Shown piece by piece: positions 1 through 64,000 of a DNA stretch of 64,000 nucleotides (position 1 is its first letter; every line of letters starts with the position of its first letter). A program made the translations under genes and the position numbers. Origin of the DNA: Sphingomonas sp. SUN019 (lineage in GTDB: Bacteria; Pseudomonadota; Alphaproteobacteria; Sphingomonadales; Sphingomonadaceae); assembly GCF_024758705.1 (NCBI RefSeq), contig NZ_CP096971.1, positions 1,736,001 to 1,800,000 of the forward strand, given 5' to 3'. A model generated the notes under the pieces. It made no database searches, had not been told where the DNA came from, and was given only the letters and a program-made list of their open reading frames with translations.

Positions 1-85
1 GTCGCGGCGCATCGCTCCCCGTCATTCACCCTGATCGCGATCAACCCGAATGGCGCGGCACCGACGCGTGTGGCAGGGGCCGCGA

Positions 86-1258
86 ATGACGACCCCGGAA
101 CATTTCGATGCAATCGTGCTCGGCGCAGGCGGCGCGGGGCTGATGTGCGCGGCAGTCGCGGGACAGCGCGGGCGGCGCGTGGCGTTGCTCGACCATGCCG
201 ACGAACCGGGCAAGAAGATCCTGATCTCGGGCGGCGGGCGGTGCAATTTCACTAACATCGGCGCAGGCCCGACAAACTACATCTCCGCCAACCCACATTT
301 CGCAAAGTCCGCGCTCGGCCGCTACACCGCACAGGATTTCATCGCGCTGGTCGATCGCCACCGCATCGCCTGGCACGAAAAGACGCTCGGGCAATTATTC
401 TGCGACGGCTCGGCGAAGCAGATCGTCGCGATGTTGCTCGACGAATGTCCGAACACCGTATCGCTCCGCCTCGGCCAGCCGATCCGCGACGTGACACACG
501 CCGATGGCCGCTTCGCGGTAACCTACGGCGATCGCACGCTGACCGCGCCTGCGCTGGTGATCGCCACCGGCGGACCGTCGATCCCGAAGATGGGCGCAAC
601 CGGCTTCGCATACGACCTCGCACGCCGCTTCGGCCTGAAGGTGGTCGAACCGCGCCCCGCGCTCGTTCCGCTGACGCTCTCGGGCGACGAGGCGTTGTTC
701 CGCAACCTCGCGGGCGTCGCCACCCCCGTCGTCGCACGCGCGGGCAAGGCGTCGTTCGCCGAGGCCGCGCTGTTCACCCACCGCGGCCTGTCCGGCCCCG
801 CGATCCTGCAGGTGTCTTCCTATTGGCGGCACGGCGAGAGCATCGGGATCGACTTCCTCCCCGGCGTGGCGGACGGCTGGCTCCGCATCGCCAAACGCGC
901 CCGTCCGCGCGCCGGATTGCGCAGCGCGCTCCCATTGCCCGCGCGTCTTGCCGAGGCGCTGGAGGAAAAACTCGCGCTCCCCGGCGAGCTTGGTGCGGCA
1001 ACCGATAAGGCGCTGGCCGAGATCGAACGCACGCTCTCCGACTGGCGCTTCACCCCCAACGGCAGCGAAGGCTTCGCCAAGGCCGAGGTCACCGTCGGTG
1101 GGATCGCTACCGATGCGCTGTCATCGAAGACGATGGAGGCGCGCACCGTCCCCGGCCTCCACGCGATCGGCGAGGCGGTCGACGTGACGGGTTGGCTCGG
1201 CGGCTACAACTTCCAATGGGCCTGGGCGAGTGGTGTGGCTGCAGGGCAGAGCCTCTAA
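86..1258 (+). CDS. BaiN/HI0933-type NAD(P)/FAD-dependent oxidoreductase
   Basis: A 390-residue flavoprotein of the HI0933/BaiN (YhiN) family. The N-terminus carries a Rossmann FAD-binding motif, GAGGAG at residues 13-18, followed by the family signature KKILISGGGRCNFTN near residues 47-61. The C-terminus has the second family block, HAIGEAVDVTGWLGGYNFQWA, which closes the FAD site. The substrate of most family members is unknown; BaiN of gut clostridia acts on bile-acid intermediates, but that role should not be transferred here. I chose the ATG at 86 rather than the one at 50 because family members begin just before the FAD strand and an AGGGG lies about 7 nt upstream. It converges on murA across a short hairpin. 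Cytoplasmic; no signal peptide. Confidence 0.88.
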   Translation: MTTPEHFDAIVLGAGGAGLMCAAVAGQRGRRVALLDHADEPGKKILISGGGRCNFTNIGAGPTNYISANPHFAKSALGRYTAQDFIALVDRHRIAWHEKTLGQLFCDGSAKQIVAMLLDECPNTVSLRLGQPIRDVTHADGRFAVTYGDRTLTAPALVIATGGPSIPKMGATGFAYDLARRFGLKVVEPRPALVPLTLSGDEALFRNLAGVATPVVARAGKASFAEAALFTHRGLSGPAILQVSSYWRHGESIGIDFLPGVADGWLRIAKRARPRAGLRSALPLPARLAEALEEKLALPGELGAATDKALAEIERTLSDWRFTPNGSEGFAKAEVTVGGIATDALSSKTMEARTVPGLHAIGEAVDVTGWLGGYNFQWAWASGVAAGQSL

Positions 1259-1270
1259 CCCCGACAAGCA

Positions 1271-1294
1271 CCTCCCCGGCGAAGGCCGGGGAGG
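1271..1294. terminator. Bidirectional hairpin between convergent genes
   Basis: A perfect 10-bp stem (1271-1280 with 1285-1294) closed by a GAAG tetraloop lies between the convergent ends of the flavoprotein and murA. There is no T-tract on either side, so termination is inferred from its position and stability. Confidence 0.55.
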
Positions 1295-1317
1295 AACTTA
1301 CGCGAGGATTAGCTACC

Positions 1318-2616
1318 TCAACCGTCGCTGACCCGCTCGATATCCGCCCCGACCGCGCTCAGTTTCTCCTCCAGCCGCTCATAACCGCGGTCCAGGTGGT
1401 ACACGCGCGACACCTGCGTCTCGCCGTCCGCCGCCAGCCCCGCCAGGATCAGGCTCATCGACGCGCGCAGGTCGGTCGCCATCACCGGCGCGCCGACCAT
1501 ATGATCGACACCGCGCACCACCGCAGTGCGCCCGCGGACCTGGATATCGGCCCCCATCCGCGCCAGTTCGGGCACGTGCATGTAACGGTTTTCGAAGATC
1601 GTTTCGGTCAACACGCTCGCCCCGTCGGCCCGGCAGAGCATCGCCATGAACTGCGCCTGCATGTCGGTCGCGAAGCCCGGAAACGGCGCGGTCGACAGCG
1701 TCAACGGCTTCAGCTTGCCGTCGGACGACACCCGCACCGAATTCTTGCCCTCCTCAATCGCGACCCCCGCCTCGCGCAGCGCATCCAGCGTCGCGCCCAT
1801 GTCCGCCGCCGACACGCCGGTCAGTTCCAGGTCGCCGCCGGTGATCGCCGCAGCGCAGGCATAACTGCCCGCCTCGATCCGGTCGGGCATCACCGCATAG
1901 GTCGCGCCGTGCAGCCGGTCGACGCCCTCGATCTCCAGCGTCTCGGTCCCGACGCCCTCGATCCGCGCGCCCATCGCGATCAGGCAGCGGCACAGGTCGA
2001 CGATTTCCGGCTCACGCGCGGCGTTGTCGATCCGCGAGGAGCCTTTTGCGGTCACCGCCGCCATCACGACATTCTCGGTCGCGCCGACCGACACGATCGG
2101 GAAGGCGTAGCGCCCGCCCGGCAAGCGCCCGCCCCCTCCTGAAACATTGGGCGCACGCGCGGTGACGTAGCCCGCGCTCATCTCCAGCTCCGCGCCGATC
2201 GCTTCCAGCGCCTTCAGATGCAGGTCGATCGGGCGGTTGCCGATCGCACACCCGCCCGGCAGCGACACGCGCGCTTCGCCCGCGCGCGCCAGGATCGGCC
2301 CCAGCACCAGGATCGACGCGCGCATCTTCCGCACGATGTCGTACGGCGCTTCCGTAGAGGTCAGCTTCCCCGCGCGAATGGTCATCACGCGCCCGAAATC
2401 CTCCGGTCGCGTGCCCTCTATCGCGGTCGACGCGCCAAGCTGGTTCAGCAAATGCCCGAACCCGTCGACATCGGCCAGCCGCGGCAGGTTGCGCAGCGTA
2501 ACCGGTTCGTCGGTCAAAAGCGCGCACGGCAGCAATGCCAGCGCGGCGTTCTTCGCGCCGGAGATCGGCAATTGGCCAGACAGGCGGTTTCCGCCGCGAA
2601 TGTGAATACGGTCCAT
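1318..2616 (-). CDS. murA: UDP-N-acetylglucosamine 1-carboxyvinyltransferase
   Basis: MurA transfers enolpyruvate from PEP to UDP-GlcNAc, the first committed step of peptidoglycan synthesis in the cytoplasm. The 432-residue product has the normal family length. It shows the UDP-sugar-binding Lys-Asn pair (K22-N23 in [10 protein letters not shown]) and the flexible loop with the catalytic cysteine, Cys123 in [11 protein letters not shown], so it should be fosfomycin-sensitive in principle. The inverted (alpha/beta)6 repeat pattern of the EPSP-synthase superfamily is complete to the C-terminus. It is divergent from the Crp/Fnr gene at 2766, with about 150 bp between them. Start at 2616 is the first possible codon and matches family N-termini. 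Confidence 0.97.
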
Positions 2617-2648
2617 AAGCGCGCCGCTCTACCGGACCCGCGACGCCA

Positions 2649-2683
2649 CGCCAAGCAGGGCCGCGACGCCAAGCAGGGCCGCG
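2649..2683. repeat. 17-bp tandem direct repeat
   Basis: The 17-mer CGCCAAGCAGGGCCGCG occurs at 2649-2665 and again at 2667-2683, an 18-bp period, in the murA upstream region. It is probably a small slippage duplication; no function is evident. Confidence 0.7.
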
Positions 2684-2765
2684 GCGGATCGACCTTGATC
2701 GATTTTAATGCGTGCGCAGGCGCGGACACTGTAGCGTAGCCGCTTGGTCGGGGGGTTGAGTTAGC

Positions 2766-3500
2766 GTGGCATCCAGTTGTTTCGCCGATCACCTCGGCGA
2801 TTTCGTTGCCCTGACGCCAACAGAACGCGATGCGATCCATCGACTGGAAGAGCGCGAACGCATCTTGCGCCGGACCGGCATCCTCGTGCGCGAAAACGAC
2901 AGGGCCGGCGAACTCTTCATCCTGAAACGCGGGATGATGATGAGCTACGTGCTGCTCGACGACGGCAGCCGCCAGATCCTGCGCTTCCTGTTTCCCGGCG
3001 ACATGATGGGCGTCGCATCGATCGCCTATGCGCTGTCGCCCGAAACGATCGTCGCGCTGACCGACTGCACCGTCTGCCCGTTCGAATGCGGCGCGCTCGC
3101 GCAACTGATGACCGAGCATCCCCGGCTGGGTGCGGCGATCATGGTGCTGCACCAGATGGAGCGGGTGTCGCTGACCGATCGGCTGGTCGGACTCGGCCGC
3201 ACCTCGGCTAAGGTCCGCGTCGCGTCGCTGCTGCTCGAACTGCGCAATCGGATGCGGCGTTTCGATCCGGAAATCGGCAGCAGTTTCGTGCTCGGTTTAA
3301 CGCAGGAGGAAATCGGCGATGCCACCGGATTGACCGCGGTCCACGTCAACCGGATGCTGCGCCAGTTGGAGGATGACGGCCTGATCGGGCGCGAAAACGG
3401 CCGCGTGCTGTTCCGCGACGAGGTCCGGCTGGCGCGCGCGGCGAACTACGTCGACCGGTTCGAAGGGCTTGATTTGAGCTGGTTGCCCGCGGCGAGGTAG
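2766..3500 (+). CDS. Crp/Fnr family transcriptional regulator
   Basis: A 244-residue regulator with an N-terminal cyclic-nucleotide-binding-type beta-roll (about residues 25-125, including GELFILKRGMMMSY and LRFLFPGDMMG), a dimerisation helix and a C-terminal winged helix-turn-helix (LTQEEIGDATGLTAVHVNRML, about residues 178-198). It lacks the N-terminal cysteine cluster of oxygen-sensing FNR. The recognition helix also lacks the Glu of the FNR E--SR motif, so its DNA target cannot be read across. The start is a GTG at 2766. It stands alone, divergent from murA and convergent with clpS. The signal it senses is not recognisable from sequence. Confidence 0.9.
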   Translation: MASSCFADHLGDFVALTPTERDAIHRLEERERILRRTGILVRENDRAGELFILKRGMMMSYVLLDDGSRQILRFLFPGDMMGVASIAYALSPETIVALTDCTVCPFECGALAQLMTEHPRLGAAIMVLHQMERVSLTDRLVGLGRTSAKVRVASLLLELRNRMRRFDPEIGSSFVLGLTQEEIGDATGLTAVHVNRMLRQLEDDGLIGRENGRVLFRDEVRLARAANYVDRFEGLDLSWLPAAR

Positions 3501-3559
3501 TATGTCAGGCTTCGGCAGTGCCGCACCGCCTCACGCGCGTGAGCGCGTCAAAGAAAGAG

Positions 3560-3898
3560 TTACGCCTTCTCCAGCGTACATTGCAGCGGGTGCTGGTTCT
3601 GCCGCGCGAAGTCGATCACCTGGCTGACCTTGGTTTCCGCCACTTCGTAGCTGAACGTCCCGCACACCCCGACGCCCTTCTGATGGACGTGCAGCATCAC
3701 GCGTGTCGCGGCCTCCATGTCCATGCGGAAGAAGCGCTGCAGGCACAGGACGACGAACTCCATCGGCGTGTAATCGTCGTTCAGCATCAGCACGCGGTAT
3801 GGCGTCGGCTGTTTGGTCTTTGCGCGCGTGCGGGTGGCGACACCGACGCCCGGGCCGTCGGGCGGCCCGTCGGGTTCGTCATCTCGGCGCTCGGCCAT
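3560..3898 (-). CDS. clpS: ATP-dependent Clp protease adaptor ClpS
   Basis: ClpS binds N-end-rule substrates and delivers them to the N-domain of ClpA for degradation by ClpAP. The core is clear: [18 protein letters not shown], with the Asn-Asp-Asp that holds the substrate alpha-amine, then [11 protein letters not shown] with the conserved His, ending [11 protein letters not shown]. From the ATG at 3898 the protein is 112 residues with a disordered acidic and proline-rich N-terminal tail typical of alphaproteobacterial ClpS. The frame remains open to 3958, with another ATG at 3919, and none of the three starts has a good Shine-Dalgarno. I chose 3898 because [10 protein letters not shown] resembles other ClpS tails. 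clpA is not in this window. Confidence 0.93.
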
Positions 3899-4003
3899 CA
3901 GGATCGTTTGGCGCTGCATAGGGAAGCGCAAATATGGCACGGCGTGCGGTGAGGGCAAGGCCGAACCGCGTGTTTTCGCTGACGAAGAGGAGGCACCTCA
4001 ACG

Positions 4004-4035
4004 AAAAAAGGGGGCGACCGTCGCCGGCCGCCCCC
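4004..4035 (-). terminator. Rho-independent terminator of the phasin gene
   Basis: Read on the minus strand: a 10-bp stem (4035-4026 with 4019-4010, one G-T pair), a 6-nt loop and six T residues (4009-4004). It lies about 30 bp past the phasin stop codon. Confidence 0.8.
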
Positions 4036-4066
4036 TCTTGGTTCGCGAAAATGCGAAGGGTCTGGC

Positions 4067-4861
4067 TTACGCCGCGACCTTCAGCTTCTCGGCGGCGACC
4101 GCAAAGCGGTTCTGGTACGGCTGGACGATCGCGCCGACCAGCTTCAGATAGTTTTCGGTGAACTTGGCGGTTTCCGACGCCATCGCATCCATCGTCTGCT
4201 TCGCGATCTCGCTCTGCTTCTGCATGAATTCGGTGGGCGACTTCACGCTCGCCAGGTCACGCAGCGTGGCGTTTGCCTTCTCGACGGTCGTGCGCGCGTA
4301 ATCGGCGGTGTACTTCGCGATTTCCTGCGCACCGTTGGCGGCGATCTTCGACGATTCGACCATCGCCTCCAGATTGCCCTTGTTGAACGCGTTCATGTCC
4401 TCGAACAGCTTCGCGCCCTTCTCCATCGACGCTTTCGCGCGGGTGTTGGCTTCGGCCATCACGGTCTGGGTCTTGTCGGTCATCGTCTTGATCGTATCGG
4501 CCATCTTGGTTTCCTTCGTCGCTATGATTTTCGCCGGCTTGGCGGGGGTCGCTTTCACAGCGACAAGTTTCTTCGGTGCCGGGCGAACCGCCTTCACCGA
4601 TGACGCCGGCTTCTTCGCGACCGGCTTCTTGGCCAGCGCACGCGCCGGCTTGACGGGAACGGCCTTTGCGGCCGACGCAGGCTTGGCCGCAACCGGTGTC
4701 GCCACCGGCTTCGGGGCTGACGCTACGACAGGCGCAGGGGCACGTGCAGGCTGGGCCGTCTCGACCTTCGTCGCGATCGGCGTGTCAGCCTTGGCGGGGG
4801 CAGGCGTAACGACCGGGGTCGCGGCCTTGACCGGTTCGGCGGTGACTCGTGAATCGGACAT
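4067..4861 (-). CDS. Phasin family protein with Ala/Pro/Lys-rich N-terminal extension
   Basis: Phasins coat polyhydroxyalkanoate granules. The C-terminal ~145 residues (from about Met120 of 264) form the phasin domain: amphipathic helices with no cysteine, including EKGAKLFEDMNAFNKGNLEAMVES and the SPTEFMQKQSEIAKQTMDA block typical of short phasins. The first ~118 residues are a low-complexity, basic tail with repeated AKKPVAKKPA-type motifs like histone H1/PhaF tails, which may bind DNA or nucleoid. I chose ATG 4861 because CGGAG precedes it by 9 nt; a TTG at 4918 is longer but lies in the promoter. An internal ATG at 4504 has its own AAGGA 7 nt upstream, so a short 145-residue phasin may also be made. 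It lies downstream of phaC on the same strand and ends at a strong terminator. Confidence 0.9.
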   Translation of the reverse strand: MSDSRVTAEPVKAATPVVTPAPAKADTPIATKVETAQPARAPAPVVASAPKPVATPVAAKPASAAKAVPVKPARALAKKPVAKKPASSVKAVRPAPKKLVAVKATPAKPAKIIATKETKMADTIKTMTDKTQTVMAEANTRAKASMEKGAKLFEDMNAFNKGNLEAMVESSKIAANGAQEIAKYTADYARTTVEKANATLRDLASVKSPTEFMQKQSEIAKQTMDAMASETAKFTENYLKLVGAIVQPYQNRFAVAAEKLKVAA

Positions 4862-4877
4862 TCGTGACGGCTCCGTA

Positions 4878-4943
4878 TTGTTGCACTGCACAATATAAGA
4901 CGCGCGATTCGATTTCAAGCGTCATTTTTGTGCAATGCAGCAA
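4878..4943 (-). promoter_or_regulatory. Phasin promoter flanked by TGC-rich operator-like sites
   Basis: On the minus strand, a -35-like TTGAAA (4918-4913) and a -10-like TATATT (4897-4892) lie 15 nt apart. They are framed by two inverted near-copies of one site: TTGTGCAATGCAGCAA on the plus strand at 4928-4943 and TTGTTGCACTGCACAA on the plus strand at 4878-4893. TGC-rich sites of this kind are what the PHA repressor PhaR binds in front of phasin genes in other alphaproteobacteria. The downstream copy overlaps the -10, as expected for a repressor. PhaR itself is not in the window. Confidence 0.65.
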
Positions 4944-4961
4944 TACAGGTTTACGGTGGGT

Positions 4962-6686
4962 TTACCGCGCCTTCACATAACTTCCCGGCGCATCTTCGAT
5001 CGCCTTGAGCGCGCCCGTCCCCGGTATGCGCGCGCCTGCCGCGGACACTGTCTTATCCGAACGATCGCGCAGCCAGCCGATCCAGTCCGGCCACCAGCTT
5101 CCCTTCGTTTCGGTCGCGCCAGCGACGAATTCGTCGAGCGACGACGCAGGCGATGCGTTGGTCCAGTACTGGTATTTCCCCGCCGCGGGCGGATTGACCA
5201 CGCCCGCGATATGCCCTGATCCCGCCAGCACAAACCGCATCGGCCCGCGGAAATGCTCGGTCATCTTCCACACGCTTTCGACCGGCGCGATATGATCCTC
5301 GCGCCCCGCCTGCACATAGGAAGGCGTCTCGACTTTCGTCAGGTCGATCGCCACCCCGTTCACCGACAACGCGCCGGGCTGCGCCAGCAGATTGTCGCGA
5401 TACAGATCGGTCAGGTACGACAGATGCCATTTTGCGGGCAGATTGGTCGTGTCGCCGTTCCAGTGCAGCAGGTCGAACGGGACGTAATCGTTGCCCATCA
5501 AATAATTGCTGGTGACGTAGTTCCAGATCAGGTCGCGCCCACGCAGCAGGTTGAACGTCATCGCCATGTACCGCCCGTCGAGAAACCCGTCGGGCGACAT
5601 TTTCGCCAACATCTTCAACTGTTCGTCATCGATGAAATTAGTCAGCTCGCCAGCGCCCGCGAAATCGACCTGTGCGGTGAAGAACGTCGCGCTCGCCACC
5701 TTCGCCGCCTCACCGCCCGCGGCCAGCACCGCCAGCGTCGCGGCCAGCGTCGTCCCGGCCACGCAATAACCGATCGTGTGCACCGCGGGCACGCTCAGCA
5801 GGTCGCGAACGGTATCGATCGCCTCGGTCTGCGCGGCGACGTAATCGTCCCACATCACGTCCGCCATCGACGCATCGGCGGACTTCCACGACACCATGAA
5901 CACCGTGATGCCCTGATCGACGCACCAGCGGATGAAGCTCTTCTCCGGCGTCAGATCCAGGATGTAGAAGCGGTTGATCCACGGCGGAAAGATCACCAGC
6001 GGGACGGCCAGCACCGTTTCGGTCGTCGGTGTGTACTGGATCAGTTCGTACAGCGGCGTCCGCTTCACCACCTTGCCCGGCGTGGTCGCCAGATTGCGCC
6101 CGACCGCGAACGCATCGTCCGGCGTATGCGTCAATTGCCCGCGCCCGATGTCGGACAGCATATGCTGCAGGCCCTTGAGCAGGTTCTCCCCGCGCGTCGC
6201 GATCGTCTTCTCGATCACCTCGGGGTTGGTCAGTGCGAAGTTCGACGGGCTCATCGCGTCGACGAACGCCCGCGTGGCGAAACGCAATTGCTCCTTCTGC
6301 TTGGGCTCCACCCCGTCGACCGCCTCGACGCTTTTCAGCATATGGTCGGAAATCAGCTGGTACGACTGCCGGATCAGGTCGAACACCGGCAAGTCACGCC
6401 ATGCGTCGGCCTTGAAGCGTTTGTCCCTGACTGGCGCCTCGTCCTTCGCCGCGGCGGGATCGAGGAACCGCTGCCACAACGTCAGGCTGTCGCTCCAGAA
6501 ATCCTGCACCCGCGCGATCGTCGCGGGATCGTTGAACCCCGGCACCACCGGGAAGGAGTTCGCGCCCGGCTGGAGCGCGGTCATCCCCTGCTCCATCATC
6601 ATCTGCTGCGCGCGCCCCATCACCCACGTCCAATGCTGCATCTCGGCAAGGTCGGGGACGGCGGGAGCTTCGGGCGGCTTGTTCAT
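4962..6686 (-). CDS. phaC: Class I poly(3-hydroxyalkanoate) synthase
   Basis: PhaC polymerises (R)-3-hydroxyacyl-CoA into PHA at the granule surface. The 574-residue length fits class I. The lipase-like box is GYCVAG with nucleophile Cys308, and the other catalytic residues are visible: Asp in GREDHIAPVES and His in GSGHIAGVVNPP. The N-terminal ~200 residues carry the class I leader that supports dimerisation and partner binding. The gene is followed about 100 bp later by the phasin gene on the same strand, separated by the phasin's own promoter region. phaA/phaB are not nearby, as is common. Upstream is a 37-bp perfect inverted repeat, then a divergent aminotransferase. Confidence 0.97.
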   Translation of the reverse strand: MNKPPEAPAVPDLAEMQHWTWVMGRAQQMMMEQGMTALQPGANSFPVVPGFNDPATIARVQDFWSDSLTLWQRFLDPAAAKDEAPVRDKRFKADAWRDLPVFDLIRQSYQLISDHMLKSVEAVDGVEPKQKEQLRFATRAFVDAMSPSNFALTNPEVIEKTIATRGENLLKGLQHMLSDIGRGQLTHTPDDAFAVGRNLATTPGKVVKRTPLYELIQYTPTTETVLAVPLVIFPPWINRFYILDLTPEKSFIRWCVDQGITVFMVSWKSADASMADVMWDDYVAAQTEAIDTVRDLLSVPAVHTIGYCVAGTTLAATLAVLAAGGEAAKVASATFFTAQVDFAGAGELTNFIDDEQLKMLAKMSPDGFLDGRYMAMTFNLLRGRDLIWNYVTSNYLMGNDYVPFDLLHWNGDTTNLPAKWHLSYLTDLYRDNLLAQPGALSVNGVAIDLTKVETPSYVQAGREDHIAPVESVWKMTEHFRGPMRFVLAGSGHIAGVVNPPAAGKYQYWTNASPASSLDEFVAGATETKGSWWPDWIGWLRDRSDKTVSAAGARIPGTGALKAIEDAPGSYVKAR

Positions 6687-6704
6687 GTCCGTGCTTTACC
6701 TTTC

Positions 6705-6792
6705 CCGTCATCCCCGCGAAAGCGGGGACCCATCTCCGGCGCGATTTTTCGTTCCCGCCGGAGATGGGTCCCCGCTTTCGCGGGGATGACGG
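6705..6792. repeat. Perfect 37-bp inverted repeat, REP/MITE-like
   Basis: Arms at 6705-6741 and 6756-6792 are exact reverse complements separated by 14 nt. Each arm contains an internal smaller hairpin (CCCCGCGAAAGCGGGG). It lies between divergent genes (phaC and the aminotransferase), so it cannot be a terminator for either and would sit in both leaders. The outer GTCATCCCCGCGAAAGC motif resembles the palindromic repeats scattered through many proteobacterial genomes. Confidence 0.85.
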
Positions 6793-6811
6793 CTAGGCTA
6801 CAAGCTCTCGC

Positions 6812-8020
6812 ATGACCGACGACTTCTACCGCATCAAACGCCTGCCGCCCTATGTCATCGCCGAAGTGAATGCGATGCGGGCGGCGGCGCGCGCGAGCGG
6901 GGAGGACATCATCGACCTCGGCATGGGCAATCCCGACCTGCCCCCGCCCGAACACGTCATCGAAAAACTGGTCGAGGTCGCGCGTAAACCAGACGCGCAC
7001 GGCTATTCGCAGTCGAAGGGCATTCCGGGCCTCCGCAAGGCCCAGGCGAATTATTACGGCCGCCGGTTCGGGGTCGACCTCGATCCAGAGACCGAAGTCG
7101 TCGTGACGATGGGCTCGAAGGAAGGGCTGGCCAGCCTCGCCACCGCGATCACCGCGCCGGGCGACGTCGTGCTCGCGCCCAACCCCAGCTACCCGATCCA
7201 CACCTTCGGCTTCATCATCGCCGGCGCCACGATCCGCGCGGTCCCGACGACGCCCGACGAGGCGTATTTCGAGAGCCTGGAACGCGCGATGGCGTTCACC
7301 GTCCCGCGCCCGTCGGTGCTGGTGATGGGCTATCCGTCGAACCCCACGTCCGAAGTGGTCGACCTCGCCTTCTACGAACGCGTCGTGGAGTTCGCGAAAG
7401 AACACGGCCTCTGGATCATCTCCGACCTCGCGTATTCCGAACTTTATTATGACGGAAAACCGACGCCCTCGATCCTGCAGGTGAAGGGCGCAAAGGACGT
7501 CGCGGTCGAATTCACGTCGCTCAGCAAGACGTATTCGATGGCCGGGTGGCGGATGGGCTTCGGGGTCGGCAACAAGACGCTGATCGCGGCGATGACGCGG
7601 GTGAAGTCGTACCTCGATTACGGCGCTTTCACCCCGATCCAGGCCGCCGCCTGCGCCGCGCTGAACGGCCCGCAGGACATCGTGGCGAAGAACCGCGAAC
7701 TCTATCACAAGCGCCGCGACGTGCTGGTCGAGAGCTTCGCTCGCGCCGGATGGGATATCCCCAGCCCCCGCGCGTCGATGTTCGCCTGGGCCCCGCTCCC
7801 GCCCGCGCTCGCGCATCTGGGTAGCCTCGAATTTTCCAAGCAGTTGCTGACCCACGCCAAGGTCGCGGTCGCGCCGGGCGTCGGTTACGGCGAGAATGGC
7901 GAGGGTTTCGTGCGGATCGCGATGGTCGAGAACGAACAACGCCTGCGCCAGGCGGCGCGCAACGTGCGCCGCTATCTGGCCAGTATGGGGGTCAACACGC
8001 CAGCCCAGGGCGTTTTGTGA
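6812..8020 (+). CDS. alaC: Class I/II PLP aminotransferase, AlaC-type
   Basis: A fold-type I aminotransferase of 402 residues, closest in pattern to AlaC/YfdZ glutamate-pyruvate transaminases and related LL-diaminopimelate aminotransferases. Visible motifs: IIDLGMGNPDLPPP (substrate-binding strand), NPSYPIH, the Asn of GYPSNPTSE, the Asp-x-x-Tyr of ISDLAYSELYYDG, and SLSKTYSMAGWRMG with the PLP Schiff-base lysine at Lys239. It should make alanine from pyruvate and glutamate; an alternative aspartate or methionine role cannot be excluded. Starts 20 bp after the inverted repeat. Downstream, a TauE/SafE gene begins about 70 bp later on the same strand. Confidence 0.85.
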   Translation: MTDDFYRIKRLPPYVIAEVNAMRAAARASGEDIIDLGMGNPDLPPPEHVIEKLVEVARKPDAHGYSQSKGIPGLRKAQANYYGRRFGVDLDPETEVVVTMGSKEGLASLATAITAPGDVVLAPNPSYPIHTFGFIIAGATIRAVPTTPDEAYFESLERAMAFTVPRPSVLVMGYPSNPTSEVVDLAFYERVVEFAKEHGLWIISDLAYSELYYDGKPTPSILQVKGAKDVAVEFTSLSKTYSMAGWRMGFGVGNKTLIAAMTRVKSYLDYGAFTPIQAAACAALNGPQDIVAKNRELYHKRRDVLVESFARAGWDIPSPRASMFAWAPLPPALAHLGSLEFSKQLLTHAKVAVAPGVGYGENGEGFVRIAMVENEQRLRQAARNVRRYLASMGVNTPAQGVL

Positions 8021-8089
8021 TCGGGACACGGAGGGCCGCGACTAGGCGTTCGGCGTAATCGCCGATAGGACGCCGGTTGGGGGGTTTTC

Positions 8090-8872
8090 GTGATCGGCAT
8101 CATCAATCCGCTGTATTCGCTGGCCGGCGTGTTCGTCGGCATCCTCGTCGGGCTGACCGGCGTGGGCGGCGGATCGCTGATGACGCCGCTGCTGGTGCTC
8201 GTGTTCGGCTTCCACCCCGTGACCGCGGTCGGCACCGATCTGCTCTATGCGTCGGCGACGAAGACCGCCGGGACCGCGGTCCACGGCTGGCGCGGCACGG
8301 TAGACTGGCGGGTCGTGCGACGGCTCGCCACGGGCAGCGTCCCCGCCACGCTCTTGACGTTGCTGGCGCTCAGCTATGCGACGAAACGGTCGGAGGATAC
8401 CGGCAGCACGATCGCCACCGTCCTCGGCGGCGCGTTGATCCTGACCGCCATCGCTATCTTCTTCCGTCAGCGTATCGTCGACGCGCTCGCCCCCAGCTTT
8501 CGCACCATCGACGAACGCCGGATCGCCGCGCTGACCGTCCTGCTCGGCGCGATCCTCGGCGTACTGGTGTCGCTGACCTCGGTCGGGGCGGGCGCGCTCG
8601 GCATGACCGCGCTGCTCGTCCTCTACCCCCGCCTGCCGATCAGCCGCCTCGTCGGATCGGATATCGCGCACGCCGTCCCGCTGACGCTGATCGCGGGGAT
8701 CGGCCATTGGTCGATGGGCGGGGTCGATTTCTCGCTGTTGCTGTCGCTGCTGGTCGGATCGATTCCCGGAATCATCATCGGCAGCCTGATCGCCTCGCGG
8801 GTGTCGGACAAAGTGCTGACCCCAATCCTCGCGGTGACACTCGCCCTAGTCGGCGCGAAATTGCTGTTCTGA
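8090..8872 (+). CDS. TauE/SafE (TSUP) family membrane transporter
   Basis: A 260-residue integral membrane protein with about eight hydrophobic segments and the two-fold pseudo-repeat of the TSUP family. The N-terminal half has GVFVGILVGLTGVGGGSLMTPLL and the second half the matching LLGAILGVLVSLTSVGAGALG, both the glycine-rich family signature. TSUP members export sulfite, sulfoacetate or other organosulfur anions; no substrate can be assigned here. The start is a GTG at 8090, preceded by six G residues at a normal distance. The stop overlaps the start of the thioesterase gene by one base, so the two are translationally linked. Confidence 0.87.
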   Translation: MIGIINPLYSLAGVFVGILVGLTGVGGGSLMTPLLVLVFGFHPVTAVGTDLLYASATKTAGTAVHGWRGTVDWRVVRRLATGSVPATLLTLLALSYATKRSEDTGSTIATVLGGALILTAIAIFFRQRIVDALAPSFRTIDERRIAALTVLLGAILGVLVSLTSVGAGALGMTALLVLYPRLPISRLVGSDIAHAVPLTLIAGIGHWSMGGVDFSLLLSLLVGSIPGIIIGSLIASRVSDKVLTPILAVTLALVGAKLLF

Positions 8873-9294
8873 TGACCCGCCCCGGCTTCGCCTTCTCCAC
8901 CCGCTTCCGCGTCCGCTATGCCGAGATCGACGGGCAGAAGGTCGTCTTCAACTCGCGCTATCTCGAATATGCCGACGTCGCGGTAACCGATTTCTGGGAA
9001 TGGACCGGGATCGGCGCGGCGCTGGGCGCGACGTGGCGTGAGACCGAGTTCCACGTCCGCCGTGCCGAGGTCGATTACCTCAAACCCTTCGTCCTTGGCG
9101 ACGAGGTGGTCGCCTACGTCCGCGTCGAACGGCTCGGGACCAGCAGCATCACGAAGCGGTTCGAGATGACCAACGCCGCGGGCCACCTGTGCTGTGTGAT
9201 CGAGATGGTCAGCGTGAACGTCCATTTGCCGACCGGCCGCCCCGTGCCGCTCGACCCAACGGTCCGCGCGTTCCTGAAAATGCTGCCCGGCTGA
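8872..9294 (+). CDS. Acyl-CoA thioesterase, 4HBT hot-dog fold
   Basis: A 140-residue hot-dog-fold protein of the 4-hydroxybenzoyl-CoA thioesterase/YbgC type. RVRYAEIDGQKVVFNSRYLEYADVAVTDFW matches the family's VRYxExDxxGxVxxxxYxxYxExA block; the Asp of AEID takes the catalytic position, and the glycine that usually follows is replaced by Lys-Val. The ATG at 8872 overlaps the upstream TGA (8870-8872). The frame is open further upstream, but that part is only a shadow of the transporter. It probably hydrolyses short or aromatic acyl-CoAs in the cytoplasm. It converges on the HxlR gene with 3 bp between the stops. Confidence 0.88.
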   Translation: MTRPGFAFSTRFRVRYAEIDGQKVVFNSRYLEYADVAVTDFWEWTGIGAALGATWRETEFHVRRAEVDYLKPFVLGDEVVAYVRVERLGTSSITKRFEMTNAAGHLCCVIEMVSVNVHLPTGRPVPLDPTVRAFLKMLPG

Positions 9295-9297
9295 ACG

Positions 9298-9777
9298 CTA
9301 TTCCGCCGCCTGCTGGTGCGGCGCATCCTCCGCTACATCGCCCGGCAGCGCCCAGTGCAGGTCCATCTTGCTCAGCACGCGCCCGTCGTGGCTCAGCACT
9401 GACACCTGCTGCACCGGGCGATTGTCGCGCACGTCGACCAGGATCGGGAAGGCGGGCACGCCCGTCTCCCAGCGTTCACCCCATTGCCGCAGCGCCACCA
9501 TCGTCGGCAGCAGCGCATAGCCCTTTTCGGTCAGGCAATAAGCGATCTTGCGGCGATCCTCGGCCAGCGCCTGCCGCTCCATCAGTCCGTGTTCGACGAA
9601 GCGCGCCAGCCGGTTGGCCAGGATGTTGCGCGCGATGCCCAGTTCGGACTGGAATTCCTCGAAATGCTTCAGGCCGTTGAACGCGGCGCGCAGGATCAGG
9701 AACGACCACCGCTCGCCCATCGATTCGAGTGCGGCCGGCAAGCTGCATTCCCGCAGCGGCTCACGCAATTCACCCAT
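9298..9777 (-). CDS. HxlR family transcriptional regulator
   Basis: A 159-residue winged-helix regulator of the HxlR/MarR-like family. The N-terminal core CSLPAALESMGERWSFLILR has the family's CPV/L---L--IGGKW-LLIL pattern, including the conserved cysteine that is redox-active in some members. The recognition helix follows in FEEFQSELGIARNILANRL. I chose the ATG at 9777 because AGAGG lies 7 nt upstream; the ATG at 9783 is too close to it and longer starts read through the promoter. It is divergent from the small secreted protein gene, with an operator-like palindrome between them overlapping its own -35, so autorepression and control of the neighbour are likely. The inducer is unknown. Confidence 0.9.
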   Translation of the reverse strand: MGELREPLRECSLPAALESMGERWSFLILRAAFNGLKHFEEFQSELGIARNILANRLARFVEHGLMERQALAEDRRKIAYCLTEKGYALLPTMVALRQWGERWETGVPAFPILVDVRDNRPVQQVSVLSHDGRVLSKMDLHWALPGDVAEDAPHQQAAE

Positions 9778-9831
9778 CAACATACCTCTCGCACGCCACT
9801 CTACCGCGAAACAGCCGCGGCCTCTGCATAA

Positions 9832-9886
9832 AATATAAGTAGCCGAATGCAACTCGCAAATGCGAGTTTTCTGTTGCAACTCGCAA
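9832..9886. promoter_or_regulatory. HxlR operator palindrome overlapping the hxlR promoter
   Basis: A perfect 8-bp palindrome, AACTCGCA-AA-TGCGAGTT, spans 9851-9868, and a third half-site AACTCGCA sits at 9879-9886. On the minus strand a -35-like TTGCGA (9859-9854) inside the palindrome and a -10 TATATT (9837-9832) are 16 nt apart, which suits autorepression of the HxlR gene. TTGCAA at 9874 could be the -35 of the rightward gene. Confidence 0.65.
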
Positions 9887-9934
9887 TCGCAGCATCTAGG
9901 TAGCGTTCAGCAACCTAATCCCCGGGAGGTTTCC

Positions 9935-10297
9935 ATGATTCGTTCGATCACCACCGCAATCCTGACGTCCGCCGCCCTGCTCGCCGCTGCCGGCGCGCCT
10001 GCGCAGACGCCGTCGACCGGCTATGTCGCGACCCCCGCGGTCGCGCCTGCCAAGACCACGCTGATGACGCGCGACACCGCCTGGAATTTCCGCGACGGCT
10101 CGTTCGTCACCACCAATGCGCCGATGCGCGACATGGTCGCGTGTCAGCTCGTCGCGCGCAACGCCGGCCTGCTCACCGGCTTCGTCGCCAACGGCAAGGC
10201 CTATGACGCCGCCGCACTTGACCAGTGCAACGCGAAGGCCAAGGTCGCCAAGACCGTGATGGCCAAGGGCGGCACGACCGAACCCAACGCGAACTGA
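9935..10297 (+). CDS. Small secreted protein of unknown function
   Basis: A 120-residue protein with a clear Sec signal peptide (MIRSITTAILTSAALLAAAG, cleavage likely after APA near residue 23). The mature part is about 95 residues, hydrophilic, with two cysteines (in MVACQLV and LDQCNAK) that could form a disulfide. I do not recognise the family. The start is fixed by GGGAGGT 6-7 nt before the ATG at 9935; the open frame extends upstream only through the operator. It is divergent from the HxlR regulator and probably controlled by it, and is closed by a strong terminator, so it forms its own transcription unit. Confidence 0.72.
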   Translation: MIRSITTAILTSAALLAAAGAPAQTPSTGYVATPAVAPAKTTLMTRDTAWNFRDGSFVTTNAPMRDMVACQLVARNAGLLTGFVANGKAYDAAALDQCNAKAKVAKTVMAKGGTTEPNAN

Positions 10298-10341
10298 TCG
10301 CGTGCGCGGGTCCGCCCGCGCCGTCACGAAGCATCCCCTAT

Positions 10342-10375
10342 CCCTCCGCCGGGGCCGCCGGCGGAGGGTTTTTTT
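10342..10375 (+). terminator. Rho-independent terminator
   Basis: Perfect 11-bp stem (10342-10352 with 10358-10368), 5-nt loop and seven T residues (10369-10375), 45 bp past the stop of the small secreted protein. Confidence 0.92.
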
Positions 10376-10453
10376 GTGTCCGCGGCGCTACGCCGACCAG
10401 CCTGGGGGATATTTGTGTTGCACGGCAACACGGTCTCACCCCATCTTGGCCCT

Positions 10454-12562
10454 GTGCTGAGGCAATACGAACTCGTCGATCGCGTCCTCGACTACGATCC
10501 CGACGCCGACGAGGCGATGCTGAACCGCGCCTATGTGTTTTCGGTCAACGCGCACGGCACGCAGAAGCGCGCATCGGGCGATCCCTATTTCAGCCACCCG
10601 ATCGAGGTTGCGGGCATCCTGACCGACCTGCACCTGGACGACGAAACGATCGCCACCGCGATCCTGCACGATACCGTAGAGGACACCGTCGCCACCCCGG
10701 AGGAGATCGAACGCCTGTTCGGTGCGAACATCGCGCGGCTGGTCGACGGCGTGACGAAGCTATCGAAAATCGAGGCGCAGACCGAAAACGAGCGCGCCGC
10801 GGAGAACCTCCGCAAATTCCTGCTCGCCATGTCCGACGACATTCGCGTCCTGCTCGTGAAGCTCGCCGATCGCCTCCACAATATGCGCACGCTGCACTTC
10901 ATCAAATCGGAGGACAAGCGCCGCCGGATCGCGCGCGAGACGATGGATATCTACGCGCCCTTGGCGGAGCGGATCGGCATGTACGAATTCATGAAGGAGA
11001 TGCAGACGCTCGCCTTCGCGCAACTCGAACCTGAAGCATTCGAATCGATCAATCGCCGCCTCGAACAGCTGAAGACCGGCGGCGGCGGCGACAAGATCGC
11101 AAAGATCGGGTCGGGCTTGAAACTCCTTCTCGCCCGCCACGGTATCGACGCCGAAATCTCCGGTCGCGAAAAGCATCCGTACAGCATCTGGCGCAAGATG
11201 CAGGAACGCCACATCAGCTTCGAACAGCTGAGCGACATCATGGCGTTCCGCGCGATCGTACCGAACGAGGAGGATTGCTATCGCGCGCTCGGCATCATCC
11301 ACCAACGCTGGCCGATGGTGCCGGGGCGGTTCAAGGATTACATCTCCACCCCCAAGCGCAACGGCTACCGCTCGCTCCACACCAGCGTGATCCACGCCGA
11401 GAACCAGCGCGTCGAAATCCAGATCCGCACCCCCGAACTCCACGCGCAGGCCGAATTCGGGCTCGCCGCGCATTGGGCGTACAAACAGGATCAGAAGATC
11501 CGGCCCGAAACGCAGCATAGCTGGATCGCCGATCTGGTCGAGATCCTCGACACCGCCGCCACGCCCGAGGAACTGCTCGAACACACGCGCATGGCGATGT
11601 ATCAGGATCGCATCTTCGCCTTCACCCCCAAGGGCGAACTGATCCAGCTGCCGAAGGGCGCGACCCCGATCGACTTCGCCTATGCCGTACACACCGATCT
11701 CGGCGATCAGGCGGTCGGCGCGAAGGTCAACGGCCGCGTCGTGCCGCTGCGCACCACGATCGAAAACGGCGACCAGGTGCAGGTGCTCCGGTCGAAGGCG
11801 CAGACCCCGCAAGCCAATTGGCTGAACTTCGCGATCACAGGCAAGGCGCTGGCCGCGATCCGCCGCCACCTGCGCCATGTCGAGCGCGATCAGACGCTGT
11901 CGCTCGGCCGCAACATCTATGACGAGATCGTCACCCGCCTGCCCGCGCAGATCGGCGTCGACGCGCTGGCGCAGGCGCTGAAGAGGCTGAAACTGCCCGA
12001 TCCGCCCGCGCTGATGACCGCGATCGCCCGACGCACGCTGACCGATGCGCAGGTGATGGAGGCGCTGATGCCCGGCAGCGCGGGGGCCGATGTCGCCCAC
12101 GCCCCGCCGCAATCCAGCGCGATCTCGATCAAGGGACTTACCCCCGGCGTGGCCTACCAGCTCGCCGATTGCTGCCACGCGGTCCCCGGCGACCGCATCG
12201 TGGGCCTGCGCCGCCCCGACGCCTCGATCGAGGTCCACGCGATCGACTGCCGCACGCTAGCCGATTTGGCCGATCGCTCGGATGAGGAAACCGACTGGAT
12301 CGACGTGCAATGGGGCGACAAGACCGAAGGCGCGACCGCGCGCATCTCGGTCGAGGTGAAGAACGAACCCGGCGCGCTGGGCGTCCTCGCGACGATCATC
12401 GGCCAGCACAAGGCCAACATCATTAACCTGCGTCTGGACACGAGGGACACTGGCTTCCACACCAACACGATCGACCTTGAGGTGCACGACGCGCACCAGC
12501 TGATGCGCGTGCTGGCGGCCCTGCGCGCAGCGGACGCGGTGAATATGGCGGAACGGATTTAG
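10454..12562 (+). CDS. spoT: Bifunctional (p)ppGpp synthetase/hydrolase (RSH)
   Basis: A long RSH protein that makes and degrades (p)ppGpp in the stringent response. Domains in order: HD hydrolase (YFSHPIEVAGIL and AILHDTVEDT supply the metal-binding His and His-Asp), synthetase (REKHPYSIWRKMQ, FKDYISTPKRNGYRSLHTSV and VEIQIRT), TGS (IFAFTPKGELIQLPKGATPIDF), the zinc-finger/CC region (ADCCHAVPGDRIVG) and a C-terminal ACT domain. Both active sites look intact, as expected for a lone alphaproteobacterial RSH. Family members start MLRQYEL, which fits the GTG at 10454 (702 residues). A GTG at 10415 has a better Shine-Dalgarno (GGGGGA, 5 nt away) and would add 13 residues; the frame also opens at 10376, but that lies against the terminator. 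Confidence 0.95.
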   Translation: MLRQYELVDRVLDYDPDADEAMLNRAYVFSVNAHGTQKRASGDPYFSHPIEVAGILTDLHLDDETIATAILHDTVEDTVATPEEIERLFGANIARLVDGVTKLSKIEAQTENERAAENLRKFLLAMSDDIRVLLVKLADRLHNMRTLHFIKSEDKRRRIARETMDIYAPLAERIGMYEFMKEMQTLAFAQLEPEAFESINRRLEQLKTGGGGDKIAKIGSGLKLLLARHGIDAEISGREKHPYSIWRKMQERHISFEQLSDIMAFRAIVPNEEDCYRALGIIHQRWPMVPGRFKDYISTPKRNGYRSLHTSVIHAENQRVEIQIRTPELHAQAEFGLAAHWAYKQDQKIRPETQHSWIADLVEILDTAATPEELLEHTRMAMYQDRIFAFTPKGELIQLPKGATPIDFAYAVHTDLGDQAVGAKVNGRVVPLRTTIENGDQVQVLRSKAQTPQANWLNFAITGKALAAIRRHLRHVERDQTLSLGRNIYDEIVTRLPAQIGVDALAQALKRLKLPDPPALMTAIARRTLTDAQVMEALMPGSAGADVAHAPPQSSAISIKGLTPGVAYQLADCCHAVPGDRIVGLRRPDASIEVHAIDCRTLADLADRSDEETDWIDVQWGDKTEGATARISVEVKNEPGALGVLATIIGQHKANIINLRLDTRDTGFHTNTIDLEVHDAHQLMRVLAALRAADAVNMAERI

Positions 12563-12647
12563 GCGCGACCGCGCGCAGGTCTGGCGTCTTGGACCTACCT
12601 TGGCTTAACCTTGCGCCACCAAACGCCCCAATCAGGACCGCTTTTCG

Positions 12648-14444
12648 ATGTCGACTCACACCGCCCGCCTCGCCGCGCTTCGCGATCAGCTGACCCGCGA
12701 CCGGCTCGACGGCTTCGTCGTGCCGCTGACCGATGAACATATGAGCGAATATGTCGGCGCCTATGCGCAGCGGCTTGCGTGGCTGACCGGGTTTCAGGGG
12801 TCCGCGGGCACCGCAGTGGTGCTGCCCGCCGAAGCTGCGATCTTTACCGACGGGCGCTATACGCTGCAGGTGCGCGAACAGGTGTCGGGCGACGACTGGC
12901 AGTTCGTCGGCGTGCCCGAGACGAGCGTCGCGGGCTGGCTCGGCGATCATGCCGAGGACGGGGCGCGCATCGGCTACGACCCGTGGCTCCACACCCGCGC
13001 GTGGGTGGCGGAGGCCGAACAAGCGCTGGCGGCGAGGCGCGCGACACTGGTCGCGGTCGACACCAACCCGGTCGATGCGGTGTGGCCCGATCGCCCCGCG
13101 CCATCCGACGCGACGCTCAGCGTACAGGACGATGCCAACGCAGGACGCCGCTCCGCCGAGAAGCGCGCCGACGTCGCCGACTGGCTGGCCGAACAGAAGG
13201 CCGACGCGGTCGTGCTGTCGGCACTCGATTCGATCGCGTGGTTGCTGAACGTGCGCGGCGGCGACGTCGATCGCACCCCCGTCGCGCTGGCGTACACGGT
13301 GGTCAACGCCGACGGCACCGCCGACCTGTTCGTCGCGCCCGAAAAGATGACCCATGCGGTCGCGCAGCACCTCGGCAATGCGGTCCGCGTCCACGACCGC
13401 GCCGCTTTCGCGCTAACGCTCGGCCAGTTCGCGGGCAAGCGCATCGCGGTCGACCCCGCGCTGTCGGTCGCCGCGATCCCGCAGGCAATCGAGGCGGGCG
13501 GCGGCACCGTCCTGGCTCTTCGCGACCCGACGATCATCCCGAAGGCGACAAAGAATCCCGCCGAGATTGCGGGCCACAGGGCCGCCAGCATCCGCGACGG
13601 CGCGGCGCTGACGCGCTTCCTCCGCTGGGTCTCGATCGAAGCGCCCAAGGGCGGCCAGACCGAACTCTCCGCCGCCGCGAAGCTGAACGACTTCCGCCTC
13701 GAAACCGGCGTGCTGAAGGACCTGTCGTTCGACGCCATCTCCGCCACCGGCCCGCACGGCGCGATCCCGCATTATCACGTCACGGAAGAGTCGAACGCGC
13801 CGATCGAACCAGGCCAGCTCTATCTGATCGATTCGGGCGGACAATACGCCGACGGCACCACCGACGTGACCCGCGTCGTACCCATCGGCGCGCCCACGCA
13901 GGAGATGCGCGACCGCTTCACCCGCGTGCTGAAGGGGCATATCGCGCTCGCCACCGCCTGCTTCCCATCGGGCACGACCGGGCAGCAGCTCGACGCGCTC
14001 GCGCGACTGCCGCTGTGGCAGGCCGGGCTCGATTTCGCGCACGGCACCGGCCACGGGGTCGGCAGCTATCTGTCGGTCCACGAAGGCCCCGCGCGGATCG
14101 CCAAGCCCAGCTACCCCGGCGGCGGCCCGCAGGAACCGCTGCGCGCGGGCATGATCCTGTCCAACGAACCCGGTTACTACAAGGCGGACGACTACGGCAT
14201 CCGGATCGAGAATCTGCTGCTGGTCGTCGAGCGTGACATTCCCGGCGGCGAAGCGACAATGCTGGCGTTCGAGACGCTGACGCTCGCCCCGATCGACCGC
14301 GATCTGATCGATCCGGCCCTATTGACCACGGACGAGCTTTCGTGGCTCAATGCCTATCACGCCAGGGTCGACGCGACGATAGGCCCGGTGCTGGAGGGGG
14401 ATAATCGCAGATGGCTCACTTCAAGATGCTCGCCCATCGCCTGA
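12648..14444 (+). CDS. pepP: Xaa-Pro aminopeptidase (M24B)
   Basis: A 598-residue M24 metallopeptidase of the long three-domain aminopeptidase P type, which removes N-terminal residues preceding proline. Two creatinase-like N-terminal domains (about residues 1-310) precede the pita-bread catalytic domain. The dinuclear metal ligands are visible: two Asp in LIDSGGQYADGTTDVTR, His in GTGHGVGSYLSVHEGP, Glu in NEPGYY and Glu in YGIRIENLLLV. No signal peptide, so cytoplasmic. The last 34 bp overlap a tiny ORF in another frame. It follows the RSH gene by 85 bp on the same strand and may be cotranscribed with it. Confidence 0.94.
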   Translation: MSTHTARLAALRDQLTRDRLDGFVVPLTDEHMSEYVGAYAQRLAWLTGFQGSAGTAVVLPAEAAIFTDGRYTLQVREQVSGDDWQFVGVPETSVAGWLGDHAEDGARIGYDPWLHTRAWVAEAEQALAARRATLVAVDTNPVDAVWPDRPAPSDATLSVQDDANAGRRSAEKRADVADWLAEQKADAVVLSALDSIAWLLNVRGGDVDRTPVALAYTVVNADGTADLFVAPEKMTHAVAQHLGNAVRVHDRAAFALTLGQFAGKRIAVDPALSVAAIPQAIEAGGGTVLALRDPTIIPKATKNPAEIAGHRAASIRDGAALTRFLRWVSIEAPKGGQTELSAAAKLNDFRLETGVLKDLSFDAISATGPHGAIPHYHVTEESNAPIEPGQLYLIDSGGQYADGTTDVTRVVPIGAPTQEMRDRFTRVLKGHIALATACFPSGTTGQQLDALARLPLWQAGLDFAHGTGHGVGSYLSVHEGPARIAKPSYPGGGPQEPLRAGMILSNEPGYYKADDYGIRIENLLLVVERDIPGGEATMLAFETLTLAPIDRDLIDPALLTTDELSWLNAYHARVDATIGPVLEGDNRRWLTSRCSPIA

Positions 14445-14548
14445 TCGTCGGCGCTGCATGGACCGCGGTCGGCGTCGCGGCGGTCGGCGGCGCGTATGCG
14501 GCGGGCGACGCGGCCTATGCGCTGGGCGGCTTCGTCGGCGCGGGCTGA
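14411..14548 (+). CDS. Possible 45-residue membrane protein
   Basis: A short ORF overlapping the pepP 3' end by 34 bp. It encodes 45 residues: a short basic N-terminus (MAHFKMLAHR) and then a long Ala/Gly/Val-rich hydrophobic stretch that could span a membrane once. GGAGGGGG ends 10 nt before the ATG. I do not recognise it. Its start context and composition argue for a real gene, but its size and GC-rich setting leave doubt. Confidence 0.4.
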   Translation: MAHFKMLAHRLIVGAAWTAVGVAAVGGAYAAGDAAYALGGFVGAG

Positions 14549-14649
14549 TCGGCTCCCCGAGCCTGAGCCTTCCGTTTTCGCAAGTTGGCTCGCAATTGCG
14601 CCGCCAGCCGCGCGGCGCGATCGTCCTTCGGCGCAGGGATTTCGTTCAT
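14515..14649 (-). CDS. Small basic hypothetical protein
   Basis: A 44-residue ORF whose core, DDRAARLAAQLRANLRKRKA, is a strongly basic amphipathic helix of a kind I associate with small conserved proteins of sphingomonads, with a Pro-rich tail. The start at 14649 is chosen because everything upstream in this frame is just the antisense of tRNA-Thr and must be ignored. It overlaps the end of the 45-residue plus-strand ORF by 34 bp. Function unknown. Confidence 0.5.
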   Translation of the reverse strand: MNEIPAPKDDRAARLAAQLRANLRKRKAQARGADQPAPTKPPSA

Positions 14650-14729
14650 ACCCACGCTATCGCGCACCCGACGCGCCTTGACAATCGCCGCCCAGACGTC
14701 TCTTAGGCCGCTTCCGCCGACAGGCGAGT

Positions 14730-14804
<75 letters not shown>

Positions 14805-15222
14805 TTTTTCAATGACTTAGATCGATACCGCCCCTCCCCATCGGGGTTGGGAATCATGGCTCGGAACCAGCCACGGCATCCACTCTCGATGATCCGTGGC
14901 GGTCAGCGTCGCGGTCGCGATCGCGCATTCTTGGGTGCAACCGCCCGCGATCCGGCGCGGATCGACACTTAGAACAAAAAACAGTCCTTGCTGTTCCGCA
15001 GATCGCTCGTGCGGAGCGTGAACCCCTTTGCTGGCCTGCAGTATCATCCGCCGTCACGGTGTCGGCCGGTGGACTGAGCCAACCCGGCCGATCAGACAGA
15101 GACTGTTTTAGCTTGACACCCGTCGGCCAAACTCGAATAAAACAATTCGATTTAAATAAACCGCGTGAACGCGGTGGCGGGTGCGGTGACAGGACCGGGT
15201 CCGCGGCGCAGGGAGAGGATCG
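14805..15222. other. Intergenic region upstream of the TonB receptor
   Basis: About 420 bp without a gene I can support. A 76-codon minus-strand frame (14817-15047) has no recognisable family and no good start context. The right-hand part is AT-richer and holds the receptor promoter. Confidence 0.5.
15113..15141 (+). promoter_or_regulatory. Sigma70-type promoter for the TonB receptor
   Basis: TTGACA at 15113-15118, a 17-nt spacer and AATAAA at 15136-15141, in the only AT-rich stretch before the receptor start at 15223. Confidence 0.55.
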
Positions 15223-18200
15223 ATGATGGATCGGGGACATATTCGGGCGACTTTGCTTGCGGCGGTATCCGCGGCGGCGATCCTGCCGACCACCGCACTG
15301 GCGCAGGCCGCACCTGCCGCCGATGAACAACAGGGATTGCCGCAGGAAGCGGTCGCCGACGACATCGTCGTGACGGGCATCCGCGCATCGCAGGCACGTT
15401 CGATCGAGGTGAAGCGCAACGCCGACAGCGTGGTGGAGGCGATCAGCGCGCAGGACATCGGCAAGCTGCCCGACGTCACCATCTCCGATTCGCTGCAGCG
15501 TATCGCGGGCGTGCAGATCAGGCGTGAGGCCGGCGAAGGAGGCGCGATCAACATCCGCGGTTTGCCGCAGGTGACGACGCTGATGAATGGCGAACAGTTC
15601 CTGGGCGCCAACTCGGTCACGACCGTGCAGCCGAACTTCACCGACATCCCGTCGCAGCTATTTTCCGGCGCGACGGTGTTCAAATCGCCGACCGCCTCGC
15701 TGCAACAAGCGGGCCTGTCGGGCACCGTCGACCTGCTGACGCGGCGCCCATTCGACCTGAAGAACGGCCTGACCGTGGCTGGCGCGGTCGAAGCGCAATA
15801 TGGCGACAAAACGAAGAAGTGGAATCCGTCCGCCAACGGCCTGATCGCGTACAATTCCGGGCGCGTCGGCATCCTAGTGTCGGCGGCGTATAGCGACCTC
15901 GACCTGTCGAACAGCTATCGCGGCATCCAGGATTACGGCGTCGCGCTGCGCAACGAGGGCGGCAGCGCCACCAATTCCGGCGACTTCGCGGTCGGCAACA
16001 ACGGCGTCAGCCGCGGCACCCCGGTCCGCAACGGCGCAGGGCAGATCGTCGGGTTCGACGTGAACGGCGATGGCGATGCGAACGACGCGTTCATCACGCC
16101 GCAGTCGCACACCGCCTGGAACAAGATCACCAGCCGCAAGCGTTTCGGCGCGAACGCATCGCTGCAGTTCGAGATCAACGATGCGCTGAAGCTGACCGCC
16201 GACGGTTTCTACACGAAGCAGACGCAATATGATCGCACCGCGGGCTTCCAGTTTCAGATGGTCGACTGGCAATCATCGCCGTATCTGCCGACCAGTTCGC
16301 GCAACACCGGCGCGGTGGTGGGCGGTTTCGACCTGAACACCGTCCAGACCTATGCCTATGACCTGGCCAATTTCGACAGTTATGCCGAAACGTTCCGCAC
16401 GAAATCGGAATCGCAGAACTACAATCTGCAGCTCGATTGGGACAATAGTTCGACGCTGAAGGCGACCGTCCGCGGAATCTACGGCAAGGCCAGCCGCAAA
16501 TCCGATCAGGGCTATCTCCAGTTCAGCCTGACCGACGGATCGCAATGGGGGTATCAGGGAACCGGCAACTACCCGGCGTCGCTCGGCGGCGACGTGCGCT
16601 TCAACCCGACCGGCTATCCGGTATATTCGCAAAAGGCGACGGTCGATTACAGCAGCGGCGCGCCGGTCTTCACCTTCCCCCAGGCGTTCCTGGCGCAGGC
16701 GGCGGACGTATCGCGCTATGGGTTGAAGACGATCTCGTCTGAGAACAACGTCTATCAGGATGGTGACCTGTGGGCGTTCCGCGGCGATCTGGAATGGAAG
16801 CCCAGCGATCAGCTGTCGATCAAGGCGGGTGGCCGCTACGGCGAACGCAGCGTCGAACAGTTCACGTTCGAACGCGTGTCGCCCTTCTACGCCGGAAACA
16901 CCGACAATTCGGCGAACCCGTCCGCAGGCTGCCTGGTCAAATGGAAGGCGTTCGACGTCAATCTGAACGATCCGAAGTGCAGCGTGCGCGACGCTCAGGG
17001 CGTTGCGTACACCGCGGGCTACACCCGGCAGGCGAACGACCCGGTCTTTGCCGGGTTGATCAAGCAGTTCAATCTGCCCGCCGCCGGCACCCCGCCGCTG
17101 TTCGTGCTCGATCCAAAGGCGCTCGATAATTCGGAGGCGTTTCAGAACCAATTCTATCCCGGCAGCCGCAACAACGTGAACCCGGCGGATTCGTTCGGGA
17201 TCAACCTGCGCCAGATCTCGGGCTATGTGCAGGTGAATGGCGAGGGTGAAATCGGCGGTATGCCGATCAAGGCGAATGGCGGCGTCCGCATTGTCAACAC
17301 CAAATTCTCGGTCCGCCAGAACGTCGTCGGCGCGCCGCAGCCTTATGGTGTGTCCGGGGTGGATGCGGGCGACGTGGTGGTCGACCGCGATTTCACCGAC
17401 TTCCTGCCGGCCTTCAACGCATCGTTGGACGTGACCGACAAGTTGCGCGTCCGTGCGTCGTTCGCCAAGACGATGACGTTGCTCGATTTCCTGCAATGGG
17501 GTGGCGGACTGAACGTCAATTACGCGATCAACACCACGGGGACCGGCACGCCGATCTTCGCCGCGACGGGCGCCAGCGCGCGGGGCAATCCGCAGCTTGA
17601 CCCGTGGCGCGCGGATAACGTCGAGGCTAGCGTCGAATATTACACCGGCCAATCCAGCCTGATCGCGGTCGGCGCCTATTATCTGTCGGTCGAAAAGTTC
17701 ATCGAGAATGCGACTGTCATCCGCAACGACATTCCCGACAATGACGGGGTGATCCGCCGCCCGGTGCCGGTCAACACGATCGTTCAGGGCGAAGGCGGGT
17801 CGCTGAAGGGCGTCGAGGCGTCGGCGCGGCAGGCGCTGGCCGACTACGGCGTCAACGGCTTCTTCGGCGGGTTCGGCATCGACGCCAATTACACGCTGTC
17901 GCTGGGCGACACCGGGCGCACGGACCTGTCCGGGGCGGATCAGCCGTTCGGTGACAACTCGAAGCATCAGGCGAACGCCGCGCTCTGGTACGAACAATAT
18001 GGGCTGCAGGCGCGCGTGGCGTACAACTACCGGTCGAAGCGGCTGGTGTCGTCGGACTATGCGGGCATCACCGGGCTGGCGCAGTATCAACGCCCGACCA
18101 ATTATCTCGATGCGTCGATCGCGTTCGACGTGACGCCCAACATCACGATCTATGGCCAGGCGTCGAACCTGACCGCGGAAACCGAACGCTATTACCTGAC

Positions 18201-18273
18201 CTTCCAGGATCAGGTCGCGTGGGAGAATATCTACGAACGGCGCTTCATCGCGGGCGTCCGCGCCAAGTTCTGA
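15223..18273 (+). CDS. TonB-dependent receptor (Xanthomonas/Caulobacter type)
   Basis: A 1016-residue outer-membrane receptor of the group common in Caulobacter, Xanthomonas and Sphingomonas (TIGR01782-like). Signal peptide to about residue 28 (ALAQA); TonB box region DDIVVTGIRASQ near residue 46; plug domain with SVVEAISAQDIGKLPD and INIRGLPQVTTLMNGEQFLG; a large beta-barrel ending in the C-terminal Phe (GVRAKF) needed for BAM insertion. GGGAGAGG precedes the start; the second ATG at 15226 is better spaced. The neighbouring halogenase-like flavoprotein, sugar porter and fructokinase suggest a carbohydrate or glycoside ligand. A hairpin with a T-tract follows the stop. Confidence 0.93.
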   Translation: MMDRGHIRATLLAAVSAAAILPTTALAQAAPAADEQQGLPQEAVADDIVVTGIRASQARSIEVKRNADSVVEAISAQDIGKLPDVTISDSLQRIAGVQIRREAGEGGAINIRGLPQVTTLMNGEQFLGANSVTTVQPNFTDIPSQLFSGATVFKSPTASLQQAGLSGTVDLLTRRPFDLKNGLTVAGAVEAQYGDKTKKWNPSANGLIAYNSGRVGILVSAAYSDLDLSNSYRGIQDYGVALRNEGGSATNSGDFAVGNNGVSRGTPVRNGAGQIVGFDVNGDGDANDAFITPQSHTAWNKITSRKRFGANASLQFEINDALKLTADGFYTKQTQYDRTAGFQFQMVDWQSSPYLPTSSRNTGAVVGGFDLNTVQTYAYDLANFDSYAETFRTKSESQNYNLQLDWDNSSTLKATVRGIYGKASRKSDQGYLQFSLTDGSQWGYQGTGNYPASLGGDVRFNPTGYPVYSQKATVDYSSGAPVFTFPQAFLAQAADVSRYGLKTISSENNVYQDGDLWAFRGDLEWKPSDQLSIKAGGRYGERSVEQFTFERVSPFYAGNTDNSANPSAGCLVKWKAFDVNLNDPKCSVRDAQGVAYTAGYTRQANDPVFAGLIKQFNLPAAGTPPLFVLDPKALDNSEAFQNQFYPGSRNNVNPADSFGINLRQISGYVQVNGEGEIGGMPIKANGGVRIVNTKFSVRQNVVGAPQPYGVSGVDAGDVVVDRDFTDFLPAFNASLDVTDKLRVRASFAKTMTLLDFLQWGGGLNVNYAINTTGTGTPIFAATGASARGNPQLDPWRADNVEASVEYYTGQSSLIAVGAYYLSVEKFIENATVIRNDIPDNDGVIRRPVPVNTIVQGEGGSLKGVEASARQALADYGVNGFFGGFGIDANYTLSLGDTGRTDLSGADQPFGDNSKHQANAALWYEQYGLQARVAYNYRSKRLVSSDYAGITGLAQYQRPTNYLDASIAFDVTPNITIYGQASNLTAETERYYLTFQDQVAWENIYERRFIAGVRAKF

Positions 18274-18276
18274 ACG

Positions 18277-18326
18277 GTCCCCTACTCCCTCTGCCGTCTC
18301 CTCCCTGATGGCAGCGGGACTTTTTT
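18277..18326 (+). terminator. Likely terminator after the TonB receptor
   Basis: A two-step stem (GTCCC 18277-18281 with GGGAC 18316-18320; CTGCC 18291-18295 with GGCAG 18310-18314) followed by six T residues at 18321-18326. Imperfect, so read-through to the next gene is possible. Confidence 0.5.
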
Positions 18327-18366
18327 CCGGGACCGGTTTACGCCACGACCGCGCCGGGGACGAAGC

Positions 18367-19902
18367 ATGACCGAACATCAGCACGACGATCAGGACATCG
18401 GACGGAACATCCGGCGGATCGTGATCGTCGGCGGCGGCACGGCGGGGTGGATGTCCGCCGCCTATCTGGCGCGCAAGCTGCGCCATCTGCCGATCGCGAT
18501 CACCGTCGTCGACAGTTCGGCGATCGGAACCGTTGGGGTGGGCGAAGCTACGGTCCCAGCGATCCGCGACTTCTTCGAGGCGGTCGAACTGGGCGAGCCG
18601 GAGGTGCTGGCCGCGACCGAAGGGACGATCAAGTACGGCATCCGTTTCGTCGATTGGGCGGGCGCGGGGAAAAGTTTCTTTCACCCCTTCGGCCTGTACG
18701 GCGTTCCCGCGCGCGACGTCGCATTTCATCATTACTGGCTGAAACTGCGCGCAGCCGGGCACGAACATCCGCTGTCGCATTATTGCCTTGCGACTCAGCT
18801 GGCCGAGCGATCTTTGTTCCTGCCGCCGCCCGACCGCGTGGTGAACGACCTGGGCGTATTCAACTTCGCGGTCCATTTCGACGCATCGAAATTCGCGGCG
18901 ATGTTGCGCCGTCTGTCGATGGCCAATGGCGTTGCGCATATCGACGCCCGGATCGACCATGTCGAACGCGACGGCGGCCACGGCCGGGTGGTCGCGGTGA
19001 CCACCGCCGACGGCGGGCGGATCGAGGGCGATCTGTGGATCGATTGTTCGGGCTTCCGCAGCCTGTTGCTCGGCGAAGCGATGGCGGTGCCGTATCGCGA
19101 CTGGCGGCGGTGGCTGCCGTGCGACCGCGCGATCGCGTTGCCGTGCCGCGCGGCCGGACCGCACAAGCCGATGACCACCGCCACCGCGCGCGCGGCGGGC
19201 TGGCAATGGCTTATCCCGCTGCAGCACCGGGTGGGCAACGGCCACGTCTATTGCTCCGAGTTCATCAGCGACGATGAGGCCGAAACGGTGCTGCGCGAGA
19301 ATGTGGAGGGCGAAGTCCTCGCCGAGCCCAATCGCCTGCGTTTCACCACCGGCCACCGCGAGCGATTCTGGGAAGGAAACGTCGTCGGCATCGGGTTGTC
19401 GTCGGGCTTCCTCGAACCGCTGGAATCGACCAGCATCGTCCTGATCCAGTCGGGGCTGGAGCGGCTGGTGAAACTGTTCCCCGACCGCGGCATGGACCCG
19501 CGCCTGGCCAAGACCTACAATCAGCAATCGGTCCTGGAGTTCGAGCGCATCCGCGATTTCCTGGTTCTCCATTACGCCGCGAACAAGCGACTCGGCGAGC
19601 GGTTCTGGGATGCGATGCGGACGATGGAATTACCCGGCACGTTACAAGGCCGGCTCGACGCATGGCGCGCAGGCGGCGAATTCGTGCGGCATGAATGGGA
19701 TACGTTTCAGGATCCCAGTTGGCTCAGCATGTATGCGGGGTTCGGCGACCTTCCCGCGCGGCACAGCCCGCTGGCCGATCAGTTCAGTACCGCCGAACTG
19801 ACCGATACCTTCGACCGGATGCGCGCGGCGATCGGCGCGACGCTGCAACATGCCGAGCCGCACGCCGCCTTCCTCGCCCGCAACCGGTCGCGCGCGGCGT
19901 GA
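18367..19902 (+). CDS. Flavin-dependent tryptophan-halogenase-like protein
   Basis: A 511-residue member of the flavin-dependent halogenase family (PrnA-like). FAD motif GGGTAGWMSAA near residues 22-32; the halogenase signature WQWLIP is present; the position of the catalytic lysine that carries hypohalous acid is filled (GTIKYGIRFVDW). All motifs that separate halogenases from monooxygenases are therefore intact. In sphingomonads and Caulobacter such genes often sit beside TonB receptors, and characterised relatives act on free indole-like aromatics. Its partner flavin reductase is not nearby. GGGGA lies 6 nt before the ATG at 18367. The next gene starts 10 bp after its stop, so they probably share a transcript. 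The natural substrate cannot be read from sequence. Confidence 0.87.
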   Translation: MTEHQHDDQDIGRNIRRIVIVGGGTAGWMSAAYLARKLRHLPIAITVVDSSAIGTVGVGEATVPAIRDFFEAVELGEPEVLAATEGTIKYGIRFVDWAGAGKSFFHPFGLYGVPARDVAFHHYWLKLRAAGHEHPLSHYCLATQLAERSLFLPPPDRVVNDLGVFNFAVHFDASKFAAMLRRLSMANGVAHIDARIDHVERDGGHGRVVAVTTADGGRIEGDLWIDCSGFRSLLLGEAMAVPYRDWRRWLPCDRAIALPCRAAGPHKPMTTATARAAGWQWLIPLQHRVGNGHVYCSEFISDDEAETVLRENVEGEVLAEPNRLRFTTGHRERFWEGNVVGIGLSSGFLEPLESTSIVLIQSGLERLVKLFPDRGMDPRLAKTYNQQSVLEFERIRDFLVLHYAANKRLGERFWDAMRTMELPGTLQGRLDAWRAGGEFVRHEWDTFQDPSWLSMYAGFGDLPARHSPLADQFSTAELTDTFDRMRAAIGATLQHAEPHAAFLARNRSRAA

Positions 19903-19912
19903 CGACGCCCCC

Positions 19913-21223
19913 ATGACAACCTTGGCGCATACCCGCGCCGTTGCCGCGATGGCGCTGGGCGGCCTGCTGTTCGGGTTCGACACCGCGGTGATCTCCGGCG
20001 TGACCGACGCGCTGCGCGAGAATTTCGCGCTGGGCGCGGCGGGTCTTGGCGCGGCGGTATCGGCGGCGTTGTGGGGCACGTTGGCGGGGGCGATCTTCAG
20101 CGGCGCGCCGGGCGACCGCTTCGGGACGCTGCGCGTGCTGCGTGCGATCGGGTTGCTCTACGTGGTGTCGGCTGTCGGCTGTGCGCTGGCCGACAGCCTG
20201 ACTGCCTTCGCCGCGTTCCGCTTCATCGGCGGCATCGCGATCGGCGCGTCGTCGGTGCTGGTGCCGGTCTATATCGCCGAGATCAGCCCGCCCGCGCGCC
20301 GCGGGTTCCTGGTCGGGCTGTTCCAGTTCAACATCGTGCTGGGCATCCTGATCGCCTACGCCAGCAATTTCGCGGTCGGTCAGGTCGCTGCGGCCGAGAT
20401 CGTGTGGCGCTGGAAACTGGCCGTCGCGGCAGTTCCGGCGATGGCCTTCCTTCTGCTGCTGATCGGCGTACCGCAAAGCCCGCGCTGGCTGCGCGCAGCG
20501 GGCCGCGGCGACGAGGCGAGCGCGGCGGCGGCGCGGTTCGGCATCGACGACGCCCCGACCGACGCAGTTGCGACCGGCCATTTACGCTGGGCCTCGCATC
20601 GAAAGCCGATCCTGCTGGCGATCTGCCTCGGGCTGTTCAACCAGCTGTCCGGCATCAACGCGATCCTTTATTATCTGAACGACATTTTCGCGGCGGGCGG
20701 GTTCGTTGGGCTATCGGCAGACGTGCAGGCGGTGGCGATCGGCGTCGCCAATCTGGTCGCGACGATGGTGGCGATGACGATCATCGACCGCGTCGGACGC
20801 AAACCGATGCTGATCGTGGGTGGGGTGGTCACGTCGATCGCGCTGGCGGGCGTAGCGCTGGTTTATACCGGTGCTGCCTCCAGCGCGCTGTTGTTGCCGT
20901 TGCTGATCCTGTTCATCGTCGCCTTCGCCATGTCGCAGGGCGCGGTTATCTGGGTCTATCTGAGCGAAATCTTCCCCACCGACGTGCGCGCGAAGGGGCA
21001 GGCGATCGGCAGCGCGACGCACTGGGTGGCGAATGCGGTCCTCTCGTTCGCCTTTCCCGTGCTGGCGCAGGCGGACCGCGCGCTGCCCTTCTGGGTATTC
21101 GCCGCGGCGATGCTGCTGCAGGCGGTGCTCGTCGCACGCTGGTTTCCCGAAACGAAACGACGGTCGCTGGAATCGATCAGCGGCGGGCTTGCAAACGATC
21201 AGCATGCGCGGGCCGGCGCGTGA
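19913..21223 (+). CDS. MFS sugar porter
   Basis: A 436-residue major facilitator of the sugar porter family with twelve predicted helices. Family motifs: GGLLFGFDTAVISG in helix 1, GDRFGTLRVL after helix 2 (GR-type loop), PVYIAEISPPARRG, VPQSPRWL in the central loop, NQLSGINAILYY in helix 7 and FPETKRRSLE at the C-terminus. These point to proton-coupled hexose or pentose uptake across the inner membrane. I start at 19913, since the residues before it in the open frame are a shadow of the halogenase. It is followed by the ROK regulator and fructokinase, suggesting import of fructose or a related hexose. Confidence 0.92.
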   Translation: MTTLAHTRAVAAMALGGLLFGFDTAVISGVTDALRENFALGAAGLGAAVSAALWGTLAGAIFSGAPGDRFGTLRVLRAIGLLYVVSAVGCALADSLTAFAAFRFIGGIAIGASSVLVPVYIAEISPPARRGFLVGLFQFNIVLGILIAYASNFAVGQVAAAEIVWRWKLAVAAVPAMAFLLLLIGVPQSPRWLRAAGRGDEASAAAARFGIDDAPTDAVATGHLRWASHRKPILLAICLGLFNQLSGINAILYYLNDIFAAGGFVGLSADVQAVAIGVANLVATMVAMTIIDRVGRKPMLIVGGVVTSIALAGVALVYTGAASSALLLPLLILFIVAFAMSQGAVIWVYLSEIFPTDVRAKGQAIGSATHWVANAVLSFAFPVLAQADRALPFWVFAAAMLLQAVLVARWFPETKRRSLESISGGLANDQHARAGA

Positions 21224-21274
21224 CCGGCGGTCGGATGACACGAGGCCCACGCCCACTTCCGCAATTTTCCTTGC

Positions 21275-21311
21275 CGATAGCTATTCGTAAAATGATTGCC
21301 GTAAGCTATCG
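21275..21311. promoter_or_regulatory. Inverted repeat upstream of the ROK regulator
   Basis: CGATAGCT at 21275-21282 and AGCTATCG at 21304-21311 form 8-bp inverted arms 21 bp apart, 79 bp before the regulator start. A matching element occurs upstream of the TonB receptor at 46254. Candidate operator. Confidence 0.4.
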
Positions 21312-21389
21312 ATCGGCGATGGTTGGGAGCGACGGATTGAAGATCGGCAGCAAACACTTGGTGCCCAACCACACAAGCGGTCACGCAGC

Positions 21390-22616
21390 ATGATCCGCGC
21401 CCGCCAGTCGCCGCGACTCGTCGGCGCGAACATCGAACATGCCGGGCAACACAATCAGCGCGTCGTGTTGCACGCGATCCGCGTCAATGGCCCCGTGACG
21501 CGCGCGGACCTGGCCGATGTCACCGGCCTTACCCCGGCGACCGTGACCAACATAACCAACCGCCTGCTCGAATCGGGATTGCTCGACCGTGCTGGTCAGC
21601 GTCGTGGCGGGCGCGGGCAACCGGCGACACGCCTGGTAGTCAATCCGAACGGTGCGTTTTCGGTCGGGGTGAATATCGACCGCGATCATCTGACGATGGT
21701 CGCGGTCGATTTCGGCGGCGCAGTGCGCGCGCGGATCGGCCGCGAGATGGCGTTTCCCATGCCGGAGGACGTGCGCGCCTTCTACACCGGGGAAATCGAC
21801 GCATTGCTTGCCCAGGCGGGAATGCCGCGGTCGGCCGTCACGGGGATCGGTGTGGCGCTGCCGGACGATCTGGGCGCTGTCGATCTGCCGGGACGCCCGG
21901 CCGACTACGAACGCTGGTCCGCAACCCGGCTGGAGGAACTGTTCGCCGCCCCGCTGAACGTGCCGATCCTGGTCGAGAACGACGCCGCCGCCGCGGCGAT
22001 CGGCGAAATGCAGTTCGGCCTCGGCCAGCATTATTCCAGCTTCTTCTATCTGCTGGCGACGTTCGGCCTGGGCGGCGGAGTGGTGGTCCACTCACTCTAC
22101 GATCGCGGCGCCGACGGGCGCAGTGGAGAGATCGGCTTCATGATCGTCGACGATGGCCGTGGCGGCATGACGCAATTGCAGAACATCCTCTCGCTGGCCG
22201 GCCTGGCGCGCGAGTTCGATCTGGCGGGCCTGTCCGGCGAGAGCGTCCGCGCGCCCGACGTGACCAAGGCGCCAGTCGCGCGGGTCATCCAGAATTGGGT
22301 GGAGCGCGCGGCGCAGGCGCTGGTGCAGCCGATGATCGCGGTCAACTGCCTGCTGAACCCGGAGGTCGTGCTAGTCGGCGGGCGGCTGCCGATCGCCCTG
22401 ATCGAACAGATTGCGCACCGCACCAACACATTGGTCCGGATGCACGGTAGGCACGCGCCCGCGATCGCGCCGATCCGCGCAGCCGCGCTGGCGGAGGACG
22501 CCGCCGCCGTCGGTGCAGCATTGCTGCCGTTCGGCGAGTTATTGCTGCCAGCGGATGCGGGCGCGCTGCGCCGTGAACGGACCGGCGACCCGATACACCA
22601 TCACGCCGCAATTTAA
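21390..22616 (+). CDS. ROK family transcriptional regulator (NagC/XylR-like)
   Basis: A 408-residue repressor-type ROK protein. Residues about 20-75 form a winged helix-turn-helix (VTRADLADVTGLTPATVTNITNRLLESGLL), followed by the sugar-binding ROK domain (FSVGVNIDRDHLTMVAVD, VLVENDAAAAAIGE, FGLGGGVVVHS). The cysteine-rich zinc motif of most ROK proteins (CxCGxxGC) is missing; the corresponding region reads DDGRGGMTQLQNIL. It probably senses the sugar taken up by the neighbouring porter and controls the cluster. The fructokinase gene starts 85 bp downstream on the same strand. It has no strong Shine-Dalgarno; the ATG at 21390 fits family N-termini. Confidence 0.9.
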   Translation: MIRARQSPRLVGANIEHAGQHNQRVVLHAIRVNGPVTRADLADVTGLTPATVTNITNRLLESGLLDRAGQRRGGRGQPATRLVVNPNGAFSVGVNIDRDHLTMVAVDFGGAVRARIGREMAFPMPEDVRAFYTGEIDALLAQAGMPRSAVTGIGVALPDDLGAVDLPGRPADYERWSATRLEELFAAPLNVPILVENDAAAAAIGEMQFGLGQHYSSFFYLLATFGLGGGVVVHSLYDRGADGRSGEIGFMIVDDGRGGMTQLQNILSLAGLAREFDLAGLSGESVRAPDVTKAPVARVIQNWVERAAQALVQPMIAVNCLLNPEVVLVGGRLPIALIEQIAHRTNTLVRMHGRHAPAIAPIRAAALAEDAAAVGAALLPFGELLLPADAGALRRERTGDPIHHHAAI

Positions 22617-22701
22617 TAAATCAATTTTCCTTTTTGGCTTGCGGTCGAGCATCCCGCCGCCCTATCCCGACTATCGGTCGATCGTCGGTACGGGGAGGAA
22701 G

Positions 22702-23649
22702 ATGCGGCAGGAACGGACGCACGCGGTTGAGGACACGGGTCGCCGTGCGCTGATCGCCGGGGTCGAACTCGGCGGCACCAAGTGCATCTGCGTTCGCGCG
22801 ACGGCCGATGGCGATATCGTCGATCAATCGATCATCCCCACGACCAATCCGGCAGAAACGATCGGCGCGATCGCCGCGACCTTGCGTGGTTGGTGGGACG
22901 AAGAACCATTCGTCTCACTGGGCATCGCGTCGTTCGGGCCGCTCGATCTCGATCCGCTCTCGCCTGCTTATGGTCACATCACCACAACCGCGAAGCCCGG
23001 CTGGCGCGACGCCGCGGTGCTCGGTCCGATCGCTGCCGACTTCGGCGTGCCCGTCGCATTCGATACCGACGTGAATGGCGCGGCGCTGGCAGAGCTTCGC
23101 TGGGGCGCGGCCGCGGGGCTGGATGATTTCGCTTATGTCACCGTCGGCACCGGCGTCGGCGTCGGGCTGATCGTGAACGGCAAACCGACGCGCGGCCTTA
23201 GCCATTGCGAAATCGGGCATTTGCACGTGCCGCGGCTCGCCCATAACGATTGGCCAGGCGTGTGTCCCTATCACGGCGGCTGCGTGGAGGGTCTTGCGTC
23301 GGGTGGCGCGATCCGGGCGCGGCTGGGCGATGCGCACGTCGGCGCGATCGGAGCTAATCACCCGGTCTGGGACGGCGTCGTGGAGGCGCTGGCGCAGATG
23401 GCGCACGCAATGGTGCTGATGACCGGACCGAAGCGTATCCTGATCGGCGGCGGCGTCGCGGCGGGACAGCCGCATTTGTTGCCGCGGATCGAGACGCGAT
23501 TGCGCGACCTGATCGCGGGTTATGTCGCGCTCCCCTCCCCCGACGCCGACGAAACCTATGTCCGCGCGCCCGGTCTTGGCACCGAAGCCGGGCCGCGCGG
23601 GCCGATCGCGCTGGCGCTGGGTGCGCTGGGGATCAATGCGTCGCGCTGA
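22702..23649 (+). CDS. ROK family fructokinase
   Basis: A 315-residue sugar kinase. The phosphate-binding motif is GVELGGTKCICV near the N-terminus; the second is TVGTGVGVGLIVNGK; the zinc-binding block HLHVPRLAHNDWPGVCPYHGGCVEGLASGGAI matches bacterial ROK fructokinases (Mak/GmuE type) rather than glucokinases. It phosphorylates fructose, possibly also mannose, in the cytoplasm. The ATG at 22702 is fixed by GGGGAGGAAG immediately upstream; the frame is open far into the regulator gene but that is a shadow. Its last 17 bp overlap the remains of a sugar transporter gene on the other strand. Confidence 0.92.
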   Translation: MRQERTHAVEDTGRRALIAGVELGGTKCICVRATADGDIVDQSIIPTTNPAETIGAIAATLRGWWDEEPFVSLGIASFGPLDLDPLSPAYGHITTTAKPGWRDAAVLGPIAADFGVPVAFDTDVNGAALAELRWGAAAGLDDFAYVTVGTGVGVGLIVNGKPTRGLSHCEIGHLHVPRLAHNDWPGVCPYHGGCVEGLASGGAIRARLGDAHVGAIGANHPVWDGVVEALAQMAHAMVLMTGPKRILIGGGVAAGQPHLLPRIETRLRDLIAGYVALPSPDADETYVRAPGLGTEAGPRGPIALALGALGINASR

Positions 23650-24055
23650 TCGCTGCTTCCCGCTTTGGCGCGCGAGGTCCCGCCATCACCGCGAACACGG
23701 CCAGCGCCACGCAGCATGTCATCGGCACGACGAACGCCCCGCCCCAGTACAACAACACCGCGCGTCCCGCCTCCTGCAGCGATACGCCGGGCACGTCGTC
23801 CAGCGGCATGAACGCCGCCAGCCAGCCGACCGCGCGCGGCGCATCCTACGCGCCCCAGATGCCGTCGCTGTTCAGGAACAGCGCCATCTGCGTTCCGATC
23901 GCGACCTCCGCGCCGACATACAGAAAGATCGCCGCCGCCCCCGCCAATGCCCAGCGCGACGCCAGCGCCTCCCGCAACGACGCTGCGATTCCGCCACTGG
24001 CGGGCTGGGCGGGCGCAGCCGCGTCGACCATGCGGCGCACCATGATCTTGCCGAC
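23633..24055 (-). pseudogene. Remnant of a FucP/GluP-type sugar MFS transporter
   Basis: One reading frame carries recognisable pieces of a FucP-type sugar transporter: ALASRWALAGAAAIFLYVG followed by AEVAIGTQMALFLNSDGIWG, then an in-frame TAG at 23846-23848, then VSLQEAGRAVLLYWGGAF joined directly to a C-terminal-helix-like VALAVFAVMAGPR and a TGA at 23633-23635. A full protein is about 430 residues. Here the N-terminal half is missing, there is a nonsense codon, and roughly 150 residues between the two last pieces are deleted. It lies beside a fructokinase, a usual partner of such transporters, and the intact sugar porter at 19913 may have replaced it. Confidence 0.75.
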
Positions 24056-24167
24056 GGTTCAAGGCTTGTCGAATTCGACAAATTGATGTCATAATTATTC
24101 GAGACGGTTTAGCGCCAAATGGAACAGCGGTCCGTGAGTAACCGCGATCCGTCGGGAGAGAATGGGA

Positions 24168-27100
24168 ATGAGGGCTTTTCGACACCTGACCACGGCGCTG
24201 CTCGCCACGGTCGCGGCTCCCGCGCTGGCCGGGGTGCCGGAGGGTGCGGGGCCGTACAACGCTACTTTCCTACCCGGTGGGATCGGGATCGAGCGGCCGT
24301 TGCCAAACGCCGACGCGCTCGTGTCGGCGGGTGCCGCTTATTCGATCAGCACTTGGGTGCGGGCAGACGCGCGGCAGACCGGGACCGTCACGCTCGTCGC
24401 GCTCGGCACGCCGGATGCGGCCTGTCGCTGCCTGATGCTCGTCGACAGCCGGCTGGCGCTGCGCGATGGGGAACGGACGATCGCGACCGGCCCGGCGATC
24501 GCCCGTGATCGCTGGACCCATGTCGCCGCGGTGTCGGATGGGCGGCGGGTGATGCTGTATGTCGATGGTCGTCGCGTCGGCGGGGGTATTGGCGCTAGCA
24601 GCGCGGTTGCGCCGACGGTTGCGATTGCGCCTCCGATCAATGGACGCGCGCACTTCGGCGGCACGCTGGTCGGCGCGACGGTGCATGACGATGCGCTGTC
24701 GGCGGACGCGGTCGCCGCAGCTTTCCGAGCGCGTCCGGACTTCGATCTTGTCCAACTGTGGCGCGTCGGCGTCGGCTGGGAGTGGCAAAACAAGGCCAAT
24801 ACCGGGCTGTGGCGGCAGCAGGATCCGTGGACACTGCCGCAAAGCAAGACCGCCTACACAGCCCCGGTCGCGAAACCCGTCGTGGCCGCCCCCGCGTTGC
24901 AAGTTATCGCGCCGAACCACTGGCAGGTGAATGGCTGGACGCTCGCCGCTGCCCCCGACGTGAAGGGCGATGGCGCGACGCTTTCGCGCCCCGGCGTGTC
25001 GGGCAAGGCGTGGCGCGCGGCGACCGTGCCGGGGACGGTGCTGCAGACGCTGGTCGACCGCGGCGTCTATCCCGATCCCTATTACGGCCTGAACAATCTG
25101 AAGATTCCGGAAAGTCTGGCGCGGCAGGACTATTGGTACCGCACCAGCTTCACCGTCCCGCCGGAGGCCGCGGGCAAGAAGCTGACCCTGGTTTTCGGCG
25201 GCGCGAACTATGCCGCCGAAATGTGGGCCAATGGCGCGCGCCTCGGCAACACCACCGGCGCGTTCATCCGCGGGCAGTTCGATTTCGTCCCCGTTGCAGG
25301 GGAGAATGTCGTCGCGGTGAAAGTCGCACCGCCGCCGCACCCCGGCATCCCGCACGAACAATCGGTGAAGGGCGGCGTCGGCGAAAACGGCGGGCAGATG
25401 GCGATCGACGGCCCGACCTTCGTCGCGGCCGAAGGATGGGACTGGATCCCTGGCATCCGCGACCGCAACACCGGGCTGTGGCGTCCGGTCGAGTTGATCG
25501 CTCACGGCGACGTGCGGATCGGCGATCCGCAGGTCGTCACCGACCTGCCGCTACCACGCACCGACCGCGCCGACCTGCACATCATGGTGCCGGTGGAGAA
25601 CAGTGGCACGGCGAAAAGCGTCACCGTGCGCGTCGCGTTCGAGGGCGTGACGGTCGAAAAGACCGTTACCGCCGCCCCCGGCCGGACCGACGTGCGCTTC
25701 ACGCCCACCGAGTTCAGCCAGCTCACGATCGCGAAGCCTCGGCTGTGGTGGCCGAACGGATATGGCGACCCGGCGCTCTACGACATCACGTATGAGGTCC
25801 GCGACGGCGGGGCGCTGTCCGATACGAAGCGCGACCGATTCGGGATTCGCGAGGTCAGCTACGATCTGTCGCTGTTCGACCGCGCGGGCGCGTTGCGGCG
25901 GGTGAACGTCCAGACGACCGATGGCGGCCTGGCCGGTCAGAAGCTGATCGCGGTGAACCACGAGGCGATCAAGCAAAGCCCGCACGGCTGGGCCGAATCG
26001 CTGACCCCGGCGGGTGAGACATCGACGGGCGTCACCGCGATCGCCGAGACATTGCCCGAGCCGCATTTGACGATCCGCGTCAACGGCGTGAAGATCGCCG
26101 CGCGCGGCGGAAACTGGGGTATGGACGATGCGATGAAGCGCGTCAGCTACGACTGGCTGAAGCCGTTCTTCCGGCTCCAGCGCGAGGCGCACATGAACGT
26201 CATCCGTAACTGGATGGGCACCAATACGGAGGAGGAGTTCTACGATCTGGCCGACGAAAACGGCATGATGATCCTGAACGATTTCTGGCAGTCGACACAG
26301 AATTTCCAGGTCGAGCCGCAGGATCCGCAACTGTTCCTGGCCAACGCGCGCGACACCATCGCGCGCTACCGCAACCATCCCTCGATCATCCTGTGGTTCG
26401 GCCGCAACGAAGGCGTGCCTTACCCCGCGCTGAACGAAGGGCTGGACGATGCGGTGTTCGACCTGGACGGCACGCGCTGGTTCACCGGCAGTTCCAACGT
26501 CGTGAACCTGCAGGGGTCCGGGCCGTATAATTACCGCCCGCCGGCGGGATATTTCACCGATCTGGCGAGCGGATTCTCGGTCGAGACGGGCACGCCGTCA
26601 TTTTCCACAAAGGAATCGATCGAGAGCTACGTCCCGCCTGCCGACCGCTGGCCGCTGGGCGACACGCTCGCCTATCACGACTGGCATTTCGCCGGGAATG
26701 GCGACACGAAGACGTTCATGCAGACGCTATCGACGATGTTCGGCCCCGGCGCCAACTTCGCCGATTTCGAGCGCAAGGCGCAGATGATGAACCTCGAAAC
26801 GCACAAGGCGATGTACGAGGGATTCCTGGGGCATCTGTGGACGAAGAACAGCGGGCGATTGCTGTGGATGACCCACCCCGCGTGGCCGTCGAATGCGTGG
26901 CAAATCTATTCGTGGGACTATGACACGCACGCGGCTTATTACGGTGCGAAGAAGGCCGCCGAGCCGATCCACGTCCAGCTCAACCTGCCCGGCAACGAAC
27001 TGATCGTACTGAACACGACGCAGGCCGACGCGCGCGGGCTGACCGCCCGCACCCGCGTCGTCGGCCTCGACAATCGCGAGTTGTTTACTCGCGAAGACCG

Positions 27101-27575
27101 GCTGGATGCGCTGGCCAACCGCGCGACGCCTTTGGCCGCGGTGCCGCTCGACCGGCTGTATGCGACGAACCCGGTGGTGCTGGTCAGCCTGACCCTGGCC
27201 GACCGCGCGGGAAGGACCGTGTCGGAGAATTTCTACTGGCGCGGCAGGGATACCGCATCCTATCGCGCGCTGAACGACCTCGCCCCCGTCGCGCTGACCG
27301 CGGCCGCCGCTGCGCCGGTGGTCGCAGGCGAGGATCGCAGCATCACCGTCACGCTGTCGAACGGCACGCAGACCCCTGCGCTGAACGCCAAGCTGACGCT
27401 GGTCGACGACGCCGGAAAGCGTATTCTCCCCGCTTTCTACAGCGACAATTATGTCGCGCTGCTGCCGGGCGAGAAGAAGACGATCATCGTCCGCTACCCC
27501 GCCACCGTGACCGCTGGCCCCAGCCTGACCCTGCGCGGTTGGAACGTACCGGAAACGAAGGTCGCAGTCCGGTGA
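24168..27575 (+). CDS. Glycoside hydrolase family 2 protein with LamG-like N-terminal domain
   Basis: A 1135-residue exported glycosidase. Signal peptide (ATVAAPALAG, about 20 residues), then a LamG/concanavalin-like domain to about residue 190 (YSISTWVRADARQTG, DRWTHVAAVSDGRRVMLYVDG), then the GH2 jelly-roll (WYRTSFTVPPEAAGKKLTLVF), the immunoglobulin-like domain (RLWWPNGYGDPALYDITYEV) and the TIM barrel. The acid/base Glu is in LWFGRNEGVP and the nucleophile is probably the Glu of SVETGTPSF. The layout resembles exo-beta-mannosidases and exo-beta-glucosaminidases; the linkage is not certain. I prefer the ATG at 24168, 7 nt after GGGAGAG, over 24162. The SGNH hydrolase follows by 34 bp, and the 3-keto-glycoside operon converges from the right. 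Confidence 0.9.
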   Translation: MRAFRHLTTALLATVAAPALAGVPEGAGPYNATFLPGGIGIERPLPNADALVSAGAAYSISTWVRADARQTGTVTLVALGTPDAACRCLMLVDSRLALRDGERTIATGPAIARDRWTHVAAVSDGRRVMLYVDGRRVGGGIGASSAVAPTVAIAPPINGRAHFGGTLVGATVHDDALSADAVAAAFRARPDFDLVQLWRVGVGWEWQNKANTGLWRQQDPWTLPQSKTAYTAPVAKPVVAAPALQVIAPNHWQVNGWTLAAAPDVKGDGATLSRPGVSGKAWRAATVPGTVLQTLVDRGVYPDPYYGLNNLKIPESLARQDYWYRTSFTVPPEAAGKKLTLVFGGANYAAEMWANGARLGNTTGAFIRGQFDFVPVAGENVVAVKVAPPPHPGIPHEQSVKGGVGENGGQMAIDGPTFVAAEGWDWIPGIRDRNTGLWRPVELIAHGDVRIGDPQVVTDLPLPRTDRADLHIMVPVENSGTAKSVTVRVAFEGVTVEKTVTAAPGRTDVRFTPTEFSQLTIAKPRLWWPNGYGDPALYDITYEVRDGGALSDTKRDRFGIREVSYDLSLFDRAGALRRVNVQTTDGGLAGQKLIAVNHEAIKQSPHGWAESLTPAGETSTGVTAIAETLPEPHLTIRVNGVKIAARGGNWGMDDAMKRVSYDWLKPFFRLQREAHMNVIRNWMGTNTEEEFYDLADENGMMILNDFWQSTQNFQVEPQDPQLFLANARDTIARYRNHPSIILWFGRNEGVPYPALNEGLDDAVFDLDGTRWFTGSSNVVNLQGSGPYNYRPPAGYFTDLASGFSVETGTPSFSTKESIESYVPPADRWPLGDTLAYHDWHFAGNGDTKTFMQTLSTMFGPGANFADFERKAQMMNLETHKAMYEGFLGHLWTKNSGRLLWMTHPAWPSNAWQIYSWDYDTHAAYYGAKKAAEPIHVQLNLPGNELIVLNTTQADARGLTARTRVVGLDNRELFTREDRLDALANRATPLAAVPLDRLYATNPVVLVSLTLADRAGRTVSENFYWRGRDTASYRALNDLAPVALTAAAAAPVVAGEDRSITVTLSNGTQTPALNAKLTLVDDAGKRILPAFYSDNYVALLPGEKKTIIVRYPATVTAGPSLTLRGWNVPETKVAVR

Positions 27576-27609
27576 GGCGGCTCGCGTCTCCCCAACGACA
27601 GGAGCATGT

Positions 27610-28311
27610 ATGATCGCACGTCGCACCCTGATCGGCAGCGTCGCGTTGGCCGGCCTCGCCACCGCCGCGCGTGCCGAAGACGCGGATGCGGCCCGCCGCG
27701 AGGACTGGCCGCAGCTCGGCCGCTATGCCGCCGACAATCGCCGCCTCGCCGATCGCGGGGAACGCGTCGGGATCGTCTTCCTGGGCGATTCGATCACCGA
27801 AGGCTGGCGCGACAAGCGCCCGGGCTTCTTCACGAGCGGCCGCGTCAATCGCGGCATCGGCGGCCAGACCAGTCCGCAGATGCTGCTGCGGGTCATGGCC
27901 GACGTGGTGGCCCTTAGGCCCAGGGCGATGCACCTGATGGCGGGGACGAACGACATCGCCGGGAATACCGGCCCCATGACGGTGGTGCAGACGCAGGGCA
28001 ATCTTCGCGCGATCGTCCAGCTCGCGCGCGCCAACGGCATCGCCGTGCTGCTCGCCTCGGTCCCGCCCGCGGCGCGTTTCCCGTGGCGGCCGGGTGTCGA
28101 GACGATCGCCCCGATCAATGCGCTCAATGCCTGGGCGCGCGCCGCAGCCCCCGCGCTCGGCGCAACCTTCGTCGACTACACCCCGGCACTGGCCGATGCG
28201 CGCGGCGCGATGAAGCCCGGGCTGGCCAGCGACGGCGTCCATCCGACACAGAGCGGGTACGACGCGATGGCGGCGATCCTGTCACCGATCCTGGCGCGGC
28301 TGACGTTGTAA
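27610..28311 (+). CDS. Exported SGNH/GDSL hydrolase
   Basis: A 233-residue esterase-like protein with a Tat-like or Sec signal (MIARRTLIGSVALAGLATAARA). The SGNH blocks are all present: FLGDSITEGW (nucleophile Ser), NRGIGG (Gly), GTND (Asn) and DGVHPTQSGY (Asp-His). It probably removes acetyl or other acyl groups from sugars in the periplasm, as its neighbour is a GH2 glycosidase. AGGAG lies 7 nt before the ATG. It ends 12 bp from the convergent FG-GAP gene. Confidence 0.9.
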   Translation: MIARRTLIGSVALAGLATAARAEDADAARREDWPQLGRYAADNRRLADRGERVGIVFLGDSITEGWRDKRPGFFTSGRVNRGIGGQTSPQMLLRVMADVVALRPRAMHLMAGTNDIAGNTGPMTVVQTQGNLRAIVQLARANGIAVLLASVPPAARFPWRPGVETIAPINALNAWARAAAPALGATFVDYTPALADARGAMKPGLASDGVHPTQSGYDAMAAILSPILARLTL

Positions 28312-28323
28312 GATCACGCGATA

Positions 28324-29481
28324 TCAGTTTCTCCGACGCGTCGCAGGCCCCAGCAACAATCGCGCCTGCGTGCCCCAGCCGCCGACAAACAGATCGTCGT
28401 CCCCGTCGCCGTTCACGTCGCCAACCGCCATGCTCCAGCTTCGGCCGGTCGTGGCGGCGGGTATCGTTTCTGTCGTGGCATCGCGGAAACGCCCCGCGCC
28501 GTCATTGACATAGGCGCGGAGTTGCGACGGTTCGAAGCCGGGGACCGCGATCGCACCGACGATCAGGTCGGGATGACCATCGCCCGTAAAATCCATCACC
28601 GCGCCGCCCCAGCTCGAGAAACGATTGGCGGGCAACCGCCTCGCCGTTTCGTCGATGAAGCGTCCCGCGGCGTCCTGAATCAGCAGGCGCGCCTGCGGGT
28701 TCTTGTCCCATTTCCCGGCATTGCTCGTCAGGTTGAGCAGCAGGATGTCGGGCCGCTTGTCGCCGTTGGCGTCGAGGACATGGACCTCGCGCGTTTCCAG
28801 CGGGGTCACTTGCCGGAGCCGGTCCGACGCCTCGGTGAAGCGGCCCTTGCCATCGTTGATGAGCAGCCGGGTGGGCGGCGCTTCGGTCGCAACGACCATG
28901 TCGAGATCGCGGTCGCCATCGAGATCGGCGAGCGCCACGCCCTGCGCGCTGTTGCCGATGTCGGGCAGATGCGTCGCGGTCGCGTCGATGAACCAGCCCG
29001 GACGGCGTGCGTCGTTTAACCACAGGGAGTTGCGCGCATCATGGCCCTTGGACGAATTGCCGACCACGATATCGGGCAGGCCGTCGCCATTCACATCGCC
29101 CACCGCCAGCCCGTTGCCCTCGCTCTGCGCGGGCAGCCGGTCGCTGGCATCGGTGAAGCGCCCTCCGCCGCGCCCCAGGAACAGTTGATGGACGCGGTCG
29201 TCCTCGGCGACAAAGATCAGGTCGATATGCCCGTCGCGATCGACATCGGCCGCGCGGACGTGCTCGGTATCATGCGGCTGATCCCCGAACGCGCCCTCGC
29301 GCCAGGTGAAACGCCCGCGCCCGTCGTTCAGGTAGAGCCGGTTCGCGCCCCCCTCGACCGCGAGCGCCGCATCCAGATCGCCATCGCCGTCGACATCGGC
29401 CAGTGCGATATCCAGCGCGTGAAGGTCGGGCGCCCGCGGCACATGGGTCGCGGTCACGTCACGGAAAGTCGCCGGCTTCAC
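28324..29481 (-). CDS. FG-GAP/VCBS repeat protein lacking its signal peptide
   Basis: A 385-codon frame made almost entirely of FG-GAP/VCBS repeats, each with a calcium-loop-like D-x-D-x-D-G motif (ADVDGDGDLDAALA, GDVNGDGLPDIVVG, ADLDGDRDLDMVVA, GDVNGDGDDDLFVG). It should fold as a seven-bladed propeller and belongs outside the cytoplasm. The frame has no signal peptide, but 26 codons upstream and in the same frame an ATG (29559) begins one, cut off by an amber codon at 29494-29496. As it stands only the GTG at 29481 could start a leaderless protein, so the gene is probably inactive unless the amber is suppressed or a sequencing error. It is the last gene of the operon. Confidence 0.8.
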   Translation of the reverse strand: MKPATFRDVTATHVPRAPDLHALDIALADVDGDGDLDAALAVEGGANRLYLNDGRGRFTWREGAFGDQPHDTEHVRAADVDRDGHIDLIFVAEDDRVHQLFLGRGGGRFTDASDRLPAQSEGNGLAVGDVNGDGLPDIVVGNSSKGHDARNSLWLNDARRPGWFIDATATHLPDIGNSAQGVALADLDGDRDLDMVVATEAPPTRLLINDGKGRFTEASDRLRQVTPLETREVHVLDANGDKRPDILLLNLTSNAGKWDKNPQARLLIQDAAGRFIDETARRLPANRFSSWGGAVMDFTGDGHPDLIVGAIAVPGFEPSQLRAYVNDGAGRFRDATTETIPAATTGRSWSMAVGDVNGDGDDDLFVGGWGTQARLLLGPATRRRN

Positions 29482-29493
29482 CTCCGGCGAAGG

Positions 29494-29559
29494 CTACGCC
29501 TCACACGCGATGGCCGCGAGCAACGCCGCGATCCACAAGCCGTGAGCGGTCGACCGCAT
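29494..29559 (-). other. Orphaned lipoprotein-like signal peptide ending in amber
   Basis: ATG at 29559, with CGGAG 8 nt upstream, encodes a 21-residue signal sequence (MRSTAHGLW, then IAALLAAIACEA) with a lipobox-like LAAIAC, followed by TAG at 29494-29496. After the TAG the same frame continues as PSPEV into the FG-GAP protein without a shift. It starts 17 bp after the GMC oxidoreductase stop. Confidence 0.65.
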
Positions 29560-29575
29560 CGCGCGACTCCGTTCG

Positions 29576-31258
29576 CTAGATGGAGCCCGCCTTCATCTGC
29601 TTGACCGCGTGATCGACTGCGCGCGCGGTCAGCGCCATGAATGTCAGGGACGGATTCACGCACGCGATCGACGCCATCTGCGCGCCATCGGTGACGAACA
29701 GATTCGCCGCGTCGTGCGCCTGGCTCCATTTGTTCAGCACGGACTGGCGCGGATCGGCGCCCATGCGCGCGCCCCCCATTTCGTGGATCGCATCGCCGGG
29801 GACATGCTCGCCGCGATCGCTCTTCACGTTGGTCATCCCCGCCTTGCGCAACATCGCCTCCCCCTCGGTCCGCGCGTCGTCCATCATCTTGATTTCGTTG
29901 TCGCGGAACGTGACGTCGAAGCGCATCAGCGGTACCCCGAAGCGATCGACCTTGTCGGCGTGCAGACTGACCCGATTGTCCTCATAAGGCAGGCATTCGC
30001 CGAACGCGGTCATTCCGAACGTCCACGGGGCGTAACCGCGCATGCCCTGCTTCATCGACGCGCCGAACCCTTGCGGCGCCAGCGGTACGCGCTGCGCGCT
30101 GCCCTGATACCCATAGCCACGCTTGAAGCCGACGTTTTCGTCGCCACCGACATTGCGGAAGCGCGGAATATAGACGCCGCCGGGGCGGCGGCCATATTCG
30201 ATATAATCGGTCATGCCGGGGATGTCGCCGTTGATGCCGACCCGGAAGATATGGTCCATGACATAGCCGCCCAGCGTGTTACTGGTGTCGAAATGACTCT
30301 TCTTGCTCCCGGCAGACCGTGAATTCATCAGGATTTGCGTCGAGGCCAGCGCAGAAGCGCACAGGAACACCAGCTTCGCGGGAATGATCTCGGCCTGATT
30401 GGTCTTCGCGTCGACCACGCGAACGCCGGTGACGCGTTTGCGTTTCGCATCATATTCCAGGTTCGTGACGACCGAATCCGGCCGCAGCGTCAGCCTGCCG
30501 GTGGCGCGGGCGGCGGGCAGAGTGACCGCCTGCGTGGAGAAATACGCCCCGAACGAACAGCCGCGTCCGCACTGGTTGCGGTATTGGCATTTGGTGCGGC
30601 CCTTGTTCTCCTGGTCCTCGGTCATATTGGACAAGCGGGTATTGATCAGCTTGCGGCCGGGTGAGGTCGCCTCCAGCCGGCCCTTCAGCCATTTCTCCGC
30701 GATGTTCATCTGCATCGGCGGCTGAAACACGCTGTCCGGCAGTTGCGGCAGGTTCTCGCGCGATCCGGACACGCCGATGTATTTCTCGACATAATCGTAC
30801 CACGGCGCGACGTCGTCATAGCGGATCGGCCAGTCGATCCCGACGTTGTCGCGCTTGTTCGCCTCGAAATCGTCGGGCGCCCAGCGGAAGCTCCAGCGGC
30901 CCCAGATCAGCGACTTGCCACCGACCGCCGCCGGCCTGATCCAGTAGAATTTGGACCCCTCGTCATAGGCGTACGGATTCAGCCGGTCGTTGTTGTAATA
31001 TTTCTGATTGGCGGGCGAGACATAGCCGTGCTTGGCGATGAAATAATCGCTCTCCATCAGCTTCGACGGCATCTTGTCGCGCGCCGGGATTTCATACGCG
31101 GGCTTGCCGTCGTAATCGTAATTCTCGCCGTGCTCGACCATCACGCCGCGGTCGAGCATCAGGACGCGCAGGCCCTTTTCGGTCAGTTCCTTCGCCGCCC
31201 AGCCGCCGCTCACCCCGGAGCCGATGACGATCGCGTCGAACTTGTCGGTCGCTGCCAT
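29576..31258 (-). CDS. GMC oxidoreductase, likely catalytic subunit of a glycoside 3-dehydrogenase
   Basis: A 560-residue FAD enzyme of the GMC family. FAD motif IGSGVSGGWAAKEL at residues 12-25; RPAAVGGKSLIWGRWSFRW for the flavin contact; a cysteine-rich patch CQYRNQCGRGCSFG; the C-terminal catalytic block IHEMGGARMG and NPSLTFMALTARAVDH with the conserved Asn/His region. It matches the large subunit of gluconate/glucoside dehydrogenases that work with a subunit-3 protein and cytochrome c, both in this operon. It has no signal of its own, so it would be carried across by Tat on the partner subunit. Predicted to oxidise the C3 hydroxyl of glycosides in the periplasm. The TIM-barrel gene ends 21 bp upstream. 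Confidence 0.9.
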   Translation of the reverse strand: MAATDKFDAIVIGSGVSGGWAAKELTEKGLRVLMLDRGVMVEHGENYDYDGKPAYEIPARDKMPSKLMESDYFIAKHGYVSPANQKYYNNDRLNPYAYDEGSKFYWIRPAAVGGKSLIWGRWSFRWAPDDFEANKRDNVGIDWPIRYDDVAPWYDYVEKYIGVSGSRENLPQLPDSVFQPPMQMNIAEKWLKGRLEATSPGRKLINTRLSNMTEDQENKGRTKCQYRNQCGRGCSFGAYFSTQAVTLPAARATGRLTLRPDSVVTNLEYDAKRKRVTGVRVVDAKTNQAEIIPAKLVFLCASALASTQILMNSRSAGSKKSHFDTSNTLGGYVMDHIFRVGINGDIPGMTDYIEYGRRPGGVYIPRFRNVGGDENVGFKRGYGYQGSAQRVPLAPQGFGASMKQGMRGYAPWTFGMTAFGECLPYEDNRVSLHADKVDRFGVPLMRFDVTFRDNEIKMMDDARTEGEAMLRKAGMTNVKSDRGEHVPGDAIHEMGGARMGADPRQSVLNKWSQAHDAANLFVTDGAQMASIACVNPSLTFMALTARAVDHAVKQMKAGSI

Positions 31259-31279
31259 GAATTATTCCCTCGAATATTA

Positions 31280-32116
31280 TTACGCGCCAATACGGCTGAG
31301 CGTGCCGAAACTGGTCGTGATGTCGGGAAGGTATGGCGCGGGCGACTGATCGTTCTCGACGTAGAGATGCTTGACCCCCGCGGCGGCGTTCAGCGTGAAG
31401 ATGTCGGCGAAATCGACCACGCCCTTGCCGACGCTGGTCATCTTGCCGTCCGCAGTGCGATCCTTGACGTGATAGGCGTAGATGCGCCCCGGCAGGCGTT
31501 TGATGATCGCCTTTGGATCCTCGCCGGCGTCGATCGCCCAGAACAGGTCCAGCTCGATCTTCACCAGCGCCGGATCGCCGTCCTTCACCAGCATGTCGAA
31601 CAGGCTGACGCCGCCGGGCTTCACCCGGAATTCGAAATCGTGATTGTGGTACGCGAAATCGAGGCCGCTCTTCTTCAGGCGTTCGGCCAGGCGATTGAAA
31701 TCGGCCACCGCCTCTTTCCAGGCATCGGCGTTGCGGAACGTCTCGCCCATGTACGGCACGACGATCGTGTCGGCGCCCAGTGTCTTGGCCATCTTCACCG
31801 AACCGTCGAAATCGGCGGTCAGCGCCTCATATCCGACATGGATCGACGGGGCGGTCAGCCCCAGCCGGTTCATCGTCTTGCGCAAGGCGGCGTGATCCAT
31901 CTTGTCATAGCCGCCACCGCCGTATTCGACCTCGCGGTAGCCGATCTTCGCGACTTTCTCGAGCGTACCCGTCGGATCGGGTCCGAACAGTTCGCGCACG
32001 GTATATAGCTGAAGGCCGATCTTGCGCTTCCGGGCCTGCGCGGTCAGCGGGCCTGCCGCGATCGTGGTGGCCAGCGCAACGCCGCCCGCCATCCATTGCC
32101 GCCGGTCGATCATCAT
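31280..32116 (-). CDS. Exported sugar isomerase/epimerase-like TIM barrel
   Basis: A 278-residue AP-endonuclease-2-type TIM barrel (sugar phosphate isomerase/epimerase superfamily) with a Tat-like leader (MIDRRQWMAGGVALA). Metal-site motifs: GYREVEYGG, DFAYHNHDFEF, VKIELDLFW, IYAYHVKDRT and HLYVENDQ. Exported members of this superfamily in similar operons act on 3-keto-sugars, as epimerases or as eliminases cleaving 3-keto-glycosides. The first four bases overlap the upstream gene's stop (ATGA at 32116-32113), so the pair is translationally coupled. Confidence 0.85.
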   Translation of the reverse strand: MMIDRRQWMAGGVALATTIAAGPLTAQARKRKIGLQLYTVRELFGPDPTGTLEKVAKIGYREVEYGGGGYDKMDHAALRKTMNRLGLTAPSIHVGYEALTADFDGSVKMAKTLGADTIVVPYMGETFRNADAWKEAVADFNRLAERLKKSGLDFAYHNHDFEFRVKPGGVSLFDMLVKDGDPALVKIELDLFWAIDAGEDPKAIIKRLPGRIYAYHVKDRTADGKMTSVGKGVVDFADIFTLNAAAGVKHLYVENDQSPAPYLPDITTSFGTLSRIGA

Positions 32117-32670
32117 GACGAATACACCTTGTTGACCTGGGAATAGGGGAAAGCGCCGTCATATCGGCCAGGCACGGGGAGATATTCGCGCTCCTGCGTG
32201 ATGCCGACTTCCGACGTGAAGTAACCGGTGACGACCATCTGGCGGAAACTTTCGAAGAACTGAGCGCCGCCGGGCAGTTGATCGTTCATCGCCAGCGTCA
32301 ACAGCGCGTCCTGCTGTGCGGGCGTCGCCGTGGCCCCTGGCACCTTGTAGTCGGACCGGCTGCGCGCCTCGATCGCGTCGAGTCCGGCGATGATCGGCAC
32401 ACGATCCTCCGGCAGCGACCAGTCGGCCAGCAGCTTTTCGATATAACCGGGTACGCCCGCGGTGATTGCGCCCGGCGTGTCGGTGGTCGGCATCACGCGT
32501 TCGCTGAGCGCGGTCATCAGCGCGCGCTGTTCGGCCGTGAACACCGCAGCGCTCGGCGGACCGGCACTGATCGGTGTCAGCTGCCCGGTCGCCGCGCGGG
32601 CGAGCGGTGCGTACAGCGCCGCGCCGAACATCGCGGCCATACCCGCCAGCGCGTCCCTGCGATCGATCAC
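32113..32670 (-). CDS. Gluconate 2-dehydrogenase subunit 3 family protein
   Basis: A 185-residue protein of the gluconate dehydrogenase subunit 3 family: Tat-type leader (MIDRRDALAGMAAMFGAALY), then FTAEQRALMTALSERVMPTTDTPGA and a C-terminal block (FFESFRQMVVTGYFTSEVG) typical of the family. In characterised complexes this small subunit brings the GMC subunit through the Tat system and is needed for activity with cytochrome c. It overlaps its neighbours by ATGA on both sides (32670-32667 and 32116-32113), which indicates fixed subunit ratios. Confidence 0.9.
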   Translation of the reverse strand: MIDRRDALAGMAAMFGAALYAPLARAATGQLTPISAGPPSAAVFTAEQRALMTALSERVMPTTDTPGAITAGVPGYIEKLLADWSLPEDRVPIIAGLDAIEARSRSDYKVPGATATPAQQDALLTLAMNDQLPGGAQFFESFRQMVVTGYFTSEVGITQEREYLPVPGRYDGAFPYSQVNKVYSS

Positions 32671-33497
32671 TTCACGGCTCCCTGAAAGTCCCGGCTCTGC
32701 GCCGCGTCGGGCAGCGGGCGGACCCAGATGTTGCGGAACGATACCGGCGAGCCATGATCCTGCAGCTGGATCGGCGCGGCGTCGCCGTGCGCCTCATATC
32801 GCGCGACCTTGCGCCAGACGGTGCTGCCCAGCCACGGCTGACGGTTCTGCACCAGTACGCCGTTTAGGAACGCGGTAGCATAGGCCGGGCGCAACAGCTT
32901 GCCGTCCCCAGCGAAGCGCGGCCGTTCGAACACGATGTCGTAGCTTTGCCATTCGCCGGGCCGCCGCGACGCGTTCACCAGCGGTGGTTTCCACGCATAG
33001 ATCGCGCCGACCGTGCCGTCGGCGTAAGTCGGGTTGTCATAGCCGTCGAGGATCTGGATTTCGTAGCGTTGCATGAACCAGATCCCGCTATTGCCGCGAT
33101 CTTGCGAGCTCTTTGTCGGCGGGTTGGGGGAACGGAATTCCAGGTGAAGCTGGACGTCGCCGAAGCTCTGCTTGCTGACCAGCGCGTTTTCCGGTGCGCC
33201 CTCGACATGCGGCGGAACGGTCATCGCGCCGTCCTTCAGCGACCACGCCGCCCCCTTCGACTGCCATGCGCCCAGCGACGTGCCGTCGAACAGCACCACG
33301 GCGTCGGATGGCGCAGCGCCCGGCGTGGGGCTGGGAGCGACGATCGCCGGCTGCGGGCGATCGGCGTCGTGTACGCGCCATTTGCCGTCGGGCAGCATCG
33401 GCGTGTCGCGAAAACCGGGCTTCTCCTGCGCCATGCCGCTGCTGCTCCCGGTCGCTGCCGCGACGATCGCGGTCGCGGCCATCATGATACGCTTCAC
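32667..33497 (-). CDS. DUF1080 / 3-keto-disaccharide hydrolase family protein
   Basis: A 276-residue exported protein with the DUF1080 (3-keto-disaccharide hydrolase) domain, a LamG-like beta-sandwich. Signal peptide MKRIMMAATAIVAAATG; domain from VVLFDGTSLGAWQSKG to the C-terminal FRNIWVRPL; conserved GNSGIWFMQRYEIQILDGY in the middle. Characterised members hydrolyse 3-keto-glycosides made by C3 oxidation. Two starts compete: ATG 33512 overlaps the previous stop as ATGA; GTG 33497 has AAGGAG 6 nt upstream and gives a cleaner signal peptide, so I chose it. The long frame upstream is a shadow of the TIM-barrel gene. Confidence 0.88.
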   Translation of the reverse strand: MKRIMMAATAIVAAATGSSSGMAQEKPGFRDTPMLPDGKWRVHDADRPQPAIVAPSPTPGAAPSDAVVLFDGTSLGAWQSKGAAWSLKDGAMTVPPHVEGAPENALVSKQSFGDVQLHLEFRSPNPPTKSSQDRGNSGIWFMQRYEIQILDGYDNPTYADGTVGAIYAWKPPLVNASRRPGEWQSYDIVFERPRFAGDGKLLRPAYATAFLNGVLVQNRQPWLGSTVWRKVARYEAHGDAAPIQLQDHGSPVSFRNIWVRPLPDAAQSRDFQGAVK

Positions 33498-33508
33498 ATC
33501 ACGCTCCT

Positions 33509-34417
33509 TCATGCCACGTCGATCGCGCGATACGCGGCGACCAATCGGTCCTCGCCCGCGCGGCCGTCGATCGAATTGCCGTGCTCCATGCCGATGACCC
33601 CGGCATATTTCCGGGCACGCAGCCAGCGGACGACGTTCCGGTAATTGACCTCGCCCGTGCCCGGCTCCTTGCGGCCGGGGTTGTCGCCGAACTGGATGTA
33701 ACCAATCTCGTCCCAGCAGGCGTCGAGCGTGTTGATCAAATTTCCGGACTGGATCTGTTCGTGATACAGATCGGCGAGCACCTTCATCGCCGGGCTGTTC
33801 ACCGCTTTTGCGACCGCATAGCCCTGCGGCACGGTCGTCATGAACACGCCGGGATGGTCCACCAATGTGTTCAGCGGCTCCATCACCATGACCAGGCCGT
33901 GCGGTTCGTAGATATCGGCGGCGCGGCGCAGCACGTCGATGACGCGCCCGGTCTGGATGTCGACCGGCAGCTTGCGGTCCATGAACCCGGTGACGATCGT
34001 CATGTGCTTCGCATTCAGCCGCTTGGCGACGTCGACCGAACTGCGGATGTCGGCCAGGAAGCGCGTGCGATCGGCATCGTCGTTTCCCCCCAGCAGCGGG
34101 CGGAAATCGGACCATCGCGGCATGCTGGCGACGAACACGCCCATCGTCATGCCGCGCTGCTGCAGCGCCTTCGCCATCGCGGTCTGTTCGGCGACGCTGC
34201 GGCCCGCGGCCTCATTGTCTTCCCATGCGGTGAAGCCCTGGTCCGCGGCGAAGGTGATCTGTTCCAGCCTGCCGCCACGGCTCGTGAAGCTGCCCTCATG
34301 CGGGGCGAAGCCGAGCGAGAAGCGTGCCGCGTTCCGTGCAGGAGCCGCCCCGATCACCGCCGCCGCGCCGACGCCCACCGCGCTCGCCGCCAGCACCGTC
34401 CGTCGCGACACGCTCAT
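33509..34417 (-). CDS. Tat-exported hydroxypyruvate-isomerase-like TIM barrel
   Basis: A 302-residue TIM-barrel protein of the hydroxypyruvate isomerase/sugar epimerase group with a Tat leader (SVSRRTVLAASAVGVGAAA). Metal-ligand positions look filled: MVMEPLN, LADLYHEQIQ, YIQFGDNPGR and VIGMEHGNS. It is the second of three such barrels in the operon and is distinct in sequence from the other two. Likely to act on a keto-sugar in the periplasm; the exact reaction is not clear. Its start overlaps the MFS stop by ATGA (34417-34414). Confidence 0.83.
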   Translation of the reverse strand: MSVSRRTVLAASAVGVGAAAVIGAAPARNAARFSLGFAPHEGSFTSRGGRLEQITFAADQGFTAWEDNEAAGRSVAEQTAMAKALQQRGMTMGVFVASMPRWSDFRPLLGGNDDADRTRFLADIRSSVDVAKRLNAKHMTIVTGFMDRKLPVDIQTGRVIDVLRRAADIYEPHGLVMVMEPLNTLVDHPGVFMTTVPQGYAVAKAVNSPAMKVLADLYHEQIQSGNLINTLDACWDEIGYIQFGDNPGRKEPGTGEVNYRNVVRWLRARKYAGVIGMEHGNSIDGRAGEDRLVAAYRAIDVA

Positions 34418-35715
34418 GCCGTCTCTCCCGCCAGCACGGCGCGTGATTTCCCGCGCTCACGCAGCCAGATGAAGCCGAATACGAACAGCAGGATGACCGG
34501 CAGGATCGCGAGCCGCTGGAACGACAGCGACGCCGCCGCATCCTCCACCGCCAGCCGCGCGTCGCCGGTCAGCCGTGCAAACGCCTCGGGACCGCCGGCG
34601 AACTCGATCTTGGCCTGATCAAACATCGCGCCCAGCCGCGGCAGCACGAAGAAGCTGGCGAGCGCCCCCGCCGACCCGACCAGTCCCATCGCCCACGATC
34701 CGCCGCGCGGATAGCGTTCCGCGACCGAAGCGAGCATCGTCGGCCACATCACGCACACGCCCAGACCCCACACCGTCGCGGCGACGATCGCAGCGACCGG
34801 GGACTGCGCTTGGGCTAGCATGAACAGCCCGATCGCGGCCAACCCGCTCGATATCCACAGCAGGCCCGGATTCGATATCCGGTGCGCCAACCGCCCGGCG
34901 AAATGGCGGAACACGAACATCAACGCATTGACGTAAACGAGCAACAGGATCCCGCGCATCCCGACGCGGTTCGACAGTGCAACATCGATCCACTGGCCCG
35001 GCGCCAGTTCGGACGCAGCGGTCAGGAACATCGCGCCGAACCAGATGAAGAAGCTGGGCCGCTTGAACACCTCGCCCACCATTTCGCCGAACCCGACGCC
35101 GCTTTGCGTGCGCAGCGGCGGCGGGAACGTCGTGGCCGCTGCGATGACGATCGTCGCGACGGCGGGGACCATTACCAGCGCCATGATGCCCTGCCACGGC
35201 AATGCCGCCGACAGGAAGAAACCCGCAAGGCCACCGACGATGATGCCGCCGGGGAACCAGGCGTGCAGCACGTTCAGCCGGTGGGTCGTGTCCTCGGGAT
35301 AAAGCTGCGCGGTCAGCGGATTGATCGTCGCTTCGGTCAGACCCCAACCGATCCCGCTCAGCAACATGCCGAACCAGACCAAAGTATATACGCTCATGCC
35401 GGTCGCGACATGGCCCGCGGTGACGATCATTAACGGGCCGAGGAAGAAGCACAGCCCCGCTCCCAGCAGGCTCCTTTTCATGCCGATCTGGTCGAGCAGC
35501 GCGCTGGCGACGAACAGCGTGATGGCGAAGCTGAGGAATGCCGCGCCCAGCGCCGCGGCGAGCAGTTCGCCCGCATTCAACGGCGCGATCGGATCGATCC
35601 ATTCGCTCTTCAATCCGCTGGCGATAGCACCGCGGATGGCGAGGCCAGCGGCGGCGGTGAACAGCGCCAGCACGCCCAGCCAGAACAACCGTCCCTTGTT
35701 CAATGTCGTCGCCAC
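34414..35715 (-). CDS. MFS transporter of the sugar-oxidation operon
   Basis: A 433-residue major facilitator with about twelve membrane helices. Helix 4-5 carries GMLLSGIGWGLTEATINPLTAQLYPEDTTHRLNVLHAWFPGG, the pattern of FHS/FucP-like and sugar MFS proteins associated with such operons. It likely carries the product of periplasmic cleavage, a keto-sugar or its free aglycone partner, into the cytoplasm. It is inside the operon, 30 bp after the third TIM-barrel gene and overlapping the next. Confidence 0.85.
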   Translation of the reverse strand: MATTLNKGRLFWLGVLALFTAAAGLAIRGAIASGLKSEWIDPIAPLNAGELLAAALGAAFLSFAITLFVASALLDQIGMKRSLLGAGLCFFLGPLMIVTAGHVATGMSVYTLVWFGMLLSGIGWGLTEATINPLTAQLYPEDTTHRLNVLHAWFPGGIIVGGLAGFFLSAALPWQGIMALVMVPAVATIVIAAATTFPPPLRTQSGVGFGEMVGEVFKRPSFFIWFGAMFLTAASELAPGQWIDVALSNRVGMRGILLLVYVNALMFVFRHFAGRLAHRISNPGLLWISSGLAAIGLFMLAQAQSPVAAIVAATVWGLGVCVMWPTMLASVAERYPRGGSWAMGLVGSAGALASFFVLPRLGAMFDQAKIEFAGGPEAFARLTGDARLAVEDAAASLSFQRLAILPVILLFVFGFIWLRERGKSRAVLAGETA

Positions 35716-35745
35716 GCCCGCTCCTCTGTTATATTTTCTGCGCGC

Positions 35746-36789
35746 TCAGCTCAGTCCGAGCATCGCGCGATTGAGCGCCGGATCGCTGCCACCGGCGAAA
35801 TCGTCGAACGCCCGGTCCGCCTTGCGGATCATGTGCGCGGTGATGAACGGCGCGCCTTCGCGTGCGCCGTCCTCGGGATGCTTCAGGCAGCATTCCCATT
35901 CGAGCACCGCCCAGCCGTCATAGCCATATTGCGTCAGCTTCGAAAATATCCCCGCGAAATCCACCTGTCCGTCGCCCAGCGAACGGAAGCGGCCCGGACG
36001 GTCGATCCAATCCTGGAAGCCGCCATAAACCCCGGACCGGCCGGTCGGGTTCAGCTCCGCGTCCTTGACGTGGAACATGCGGATGCGGTCGTAATAGATG
36101 TCGATGAATTGCAGATAATCGAGCGCCTGCAATACATAGTGACTGGGATCGTAGAGGATGTTGGCGCGCGGGTGATCGCCGACGCCCGCCAGGAACCGCT
36201 CGAAGCTGGCGCCGTCGTGCAGATCCTCGCCTGGGTGAATCTCATAGGCGAGGTCGACGCCCTGTTCGTCGAACGCATCGAGGATTGGCCGCCACCTTTT
36301 CGCCAGCTCGCCGAACGCCTCCTCGACCAGCCCCGCGGGGCGCTGCGGCCACGGATAGATATACGGCCACGCCAGCGCGCCGGAAAAGGTCGCATGCGCA
36401 TTCAACCCCAGCCGCCTGCTGGCCTTGGCCGCCAGATGAAGCTGCTCCACCGCCCACGCCTGCCGCTCGGCCGGCTTGCCGCGCAACGCCTCTGGCGCGA
36501 AGCCATCGAACGCCACGTCATACGCCGGGTGGACCGCGACCAGTTGACCCTGCAAATGGGTCGACAGCTCGGTTATCTCGACCCCCGCCTCGCGACAGGC
36601 GCCGACCAGCTCATCGCAATAATCCTGGCTCTCGGCCGCCTGACGCAAGTCGATGCAGCGGCTGTCCCACGTCGGAATCTGGACGCCGGCATAACCGGCA
36701 TCGGCCATCCAGCGCGCGGCCGACGGCAATGTATCGAACGGGGCCGCATCGCCCATGAACTGCGCCAGGAAGACCGCCGGGCCTTTCAC
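35746..36789 (-). CDS. Cytoplasmic sugar isomerase/epimerase-like TIM barrel
   Basis: A 347-residue TIM barrel without a signal peptide, larger than its two exported relatives. Visible ligand motifs: VDLAYEIHPGEDLHD, ANILYDPSHYVLQALDY, RIRMFHVKDAELNPTG and GWAVLEWECCLKHPE. The WECCLKHPEDGAREGAPFI ending is typical of a subgroup seen with Gfo/Idh dehydrogenases in sugar operons, where members epimerise keto-sugars. Being cytoplasmic, it would act after the MFS protein, probably alongside the Gfo/Idh enzyme at 37304. It begins 25 bp after the cytochrome c stop. Confidence 0.85.
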   Translation of the reverse strand: MKGPAVFLAQFMGDAAPFDTLPSAARWMADAGYAGVQIPTWDSRCIDLRQAAESQDYCDELVGACREAGVEITELSTHLQGQLVAVHPAYDVAFDGFAPEALRGKPAERQAWAVEQLHLAAKASRRLGLNAHATFSGALAWPYIYPWPQRPAGLVEEAFGELAKRWRPILDAFDEQGVDLAYEIHPGEDLHDGASFERFLAGVGDHPRANILYDPSHYVLQALDYLQFIDIYYDRIRMFHVKDAELNPTGRSGVYGGFQDWIDRPGRFRSLGDGQVDFAGIFSKLTQYGYDGWAVLEWECCLKHPEDGAREGAPFITAHMIRKADRAFDDFAGGSDPALNRAMLGLS

Positions 36790-36814
36790 GCTGCCGCTTC
36801 CGCTCGTTCGACGT

Positions 36815-37207
36815 TCACTTCGACGTTTCGGTCTTGAGATAGGCGATCAGCGCGGCGCGACGTGCGGGATCGGCCACCTTCACCACCATTCGCGTACCCG
36901 GCACCTTGGTCGACGGCGCGGCAAGATACTCGCTCAGCGTCTTTTCGTCCCAGCGGATGTTCGACGCCTTCAGCGCGGCGCTATAGTTGAACCCGGCGAC
37001 CGACCCCGCCTGACGCCCGAACAGGCCGTGCAGGTTCGGACCCACCGTGTTCTTACCACCCGCTGGCAGCGTGTGACAGGCGCGGCACGCGGCAAACGCC
37101 TGCGCACCCGCGCTGGCGGCGGGTTGTGCCTGTACCGAAGAAAGCGAAGGCAGACCTAACGCAAGACATGCCGCTAGAACCGGCGGCAGTCCGATCAATA
37201 ATTTCAT
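36815..37207 (-). CDS. Class I cytochrome c
   Basis: A 130-residue periplasmic cytochrome with a signal peptide (LLIGLPPVLAACLALGLPSL), one haem site CRACH, the following PNLHGLFGRQAG, and the axial Met in VPGTRMVVKV, the mitochondrial/c2-type fold. It is the first gene of the nine-gene operon that includes a GMC oxidoreductase and its small subunit, so it is the probable electron acceptor of the glycoside dehydrogenase, passing electrons to the terminal oxidase. Confidence 0.92.
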   Translation of the reverse strand: MKLLIGLPPVLAACLALGLPSLSSVQAQPAASAGAQAFAACRACHTLPAGGKNTVGPNLHGLFGRQAGSVAGFNYSAALKASNIRWDEKTLSEYLAAPSTKVPGTRMVVKVADPARRAALIAYLKTETSK

Positions 37208-37303
37208 TGTCCTCTCCGGTCTGGCAACGATCGGTCAGTGCATGTAACCGGCCCCGAACAATATGTGCAACCATTTATCGGAATTAAGGAAGCGAGGCCG
37301 CCA

Positions 37304-38461
37304 ATGAGCGCATCATCAAAGTTACGCTACGGCATGGTCGGCGGCGGCGAGGGCGCGTTCATCGGCGCGGTTCATCGCATGGCGGCGGCGCTGGACGGCG
37401 ACTATGTTCTGGCGTGCGGCGCGTTCAGCGGCGACGCGGCGCGAAGCCGGCGCAGCGCGGAGGCGCTAGGCGTCGATCCAGCACGGGCATATGCCGGGCT
37501 CGACGCCATGCTCGCGGCGGAAGCTGCCCTGCCGCAGGACCAGCGAATGCAGGCGTTGGCGATCGTGACTCCCAACCATCTCCACGCGCCGATGGCGATC
37601 GCTGCGCTGGACGCGGGTTTCCATGTGTTTTCCGAAAAGCCGATGGCGCTGAACTTGACCGAGGCGCGCGCGATCGAGGCGGCGGTCGGGCGCAGCGGCA
37701 AGCTGTACGGCCTGGCCTTCACCTACAGCGGCTATCCGCTGATCGAGGAGGTGCGGGTGCGCGTCGCGCGGAGCGACTTCGGACGGGTCCGGTTGGTCCA
37801 GGTCGAATATTCCCAAGGCTGGCTCAGCCTGCCGATCGACCGCGACGGCAACAAGCAGGCCGAATGGCGCACAGATCCCGCGCGCGCGGGGCTGGGCGGC
37901 TGTCTGGGCGACATCGGCACCCACGCCTTCCAGCTGGCCGAGCACGTTTCCGGCCTGACGGTCGCAGAACTCAGTGCGGACCTGACCGCGCATGTCCCCG
38001 GACGTCGCCTGGACGACGATGTGTCGGCGCTGCTGCGCTTCGCGGGCGGCGCGCGCGGCGTGCTAAAGGCCAGTCAGGTCGCCGCGGGGGACGAAAATGG
38101 CCTGCGCCTGCGTATCCACGGCGAACGCGGCGGCTTGGACTGGTCGCAGATGGAGCCCAACACGCTGACACTCCGCTGGCTCGACCGCCCGACCGAAATC
38201 ATCCGCGCGGGCGGGCCGGGCCTCGACGCCCTGACGACCGCCCGGCTGCGGACCCCGGCGGGGCATCCCGAAGGATATATCGAGGCGTTCGCGAACCTCT
38301 ACCGCAGTTTCGGCCGCGCCGTTCGCGCCGGCGCGACGGCCCCGCCGCCGACCGGTGCGCCGGACTGGTTCCCCGGCATCACCGATGGCGTCAGGACGAT
38401 GACCTTCGTCGAGGCGATGATCGAGAACAATGCAGGCTCCGCGAAGTGGACCCCGCTCTAA
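37304..38461 (+). CDS. Gfo/Idh/MocA family oxidoreductase
   Basis: A 385-residue NAD(P)-dependent dehydrogenase. Rossmann motif MVGGGEGAFIGAVHR; EKPMALN with the conserved Lys; GGCLGDIGTHAFQ with the catalytic Asp/His region; C-terminal alpha/beta domain complete. It is divergent from the cytochrome c operon, 96 bp apart, which suggests joint control. In 3-keto-sugar pathways such enzymes reduce the imported keto-sugar back to the hexose or oxidise a related sugar. I start at 37304 (GAGG 6 nt upstream); the open frame to 37238 lies in the promoter region. Its end overlaps the convergent MFS gene by 4 bp. Confidence 0.9.
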   Translation: MSASSKLRYGMVGGGEGAFIGAVHRMAAALDGDYVLACGAFSGDAARSRRSAEALGVDPARAYAGLDAMLAAEAALPQDQRMQALAIVTPNHLHAPMAIAALDAGFHVFSEKPMALNLTEARAIEAAVGRSGKLYGLAFTYSGYPLIEEVRVRVARSDFGRVRLVQVEYSQGWLSLPIDRDGNKQAEWRTDPARAGLGGCLGDIGTHAFQLAEHVSGLTVAELSADLTAHVPGRRLDDDVSALLRFAGGARGVLKASQVAAGDENGLRLRIHGERGGLDWSQMEPNTLTLRWLDRPTEIIRAGGPGLDALTTARLRTPAGHPEGYIEAFANLYRSFGRAVRAGATAPPPTGAPDWFPGITDGVRTMTFVEAMIENNAGSAKWTPL

Positions 38462-39714
38462 AGGCCGGAATCCGTCCAGTCACCGCGCAGCGCTTTCGCA
38501 GCGGTCCACATGAACGCCGCCGCCATGAGGTAGAGCGAGAGCGCCGACAGCATCGCATAGCGTAGCGATTCCGTTCCGAATCGCGCGCTCATGGCGTCGC
38601 TCAATGCGCCCAGGATCAGGCTGCCGCCGCCCAGCCCGATCAAATTGTTGATGAACAGAAAGCTTGCCGATGCGGTCGCGCGCATATGCGACGGCACGAG
38701 GTGCTGGATCGCGGTGATCACAGGCGCCAACCAGATGTAGGCGAGCGCCTGCGGAACGATCAGGAATATGAAGGCCGCGGTCACGCTCGACGACAGGACG
38801 CCCGCGGCGAACAGCGGGACCGCCAGCAGGAATGCGATCGCCGGCGCACGCGCATAGGCCGCACGATCGGTCTTTCCGAGCCGGTCGCCGATGATTCCAC
38901 CAAGCAGCACGCCGGCCACGCCGCCGATCAGCAGGATGCTGCCGTAGAACAACCCGGTCTGCACGAGGTCGAGTCCGAAACTGCGCTTCATCAGCGATGG
39001 CAGCCAGAACGCGAAGCCGTAGCCGAGCATCGAACTGAACGCCGCACCAAAACTCAGCAGCCAGAAGCTGGGTTTTCGCGCGAGGATGCCGAACACCTGC
39101 CCGACCGGCGCGCGCAATGCCGTATTTGTCCCGCGCTTTGGTTCACGCACGACCAGACGGAATAGCGGCGCGAGCAACAGACCAGCCATCCCGACTGCAA
39201 TAAATGCCGTGCGCCAGTCGACCATCGTCGCGATATAGCCGCCGAACAGCACGCCCGCCGCTGACCCCAGGGGAATGCCAAGATTATAGACCGCCAGCGC
39301 GCGCGCGCGGCGCTCGACCGGGAAGTATTCGGTCACCAGCGCGTAGGATGGCGCGACGCCGCCCGCCTCGCCGACGCCGACCCCCAGCCGCGCGGCGAAC
39401 AATTGCGCAAAATTCGCGGCATATCCGCACGCCGCGGTGAATGCGCTCCAGACCGCCAGGCTGATCGTGATGACCCAGCTGCGGCTCGTCCGGTCGGCCA
39501 GCAGCGCGAGCGGGATGGCCAGCGTTGAATAGAGCAACGCGAACGCCAGCCCGCCGAGCAAACCCAATTGCGTGTCGCTGAGGCCGAGGTCGGCCTTGAT
39601 CGCTGGTGCGAGGATGCCAAGTATCTGCCGGTCGATGAAGTTGAAGGTATAGACCAGCAACAGCATCGCCAGCACGATCCTGCGATACGCGCGCGTCGGG
39701 GGGCTTTCAGTCAT
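38458..39714 (-). CDS. Spinster-type MFS transporter
   Basis: A 418-residue major facilitator of the spinster-like group common in sphingomonads. YTFNFIDRQILGILAPAIKADLGLSDTQLGLL in helix 1-2, LADRTSRSWVI loop, GVGEAGGVAPSYALVTEYFP in helix 4-5 and REPKRG before the central loop are diagnostic. Substrates of bacterial spinster proteins are mostly unknown. It lies 46 bp downstream of the TonB receptor boundary, on the same strand, with a hairpin between them, so it may be read with the receptor. Confidence 0.88.
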   Translation of the reverse strand: MTESPPTRAYRRIVLAMLLLVYTFNFIDRQILGILAPAIKADLGLSDTQLGLLGGLAFALLYSTLAIPLALLADRTSRSWVITISLAVWSAFTAACGYAANFAQLFAARLGVGVGEAGGVAPSYALVTEYFPVERRARALAVYNLGIPLGSAAGVLFGGYIATMVDWRTAFIAVGMAGLLLAPLFRLVVREPKRGTNTALRAPVGQVFGILARKPSFWLLSFGAAFSSMLGYGFAFWLPSLMKRSFGLDLVQTGLFYGSILLIGGVAGVLLGGIIGDRLGKTDRAAYARAPAIAFLLAVPLFAAGVLSSSVTAAFIFLIVPQALAYIWLAPVITAIQHLVPSHMRATASASFLFINNLIGLGGGSLILGALSDAMSARFGTESLRYAMLSALSLYLMAAAFMWTAAKALRGDWTDSGL

Positions 39715-39731
39715 CGGTTCGGTCGTAGCGA

Positions 39732-39750
39732 CCGCCCCGGCGTGGGGCGG
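39732..39750 (-). terminator. Hairpin after the TonB receptor gene
   Basis: Perfect 7-bp GC stem CCGCCCC/GGGGCGG (39732-39738 with 39744-39750) with a 5-nt loop, directly after the receptor stop on the minus strand. There is no T-tract, so at most a weak terminator or attenuator. Confidence 0.4.
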
Positions 39751-39760
39751 CCGGCGAGAA

Positions 39761-42100
39761 TCAGAACTTGGCCGTGAAGGTCGCGAACACCTGCCGCGGA
39801 TTGCCGTAGTAAGCGGTCAGCACGCCTTCCGCGCCCAGCGTCGGGATCAGCCTGCCCGTCGCCGGATTGCGGTTGAAATTCCCGGTGTCGGGATTCTGCG
39901 ACAGGAAGTTATACCCCGACACGACATATTCCTTGTCCGCCAGGTTCTTGCCGTGGACCCCGATCGAGAAGCGGTCGTCGATCTTGTAGACGATGTTCGC
40001 GTCGAACAGCCCGTACGCGCCCTGGTCCAGCCCCGGCGTGCGTAGCTCGAACTGCTGGGCGGCGCTGCGATACGACATCGTGCCGCTGATATCGAGCGAC
40101 CCGTCGCCGACCGGCGTGGTGTAGGCGAGCGTCTGGCTGAACGTCCATTCGGGCGTGTTCTGGAAGGCGCGGCGATCGGCGACGTTGGTCCCGCGCGCAT
40201 CGATGAAGCGGGTATATTTCGCATCGATCCACCCGAGCGTGCCGGCATAGGTCAGCCGGTCGCCGCTCATCGCCACATCGTCGAACAGCCGCGCGGTCAC
40301 TTCCGCTTCCGCGCCGTTGATCCGCGCCTTGCCCGCGTTGGTGGTGACGCCGATGAACGTCTGCTGGCCATTGATCAGCGTGCCGATCGAACCCGGCACC
40401 TGCACGTCGGTATAGTCCGCATGGAAGCCCGCCAGCGCCACCGTTACCCGGCGATCGAGCAGCGACGCCTTGTATCCGATTTCATAGCTGTCGACCGTTT
40501 CCGGATCGAAGCCGATGAAGTCGTAGATCTGCTGCCCGTTGCAGGCGCCGCCGGCCGGCGTGCGGCACGCGGTCGACTGCCCGCGCGGATCGAAGCCGCC
40601 GCCCTTGAAGCCCTGCGAATAGCTTGCGTAGAGCGTATGATCCTGCGTCGGCTTGAAGCTGACCGATGCCCGCGGCGTGAATTTCTTGAACGTCGCCTTG
40701 CCCTTGAAATCCGACGTCGTCGCAAACAGCGTCCCCGTGCCGCCAAAGAACGGCGATCCGCCCCCCAGATAGGTGCGCCGCAAGATCGTCGATTCGCGAT
40801 TGTCCCAGGTGTAGCGCCCGCCGACCGACACGCTGAACATCTCGCTCATATCATAAGTGAAATCGCCGAAGATCGCGCCGGTCTTGGTCCCCACGTCGCC
40901 GAAGGTCAGCGCGGTCACCCCGCCCGGCAGACGCACGTCGAACACCGTGCGCGCGGTCGCGTCGAGATAATATCCGCCCAGCAGTCCGTTGAATCCGCCG
41001 AGGTCGATCAGCGCCTGCACTTCCTGGCTGAACTGTTCGTTGTTGTAGAATGCGGGCACGTCGACATCGACCGCGGCCAGGCTGTCGAAATCGATCGGCG
41101 AGGCGCTGTCGTCCTTGCGATAGCCGGTGATCGAACGGAACGTCAGCCAGTCGGTGGGATGCGCCTCCATTAGCAGCGATCCGCCATATGCCTCCACCTC
41201 CTGCCGCGGCGAATTCAGCCCGCCACGGCTGTCGAACACGTTGGGCAGCACGGGAATGCCGCTCGACAGGCCCGGGATCAGCCGGTGGCCGCCGCGCGGA
41301 TTCGACTTGTCCTTCGTGTAATCGCCGGTCAGCCGGAAGAAGAACTCGCTCGACGGCTCGATCTGCAGCGTGGCGCGCCCGGCCCAGATATTCTTGTCGT
41401 AATTCTCCAGGCCGGTGGTCAGGTTCTTGCCGAACCCGTCGCGCGTCAGCCGCGCGACGGCGCCCCCGATCCTGACCGTGCCGTCGCCGATCGGCAGCGA
41501 TCCGCTGATCACGCCGTCGGCCTGGTTGAACGTGCCATAGGAGGCGCGGACCCGCAGCGTGGGGTCGTCGGCCAACCGTCGCGAGACGTACTTGACCGCG
41601 CCGCCGATCGTGTTGCGGCCGTACAGCGTTCCCTGCGGCCCGCGCAGGATCTCAATCCGCTCGACGTCATAGATGTCGAGGACGGCGGCCTGTGGGCGGT
41701 TGAGATACACGTCGTCGAGATAGATGCCGACACCCGCCTCGAACCCGGCGACCGGATCCTGCTGTCCGACGCCGCGGATGAAGGCGGTCAGCGTCGAATT
41801 GGTCCCGCGCGAGGTTTCCAGCGTGACGTTTGGGGTGACGTTCGACAGGTCGGTCACGTCGATCGCGCCGGACGCCTCAAGCTGCGCGCCGGAAAACGCG
41901 CTGACCGCGATCGGCACGTCGAGCAGGCTTTCCTCGCGGCGGCGCGCGGTCACGACGATATCGATATCTTCAGGTTCGACGGCCGTTCCGCCGCCAGCTT
42001 GTGGCGATGCGGAATCCTGCGCAAAGGCGGGAGACGCGAAAAGCGCCAACGCCGCGGTGCCGAGATTGAGCGCGATTCGCGCGGACATTGTGCGAGCCAT
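39761..42100 (-). CDS. TonB-dependent receptor
   Basis: A 779-residue outer-membrane receptor of the widespread sphingomonad group. Signal peptide ending SPAFAQ; TonB box DIDIVVTARRREESLLDVP; plug with VGIYLDDVYLNRPQAAVLDIYDVERIEILRGPQGTLYGRNTIGGAV; barrel ending in the C-terminal Phe (FATFTAKF). These plug motifs are shared by receptors for siderophores, vitamins and plant or aromatic compounds, so the ligand is open. It lies beside a sugar-oxidation operon and a divergent TetR gene, with an operator-like palindrome between. Confidence 0.94.
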   Translation of the reverse strand: MARTMSARIALNLGTAALALFASPAFAQDSASPQAGGGTAVEPEDIDIVVTARRREESLLDVPIAVSAFSGAQLEASGAIDVTDLSNVTPNVTLETSRGTNSTLTAFIRGVGQQDPVAGFEAGVGIYLDDVYLNRPQAAVLDIYDVERIEILRGPQGTLYGRNTIGGAVKYVSRRLADDPTLRVRASYGTFNQADGVISGSLPIGDGTVRIGGAVARLTRDGFGKNLTTGLENYDKNIWAGRATLQIEPSSEFFFRLTGDYTKDKSNPRGGHRLIPGLSSGIPVLPNVFDSRGGLNSPRQEVEAYGGSLLMEAHPTDWLTFRSITGYRKDDSASPIDFDSLAAVDVDVPAFYNNEQFSQEVQALIDLGGFNGLLGGYYLDATARTVFDVRLPGGVTALTFGDVGTKTGAIFGDFTYDMSEMFSVSVGGRYTWDNRESTILRRTYLGGGSPFFGGTGTLFATTSDFKGKATFKKFTPRASVSFKPTQDHTLYASYSQGFKGGGFDPRGQSTACRTPAGGACNGQQIYDFIGFDPETVDSYEIGYKASLLDRRVTVALAGFHADYTDVQVPGSIGTLINGQQTFIGVTTNAGKARINGAEAEVTARLFDDVAMSGDRLTYAGTLGWIDAKYTRFIDARGTNVADRRAFQNTPEWTFSQTLAYTTPVGDGSLDISGTMSYRSAAQQFELRTPGLDQGAYGLFDANIVYKIDDRFSIGVHGKNLADKEYVVSGYNFLSQNPDTGNFNRNPATGRLIPTLGAEGVLTAYYGNPRQVFATFTAKF

Positions 42101-42180
42101 CGGTATATCCTCCCCTTCGATGCCAGACCTTCGCCACGCTGAGCGGCTTCAAGGTTGTGCACCGTCTGTCGTCGCGTATA

Positions 42181-42203
42181 TTGAAACATGAACCGAGTTT
42201 CAA
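42181..42203. promoter_or_regulatory. TetR operator-like palindrome
   Basis: TTGAAAC (42181-42187) and GTTTCAA (42197-42203) are perfect inverted 7-bp arms around 9 bp, in the 128-bp gap between the divergent TonB receptor and TetR genes, 25 bp before the TetR start. The size and position suit autorepression plus control of the receptor. Confidence 0.6.
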
Positions 42204-42228
42204 CTTGGTATTTTGTGGGGGCGAGGAA

Positions 42229-42882
42229 ATGGCATCCGGAATGATGGCGCAGGGGGAAGCCGATGCATCGGCGGACGCATCCACCAACGACGCAAAGACA
42301 CCGCGAACCGATCGCGGACGGCGGACGCAACGCGCCATTCTCGATGCCGCCGCGATCGAGTTCGGCGAACGTGGTTTCCACGCAGCGTCGATCAGTTCGA
42401 TCACGCGCCGCGCAAATGTCGCGCTCGGCAGTTTCTACACGTACTTTGATTCCAAGGACGCGGTGTTCCGTGCGTTGGTGCGCGACATGTCGGACCAGGT
42501 TCGCGACCACGTCGCCCCCGCGATCCGCGCCGCCAACGGACAGATCGCGGCCGAGCGCGCCGGTTTGCTAGGTTTCCTGGAATTCGTTCGCGATCATAAG
42601 GAATTGTACCGAATCATCGACGAAGCCGAATTCGTCGATCCCGAAAGCTTCCGGCTGCACTATGCGACGACCGCCGACCGCATCACCCAGCGGCTGACCG
42701 CGGCGGCGGATCGCGGAGAACTGAAGCCCGGCGTCGGCGAAATCCATGCCTGGGCGATCATGGGAATGAACGTCTTCCTCGGCCTGCGCTACGGCGTATG
42801 GAATACCGATCACCCGGCCGAGGACGTAGCCGATCAGATCGCATCGATGCTGGCGGATGGAATCGGCAACCAGGATAGCTGA
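42229..42882 (+). CDS. TetR/AcrR family regulator
   Basis: A 217-residue regulator with the TetR HTH: RRTQRAILDAAAIEFGERGF, then HAASISSITRRANVALGSFYTYFDSKDAVFRALV, at about residues 30-85, followed by an all-helical ligand domain. The N-terminal ~25 residues are a polar extension. The ATG at 42229 is preceded by GGGGGCGAGGA. It is divergent from the TonB receptor and very likely represses it and itself. The ligand is unknown; TetR proteins next to such receptors commonly sense an imported small molecule or its CoA ester. Confidence 0.92.
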   Translation: MASGMMAQGEADASADASTNDAKTPRTDRGRRTQRAILDAAAIEFGERGFHAASISSITRRANVALGSFYTYFDSKDAVFRALVRDMSDQVRDHVAPAIRAANGQIAAERAGLLGFLEFVRDHKELYRIIDEAEFVDPESFRLHYATTADRITQRLTAAADRGELKPGVGEIHAWAIMGMNVFLGLRYGVWNTDHPAEDVADQIASMLADGIGNQDS

Positions 42883-43304
42883 CGGATCTGACCTTTAAGC
42901 CAAACATTCGCGCGTGTCGGCACCCGAGAATTGGTAATTCGATCATGTCGCCCGCGGCAAGATCAAGGTGCTAACGAACAATCAGCATCGACCTTGGCGC
43001 TTTCGAGTACGACCGGTGCGGGTCGTTAATCCACGCTTGTAGTTGGGCAGTTCGGTCGCAGTCGACTTGGGGTCGGTGGCCGCCACCCCCGCATCTTCCT
43101 AGTCAGAGACGAAGAGACGCTTCACAAAAACCGGCCACCTGTTCATCCAAGTTACTGCCAAATTTTTGACTAGGCGATCAGTCGGTCGAATTTCATTTTC
43201 GTAACTGTCTAAGCCAGCCACAACTATGATTTAACGTCCACAATCACTTATGGGTTCAAAGGGTGGTCGCAACGCATCATTCTTGGGGTGAGTGGGTGTG
43301 AGCG
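42883..43304. other. Gene-free region, AT-richer than its surroundings
   Basis: About 420 bp with no coding frame I can support and clearly lower GC than the flanks. The segment from about 43,230 to the broken transposase start may be the left end of the IS30-type element; I could not define terminal repeats. Confidence 0.45.
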
Positions 43305-43637
43305 ATGAAGCAGCGACCACGGATTTACTACTCGGCAGCGCAGCGTTCGGAGATCTGGGACAGGTGGCGGCGTGGGGAGTCGATGAGTTAGATCGGCCGG
43401 CGGTTCGATCGAGAGTCCTCGTCGGTGTTCTCGGTGCTGTCGCCGTCGGGCGGCATCCGTCCGGCCGAGCGTAAGCGTTCGGCACGCGCGCTGAGCCTGG
43501 CCGAGCGCGAGGAGGTCACCAGAGGTTTGGTCGCGATACTTCTGCGATCCCCGGAGCTCGTGACAGCGCGGTGCCAACGAAAACAACAAATCCGTTCATT
43601 GAGCGCGGTGGATCATTTCGCGAAATCGGCGATTTAA
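43305..43637 (+). pseudogene. N-terminal fragment of an IS30-family transposase
   Basis: From the ATG at 43305 the frame reads MKQRPRIYYSAAQRSEIWD then RWRRGESMS, the N-terminal HTH of IS30-type transposases, and stops at an in-frame TAG (43389-43391) where family members have Glu. The same frame continues as IGRRFDRESSSVFSVLSPS and ALSLAEREEVTRGLVA, still clearly IS30, then loses similarity near 43547 and ends at TAA 43635. The catalytic DDE domain is absent. So it is both nonsense-mutated and truncated, and cannot move on its own. Confidence 0.85.
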
Positions 43638-43677
43638 CGAAACGGCGATCTTTGACGACGTGACCCTTATTTCTTGC

Positions 43678-46254
43678 TCAGAACGCCCCGCTGATCCCGA
43701 AGCTCAGCGAATAAGAATAGATTTCGCGTGAGAATGTCTGGGTCTTGTCGGCCTGATAGAAGGCGAGCGGCGCGTTGGTGATGTTCGACGCGGTGCCGAA
43801 CAGCTCGATCTTGTCGGTCAGGTCGAAGCTCAGTTTCGCATCCAGCTGCGCGCGCGCCTTGTTGTAGATGTCCGAGGTACGCACCGCGCCGATGCTCTCG
43901 ATATAGTCGTCGCGGTACGACAGCGCGACGCGCGCCTCGATCCGGCCGATCGCATAAAAGATCGCGGCGTTGGCGATTCTGTCCGATTGGCGGAAGAACG
44001 GAATGTCCTCGGCCTCGCGTCCCGGCACCTGCAGGTCGGACTTCACATAGGTGCCGTTGACTGACACCCCCAGCCCGTCGAGCGGCGCGGGCAGGAAGCT
44101 CAGCTGATATTGCAGATTGGCCTCGACCCCCAGGATATAGCCGCTCTTCGCGTTCAGAGGCTGCGACAGCTGGGTCAACGGCACGCCGTTCAACACCGTG
44201 TTCAGGACGATCCCGTTGTAGATCGGATTCTCGATCTTCTTGTAGAACACGCCCGCCGACACGATCGCCTCGCGCGCCGGATAGAATTCGGCGGTCAGGT
44301 CGAGCCCCATCGATTTGAACGGCTTCAGATCGGGGTTGCCCGCCGAACCGACGCCCGCGTCTTCCTCGAACGTCGGCACCGCCGCATCGTAGTTCGGGCG
44401 ACCGATCGTGTTGGTGTACGCGGCACGGATCTGCACGTCGTCGCTCGGGCGGTAATTCAGGTGCAGGCTGGGCAGCACGTCGGTGTAGCGGTTCACACCG
44501 GTCAGCGGCGTGATGTCGGACCGCTCCAGCACACGGTCGCCGTCTGCGTCGCGCACCGAAAAGGCGGTCGATCGCGTATCGGTATGCTCGACGCGAACGC
44601 CGCCGATCGCGGTCAGGTCACCCAGCGTGATACTGCCCATGCCGTAACCGGCGTAGATCTTCTCGCGGATGCCGTAGTCGACGTTGAAATCGTTGCGCAG
44701 CGTCTCGATCGTGTTGAGCGTGAACCCTACGGAATTGGCGTCGAACAGGCCAAGCAGCTTGCCGTAGTCCAGCCGCGGGCCGAACACGCCGGGATAATCG
44801 CCGTTGTAGTAAGGCGAAGCGTCGTTCGTCATCGCCCCCGCCAGCGTCGCGGCGCCGGTGTAATCGTACCGCAGGCGGCGGCTGTCGCGCGTCTTGTGGC
44901 GGTTGAGGTATTTGCCGCCCAGCTTGATGAAGCCTTCGGTGTCGCCGAACACATCGCCGAAGGTCACGTCGGCGCGACCCGAATGCAGCGTCTCGTCGAT
45001 TTCCTCGCTGCGGAACTGGAAACGGCGCAAATTGTAGATCGACGCATTGGCGATCGCCGGATTGATCTGGCTGAACACCGGCCGCGATGGCGACAGATCG
45101 ATCGTGTTGTTCAGCGTATCGGGCGAGATCGCATCGAGATCGTCGCGCACCGGGGTATGTTCGCTCGCGTTCGCGTAGGTGTAGTTGAACGCCAGCTTTC
45201 CGCCGCCGAAATCCCATTCGCCGCCGGGTGAGACGTTGAGCAGTTTCTGCGTCTGGTTGTTCTGCCGAAACGCGCGCGTGCCGCGGCCGCGCGAATAGCG
45301 GATGCTGGTCGGCGACAGGATCGTCGCGGTGCCGCGATCGTAATCGTAATCGAGGAAATCGCGCCCTTCCTCATCGGTATATTCGTTGTAGATGTTGCGG
45401 ATGTAGAGCGACAGGTCGGCCCCGCGCCATTCCAGGTTCAGCACCGCGCCGATGCGTTCGCGCGTGATCTCATAATCGTACAGCTGATATTGCGCGGGCG
45501 CGTTGCGCACGCCTGGCCCACGCGGAATCCACGATACCGGATTGGCGGTCTGCGAGCTCAGGAAACGCTTGTTGTAGCTGGCCGCCGCGACGATCCCGAA
45601 ACTGTCGTCGCCGCCGAAGCGCGTGCCATAGGTCAGGCTGCCGCCGCCGCCCAGACGGCCGTCGATATCGTTCAACGATCCGCGCAGACTGCCGAACAGG
45701 AAGCTGTCGGCCCGGTCGAACGCGGACGGGGTGCGGATGTTGATCGTGCCGCCGACCGCATTGGCGTCATAGTCGGCCGTCACCGCCTTGATCACCTCGA
45801 TCGACGCGACCAGATCGGACGGGATGGTGTCGAGCGAGACCCGGCGACCCTCCGCTTCGGGCGCGCCAACGAGATTCCCGTCGATCGTGACGTTGTTCAG
45901 GTTCGAATCGACCCCGCGAACGACGGCGTAGCGCGCCTCCCCCTGGTCGATCTGCACCGATACGCCGGGTAGCCGCTGGATCGCCTCGGCCGGGTTGTAA
46001 TCGGGCAGCTTGCCGACGGTATCGGCGGACACCGCCTCGATGATGGTCGGCGCGTCGCGCTTGATGCGGATCGCGGCCAGGGTGGAGGCGCGGTCGCCCG
46101 TGACGACGATGTCCTCCGCGGTTTCGTCCGGTGCGACCGGGGCGTCCTGCGCCTGCGCGGCGGTCGCGGCAAAGGCCAGCGCGACGACGCTGGCGGTCAG
46201 CGCCAGCCGACGGAGGGCGTGCGCGTTGCGATCGATCAAATGCCCGTCAGCCAT
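43678..46254 (-). CDS. TonB-dependent receptor (Xanthomonas/Caulobacter type)
   Basis: An 858-residue outer-membrane receptor of the TIGR01782-like group. Signal peptide ending AAQAQ; TonB box TAEDIVVTGDRAST; plug motifs IIEAVSADTVGKLPDYNPAEAIQRLPGVSV and VIKAVTADYDANAVGGTINI; barrel ending SFGISGAF with the C-terminal Phe. It diverges from a PhoD-type phosphatase/amidase pair, which may fit an organophosphate or nucleotide-like ligand, but ligand prediction is weak in this group. An ATCGATAGCTATT element lies in the divergent promoter region. Confidence 0.93.
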   Translation of the reverse strand: MADGHLIDRNAHALRRLALTASVVALAFAATAAQAQDAPVAPDETAEDIVVTGDRASTLAAIRIKRDAPTIIEAVSADTVGKLPDYNPAEAIQRLPGVSVQIDQGEARYAVVRGVDSNLNNVTIDGNLVGAPEAEGRRVSLDTIPSDLVASIEVIKAVTADYDANAVGGTINIRTPSAFDRADSFLFGSLRGSLNDIDGRLGGGGSLTYGTRFGGDDSFGIVAAASYNKRFLSSQTANPVSWIPRGPGVRNAPAQYQLYDYEITRERIGAVLNLEWRGADLSLYIRNIYNEYTDEEGRDFLDYDYDRGTATILSPTSIRYSRGRGTRAFRQNNQTQKLLNVSPGGEWDFGGGKLAFNYTYANASEHTPVRDDLDAISPDTLNNTIDLSPSRPVFSQINPAIANASIYNLRRFQFRSEEIDETLHSGRADVTFGDVFGDTEGFIKLGGKYLNRHKTRDSRRLRYDYTGAATLAGAMTNDASPYYNGDYPGVFGPRLDYGKLLGLFDANSVGFTLNTIETLRNDFNVDYGIREKIYAGYGMGSITLGDLTAIGGVRVEHTDTRSTAFSVRDADGDRVLERSDITPLTGVNRYTDVLPSLHLNYRPSDDVQIRAAYTNTIGRPNYDAAVPTFEEDAGVGSAGNPDLKPFKSMGLDLTAEFYPAREAIVSAGVFYKKIENPIYNGIVLNTVLNGVPLTQLSQPLNAKSGYILGVEANLQYQLSFLPAPLDGLGVSVNGTYVKSDLQVPGREAEDIPFFRQSDRIANAAIFYAIGRIEARVALSYRDDYIESIGAVRTSDIYNKARAQLDAKLSFDLTDKIELFGTASNITNAPLAFYQADKTQTFSREIYSYSLSFGISGAF

Positions 46255-46333
46255 CTGTATTCCCCTTTTGCCGTATCGATTCCGTGCGGCGTCGCCTCGC
46301 CCTGTGGCCGCGCTTTGCGTAAGCTTTGTGACA

Positions 46334-46346
46334 ATCGATAGCTATT
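46334..46346. promoter_or_regulatory. ATCGATAGCTATT element in divergent promoter
   Basis: The sequence at 46334-46346 contains the self-complementary ATAGCTAT and matches both arms of the inverted repeat upstream of the ROK regulator (21275 and 21304). It lies between the TonB receptor (start 46254) and the PhoD gene (start 46441). Confidence 0.35.
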
Positions 46347-46440
46347 ACTATTGCAATTTGCGCGCGGGTGGCAAGACTGTCACGATGCAGTCGCGGCAGG
46401 TCGGCATCGCCGTCGGCAGGATCGCGACCAAGGAGCAGTG

Positions 46441-48066
46441 ATGACCGATCTTTACGCCGACCGGCGATCGTTCCTGACCGCGGGCGCCGCGGGATTTGGA
46501 TTGCTCGGGCTGCCCGGTGCGGCGCGCGCAACGGCGAGCGGCTTCACCCACGGCGTCGCGAGCGGCGATCCCAAACAGGCGAGCGTGATCCTGTGGACGC
46601 GCTATCGCCCCGCGAACGGCGGCGAGACGAGCATACGCGTGGAGGTGGCGGAGGATGAGCGGTTCCGCCGCATCGTCTCGCGCGGCGAAGGCGTCGCCTC
46701 ACCCAATGCGGACCACTGCGTGAAGCTGCGTCCCGCCGGACTGAAACCCGGCCGCTGGTATCACTACCGCTTCATCGCCGAGGGGGGCGACCGATCCCCG
46801 CCCGGCCGGACCCGCACGTTGCCCGCGCGCGGCACCAATCCGTTCCGCATCGCGGTGATGTCGTGCGCCAACAAGGAATTCGGCTTCTTCAACGGTTATG
46901 CCCATGTCGCTGCGCGCGACGACGTGGATCTCGTCATCCATCTCGGCGACTACATTTACGAATGGGGCACCGGGCAGCACAGCCAGGCGGCGAAGGCGAT
47001 GGCCGATCGCGCCGCACTGCCGCCGGGCGAGACCGTCACGCTGGCCGACTATCGCGCGCGTTACGCCGATTACCGCGCCGATCCCGATCTCGCCGCACTC
47101 CACGCGCGGCTGCCGATGATCTCGATCATCGACGATCATGAAGTGGCGAACAATTCGTGGCGCGGCGGGGCGAGCAACCATGATGCCAGTGAAGGAACAT
47201 GGGACGCGCGCAAGGCGGCGGCGATGCAGGCCTATCACGAATGGCTGCCGATGCCCGACACGCCGTACGATCGCTACGATATTGGCGATCTCGGCGCGAT
47301 CTTCCGGCTCGAAACGCGGCTGCTGGCGCGTGACGAGCCGCTCGATCTGGGTGATGCGCTGAAGGGCGCGGCCAATCCGCTGAAGGCAGCCGCGGCCTTT
47401 CGCGATGGCCCGCTGGCCGATCCGCGCCGCACGATGCTGGGCGCGGCGCAGGAACGCTGGCTCGGCGACGGTTTCGCTGCCTCGGTCAAGGCGGGGCAGC
47501 GTTGGCAGATACTTGCGCAACAGGTGGCGATGGGGCCGATGGTGCTGCCCGCACAGGCCCCCGGCTGGTTCGACGCGCCGCCGCCCGCCGCCACGGTCGA
47601 CCGGCTGAAGCTGGGCGTGGCCGCGGCTAAGCTCGGTCTGCCGTTCAGCATGGATAATTGGAACGGTTATCCCGCCGCACGCACCCGCCTGCTCGACAGC
47701 GCGATCGCCGCCAAGGCAGATCTCATCACGCTGTCGGGCGACAGCCACAATGCCTGGGCATTCGATCTCGCCTCGGGCAACCGTGCGGCGGGCGTCGAAT
47801 TCGCCGGGCAGTCGATTGCCTCATTCGGGTTCGAGGCGCGCTTCACCGCCGATCCGGCGCGTATCGCCGCCGATCTGGTCGCGGCCAATCCGGCGCTGCG
47901 CTGGTGCGACACCAGCCGCCGTGGCTATATGACGGTGACGCTGACCAGCGACAGCGCGCGATCGGACTGGACGATGCTCGACACCGTCCGCCGCCGCTCG
48001 CTCGCCGTGACCGGCACCACCACCGCGCAGGTCGCGCACGGCGCACGCAAACTGGAGATGGCATGA
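46441..48066 (+). CDS. phoD: PhoD-type alkaline phosphatase
   Basis: A 541-residue metallophosphatase of the PhoD family, Tat-exported (DRRSFLTAGAAGFGLLGL). N-terminal Ig-like PhoD domain (FTHGVASGDPKQASVILWTRY) and catalytic domain with MSCANKEFGFFNGY, IHLGDYIYEWG, SIIDDHEVANN and TLSGDSHNAWAF, which carry the Fe/Ca ligands. It releases phosphate from mono- and diesters in the periplasm. The ATG at 46441 is 6 nt after AAGGAG. The stop overlaps the amidase start (ATGA at 48063), so they are cotranslated. Confidence 0.92.
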   Translation: MTDLYADRRSFLTAGAAGFGLLGLPGAARATASGFTHGVASGDPKQASVILWTRYRPANGGETSIRVEVAEDERFRRIVSRGEGVASPNADHCVKLRPAGLKPGRWYHYRFIAEGGDRSPPGRTRTLPARGTNPFRIAVMSCANKEFGFFNGYAHVAARDDVDLVIHLGDYIYEWGTGQHSQAAKAMADRAALPPGETVTLADYRARYADYRADPDLAALHARLPMISIIDDHEVANNSWRGGASNHDASEGTWDARKAAAMQAYHEWLPMPDTPYDRYDIGDLGAIFRLETRLLARDEPLDLGDALKGAANPLKAAAAFRDGPLADPRRTMLGAAQERWLGDGFAASVKAGQRWQILAQQVAMGPMVLPAQAPGWFDAPPPAATVDRLKLGVAAAKLGLPFSMDNWNGYPAARTRLLDSAIAAKADLITLSGDSHNAWAFDLASGNRAAGVEFAGQSIASFGFEARFTADPARIAADLVAANPALRWCDTSRRGYMTVTLTSDSARSDWTMLDTVRRRSLAVTGTTTAQVAHGARKLEMA

Positions 48067-49493
48067 GCTTTCCCGATTATGCCGAGCATGACGGCCTCGG
48101 CCTCGCCAGACTGGTGCGCGACGGCGACGTTTCGGCCGCCGAACTGGTCGAGGCCGCGATTGAACGGATCGAGCGCAACGACGGCGTGGTCAACGCGATC
48201 ACCCACCGCGCCTTCGACGAAGCCCGCGCCGCCGCCGCCAAGCCGCTGGTCGACGGGCCGTTCGCCGGGGTGCCGTTCATCGTCAAGGATTTCGGCATCG
48301 GCGTCGCCGGCTGGCCCAACACCAGCGGCAGCCGCTTCTGCCGCGATATCGTCGACGAGGCGGATACCGGGCTGATGCGCCGCTATCGCGAAAGCGGCGT
48401 CATCCCGATCGCGCGCGGGGCCAGTTCGGAATACGGCATCATCGGCAATGTCGAGACCGCGGCGTACGGCGCGGTGCGCAATCCGTGGAACCCCGATCAT
48501 ATCGCGGGTGGCTCGTCGGGCGGATCGGCGGCGGCGGTCGCGGCGGGCTATGTGCCGGTCGCGCACGCCAGCGACGGGCTGGGATCGATCCGCATCCCCG
48601 CCGCCTGCTGCGGGCTAGTGGGCCTGAAGGTGACGCGTGATCGCAACCCGAACCTGCCCGACGGTTTCGACTATGCGATGGGCTTCTGCGTCGATCATGT
48701 CGTGACCCGCAGCGTGCGCGACAGCGCAGCGATGCTGGATGTGACCGGCGTGCCCGAGGCCGGATCGCCCTATGCCATCCCCGCCAAAGCCGGGCCGTAT
48801 CTCGACGAGGTAACCCGCGAACCCGGACGGCTGCGCATCGCCTGGTCCGGACAGACTCCGCGCGGCGGCGGGCCGGGGCCGGAGGTGCAGGCCGCGCTCG
48901 GACGCACCGCCGCGCTGCTGGCCTCGCTCGGGCATGACGTGGTCGAACAGCCGCTGGGCGTCGACCAGATCGCGATACACGCCGCCCGTGCGCCGGTCTC
49001 CGCCGCCAATTTCGCCGCAGGCATGGCGCGCGTGATCGCGCGCGTCGGGCGTGAGCCCGAGCCCGGCGAACTCGAACCGCTGACGCTGGCCGCACTCCAC
49101 GGATCGCGTGCGGTCACCGGCGAGGCAGCATTCAGGGGCTTTCAGGAATTGCGGATGCTCTGCCGCAGTGTCGTCGAGCGGTTCGATACATTCGACGTCT
49201 TCCTATCGCCGGTTATGACCGCCCCGCCGCCGCCGATCGGCACGATCAGCGGCGCGGACGGCGATCCGGCGGATATCGTCAAGAAACAGGCGGCGCTGTT
49301 CCCCTATGCCGCCTTGTTCAACTTCACCGGCCAGCCATCGCTGTCGCTGCCGCTGGAAATGTCGCCCGACGATCTGCCGATCGGGATGATGTTCACCGCA
49401 CGCTATGCCGATGAGGCGACCTTGTTCCGCCTGGCCGGGCAGCTGGAGCGCGAGCAGCCCTGGTCAGGGCGCCGCCCGGCGATCTGGAATTGA
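48063..49493 (+). CDS. Amidase signature family enzyme
   Basis: A 476-residue amidase with the Ser-cisSer-Lys triad: Lys in [11 protein letters not shown], cis-Ser in [15 protein letters not shown] and the nucleophile in [21 protein letters not shown]. It hydrolyses C-N bonds of amides or carbamoyl compounds; the substrate cannot be stated. No signal peptide, so cytoplasmic. Coupled to phoD by an ATGA overlap, which hints that a phosphorylated amide, or a shared inducer, links them. The 3' end overlaps the convergent propeller-like gene by 30 bp. Confidence 0.92.
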
Positions 49494-50297
49494 GCGGGGT
49501 CCGACGACCGGCAGGCGGCTGACCACGACACTGGCGTCGGATCGGCTGATCGACCAGAGTGTCCGCGGCTGCGCCGGATCCCACGCGATCGCCTGCCCCC
49601 CGGTCGCGACCGGAATCGTCGCGACATGGCGCAAGGTCGATCCCGCTTCGGGCAACGCCACGACATAAATTTCGGGCGCGTCGTGGCCGGTGACGTAGAG
49701 CAAACCGTCGTCGCCCCAAACCCCGCCCGAACTGCTGTACGGCTTCATCGCGGCCAGCACGCTGTCCGGGAACAGCCACGCCTCCTGCCGCACGAACGCA
49801 TCGTCCATCCGCACCAGCAAGGTCGCACGGTGGTCGCGCCCCGCGTCCCCGCCCTTCGCGTCGTAATTGGCGTAGCCCGCCCACCAATATCCGTCACGGC
49901 GGATGATCCAGGTCAGCGATCCGGTACCCGGCCCCAGACTGTGGCTGGAGAGGTGCCGCAGCGTGCGCGCGTCGAACGTCTCGATCGAACTCGCCATCGG
50001 CACGCGCGGATAGTTGGAATGCGCGCAGATCAGCCGCGCCGCATCGACCACGCAGGAATTGAGGTGCTGAAACAGCGCCGGATCGCCCTCCCACCGCGCG
50101 ACGCGACGCCCCGATCGGCGATCGTAAGCGGCGATGGTGCGGTTATCGATCGCGTAGAAGCGCGCCGCATCGACCGAGACGCCCTGCCGTGCCTCAGGCA
50201 CCGGGTAGCGGCGCACTTCGGTCGCGCGCGGCGTGACCTGCGCCATCGCACCCGCAGTCAACGATAGCGCCGCGACGCAAAGTACAGCGCGACTCAT
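49464..50297 (-). CDS. Secreted propeller-like protein of unknown function
   Basis: A 277-residue protein with a signal peptide (MSRAVLCVAALSLTAGAMA). The rest has repeated segments such as GVSVDAARFYAIDNRTIAAYDRRSGRRV, VWGDDGLLYVTGHDAPEIYVV and AIAWDPAQPRTLWSISRSD, each like a blade of a quinoprotein or SMP-30-type beta-propeller. No catalytic motif is visible. The ATG at 50297 overlaps the TetR stop. It ends the four-gene operon; it may bind or sense the compound processed by the upstream enzymes. Confidence 0.78.
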   Translation of the reverse strand: MSRAVLCVAALSLTAGAMAQVTPRATEVRRYPVPEARQGVSVDAARFYAIDNRTIAAYDRRSGRRVARWEGDPALFQHLNSCVVDAARLICAHSNYPRVPMASSIETFDARTLRHLSSHSLGPGTGSLTWIIRRDGYWWAGYANYDAKGGDAGRDHRATLLVRMDDAFVRQEAWLFPDSVLAAMKPYSSSGGVWGDDGLLYVTGHDAPEIYVVALPEAGSTLRHVATIPVATGGQAIAWDPAQPRTLWSISRSDASVVVSRLPVVGPRSIPDRRAAP

Positions 50298-50920
50298 TCG
50301 CGCGGCGCGCGCGGCAGATCGCCGCGCAGCGTGTGCGCGGCGTATCGGAACGCGGCGTCGGCGGAGAGGCTGGTCTCCTCGGTCAGCATCTCGTCCACCG
50401 CGAAACCCATCTCTACCGACAGCCGCAGCCGCTGCCACAATTCGTCCCGGTCGATATCGGGCAAATGCGCGGCATAGGCGTCGGTCAGACGATCGGTGAC
50501 GTAGCGGTGCGATTCGACGCGGACATGGACCAGCCGCGGGCTGGCGTGAAGCGCGCGCAGGATCCAAACCGCGCCCGGTTCGCTGGCGGTGACGGCGGCG
50601 GTCTCGCGCAGCAGTTCCTCGATATTGCCGCGCAATGCGGCCAGGCCGCCGGGCGCATGGCGCGCGATCCATTGCTCCAGCGCTGCATTCTGCCGCGCCA
50701 TCAGCCGCCGCCCCAGCGCCTCCAGCACCGCGTATTTATCGTCGAAATAACGATAGAGCGCAGGCGGGGTCAGCCCGGCGCGCGCGCAGATCAGATTGGT
50801 CGAGATGCGGTCGATCCCCACCTCCGCCAGCAATTCACCCGCGACGTTCAGCAGCAGTTCGTAGGTCGCCTGCGACCGTTCCTGCTTGGGACGACGGACG
50901 ATGTCCTGGGTATCGCTCAT
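50294..50920 (-). CDS. TetR family regulator inside the D-threonine-aldolase operon
   Basis: A 208-residue TetR-type regulator. HTH: QATYELLLNVAGELLAEVGIDRISTNLICARAGLTPPALYRYFDDKYAVLEAL at about residues 17-68; the rest is a helical ligand domain. The start at 50920 overlaps the previous gene's stop (ATGA), so it is made with the enzymes and is likely an autoregulator of this operon. The operator would be expected upstream of 53324; I could not pick it out by eye. Confidence 0.9.
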   Translation of the reverse strand: MSDTQDIVRRPKQERSQATYELLLNVAGELLAEVGIDRISTNLICARAGLTPPALYRYFDDKYAVLEALGRRLMARQNAALEQWIARHAPGGLAALRGNIEELLRETAAVTASEPGAVWILRALHASPRLVHVRVESHRYVTDRLTDAYAAHLPDIDRDELWQRLRLSVEMGFAVDEMLTEETSLSADAAFRYAAHTLRGDLPRAPRE

Positions 50921-52053
50921 CGTGACCGCCCGCGTGCGCTGACCGGCCAGATGTCGATCAGTGTATCGCCCCGCACGACGTGGAAGCTGTCGTACAGGTT
51001 CACCGTCGGGTCGCAATGCGGTGCGGTCAGCGTCACGCGGTCGCCGATCGTAAGCCGATCAGGACCGATCACAGCACCATGTTCGTCACCCATGAAGATG
51101 AACTTTGCGCTCTCGCTCGCGCCGTCCACGATCACCGGCGGACCGCCGTCGGTCGCCATCGCCTTGAACCCGGCGTCGATCGTTGCGATTCCCTGCCCAT
51201 TCGCGCTGATGACGCGCGAATCGATGAACAGGCTGGTCTCGAACGGCGCATCCGCCGCATCCGTCAGGTCGCAATCGTTATATTGCCGGTCCATGAAGAC
51301 GTACGATCCGACCTGCAGTTCGGTGAAGACGCCCAGATCCAGGTCGATGCGGTGCGTGCCCGTGCCCGATCCGGTGATGATTTCCGGCGCATGGCCCGCC
51401 GCGGTCAGCACAGCGATCACCGTACGCAGATACTCGGTGCGATCCTCGATCGCGGCGCGGCGGCCGGCATAGCTCTCGATATGCTGCTGCGCTCCGCAGT
51501 AGAACTGCACCCCGCGATACCGGAGCGTGGGATGGCGCGCGATCGTTTCCGCCAGCGTCACCGCGTCGGCCGCGCTCGCCACGCCGGTGCGGCGGATGCC
51601 CGGATCGATATCGATGATCACGCCCAGCCGGACAGCATCGGGTGCCACCGCATACGCCAGCCGCTCCGCATTGGCAGGATGGTCCACCACCACCGTCAGC
51701 CCCTCGCTACGCCCGGCCAGCGCCGCCAACCGCGCGATCGCGGGCGGCGTCACCACCGGAGAGGTCAAGTGCAGCCCGGTGACCCCGCCCTCGGCCAAAG
51801 CCTCCGCTTCACCCAGCTTGGCGCAGCACAATCCGATCGCCCCCGCCGCGATCTGACGGCGCGCGATATCCACGCTCTTGTGCGTCTTGGCGTGCGGCCG
51901 CAGCGCCACGCTACGCGCCGCCGCCAGTCCGGCCATCGCCGCGATATTGCGGTCGAGCGCATCGGCGTCGAGCACCAGCACCGGCGTGTTCAGCGCGTCG
52001 CGCGATCCCTGCCGCCCGATCAACTCCCCATGCAGCCGCATATCGTCGCTCAT
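50917..52053 (-). CDS. D-threonine aldolase / DSD-type PLP enzyme
   Basis: A 378-residue fold-type III PLP enzyme of the D-threonine aldolase / D-serine dehydratase-like family. LNTPVLVLDADALDRNIAAMA at the N-terminus, the PLP lysine in LRPHAKTHKSVDIARRQ, phosphate-loop GSGTGTHRIDLDLG, and the C-terminal metal-binding pattern with His and Asp/Cys in LTAPHCDPTVNLYD. Such enzymes cleave D-3-hydroxy-amino acids to glycine and an aldehyde, or deaminate D-serine. Start at 52053 overlaps the oxidase stop (ATGA). The frame is open upstream only as a shadow. Confidence 0.9.
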   Translation of the reverse strand: MSDDMRLHGELIGRQGSRDALNTPVLVLDADALDRNIAAMAGLAAARSVALRPHAKTHKSVDIARRQIAAGAIGLCCAKLGEAEALAEGGVTGLHLTSPVVTPPAIARLAALAGRSEGLTVVVDHPANAERLAYAVAPDAVRLGVIIDIDPGIRRTGVASAADAVTLAETIARHPTLRYRGVQFYCGAQQHIESYAGRRAAIEDRTEYLRTVIAVLTAAGHAPEIITGSGTGTHRIDLDLGVFTELQVGSYVFMDRQYNDCDLTDAADAPFETSLFIDSRVISANGQGIATIDAGFKAMATDGGPPVIVDGASESAKFIFMGDEHGAVIGPDRLTIGDRVTLTAPHCDPTVNLYDSFHVVRGDTLIDIWPVSARGRSR

Positions 52054-53324
52054 GCGAACAATTCCGCCAGATGCGCGTTGAGGAACTTGCCGCCCGGATC
52101 GTGCGCCCGCCGCACCGCGCGAAAGCGCTCCGCCAGCGGATATAGCGCATCGACATCGTCGCGGGTCAGCGTGTGCCGCTTGGCCCAGTGCGGCCGCCCG
52201 CCATGTGCGCGGAGCACCGCCTCCGCCTCCGCGAACATCCCGCGCCACGGCATCTTCGCATATTGATGCATCGAGATCGACGCGCACGGCCCGGCGTTCA
52301 TAGGGCTCAGCCAGATGTCGTCGCCCGCGACGGTGCGATATTCGAACGGAAAGCTGACTGGCAGGCGCTTCTTCCTGATCCAGCCGACCACCTCTTTCAG
52401 CGCCGCCATCCCGTTCGCCTCGGGCAGTTCATATTCCATCTCCTCGAACCGCACGGTGCGATCGGACGGGAATATCACGTGCGCCGGCCCTTTGCGCCGT
52501 CCGCGCATCGGGGCTTTCATCGCAGATCGCTGAAGATAAGGTACCAGCATCGGCACCGCCGCGCCGATGTCGCACATCCGGCGAAAGCCCTTCTCGCTCA
52601 TGTCGCTGCGCTGGCGCGGCGGATCGCACGGATCGACCAGGTCGAGCGTCTTCAGGATCACGCTGTCGGCGTGGGGGAACCACCAGAATTCGACATGCCG
52701 GTGTCCCGCCGCGAGATCGTCGAAGCATTCCGCGATCTCATCGAACCGCCTCTTCTCGATCCGCTCCTCCAGATGAAAGGCTGGGATCACGTCGAACTCG
52801 ATCTCCACCGCCACGCCGAACAGACCGAGCGACAAGCGCTGTGCTTCGAACAGTTCGGGATTCTCGGCCGGGCTGGCGGCGACGATCGATCCGTCGGCCA
52901 AGATCAACCGGAACGATCGCACCAGCGTCGACAGGCTCCCCAGCGTCCGCCCGGTGCCGTGCGTGCCGGTCGCGATCGACCCCGCTAGCGACTGCGGATT
53001 GACGTCGCCCTGGTTGGGGAGCGACAGCCCTTCGTCCCACAGCGCCGCGGTCAGCCGCTTCAGGCTCCATCCCGCCGACGCGGTCGCCCGCGTCCGGTCG
53101 GCCGAGATCGTAAGCTCGCCCGGCATATCGTCCAGGCTGATCAGCAGTCCGGCGGTATCGCACAGCGGCATGAACGAATGCCCCGCCCCCGCCACGCGAA
53201 CTTTGTCCGCTGCCGCGATCGCCCGCGCGAGTTCGCCCTCGCTGGTTGGACGCAGCAGAGTGGCAGGAGTTGCCACGACGCTACCCGACCAGTTTGTCCA
53301 GCCCGCGGCGGCAATATAGACCAA
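52050..53324 (-). CDS. Sugar-lactone-oxidase-type FAD oxidoreductase
   Basis: A 424-residue FAD enzyme of the vanillyl-alcohol-oxidase/L-gulonolactone oxidase/D-arabinono-lactone oxidase group. N-terminal FAD_binding_4 domain with VRVAGAGHSFMPLCD and GSIATGTHGTGRTLGSLS, and the C-terminal ALO domain (SISMHQYAKMPW, HWAKRHTL and HDPGGKFLNAHL). The usual covalent-FAD His is in GAGHSFMP. The start is an unusual TTG at 53324, chosen because a perfect GGAGG lies 6 nt before it and family members begin near here; the longer frame to 53402 has no support. First gene of the operon. The substrate could be a sugar acid lactone or an alditol. Confidence 0.87.
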   Translation of the reverse strand: MVYIAAAGWTNWSGSVVATPATLLRPTSEGELARAIAAADKVRVAGAGHSFMPLCDTAGLLISLDDMPGELTISADRTRATASAGWSLKRLTAALWDEGLSLPNQGDVNPQSLAGSIATGTHGTGRTLGSLSTLVRSFRLILADGSIVAASPAENPELFEAQRLSLGLFGVAVEIEFDVIPAFHLEERIEKRRFDEIAECFDDLAAGHRHVEFWWFPHADSVILKTLDLVDPCDPPRQRSDMSEKGFRRMCDIGAAVPMLVPYLQRSAMKAPMRGRRKGPAHVIFPSDRTVRFEEMEYELPEANGMAALKEVVGWIRKKRLPVSFPFEYRTVAGDDIWLSPMNAGPCASISMHQYAKMPWRGMFAEAEAVLRAHGGRPHWAKRHTLTRDDVDALYPLAERFRAVRRAHDPGGKFLNAHLAELFA

Positions 53325-53632
53325 CGATATCCTCCGACGGTGAGCCGCAAGCGATAAGGATTTCTGATACTGGTAGCTACTGTATTTTGAATTTCCGACC
53401 ATAACCAGACCACCGGACGGGCGTCAGGTGACCGTGATGCACAGGCGATCGTGGTTGCGCCGATCAATCGACAGCCTTTGATCGTAGCCGCCTCTGGCGT
53501 CCACTGTCCCGTGCCGACCGATCAGCATTTTCGCATGCGGAGTGCGAAGATCGCTAATGCCGCCCGCGGCTATGGCGTCGTTACGGGAAGCCGGCCGCTT
53601 GCCGACCGGCCGGCTTCAAACTGCATAATTCC
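53325..53632. other. Intergenic region with hairpin
   Basis: No gene is supported. It holds the promoter of the minus-strand operon and, at 53587-53617, a perfect 11-bp hairpin (GAAGCCGGCCG/CGGCCGGCTTC, 9-nt loop) just beyond the TonB receptor stop on the minus strand. With no T-tract it may act as a weak terminator of the receptor transcript. Confidence 0.5.
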
Positions 53633-56600
53633 TTATCTGGTCTCCATCCGAATACCGGCGCGGAACGAGCGGCCCAGCAGATCCGAATAGGTGCTGTTCG
53701 CCGCCAGACCCGTTTCCGGGAGCAGCAGCGGCCAGCGGTCGAAGACGTTCGTCACGTTCAGGAACATCTGCGCATCGGCCCCGCCCATGTCGATCTTCGC
53801 GGTCAGGTTGAGATCGGCGTAGAACAGTCCCGAGACGCGATTGTCGTCATAGGTCGGGAATTGCGTGGTCGAAAGCGGGCAGCCGGTCTGGCATTCGATC
53901 CCGTTGGCGACGTATTTCCCTGCGCTCACCCCACGACCGACCGCTGTGATCGAGAAGCTGGACGTGTCGTAGGTGGCGCTGCCGCGATAGATCCATTTCG
54001 GCGTGCTCGCCTGCCCGCCATTCACGCCCACCGAGTTAAGCACCACGGTTCCGGGCACGCCGCTATCGAACCGGTTCTCGATATAGCGGGTGGCGATGCC
54101 GCGGAGCGTCAGCGCGCCATCGGCCTGATCGAACAGACGATCCAGCGGCAGGCGGTACGACGCGTCGATATCGACGCCGCGAACCTTCTGGCTGGCCGCG
54201 TTGAACGGCTGCGTGAGGATGATGAGATAGGGTTGCGCCGGGTTCTGCGTGCGCGCGGCATCGATCGAGATCACATCGCAGAGCGACTGCTCCCCTTGCG
54301 AGCACAGATCGACGATCGTCTGCGCGCTGAACGAGCCGATCCCCTTTTTCAGATTGATATCGAAATAATCGACCGAAACGTTGAACCCGGGCACGAAGCG
54401 CGGCGACAGCACCACGCCGACATTCCACTGATCGGACTTTTCTGGCCGGAGGTTGGCGTTGCCGGTCGCAAATCCGGAATAGCTGTAGGTCGCTTGCGGT
54501 GGCTGACCGGGTGCGACGAAGGACGGGCTGCCGCCCGGAAAATTGGGATTGCGCACCGCATCGCTGTTCGCCGTGCCGGCCGAGAACAGTTCGTTTAGGT
54601 TGGGCGCGCGGATATCGCGCGAACGCGTCACGCGAACGCGGATATCGTCGATCGGCTGCCAGGTCGCCCCCGCCTTCCACGTCGTGACATAGCCCGCGGT
54701 CGAATAACGCGTCGCGCGCGCCGCGCCGTTGAATTCGAGCCCGAAGCCCAACGGGACGACCGTCTCGAGATAGGCTTCCTTCACGTCATAGCTGCCGTTG
54801 GTCGGCAGATAGTTGCCGACCGACCACCGGTTGGTCGCGCCGGTCAAATTGCCGTTCGCGTCGCGAATGGGCACCGGCTGGAATTCGGCCGGCACGAAGC
54901 CCTTGATCTGTTCCTTGCGGTATTCCGCGCCGAGCGCGACGCTGACATCGCCCGCCCAGGTGGCGAACGGCGTCACCGATACGTTGAACGCCGCGTTATA
55001 TTGCTCGACCACTTCGTCGCGGTACGGATCGCCCAGCACGTAATCGAACGCCGCGGGGTTGGCGACGCCGATGCCGAGCCGGTTGAGCGGCACGCAGGCG
55101 CGATCGTCGTTCGTCGTGCTGGCGTCGACGTTAACCAGGCACTGGATCGACCCGGCAGCATAGCCGCCCGTGTTCCCCGCCGGTGCGAACACCGCCGCGG
55201 TCGCATTGTTCATGCGCGTGACGTTCATGATGTCGCGCAATTGCTCACGCAGCTTGGCGCGTCCGTATTGGCCGTAGATGTTCCACGTCGCGTTCTTGCC
55301 GAACACCTCGGCATTGCCCTCCGCGCCGATCGCGTAACGCTGCACCTCGCGCTTGTTGTTGACCGCGCGGAACGGCAGGTCGGCCGCGGTCGTCGCGATC
55401 GTCACGCTGGTGATGCCGGTAAGGCGCGACGGTCCGAGCGTGTTGTACAGGAAGGCGTTGCAGGTCAGCGGCGCTGTGGCGGACGTCGCCGCCGTGCCGC
55501 AACCGGTCGCGGCGAGCGAGACGCCCGTCGCCAGATTCGGCCCGGCGTTGAACAGCACTTCCTGCCGGTTGTACGCGCCTTCCGCGAACAATTCGATCCC
55601 GTCGCCGACCTCGTAGCTCAGCCGTCCGAACACCCCGTGGCGATCGTCCAGCGGATCGAGGCCGATCCGCCGCCCCGAATCGTTGACCCGCCAGTCGCCA
55701 CCCTGCGTCAACGACGGTGCGGCGGTGCCGGTCGGTGAGGGGAAGGTCAGCGCGCCGTACTGATATTGCTGGATCGCCCCGCCTTGCCCGAAATAGGTGC
55801 CCCGCAGCCGGTTCGCCGTGCCCCCGGCCGATGCGGTGATGAGACCGCCCGGCGTCGAGTTCGCTGCGCCGACCTGACGACGGATCAGGAATTGCGGGGT
55901 GGTGCTGGTCGCGGTCCAATTGGGATCCTGAATGCGGACATATCCGGTCGCGTTCCAGTCGCGGTCGACCTGGAAAATGCCGTCGCGGTGCGCGAGTTCG
56001 GCCGACAGCAGGATATGGCCGCGATCGTCGCTGCCGAACGCCATGCCGCCCGCGACGCTGAACGAATAATTCTGACCATCGCCCTTGTCGGTGATGCCGC
56101 TGTCGATCGCGACCTTCAGCCCCTTGTACTTCTTGTCGAGCGCAAAGTTGACGACGCCCGCGACCGCGTCCGAGCCGTAGGCTGCGGACGCACCGCCGGT
56201 GACGACCTCGACGCTCTTGATCAGCGCCTGCGGGATCGTGTTGACGTCGACCAGCCCGGTGATCGTCGAGCCGACCGAACGCCGACCGTCGAGCAGCACC
56301 AACGTGCGGATTTCGCCCAGGTTGCGCAGGTTCAGCGCGTTGATCCCGGCCTGTCCGCTGGACAGGTTCAGGCGCGAGTTGGACGGGCGGGTCGAACCGG
56401 CGAGCGAGGGCAATTGGTTGACGAAATCGGCGATGTTGTTCGACGGCGAGGAGTTCTGGATTTCCTCCTGCGTCAGCACGGTCAGCGGCGTCGGGGCCTG
56501 GAAGCCGTCACGCGCCACGCGCGAACCGGTGACGATGACGTCCTCCCCGGCCTCGTTCTGCGGCGTCGCGGCGGGTTCCTGAAGGGACGCAGCGGTCTGC

Positions 56601-56689
56601 GCGGCGGCGGGCGAAACGGTCATCGCAATGGCCAGCGCCGCCCAGCTGCAGACGCTTGCCAGTCGCGGGAAATATCCAGGATTATTCAT
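53633..56689 (-). CDS. TonB-dependent receptor
   Basis: A 1018-residue outer-membrane receptor. Signal peptide ending SPAAAQ; TonB box region EDVIVTGSRVARDG; plug with VLLDGRRSVGSTITGLVDVNTIPQALIKSVEVVTGGASAAYGSDAVAGVVNF. This plug type is frequent in sphingomonads and other Proteobacteria for peptide- or glycan-like ligands. The C-terminus reads SFRAGIRMETR and lacks the terminal aromatic residue of the other three receptors here. It is divergent from a penicillin-acylase/D-aminoacylase/D-glutamate cluster, suggesting an N-acylated peptide ligand. GGGGG precedes the ATG. Confidence 0.93.
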   Translation of the reverse strand: MNNPGYFPRLASVCSWAALAIAMTVSPAAAQTAASLQEPAATPQNEAGEDVIVTGSRVARDGFQAPTPLTVLTQEEIQNSSPSNNIADFVNQLPSLAGSTRPSNSRLNLSSGQAGINALNLRNLGEIRTLVLLDGRRSVGSTITGLVDVNTIPQALIKSVEVVTGGASAAYGSDAVAGVVNFALDKKYKGLKVAIDSGITDKGDGQNYSFSVAGGMAFGSDDRGHILLSAELAHRDGIFQVDRDWNATGYVRIQDPNWTATSTTPQFLIRRQVGAANSTPGGLITASAGGTANRLRGTYFGQGGAIQQYQYGALTFPSPTGTAAPSLTQGGDWRVNDSGRRIGLDPLDDRHGVFGRLSYEVGDGIELFAEGAYNRQEVLFNAGPNLATGVSLAATGCGTAATSATAPLTCNAFLYNTLGPSRLTGITSVTIATTAADLPFRAVNNKREVQRYAIGAEGNAEVFGKNATWNIYGQYGRAKLREQLRDIMNVTRMNNATAAVFAPAGNTGGYAAGSIQCLVNVDASTTNDDRACVPLNRLGIGVANPAAFDYVLGDPYRDEVVEQYNAAFNVSVTPFATWAGDVSVALGAEYRKEQIKGFVPAEFQPVPIRDANGNLTGATNRWSVGNYLPTNGSYDVKEAYLETVVPLGFGLEFNGAARATRYSTAGYVTTWKAGATWQPIDDIRVRVTRSRDIRAPNLNELFSAGTANSDAVRNPNFPGGSPSFVAPGQPPQATYSYSGFATGNANLRPEKSDQWNVGVVLSPRFVPGFNVSVDYFDINLKKGIGSFSAQTIVDLCSQGEQSLCDVISIDAARTQNPAQPYLIILTQPFNAASQKVRGVDIDASYRLPLDRLFDQADGALTLRGIATRYIENRFDSGVPGTVVLNSVGVNGGQASTPKWIYRGSATYDTSSFSITAVGRGVSAGKYVANGIECQTGCPLSTTQFPTYDDNRVSGLFYADLNLTAKIDMGGADAQMFLNVTNVFDRWPLLLPETGLAANSTYSDLLGRSFRAGIRMETR

Positions 56690-56996
56690 GTCGCCCCCAA
56701 ATTATCTATATTCGCAACCGGTCTTCGTCGCCGGTCTGCTGCCGTGTCCCTCAGCGGCATCCGCCGATCGGTCGCCGCGGTCGCCCGCACCGCCGATCAT
56801 GTCGGATGGACCAAGGTGCGCGGCTGTGATGGCGAGCGTCAAGGTCCGATCGCCTTCCATCGGTTCATAAATCCATAACCTCAGTTTATATGTGATGCCA
56901 TAGATGAGGCCTATGGTCTGTCGCGCGCTTGCGATGGGATACGGCCTCACGGCTGGGTTAGTTTCGCCGCATCAGTGACCAAGGGAAAGTCAGCCG
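56690..56996. other. Divergent promoter region of receptor and acylase cluster
   Basis: About 300 bp without a gene. An inverted repeat CCATAG (56898-56903) / CTATGG (56911-56916) separated by 7 bp sits in an AT-rich stretch and is a possible operator shared by the two transcripts. No regulator gene is adjacent. Confidence 0.4.
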
Positions 56997-59348
56997 ATGA
57001 TCGACCGCCGATCTTTCCTGCACGGGTCGGCCGCGACCCTGACGTTGGTGCCAAGCTTCGCCGCGTTCGCACGGAAGCCCCACCCAACCGCAGAATTTCC
57101 TTCTGAACCGGTAGAGATCGTCAACGACTCGTATGGCGTGCCGCACATCCGCGCCGCCTCGATTCCCGACGCCTTCTTCGGGCAGGGGTACGTCGTCGCG
57201 CGCGACCGGATGTTTCAAATCGACCTGTCGCACCGCCGCGAGCTCGGCCGGATGGCGGAGGCGTTCGGGGCGGATTTCGCGAAGTACGATGCGGTCGCGC
57301 GGCTGTTCCACTATCGCGGCGATCTGGACGCCGAACTGCGCCGCGTGCCCGCCGATGTACTGGCCTGCGCGCGCGCCTATGTCGCCGGGATGAACCGCCG
57401 GATCGACGAAATCGCCGCCGACGCCAGTCTTCTGCCGCTGGAATATTCGATCCTGGGCATCGCGCCGCTGAGATGGGACGTGCGCGACTACGTCCTCGCG
57501 CGCGGCGGCGCGATCGGCAATGCCGACGACGAGGTGCGCCGGGCGCAGCTCGCCGCGTTGGGCCTGCTCGATCTCGACGCGATCGTCGCGCCGCTCAGGC
57601 CCGCATGGACGATGACCGTCCCCACGGGGCTCGATGCGGCGGCGGTATCCGACGCGGACCTCGGCGTCATGCGGCTGGGCCGTCTGCCGTTCGGCCCCGA
57701 CACCCCGACGCTCGACGCCGCGGAAACGCTGGTCGAGCGTGCCAACGCGGGCAGCAACGCGTGGACCGTCGCGCCGTCGCGCACCGCAACTGGACGCGCA
57801 ATCCTCGCCAACGATCCGCATCTCGGCATCGGCGGGTTCGGCCCGCGTCATGTCGCGCATCTGTCCGCGCCGGGGCTGGACGTGATCGGCGGCGGCGCGC
57901 CCGGCCTGCCCGGCATCATGCAGGGCCACACCGACCGTTTCGCGTTCGGGCGCACCAATTTCCATATCGACCAGCAGGATCTGTTCGTCCTCGACCTGCA
58001 TCCGGCCGACCCGGAACGCTACCGCCACGACGGCGGGTGGAAACGGTTCAGGCGCGTCGAAGCGACGATCGCGGTCAAGGACGCCGCGCCGCAGAGGGTC
58101 ACGTTGCGCTACAGCGTCCACGGCCCGGTCATCTCGCACGATCCCGCGCGCCGTCGTGCGACTGCTTTGGCCTCGATCGCGATGCAGCCCGGCGGCGCGG
58201 GGGCGTTCGCGATGATCGCCATCAACCTGGCGAAGGACTGGGCGTCCTTGCGGAAAGCCTTCCGGCTCCACCCGTCGCCGACCAATTTCCATTATGCCGA
58301 TGTCGACGGCAACACCGGCTGGCAGGTGATCGGCTTTGCGCCGGTGCGAAAGACCGGCGACGGGCTGCTCCCCGTCCCCGGCGACGGCCGCTACGACTGG
58401 ACCGGGATGCGCGATTTCACGTCGCTGCCGAACAGCTACAATCCGACCAAGGGCTGGTTCGCGTCGGCCAATCAGGACAATCTGCCCGCCAACTGGCCGC
58501 GCGACCGCATTCCCGCCTTCTCGTTTCGCGATCCGTACCGCTACGACCGGATCGTCGACGTGCTGGAGGCGCAGGACAAGCACAGTTTGGCCGACAGCGT
58601 CACGCTGCAGCACGACACATTGTCCACGCCCGCCCGCCAACTGATCGCGCTGCTGCCGACGCGCCTCTCGGCTGCGGGCGACATGTTGCGGCGATGGGAC
58701 GGACGGATCGACGGCAACAGCGCACCCGCCGCGCTGTTCGAAATCCTCTGGCGCGACCTGAGCAAAAAAATGCTCGCCACGATCGTGCCCGAGCGCGCCA
58801 AGACCCTCGTGACCGAAATCGCGCCGTCGGTGCTGCTCGGCCTGCTCGCGCATCCCGACGCGCGGCTGGGCGCCAATCCGGTGGCGGCGCGCGACGCGAT
58901 GGTCGACGCGGCGCTGGCCTCCGCCTGGACATCCGCACGCGACCTGCTCGGTCCCGATCCCGCGAGATGGCGCTGGGCGACGCTGCATCAGGTCCGCATC
59001 GCGCATCCCCTGGCACGCGTCCCAGCGATCGCTGCCGCCTTTCCCCCAATCGAGGGCGAGGGGTCGGGCGGCGATTCCTACACCGTCATGGCGCGCTGGC
59101 TGGGCAGCGGCCCCGGCTGGCGCACCGGCGGCGGCGCGAGCTACGTGCAGGTCATCGACGTCGGCGCGTGGGACAATTCGCTGATGCTGAACCTGCCCGG
59201 CCAGTCGAACGACCCGCGTTCGCCGCACTACCGCGACCAATATGCGCCGTGGATCGCCGGGCGGATGCAGCCGATGCTGTTCAGCCGCGCGGCGGTCGAT
59301 GCGCAGGTCGCCGGTCGCAAGACGCTGCAACCAAAGGCAATCCGATGA
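56997..59348 (+). CDS. Penicillin acylase family Ntn hydrolase
   Basis: A 783-residue periplasmic N-terminal-nucleophile hydrolase. Tat-like leader (IDRRSFLHGSAATLTLVPS); alpha-subunit from VEIVNDSYGVPHIRA; the autocleavage site is Gly252-Ser253 in ANAGSNAWTVAPSRTATG, with Ser253 the new N-terminal nucleophile of the beta-subunit; ANDPHL follows, as in the family, and later a conserved Asn in SANQDNLP. Members remove acyl groups from penicillins, cephalosporins, N-acyl-homoserine lactones or lipopeptides. Here the next genes handle acylated D-amino acids, so an N-acyl peptide is the better guess. Stop and next start overlap (ATGA at 59345). Confidence 0.91.
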   Translation: MIDRRSFLHGSAATLTLVPSFAAFARKPHPTAEFPSEPVEIVNDSYGVPHIRAASIPDAFFGQGYVVARDRMFQIDLSHRRELGRMAEAFGADFAKYDAVARLFHYRGDLDAELRRVPADVLACARAYVAGMNRRIDEIAADASLLPLEYSILGIAPLRWDVRDYVLARGGAIGNADDEVRRAQLAALGLLDLDAIVAPLRPAWTMTVPTGLDAAAVSDADLGVMRLGRLPFGPDTPTLDAAETLVERANAGSNAWTVAPSRTATGRAILANDPHLGIGGFGPRHVAHLSAPGLDVIGGGAPGLPGIMQGHTDRFAFGRTNFHIDQQDLFVLDLHPADPERYRHDGGWKRFRRVEATIAVKDAAPQRVTLRYSVHGPVISHDPARRRATALASIAMQPGGAGAFAMIAINLAKDWASLRKAFRLHPSPTNFHYADVDGNTGWQVIGFAPVRKTGDGLLPVPGDGRYDWTGMRDFTSLPNSYNPTKGWFASANQDNLPANWPRDRIPAFSFRDPYRYDRIVDVLEAQDKHSLADSVTLQHDTLSTPARQLIALLPTRLSAAGDMLRRWDGRIDGNSAPAALFEILWRDLSKKMLATIVPERAKTLVTEIAPSVLLGLLAHPDARLGANPVAARDAMVDAALASAWTSARDLLGPDPARWRWATLHQVRIAHPLARVPAIAAAFPPIEGEGSGGDSYTVMARWLGSGPGWRTGGGASYVQVIDVGAWDNSLMLNLPGQSNDPRSPHYRDQYAPWIAGRMQPMLFSRAAVDAQVAGRKTLQPKAIR

Positions 59349-60937
59349 ACCGTCTCGCCCTCGTCGCCTTGGTCGTCGCGCTCGCCGGTCCCGTGGTCGC
59401 CGCCCCCCGCGCCGATGTCGTCATCCGCGGCGGCACGATCTACACCGGCGCGGATGCCGCGCCGATCGTCGGCGACGTCGAGATATCGGGCGACCGCATC
59501 GTCTATGTCGGACCGACCCGCCGCACCGCCGCCGCGCGCATCGTCGACGCGAAGGGGCAGATCGTCGCCCCCGGCTTCATCGACTCGCACACTCACCCCG
59601 ACACCTACATCCGCAGCGCCGACGCGAAACAGCGGCTGAACCTGCCGTGGCTGGCGCAGGGCGTGTCGACGATCGTGACAGGCGTCGACGGCGGCGGCAC
59701 GCCCGACGTCGCCGACGACGCGCGCAAACTGACCGCGTCGGGAATCGGCACCAATCTGATCCCGTTCGTCGGCTTCGGCGCGATCCGCGCGCGCGTCCTG
59801 GGGCAGGACGATCGTGCGCCGATCCCATCCGAACTGGCGCAGGAAAAGGCGCTGGCCGCAAAGGCGATGTGCGAGGGCGCGTACGGACTGTCGACCGGGC
59901 TGTTCTATGCGCCGCAGAGCTTCGCGAAAACTGACGAGGTGATCGCGGTCGCGCGCGAGGCGGGCAGCCGCGGCGGGATGTACGACACGCACCAGCGCGA
60001 CGAATCCAACTATACGATCGGGCTGATCGCCAGCACGAAGGAAGCGATCGAGATCGGCCGGCAGGCGAAGATGCCGGTCCATTTCGCGCATCTGAAGGCG
60101 CTGGGCGTCGACCTGCAGGGCCAGGCGCCGCAACTGATCGCCACGATCGCGGCCGCGCGCGCCGCCGGGCAGGACGTCACCGCCGATCAATATCCGTGGC
60201 TTGCTTCAGGATCGAGCGTCGACGCCGCGCTGGTCCCGCGCTGGGCGAACGATGGCGGTTACGCAAAACTGATCGCGCGATTCGACGACCCCGCGACGCT
60301 TGTGAAGATCAGGCGCGAAATGGCCGAGAATCTGCGCCGTCGCGGCGGCAAGGAATCGATCCTGCTGACCAGCGAGGACCAGCCCTGGACCGGCCGGACG
60401 CTCGGCGAGATGGCGACGGCATGGAAACTCGATCCCGTCGACGCCGCGATCCGCATCCTGCGCGTTCCCGCCAGCGACGGCAAAGGTCCGGCGGGTGTCG
60501 GCATCGCCAGCTTCAACATGGCGGACCGCGATGTCGACCTGCTGATGAAGCAGCCGTGGGTCGTCACCAGTTCGGACGGATCGGACGGCCATCCGCGCCA
60601 ATACGCCACCTTCCCGCGCAAATATCAGGTCTACGTCCGCGATCGGAAGGTGATCGCGATACGCGACTTCATCCGCCGCTCGACCGGGGCGACCGCGGAC
60701 ATGTACCGGCTCGACCGGCGAGGTTACCTGCGCGCGGGATATTTTGCCGATGTCGTGGTGTTCGACCCCATCCGCTACGCGCCGCTCGCCGATTACGTCC
60801 GCCCCCGCGTGCCAACCGTCGGCGTCAAGGCGCTGTTCGTGAACGGGACGCTCGCACTGGCAGACGGCGCGACCACCGGTGCCGCTCCCGGGCGCGTGTT
60901 GCTGCGGCCGAAACCGGCTGGCTGCCCCGCATCATAG
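59345..60937 (+). CDS. Exported D-aminoacylase family amidohydrolase
   Basis: A 530-residue amidohydrolase of the N-acyl-D-amino-acid deacylase family with a signal peptide (MNRLALVALVVALAGPVVAA). Metal site: APGFIDSHTHPD, then VHFAHLKALG, and SSDGSDGHPR for the catalytic Asp. In classic D-aminoacylases a Cys (in a GNCG-like motif) is a zinc ligand; here the matching place reads VTGVDGGG, so it is a distinct subgroup, perhaps with Asp in that role. It likely frees D-amino acids from N-acyl-D-amino acids, supplying the D-glutamate steps downstream. The start overlaps the acylase stop. Confidence 0.86.
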   Translation: MNRLALVALVVALAGPVVAAPRADVVIRGGTIYTGADAAPIVGDVEISGDRIVYVGPTRRTAAARIVDAKGQIVAPGFIDSHTHPDTYIRSADAKQRLNLPWLAQGVSTIVTGVDGGGTPDVADDARKLTASGIGTNLIPFVGFGAIRARVLGQDDRAPIPSELAQEKALAAKAMCEGAYGLSTGLFYAPQSFAKTDEVIAVAREAGSRGGMYDTHQRDESNYTIGLIASTKEAIEIGRQAKMPVHFAHLKALGVDLQGQAPQLIATIAAARAAGQDVTADQYPWLASGSSVDAALVPRWANDGGYAKLIARFDDPATLVKIRREMAENLRRRGGKESILLTSEDQPWTGRTLGEMATAWKLDPVDAAIRILRVPASDGKGPAGVGIASFNMADRDVDLLMKQPWVVTSSDGSDGHPRQYATFPRKYQVYVRDRKVIAIRDFIRRSTGATADMYRLDRRGYLRAGYFADVVVFDPIRYAPLADYVRPRVPTVGVKALFVNGTLALADGATTGAAPGRVLLRPKPAGCPAS

Positions 60938-61026
60938 CCGGTGGTTATGGCGCGCGCCGCGCGCGCGATTGGCCGCCGCCTGCCCCCACGTCTTATGCCT
61001 AACCCTCCCTTCGATGCAGGTATGCG

Positions 61027-62064
61027 ATGATCCCCGGCCCCTTCCTCCTCTACCTCGGTCATTCGGACGACGAGGTCGGCATCAAGACCTCACGCGGGCT
61101 CGCCACCTTCCGCCGGGACGACTGCGTCGGCGAATGGCGGCATGACGATAGCCCGCTGACGCTCGGCCTGCCGCGGATGGGCGTGGCGGAGGCGTGCGCA
61201 GCAGGCGCGCGGACCTTGGTGCTGGGCATCGCCAATGCCGGCGGGCAGATGGAGGCCGCGCTGATCGAAGACGCGCTGATCGCGATCGCTGCGGGAATGA
61301 ACGTCGCGTCGGGACTGCACCAACGGCTGCGCGACGTACCAGCGTTGGTGGAGGCCGCGGCCGGGCTGGGCGTCACCCTGTTCGACGTACGCGATCCGCC
61401 CGCGCATCTGCCCGTCGGCAATGGCAAGCGCCGCGCAGGCAATCGCCTGCTGACTATCGGCACCGATTGTTCTGTCGGCAAGATGTACGCGACGCTCGCG
61501 CTGCAGGACGCGATGCGCCGCCGTCGCATCGCCGCTGATTTCCGCGCGACGGGGCAGACCGGCATTCTGATCGCGGGCGACGGCGTGCCGCTCGACGCGG
61601 TCGTGGCGGACTTCATCTCTGGCGCGATCGAGGCGATCACCCCGGCGCGTGACGACGACGGCTGGGATCTGATCGAGGGCCAGGGTTCGTTGTTCCACCC
61701 CTCCTTCGCGGGCGTGTCCACCGGCCTGCTGCACGGCGCGCAGCCGAAGGCGCTGGTGCTGTGCCACGATCCATTACGTGCGCACATGCGCGGGTTGCCG
61801 CATTACCAACTGCCCGACCTTGCGGCCTGCCTGGCCGCGAACCTGTCGGTCGCGCGGCTGACCAGTCCCGACGTGCAGGCGGTCGGCATCGCGCTCAACA
61901 CGGTGAAGCTGGGCGAGGCGGAAGCGCGCCGCCTGTGCGCCGACACCGGCGACACGCTCGGCCTGCCGTGCACCGACCCCTATCGCTTCGGGGCCGATCC
62001 GATCATCGACTGGATGCAGACATGCTTCGACATCTCGACGCCCGCCATGACCGCTTCGGCCTGA
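61027..62064 (+). CDS. dgcN: DUF1611 protein, D-glutamate N-acetyltransferase-like (DgcN)
   Basis: A 345-residue DUF1611 protein. N-terminal Rossmann-like domain (FLLYLGHSDDEVGIKTSRG), then a P-loop domain with Walker-A-like TIGTDCSVGKMYATLAL near residue 140 and LIEGQGSLFHPSFAGVSTGLLHGAQPKALVLCHDP. The family includes DgcN, which acetylates D-glutamate as the first step of a D-Glu to L-Glu route in marine bacteria and archaea; its partner DgcA is the next gene here, which strongly supports that role. Cytoplasmic. The 3' end overlaps dgcA by 43 bp. Confidence 0.85.
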   Translation: MIPGPFLLYLGHSDDEVGIKTSRGLATFRRDDCVGEWRHDDSPLTLGLPRMGVAEACAAGARTLVLGIANAGGQMEAALIEDALIAIAAGMNVASGLHQRLRDVPALVEAAAGLGVTLFDVRDPPAHLPVGNGKRRAGNRLLTIGTDCSVGKMYATLALQDAMRRRRIAADFRATGQTGILIAGDGVPLDAVVADFISGAIEAITPARDDDGWDLIEGQGSLFHPSFAGVSTGLLHGAQPKALVLCHDPLRAHMRGLPHYQLPDLAACLAANLSVARLTSPDVQAVGIALNTVKLGEAEARRLCADTGDTLGLPCTDPYRFGADPIIDWMQTCFDISTPAMTASA

Positions 62065-63005
62065 ACGCGCCGTTCCGCATTTCGCGCGGGGTCAAGACCG
62101 CCGCAGATGTGGTGACCGTCACGATCCGGCAGGGCGACATGGCAGGTCGCGGCGAGGGCGTACCCTATGCGCGCTATGACGAGACGATCGACAGCGCGCT
62201 GGCCGCTATCGCCGCAATCACGCCGCTGGTCGAGGCGGGGGCATCGCGCGAGGTCGTCGCGCAGTTCATGCCGCCCGGCGCAGCGCGCAACGCGGTCGAC
62301 AATGCGTTGTGGGATCTGGAGGCGCGGCTCGGCAATACCAGTGTCGCGGCGCTCGCCGGGATCGCCGAAGCGGTCCCCGTGCCGTCCGCGATCACGATCG
62401 GCATCGACTCGCCCGATGCGATGGCCGCCGCCGCCGCGCGCGTCGCCCGCGTGCCCTTGCTGAAGATCAAGGTCGACCGCGATCATGCCGAGGCGCAGAT
62501 CGCCGCGGTCCGCGCCGCCGCGCCCGATCCGCGGCTGATCGTCGATCCCAACGAGGGCTGGGGAATCAACGATGTGGTGCGATTGCAGGATTTCCTGGTG
62601 GCGCACCGCGTCGACCTGCTCGAACAACCGCTTCCAGCCGATGCGGACTGCGCATTGCGTAACATCGCGTCGCGCGTCCCGCTGTGCGCCGACGAATCGC
62701 TGCACACCGCGGCCGATCTCGATCTGCTCGCCGGGCGCTATGCGTTCGTGAACGTGAAGCTCGACAAGACCGGCGGCTTGACCGAAGCCCTCGCCCTCGC
62801 CGATGCGGCTAGGCGCAAGGGGTTCGGATTGATGGTGGGGTGCATGGTCTGTTCGTCGCTCGGCATCGCGCCTGCGCTGCTGCTCGCGGGGTCCGCCGAC
62901 TTCGTCGATCTTGACGGGCCATTGTGGCTGTCGGAGGATCGCGGGGGCGGGGTTGTTGACCGTGACGGGATGCTGTCCCCGCCAGCGCCCGGTTTCTGGG
63001 GTTGA
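62022..63005 (+). CDS. dgcA: Dipeptide epimerase / N-acetyl-D-glutamate racemase-like (DgcA)
   Basis: A 327-residue enolase-superfamily enzyme of the L-Ala-D/L-Glu epimerase group. Residues: KxK in LLKIKVDRDHA, metal ligands in VDPNEGWGI, LLEQPLP and LCADES, and the second general base in VNVKLDKTGG. With DgcN upstream, the expected job is racemising N-acetyl-D-glutamate to N-acetyl-L-glutamate; the alternative is L-Ala-D-Glu epimerisation in murein recycling. The ATG at 62022 overlaps dgcN by 43 bp, and the product starts MLRHLDARHDRFGLNAPFRI as expected for the fold. Confidence 0.86.
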   Translation: MLRHLDARHDRFGLNAPFRISRGVKTAADVVTVTIRQGDMAGRGEGVPYARYDETIDSALAAIAAITPLVEAGASREVVAQFMPPGAARNAVDNALWDLEARLGNTSVAALAGIAEAVPVPSAITIGIDSPDAMAAAAARVARVPLLKIKVDRDHAEAQIAAVRAAAPDPRLIVDPNEGWGINDVVRLQDFLVAHRVDLLEQPLPADADCALRNIASRVPLCADESLHTAADLDLLAGRYAFVNVKLDKTGGLTEALALADAARRKGFGLMVGCMVCSSLGIAPALLLAGSADFVDLDGPLWLSEDRGGGVVDRDGMLSPPAPGFWG

Positions 63006-64000
63006 AGCCCTTGCGCGCCTGGTTGGCGATTCCGCTGTGGAAGCGGGTCGTTGGCGGGCTGGTGATCGGTGTTCTGTTGGGGCTGTTGTGGCCGGAGGGG
63101 GCGGCGGCGATCAAGCTGGTCGGCGATCTGTTCGTCCGGCTCATCAAGATGCTGGTCGTTCCCGTCGTGCTCGTCACCATCGCTGCCGGGATCGCCTCGC
63201 TCGGCGACCCGCGGCGGCTGGGGTCGATCGGTGGTCGCACCGTCGCGCTGTTCGCGCTGACGACGCTGGTCGCGGTGTCGATCGGCATGGGGTTCGGGCT
63301 GCTGATCCGCCCCGGCGAGGGCATCGCGCTGGCCGGTATCGCCCCGCATGTGCTCGGCGCGCCCGTGTCGTCCGCCGACCAGTTGCTCGGCATCGTCCCC
63401 GCCAATATCGTCGAGGCGCTGGCGAAGGGCGATATGCTCGCAATCATCTTCGTCGCGATCCTGCTGGGCGTCGGCAGCGTCGTGTCCGGCGAAGCGGGCA
63501 AGCCCGTCGTCGCCCTGCTCCAGTCCGCCGCCGCGGTGCTGCTCCAGATCGTCCGCATCGTGATGGAGGTGACGCCGTTCGGCGTGCTGGCGCTGATCGC
63601 GAATGCCGTGGCTAGTGGCGGGATGGCGGTGTTCGTCAACGTCGGCTGGCTCGCTCTATGCGTTGTGCTCGCCTCTTTGGTGCAGATCACGGTGCACGCC
63701 GGGCTGATCCGGTTCGTCGCGCGGCTGCCGGTCGCGCGCTTCTTTCGCGGGATCGTCGATGCGCTGGCGGTCGCATTCTCGACCGCATCATCGTCGGCGA
63801 CGTTGCCGGTCGCGTTGCGGGTGGCGCAGGACAATCTGGGGATCGCGCGTCCGATCGCCTCCACCGTGCTGCCGCTGGGTGCGAGCATCGGGAAGGACGG
63901 GACCGCGATGTACGTCGGGCTGCTCGGTCAGTTCGCGCTGCAGGCGCTGGGCATCGTCCCCGATGCATGGATGCTCGGCGTCATGCTCCTGACCGGCGCG
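63002..64000 (+). CDS. Dicarboxylate/amino acid:cation symporter, cut by window end
   Basis: The first 333 codons of a GltP/DctA-type (SDF) symporter, continuing past the window edge. LVGDLFVRLIKMLVVPVVLVTIAAGIASLGD is the family's N-terminal block, and helix HP1/TM7 carries AFSTASSSATLPVALRVAQDNLG and LPLGASIGKDGTAMYVGLLGQFALQAL, the serine-rich hairpin and substrate/Na+ motif of glutamate transporters. The start is a TTG at 63002 overlapping the dgcA stop (TTGA); no better start is visible. It would bring the D- or L-glutamate released outside into the cell for DgcN/DgcA. Confidence 0.9.
   Translation, partial: MKPLRAWLAIPLWKRVVGGLVIGVLLGLLWPEGAAAIKLVGDLFVRLIKMLVVPVVLVTIAAGIASLGDPRRLGSIGGRTVALFALTTLVAVSIGMGFGLLIRPGEGIALAGIAPHVLGAPVSSADQLLGIVPANIVEALAKGDMLAIIFVAILLGVGSVVSGEAGKPVVALLQSAAAVLLQIVRIVMEVTPFGVLALIANAVASGGMAVFVNVGWLALCVVLASLVQITVHAGLIRFVARLPVARFFRGIVDALAVAFSTASSSATLPVALRVAQDNLGIARPIASTVLPLGASIGKDGTAMYVGLLGQFALQALGIVPDAWMLGVMLLTGA

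Follow-up and report, generated by a model that had tools for sequence, protein, structure and literature searches.

The block at positions 29576-38461 of the window (the whole 64,000-nucleotide stretch of DNA analysed here, from a sphingomonad genome of 3.8 Mb on a single contig) is very probably the sphingomonad form of a known non-hydrolytic glycoside utilisation locus, with its steps shared between two compartments. What is new is the gene combination and the third of its TIM barrels, an exported hydroxypyruvate-isomerase-like (HYI-like) protein encoded at 33509-34417, not the pathway; no description of the sphingomonad version of the pathway was found in the open-licence literature. The assignment builds on the observed gene order, protein families, active-site residues and conservation. 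On this assignment, sphingomonads would break down glycosides by elimination, in steps that are predicted to be divided between periplasm and cytoplasm, and this barrel stands out as one conserved exported enzyme of the setting.

The route that we propose is predicted from homology in all its reactions, in the C3 position, in the locations of the proteins and in the transported compound. In the periplasm, a GMC flavoprotein exported together with its subunit 3 would oxidise glycosides at C3 of the sugar, and the electrons would pass through a 3Fe-4S cluster to a cytochrome c. An exported barrel (31280-32116) would then take off the aglycone by beta-elimination, giving 2-hydroxy-3-keto-glucal, while the DUF1080 protein would cleave a second class of 3-keto-glycosides, and the exported HYI-like barrel most likely epimerises or isomerises a keto-sugar made by the GMC complex. 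The product would be imported by an MFS carrier, hydrated to 3-keto-glucose by a cytoplasmic barrel (35746-36789) and reduced to glucose by a Gfo/Idh enzyme. An earlier, sequence-only reading had proposed periplasmic oxidation by GMC, subunit 3 and cytochrome c, cleavage outside the cytoplasm followed by import, and reduction by Gfo/Idh. Homology and gene context support the oxidation and the reduction, and also cleavage outside and import, but elimination is likelier than hydrolysis. Most likely the exported lyase-type barrel does most of the cleaving, by beta-elimination, and hydration follows in the cytoplasm. What is imported would then probably be 2-hydroxy-3-keto-glucal, either alone or along with a free keto-sugar.

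An ORF check located nine minus-strand ORFs running from 37207 to 28324 and a divergent plus-strand Gfo/Idh gene, at the positions given by the sequence-only reading, and matching Pfam families were found for all ten ORFs, as claimed. The three ATGA overlaps that it had reported are all present (32113-32116, 33509-33512 and 34414-34417), but the 4-base overlaps number four, the remaining one being a GTGA at 32667-32670. Export leaders were called by eye: subunit 3 and the barrels at 31280-32116 and 33509-34417 carry leaders of the twin-arginine type, DUF1080 and cytochrome c carry leaders of the Sec type, and no leader was seen on the barrel at 35746-36789 or on Gfo/Idh.

The closest named relatives in protein searches were mostly from Sphingopyxis and Sphingomonas. 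In the eight named sphingomonad loci with a hydratase of 81% or higher identity to that of the window (L001-L008), the order Gfo, cytochrome, hydratase, MFS, HYI-like barrel, DUF1080, subunit 3, lyase, GMC is kept in 8/8, with the exception of DUF1080, which is found in seven; this conserved order is more than chance. A ninth sphingomonad locus (L076; hydratase 74%) has Gfo, cytochrome, subunit 3 and GMC, and its stretch is devoid of the lyase, DUF1080 and HYI-like barrel genes. The proteins flanking the block (GH2, GDSL, a second MFS, two TonB receptors, PhoD, ROK and a sugar transporter) were rejected as members: compared at E 1e-10 over half the protein length, these eight matched nothing in L001-L008 (0/8), so the conserved block extends from Gfo/Idh to GMC. 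The FG-GAP repeat ORF (28324-29481, minus strand; PF13517), which had been counted as part of a functional operon, was also dropped, and is probably outside the working pathway. It occurs in one of the eight loci, and the ORF that opens with GTG at 29481 is leaderless; a leader of the lipoprotein type lies upstream at 29559-29494 but is closed by an in-frame TAG, and the GTG follows 12 bases later. Sphingomonas gilva (L005) has a homologue in which a single ORF spans leader and FG-GAP body; the gene in the window has probably decayed.

The cytoplasmic barrel (35746-36789, minus strand) matched PDB entry 8ro4, titled 2-hydroxy-3-keto-glucal hydratase AtHYD of A. tumefaciens, over its full length with 585.8 bits and 71% identity over 347 positions, and by this likeness it can be named as a predicted hydratase of the AtHYD type. 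We compared 80 hydratase loci, the best 80 of at least 597 stretches, from Proteobacteria, Bacteroidota, Gemmatimonadota and others; 18 of the 80 are shorter than 15 kb, and some absences may be cut-offs. A Gfo relative lies less than 700 bp from the hydratase in 73 of these best 80, while GMC (40%) with subunit 3 is absent from the stretch in 64. Many loci thus have hydratase and Gfo but no GMC or lyase in the fetched stretch, so the pair is not tied to the upstream route proposed here. The Gfo/Idh/MocA oxidoreductase of the window (37238-38461, plus strand; PF01408/PF22725), a predicted cytoplasmic 3-keto-glucose reductase, had levoglucosan dehydrogenase as its best NCBIfam model, with a score under the cut-off of that model. 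Its ORF start is probably too early, and the true ATG probably lies near 37304, since among the matches listed close homologues align only from residue 20-29; this would put about 96 bases between it and the cytochrome gene.

The MFS carrier (34414-35715, minus strand; PF07690) is a predicted importer of 2-hydroxy-3-keto-glucal or of a 3-keto-sugar. Among the same best 80 of at least 597 stretches, 14 have an MFS relative immediately downstream of the hydratase, six of them outside L001-L008, and this position suggests that the carrier imports the substrate of the hydratase.

The GMC flavoprotein (29576-31258, minus strand; PF00732/PF05199) is a predicted glycoside 3-dehydrogenase with a 3Fe-4S cluster. 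Its nearest solved chains are fructose dehydrogenase (7w2j, E 1.9e-37) and glucose dehydrogenase. According to PMC6719666, BcGDH has the 3Fe-4S ligands Cys212, Cys218 and Cys222 and a His/Asn pair; C224, C230 and C234 of the GMC protein match these ligands in spacing and alignment, and H492/N535 align with the pair. The three-cysteine pattern is present in all 120 nearest GMC homologues, the window's own counted. The gluconate-dehydrogenase subunit 3 type protein (32113-32670, minus strand; PF13618, 112.4 bits) would be its hitchhiker export subunit, and the small cytochrome c (36815-37207, minus strand; PF00034), with one CxxCH haem motif (CRACH, residue 41), its predicted electron acceptor, from which we infer an electron path from flavin through 3Fe-4S to this cytochrome.

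The exported barrel at 31280-32116 (minus strand; structure model pLDDT 89.1) is closest to 8tcd, 8tcr and 8tct, and also to 8bvk, and it retains the active-site residues of AtOGE, i.e. the Mn site and the catalytic His134. On the strength of its fold and residues, it can be named as a putative exported 3-keto-beta-glucopyranoside-1,2-lyase, or AtOGE-type beta-eliminase. A profile-profile alignment set YHNH of the lyase over YEIH of the hydratase, which is a sensible pairing. Among 99 genomes of the order, relatives of the hydratase, lyase and GMC were found in 25, 29 and 32, each at its own search's threshold. The GMC family is rich in paralogues (66 matches in those 32 genomes), as is the lyase family within the order, so that the substrate does not follow from the family. 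Two of the barrels can thus be given names, and the earlier suggestion of several barrel steps still undescribed narrows to one, the HYI-like protein.

The exported DUF1080 protein (32667-33512, minus strand; PF06439, 137.9 bits; 4qhz, E 1.3e-53) is predicted to cleave 3-keto-glycosides; its start at 33512, set by the ATGA overlap at 33509-33512, gives 281 aa with an export-type leader. Its presence allows for another reading of the locus, as a LacABC-like 3-keto-lactose system in which the DUF1080 protein, as a hydrolase, carries out the main cleavage, what enters the cell is free 3-keto-hexose, and lyase and hydratase serve side branches. According to PMC9007349, Caulobacter crescentus requires both lacABC and the gene of an exported DUF1080 protein beside it to grow on lactose, and in other lactose users genes of the LacA type adjoin DUF1080 genes. 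The GMC and DUF1080 genes of the window are neighbours, and DUF1080 is present in most of the sphingomonad loci. However, the substrate of the hydratase is an elimination product and not a free keto-sugar, and hydratase and lyase occur together in 8/8 of the sphingomonad loci against 7/8 for DUF1080, which makes this reading unlikely as compared with elimination by the exported lyase-type barrel.

For the HYI-like barrel (33509-34417, minus strand), the reading as a true hydroxypyruvate isomerase was rejected, as it scored 126.9 bits against TIGR03234, under the curated cut-off of 353.45. The nearest solved chains to its structure model (pLDDT 81.5) are 1k77, 3ngf, tagatose 3-epimerases and YcjR. 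A Glu-Asp-Gln-Glu set lies at the strand ends of the barrel, and E180, D216 and E278 are invariant in 22 sequences. From these residues and the neighbourhood, we predict a keto-sugar epimerase or isomerase. One could also regard it as a second lyase that acts on 3-keto-glycosides with a different configuration. Two distant relatives (L091 and L092) form units of subunit 3, GMC and barrel, and the stretches read around them, 16 kb and 9 kb long, contain neither lyase nor hydratase, as would be expected if a barrel of this type itself cleaved the oxidised product; however, both genomes have genes for lyase and hydratase elsewhere, on contigs other than these. Moreover, the HYI-like barrel apparently lacks the catalytic histidine of the lyase: at the end of strand 5, E180 stands in place of the metal ligand H157 of the lyase and L182 in place of its catalytic H159, and E180 aligns with E152 of tagatose 3-epimerase (numbering counted by hand). 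The profile-profile alignment paired the HYI-like barrel and the lyase at residues other than those of the strand-end comparison, and the argument rests on the strand ends in the two models, the conserved columns and the tagatose 3-epimerase alignment. Together with the nearest solved chains, which are HYI-like proteins, ketose 3-epimerases and YcjR, this makes a second lyase rather unlikely.

Returning to an epimerase or isomerase, we tentatively suggest that the barrel may act on keto-glycosides in the periplasm together with the respiratory-chain-linked GMC, and may either convert 3-keto-galactosides, or other epimers, to 3-keto-glucosides or bring 2-keto-glycosides that have formed spontaneously back to the 3-keto form. 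If so, epimerisation to 3-keto-glucosides would let one lyase, one hydratase and one reductase serve many sugars, and would explain a single downstream enzyme set for glycosides of different sugars; the 3-keto-galactoside version would also offer an answer to the fate of 3-keto-galactose, a point that the account in PMC9007349 leaves open.

Matches to the HYI-like barrel at E <= 1e-40 were found in nine of the 99 genomes of the order. Six of the nine copies are 68-100% identical, and all six share a neighbourhood with GMC and lyase genes; in one genome (G025) the hydratase lies about 57 kb from this neighbourhood. The other three are 44-46% identical, two being the three-gene units described above, while the third (L093) lies where a contig begins and has a GMC gene on the opposite strand, 6.8 kb away. 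In G062, a second HYI-like relative (36%) adjoins GMC and subunit 3 (L095). Among the best 80 of at least 597 hydratase stretches, HYI-profile matches above 150 bits occur in 13/16 loci with GMC at >=40% identity plus subunit 3 in the stretch, against 1/64 without these partners. With the nine sphingomonad loci left out, the counts from the same best 80 of at least 597 are 5/7 and 1/64 (Fisher 9.4e-6, a P value that is only a guide, as the loci are related, 18/80 are shorter than 15 kb and counted members are among the 21 profile seeds). Three loci that were not seeds, L029, L059 and L063, scored 300, 301 and 228 bits. The gammaproteobacterial and Bacteroidota copies in alignment A1 are 22-23% identical to the barrel of the window, and may catalyse another reaction. 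A search of 398 genomes of the phylum at E <= 1e-50 gave no more than the six close copies; the partner test was kept to the 80 loci.

Among known systems, the 3-keto-beta-glucopyranoside-1,2-lyases of Alistipes and Bacteroides (8tcd, 8tcr, 8tct) have the same fold as the exported lyase-type barrel, with 27% identity. The Bacteroides lyase pathway begins with a Gfo/Idh-type dehydrogenase, whereas the window has a GMC complex for the first step. YcjR, the 3-keto-D-glucoside 4-epimerase of E. coli (6wn6), is 17% identical to the HYI-like barrel, with a Z score tied with those of tagatose 3-epimerases; it is cytoplasmic and paired with other dehydrogenases. The direct-electron-transfer FAD dehydrogenases (7w2j, 6a2u) share with the window the GMC fold, the three cluster cysteines, the His/Asn pair and a small exported partner, but have, according to PMC6719666, a multihaem cytochrome c subunit, in contrast to the single haem motif of the operon cytochrome. 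The Caulobacter LacABC system likewise combines a periplasmic GMC-type dehydrogenase with a neighbouring exported DUF1080 protein; its account in PMC9007349 has hydrolysis, and the passages used here name neither a lyase nor a hydratase.

The closest parallel comes from Agrobacterium. A. tumefaciens has a four-enzyme glycoside pathway of GlycDH, AtOGE, AtHYD and Gfo (PMC10628242), and the window holds the predicted counterparts, i.e. GMC with an exported partner, an AtOGE-type barrel, a hydratase and Gfo. The earlier proposal to compare gene order with known 3-keto-glycoside loci bore fruit in A. pusense (the L034 genome), in which hydratase, Gfo, a lyase-type barrel, GMC, subunit 3 and cytochrome c form one run. 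Its hydratase is 93% identical to 8ro4, its lyase-type barrel has a Sec-like leader (by eye), and the run is of the operon type that PMC10628242 describes. This run shows that six of the window genes belong to a known pathway, and that exported cleavage is not special to sphingomonads. Identities between window and run are 48% for GMC, 46% for Gfo, 30% for subunit 3 and 28% for the lyase, and given those of GMC and lyase the substrates may differ. Unlike the A. pusense run, which adjoins ABC-transporter-like and LacI-like ORFs (by eye), the window has an MFS carrier, and it additionally has DUF1080 and the exported HYI-like barrel.

An in-frame TAG stands between a lipoprotein-type leader and the FG-GAP repeat ORF that adjoins the predicted 3-keto-glycoside operon (window positions 28324-29559, minus strand); the homologue of this ORF in the Sphingomonas gilva locus is uninterrupted. 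Convergent with the operon lie a gene for a GH2 protein with LamG-like and exo-glucosaminidase Ig domains and then one for a GDSL hydrolase (24162-28311), and neither protein found a match, at E 1e-10 over half its length, in the eight named sphingomonad loci (L001-L008). A single plus-strand run at 15223-22613 encodes a TonB receptor, a tryptophan-halogenase-family protein, a sugar transporter and a ROK-type regulator, and has the look of a distinct locus for glycan use. At another site in this genome, outside the operon, a 503-aa ORF carries two DUF1080 domains (G000:C1:795755-797053; L099).

The AtHYD-type hydratase gene adjoins a Gfo/Idh/MocA oxidoreductase (Gfo) gene in Pelagibacteraceae genomes (L039, L040, L041, L043, L044, L062 and L064; hydratase 68-69% identical), and the stretches of these loci contained no relative of the GMC flavoprotein or of the AtOGE-type lyase. 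Two hydratase/Gfo pairs were found within one Agrobacterium pusense genome: that of L034 occurs without GMC and adjoins a different set of ABC-transporter-like ORFs, and that of L116 is located inside a GMC locus.
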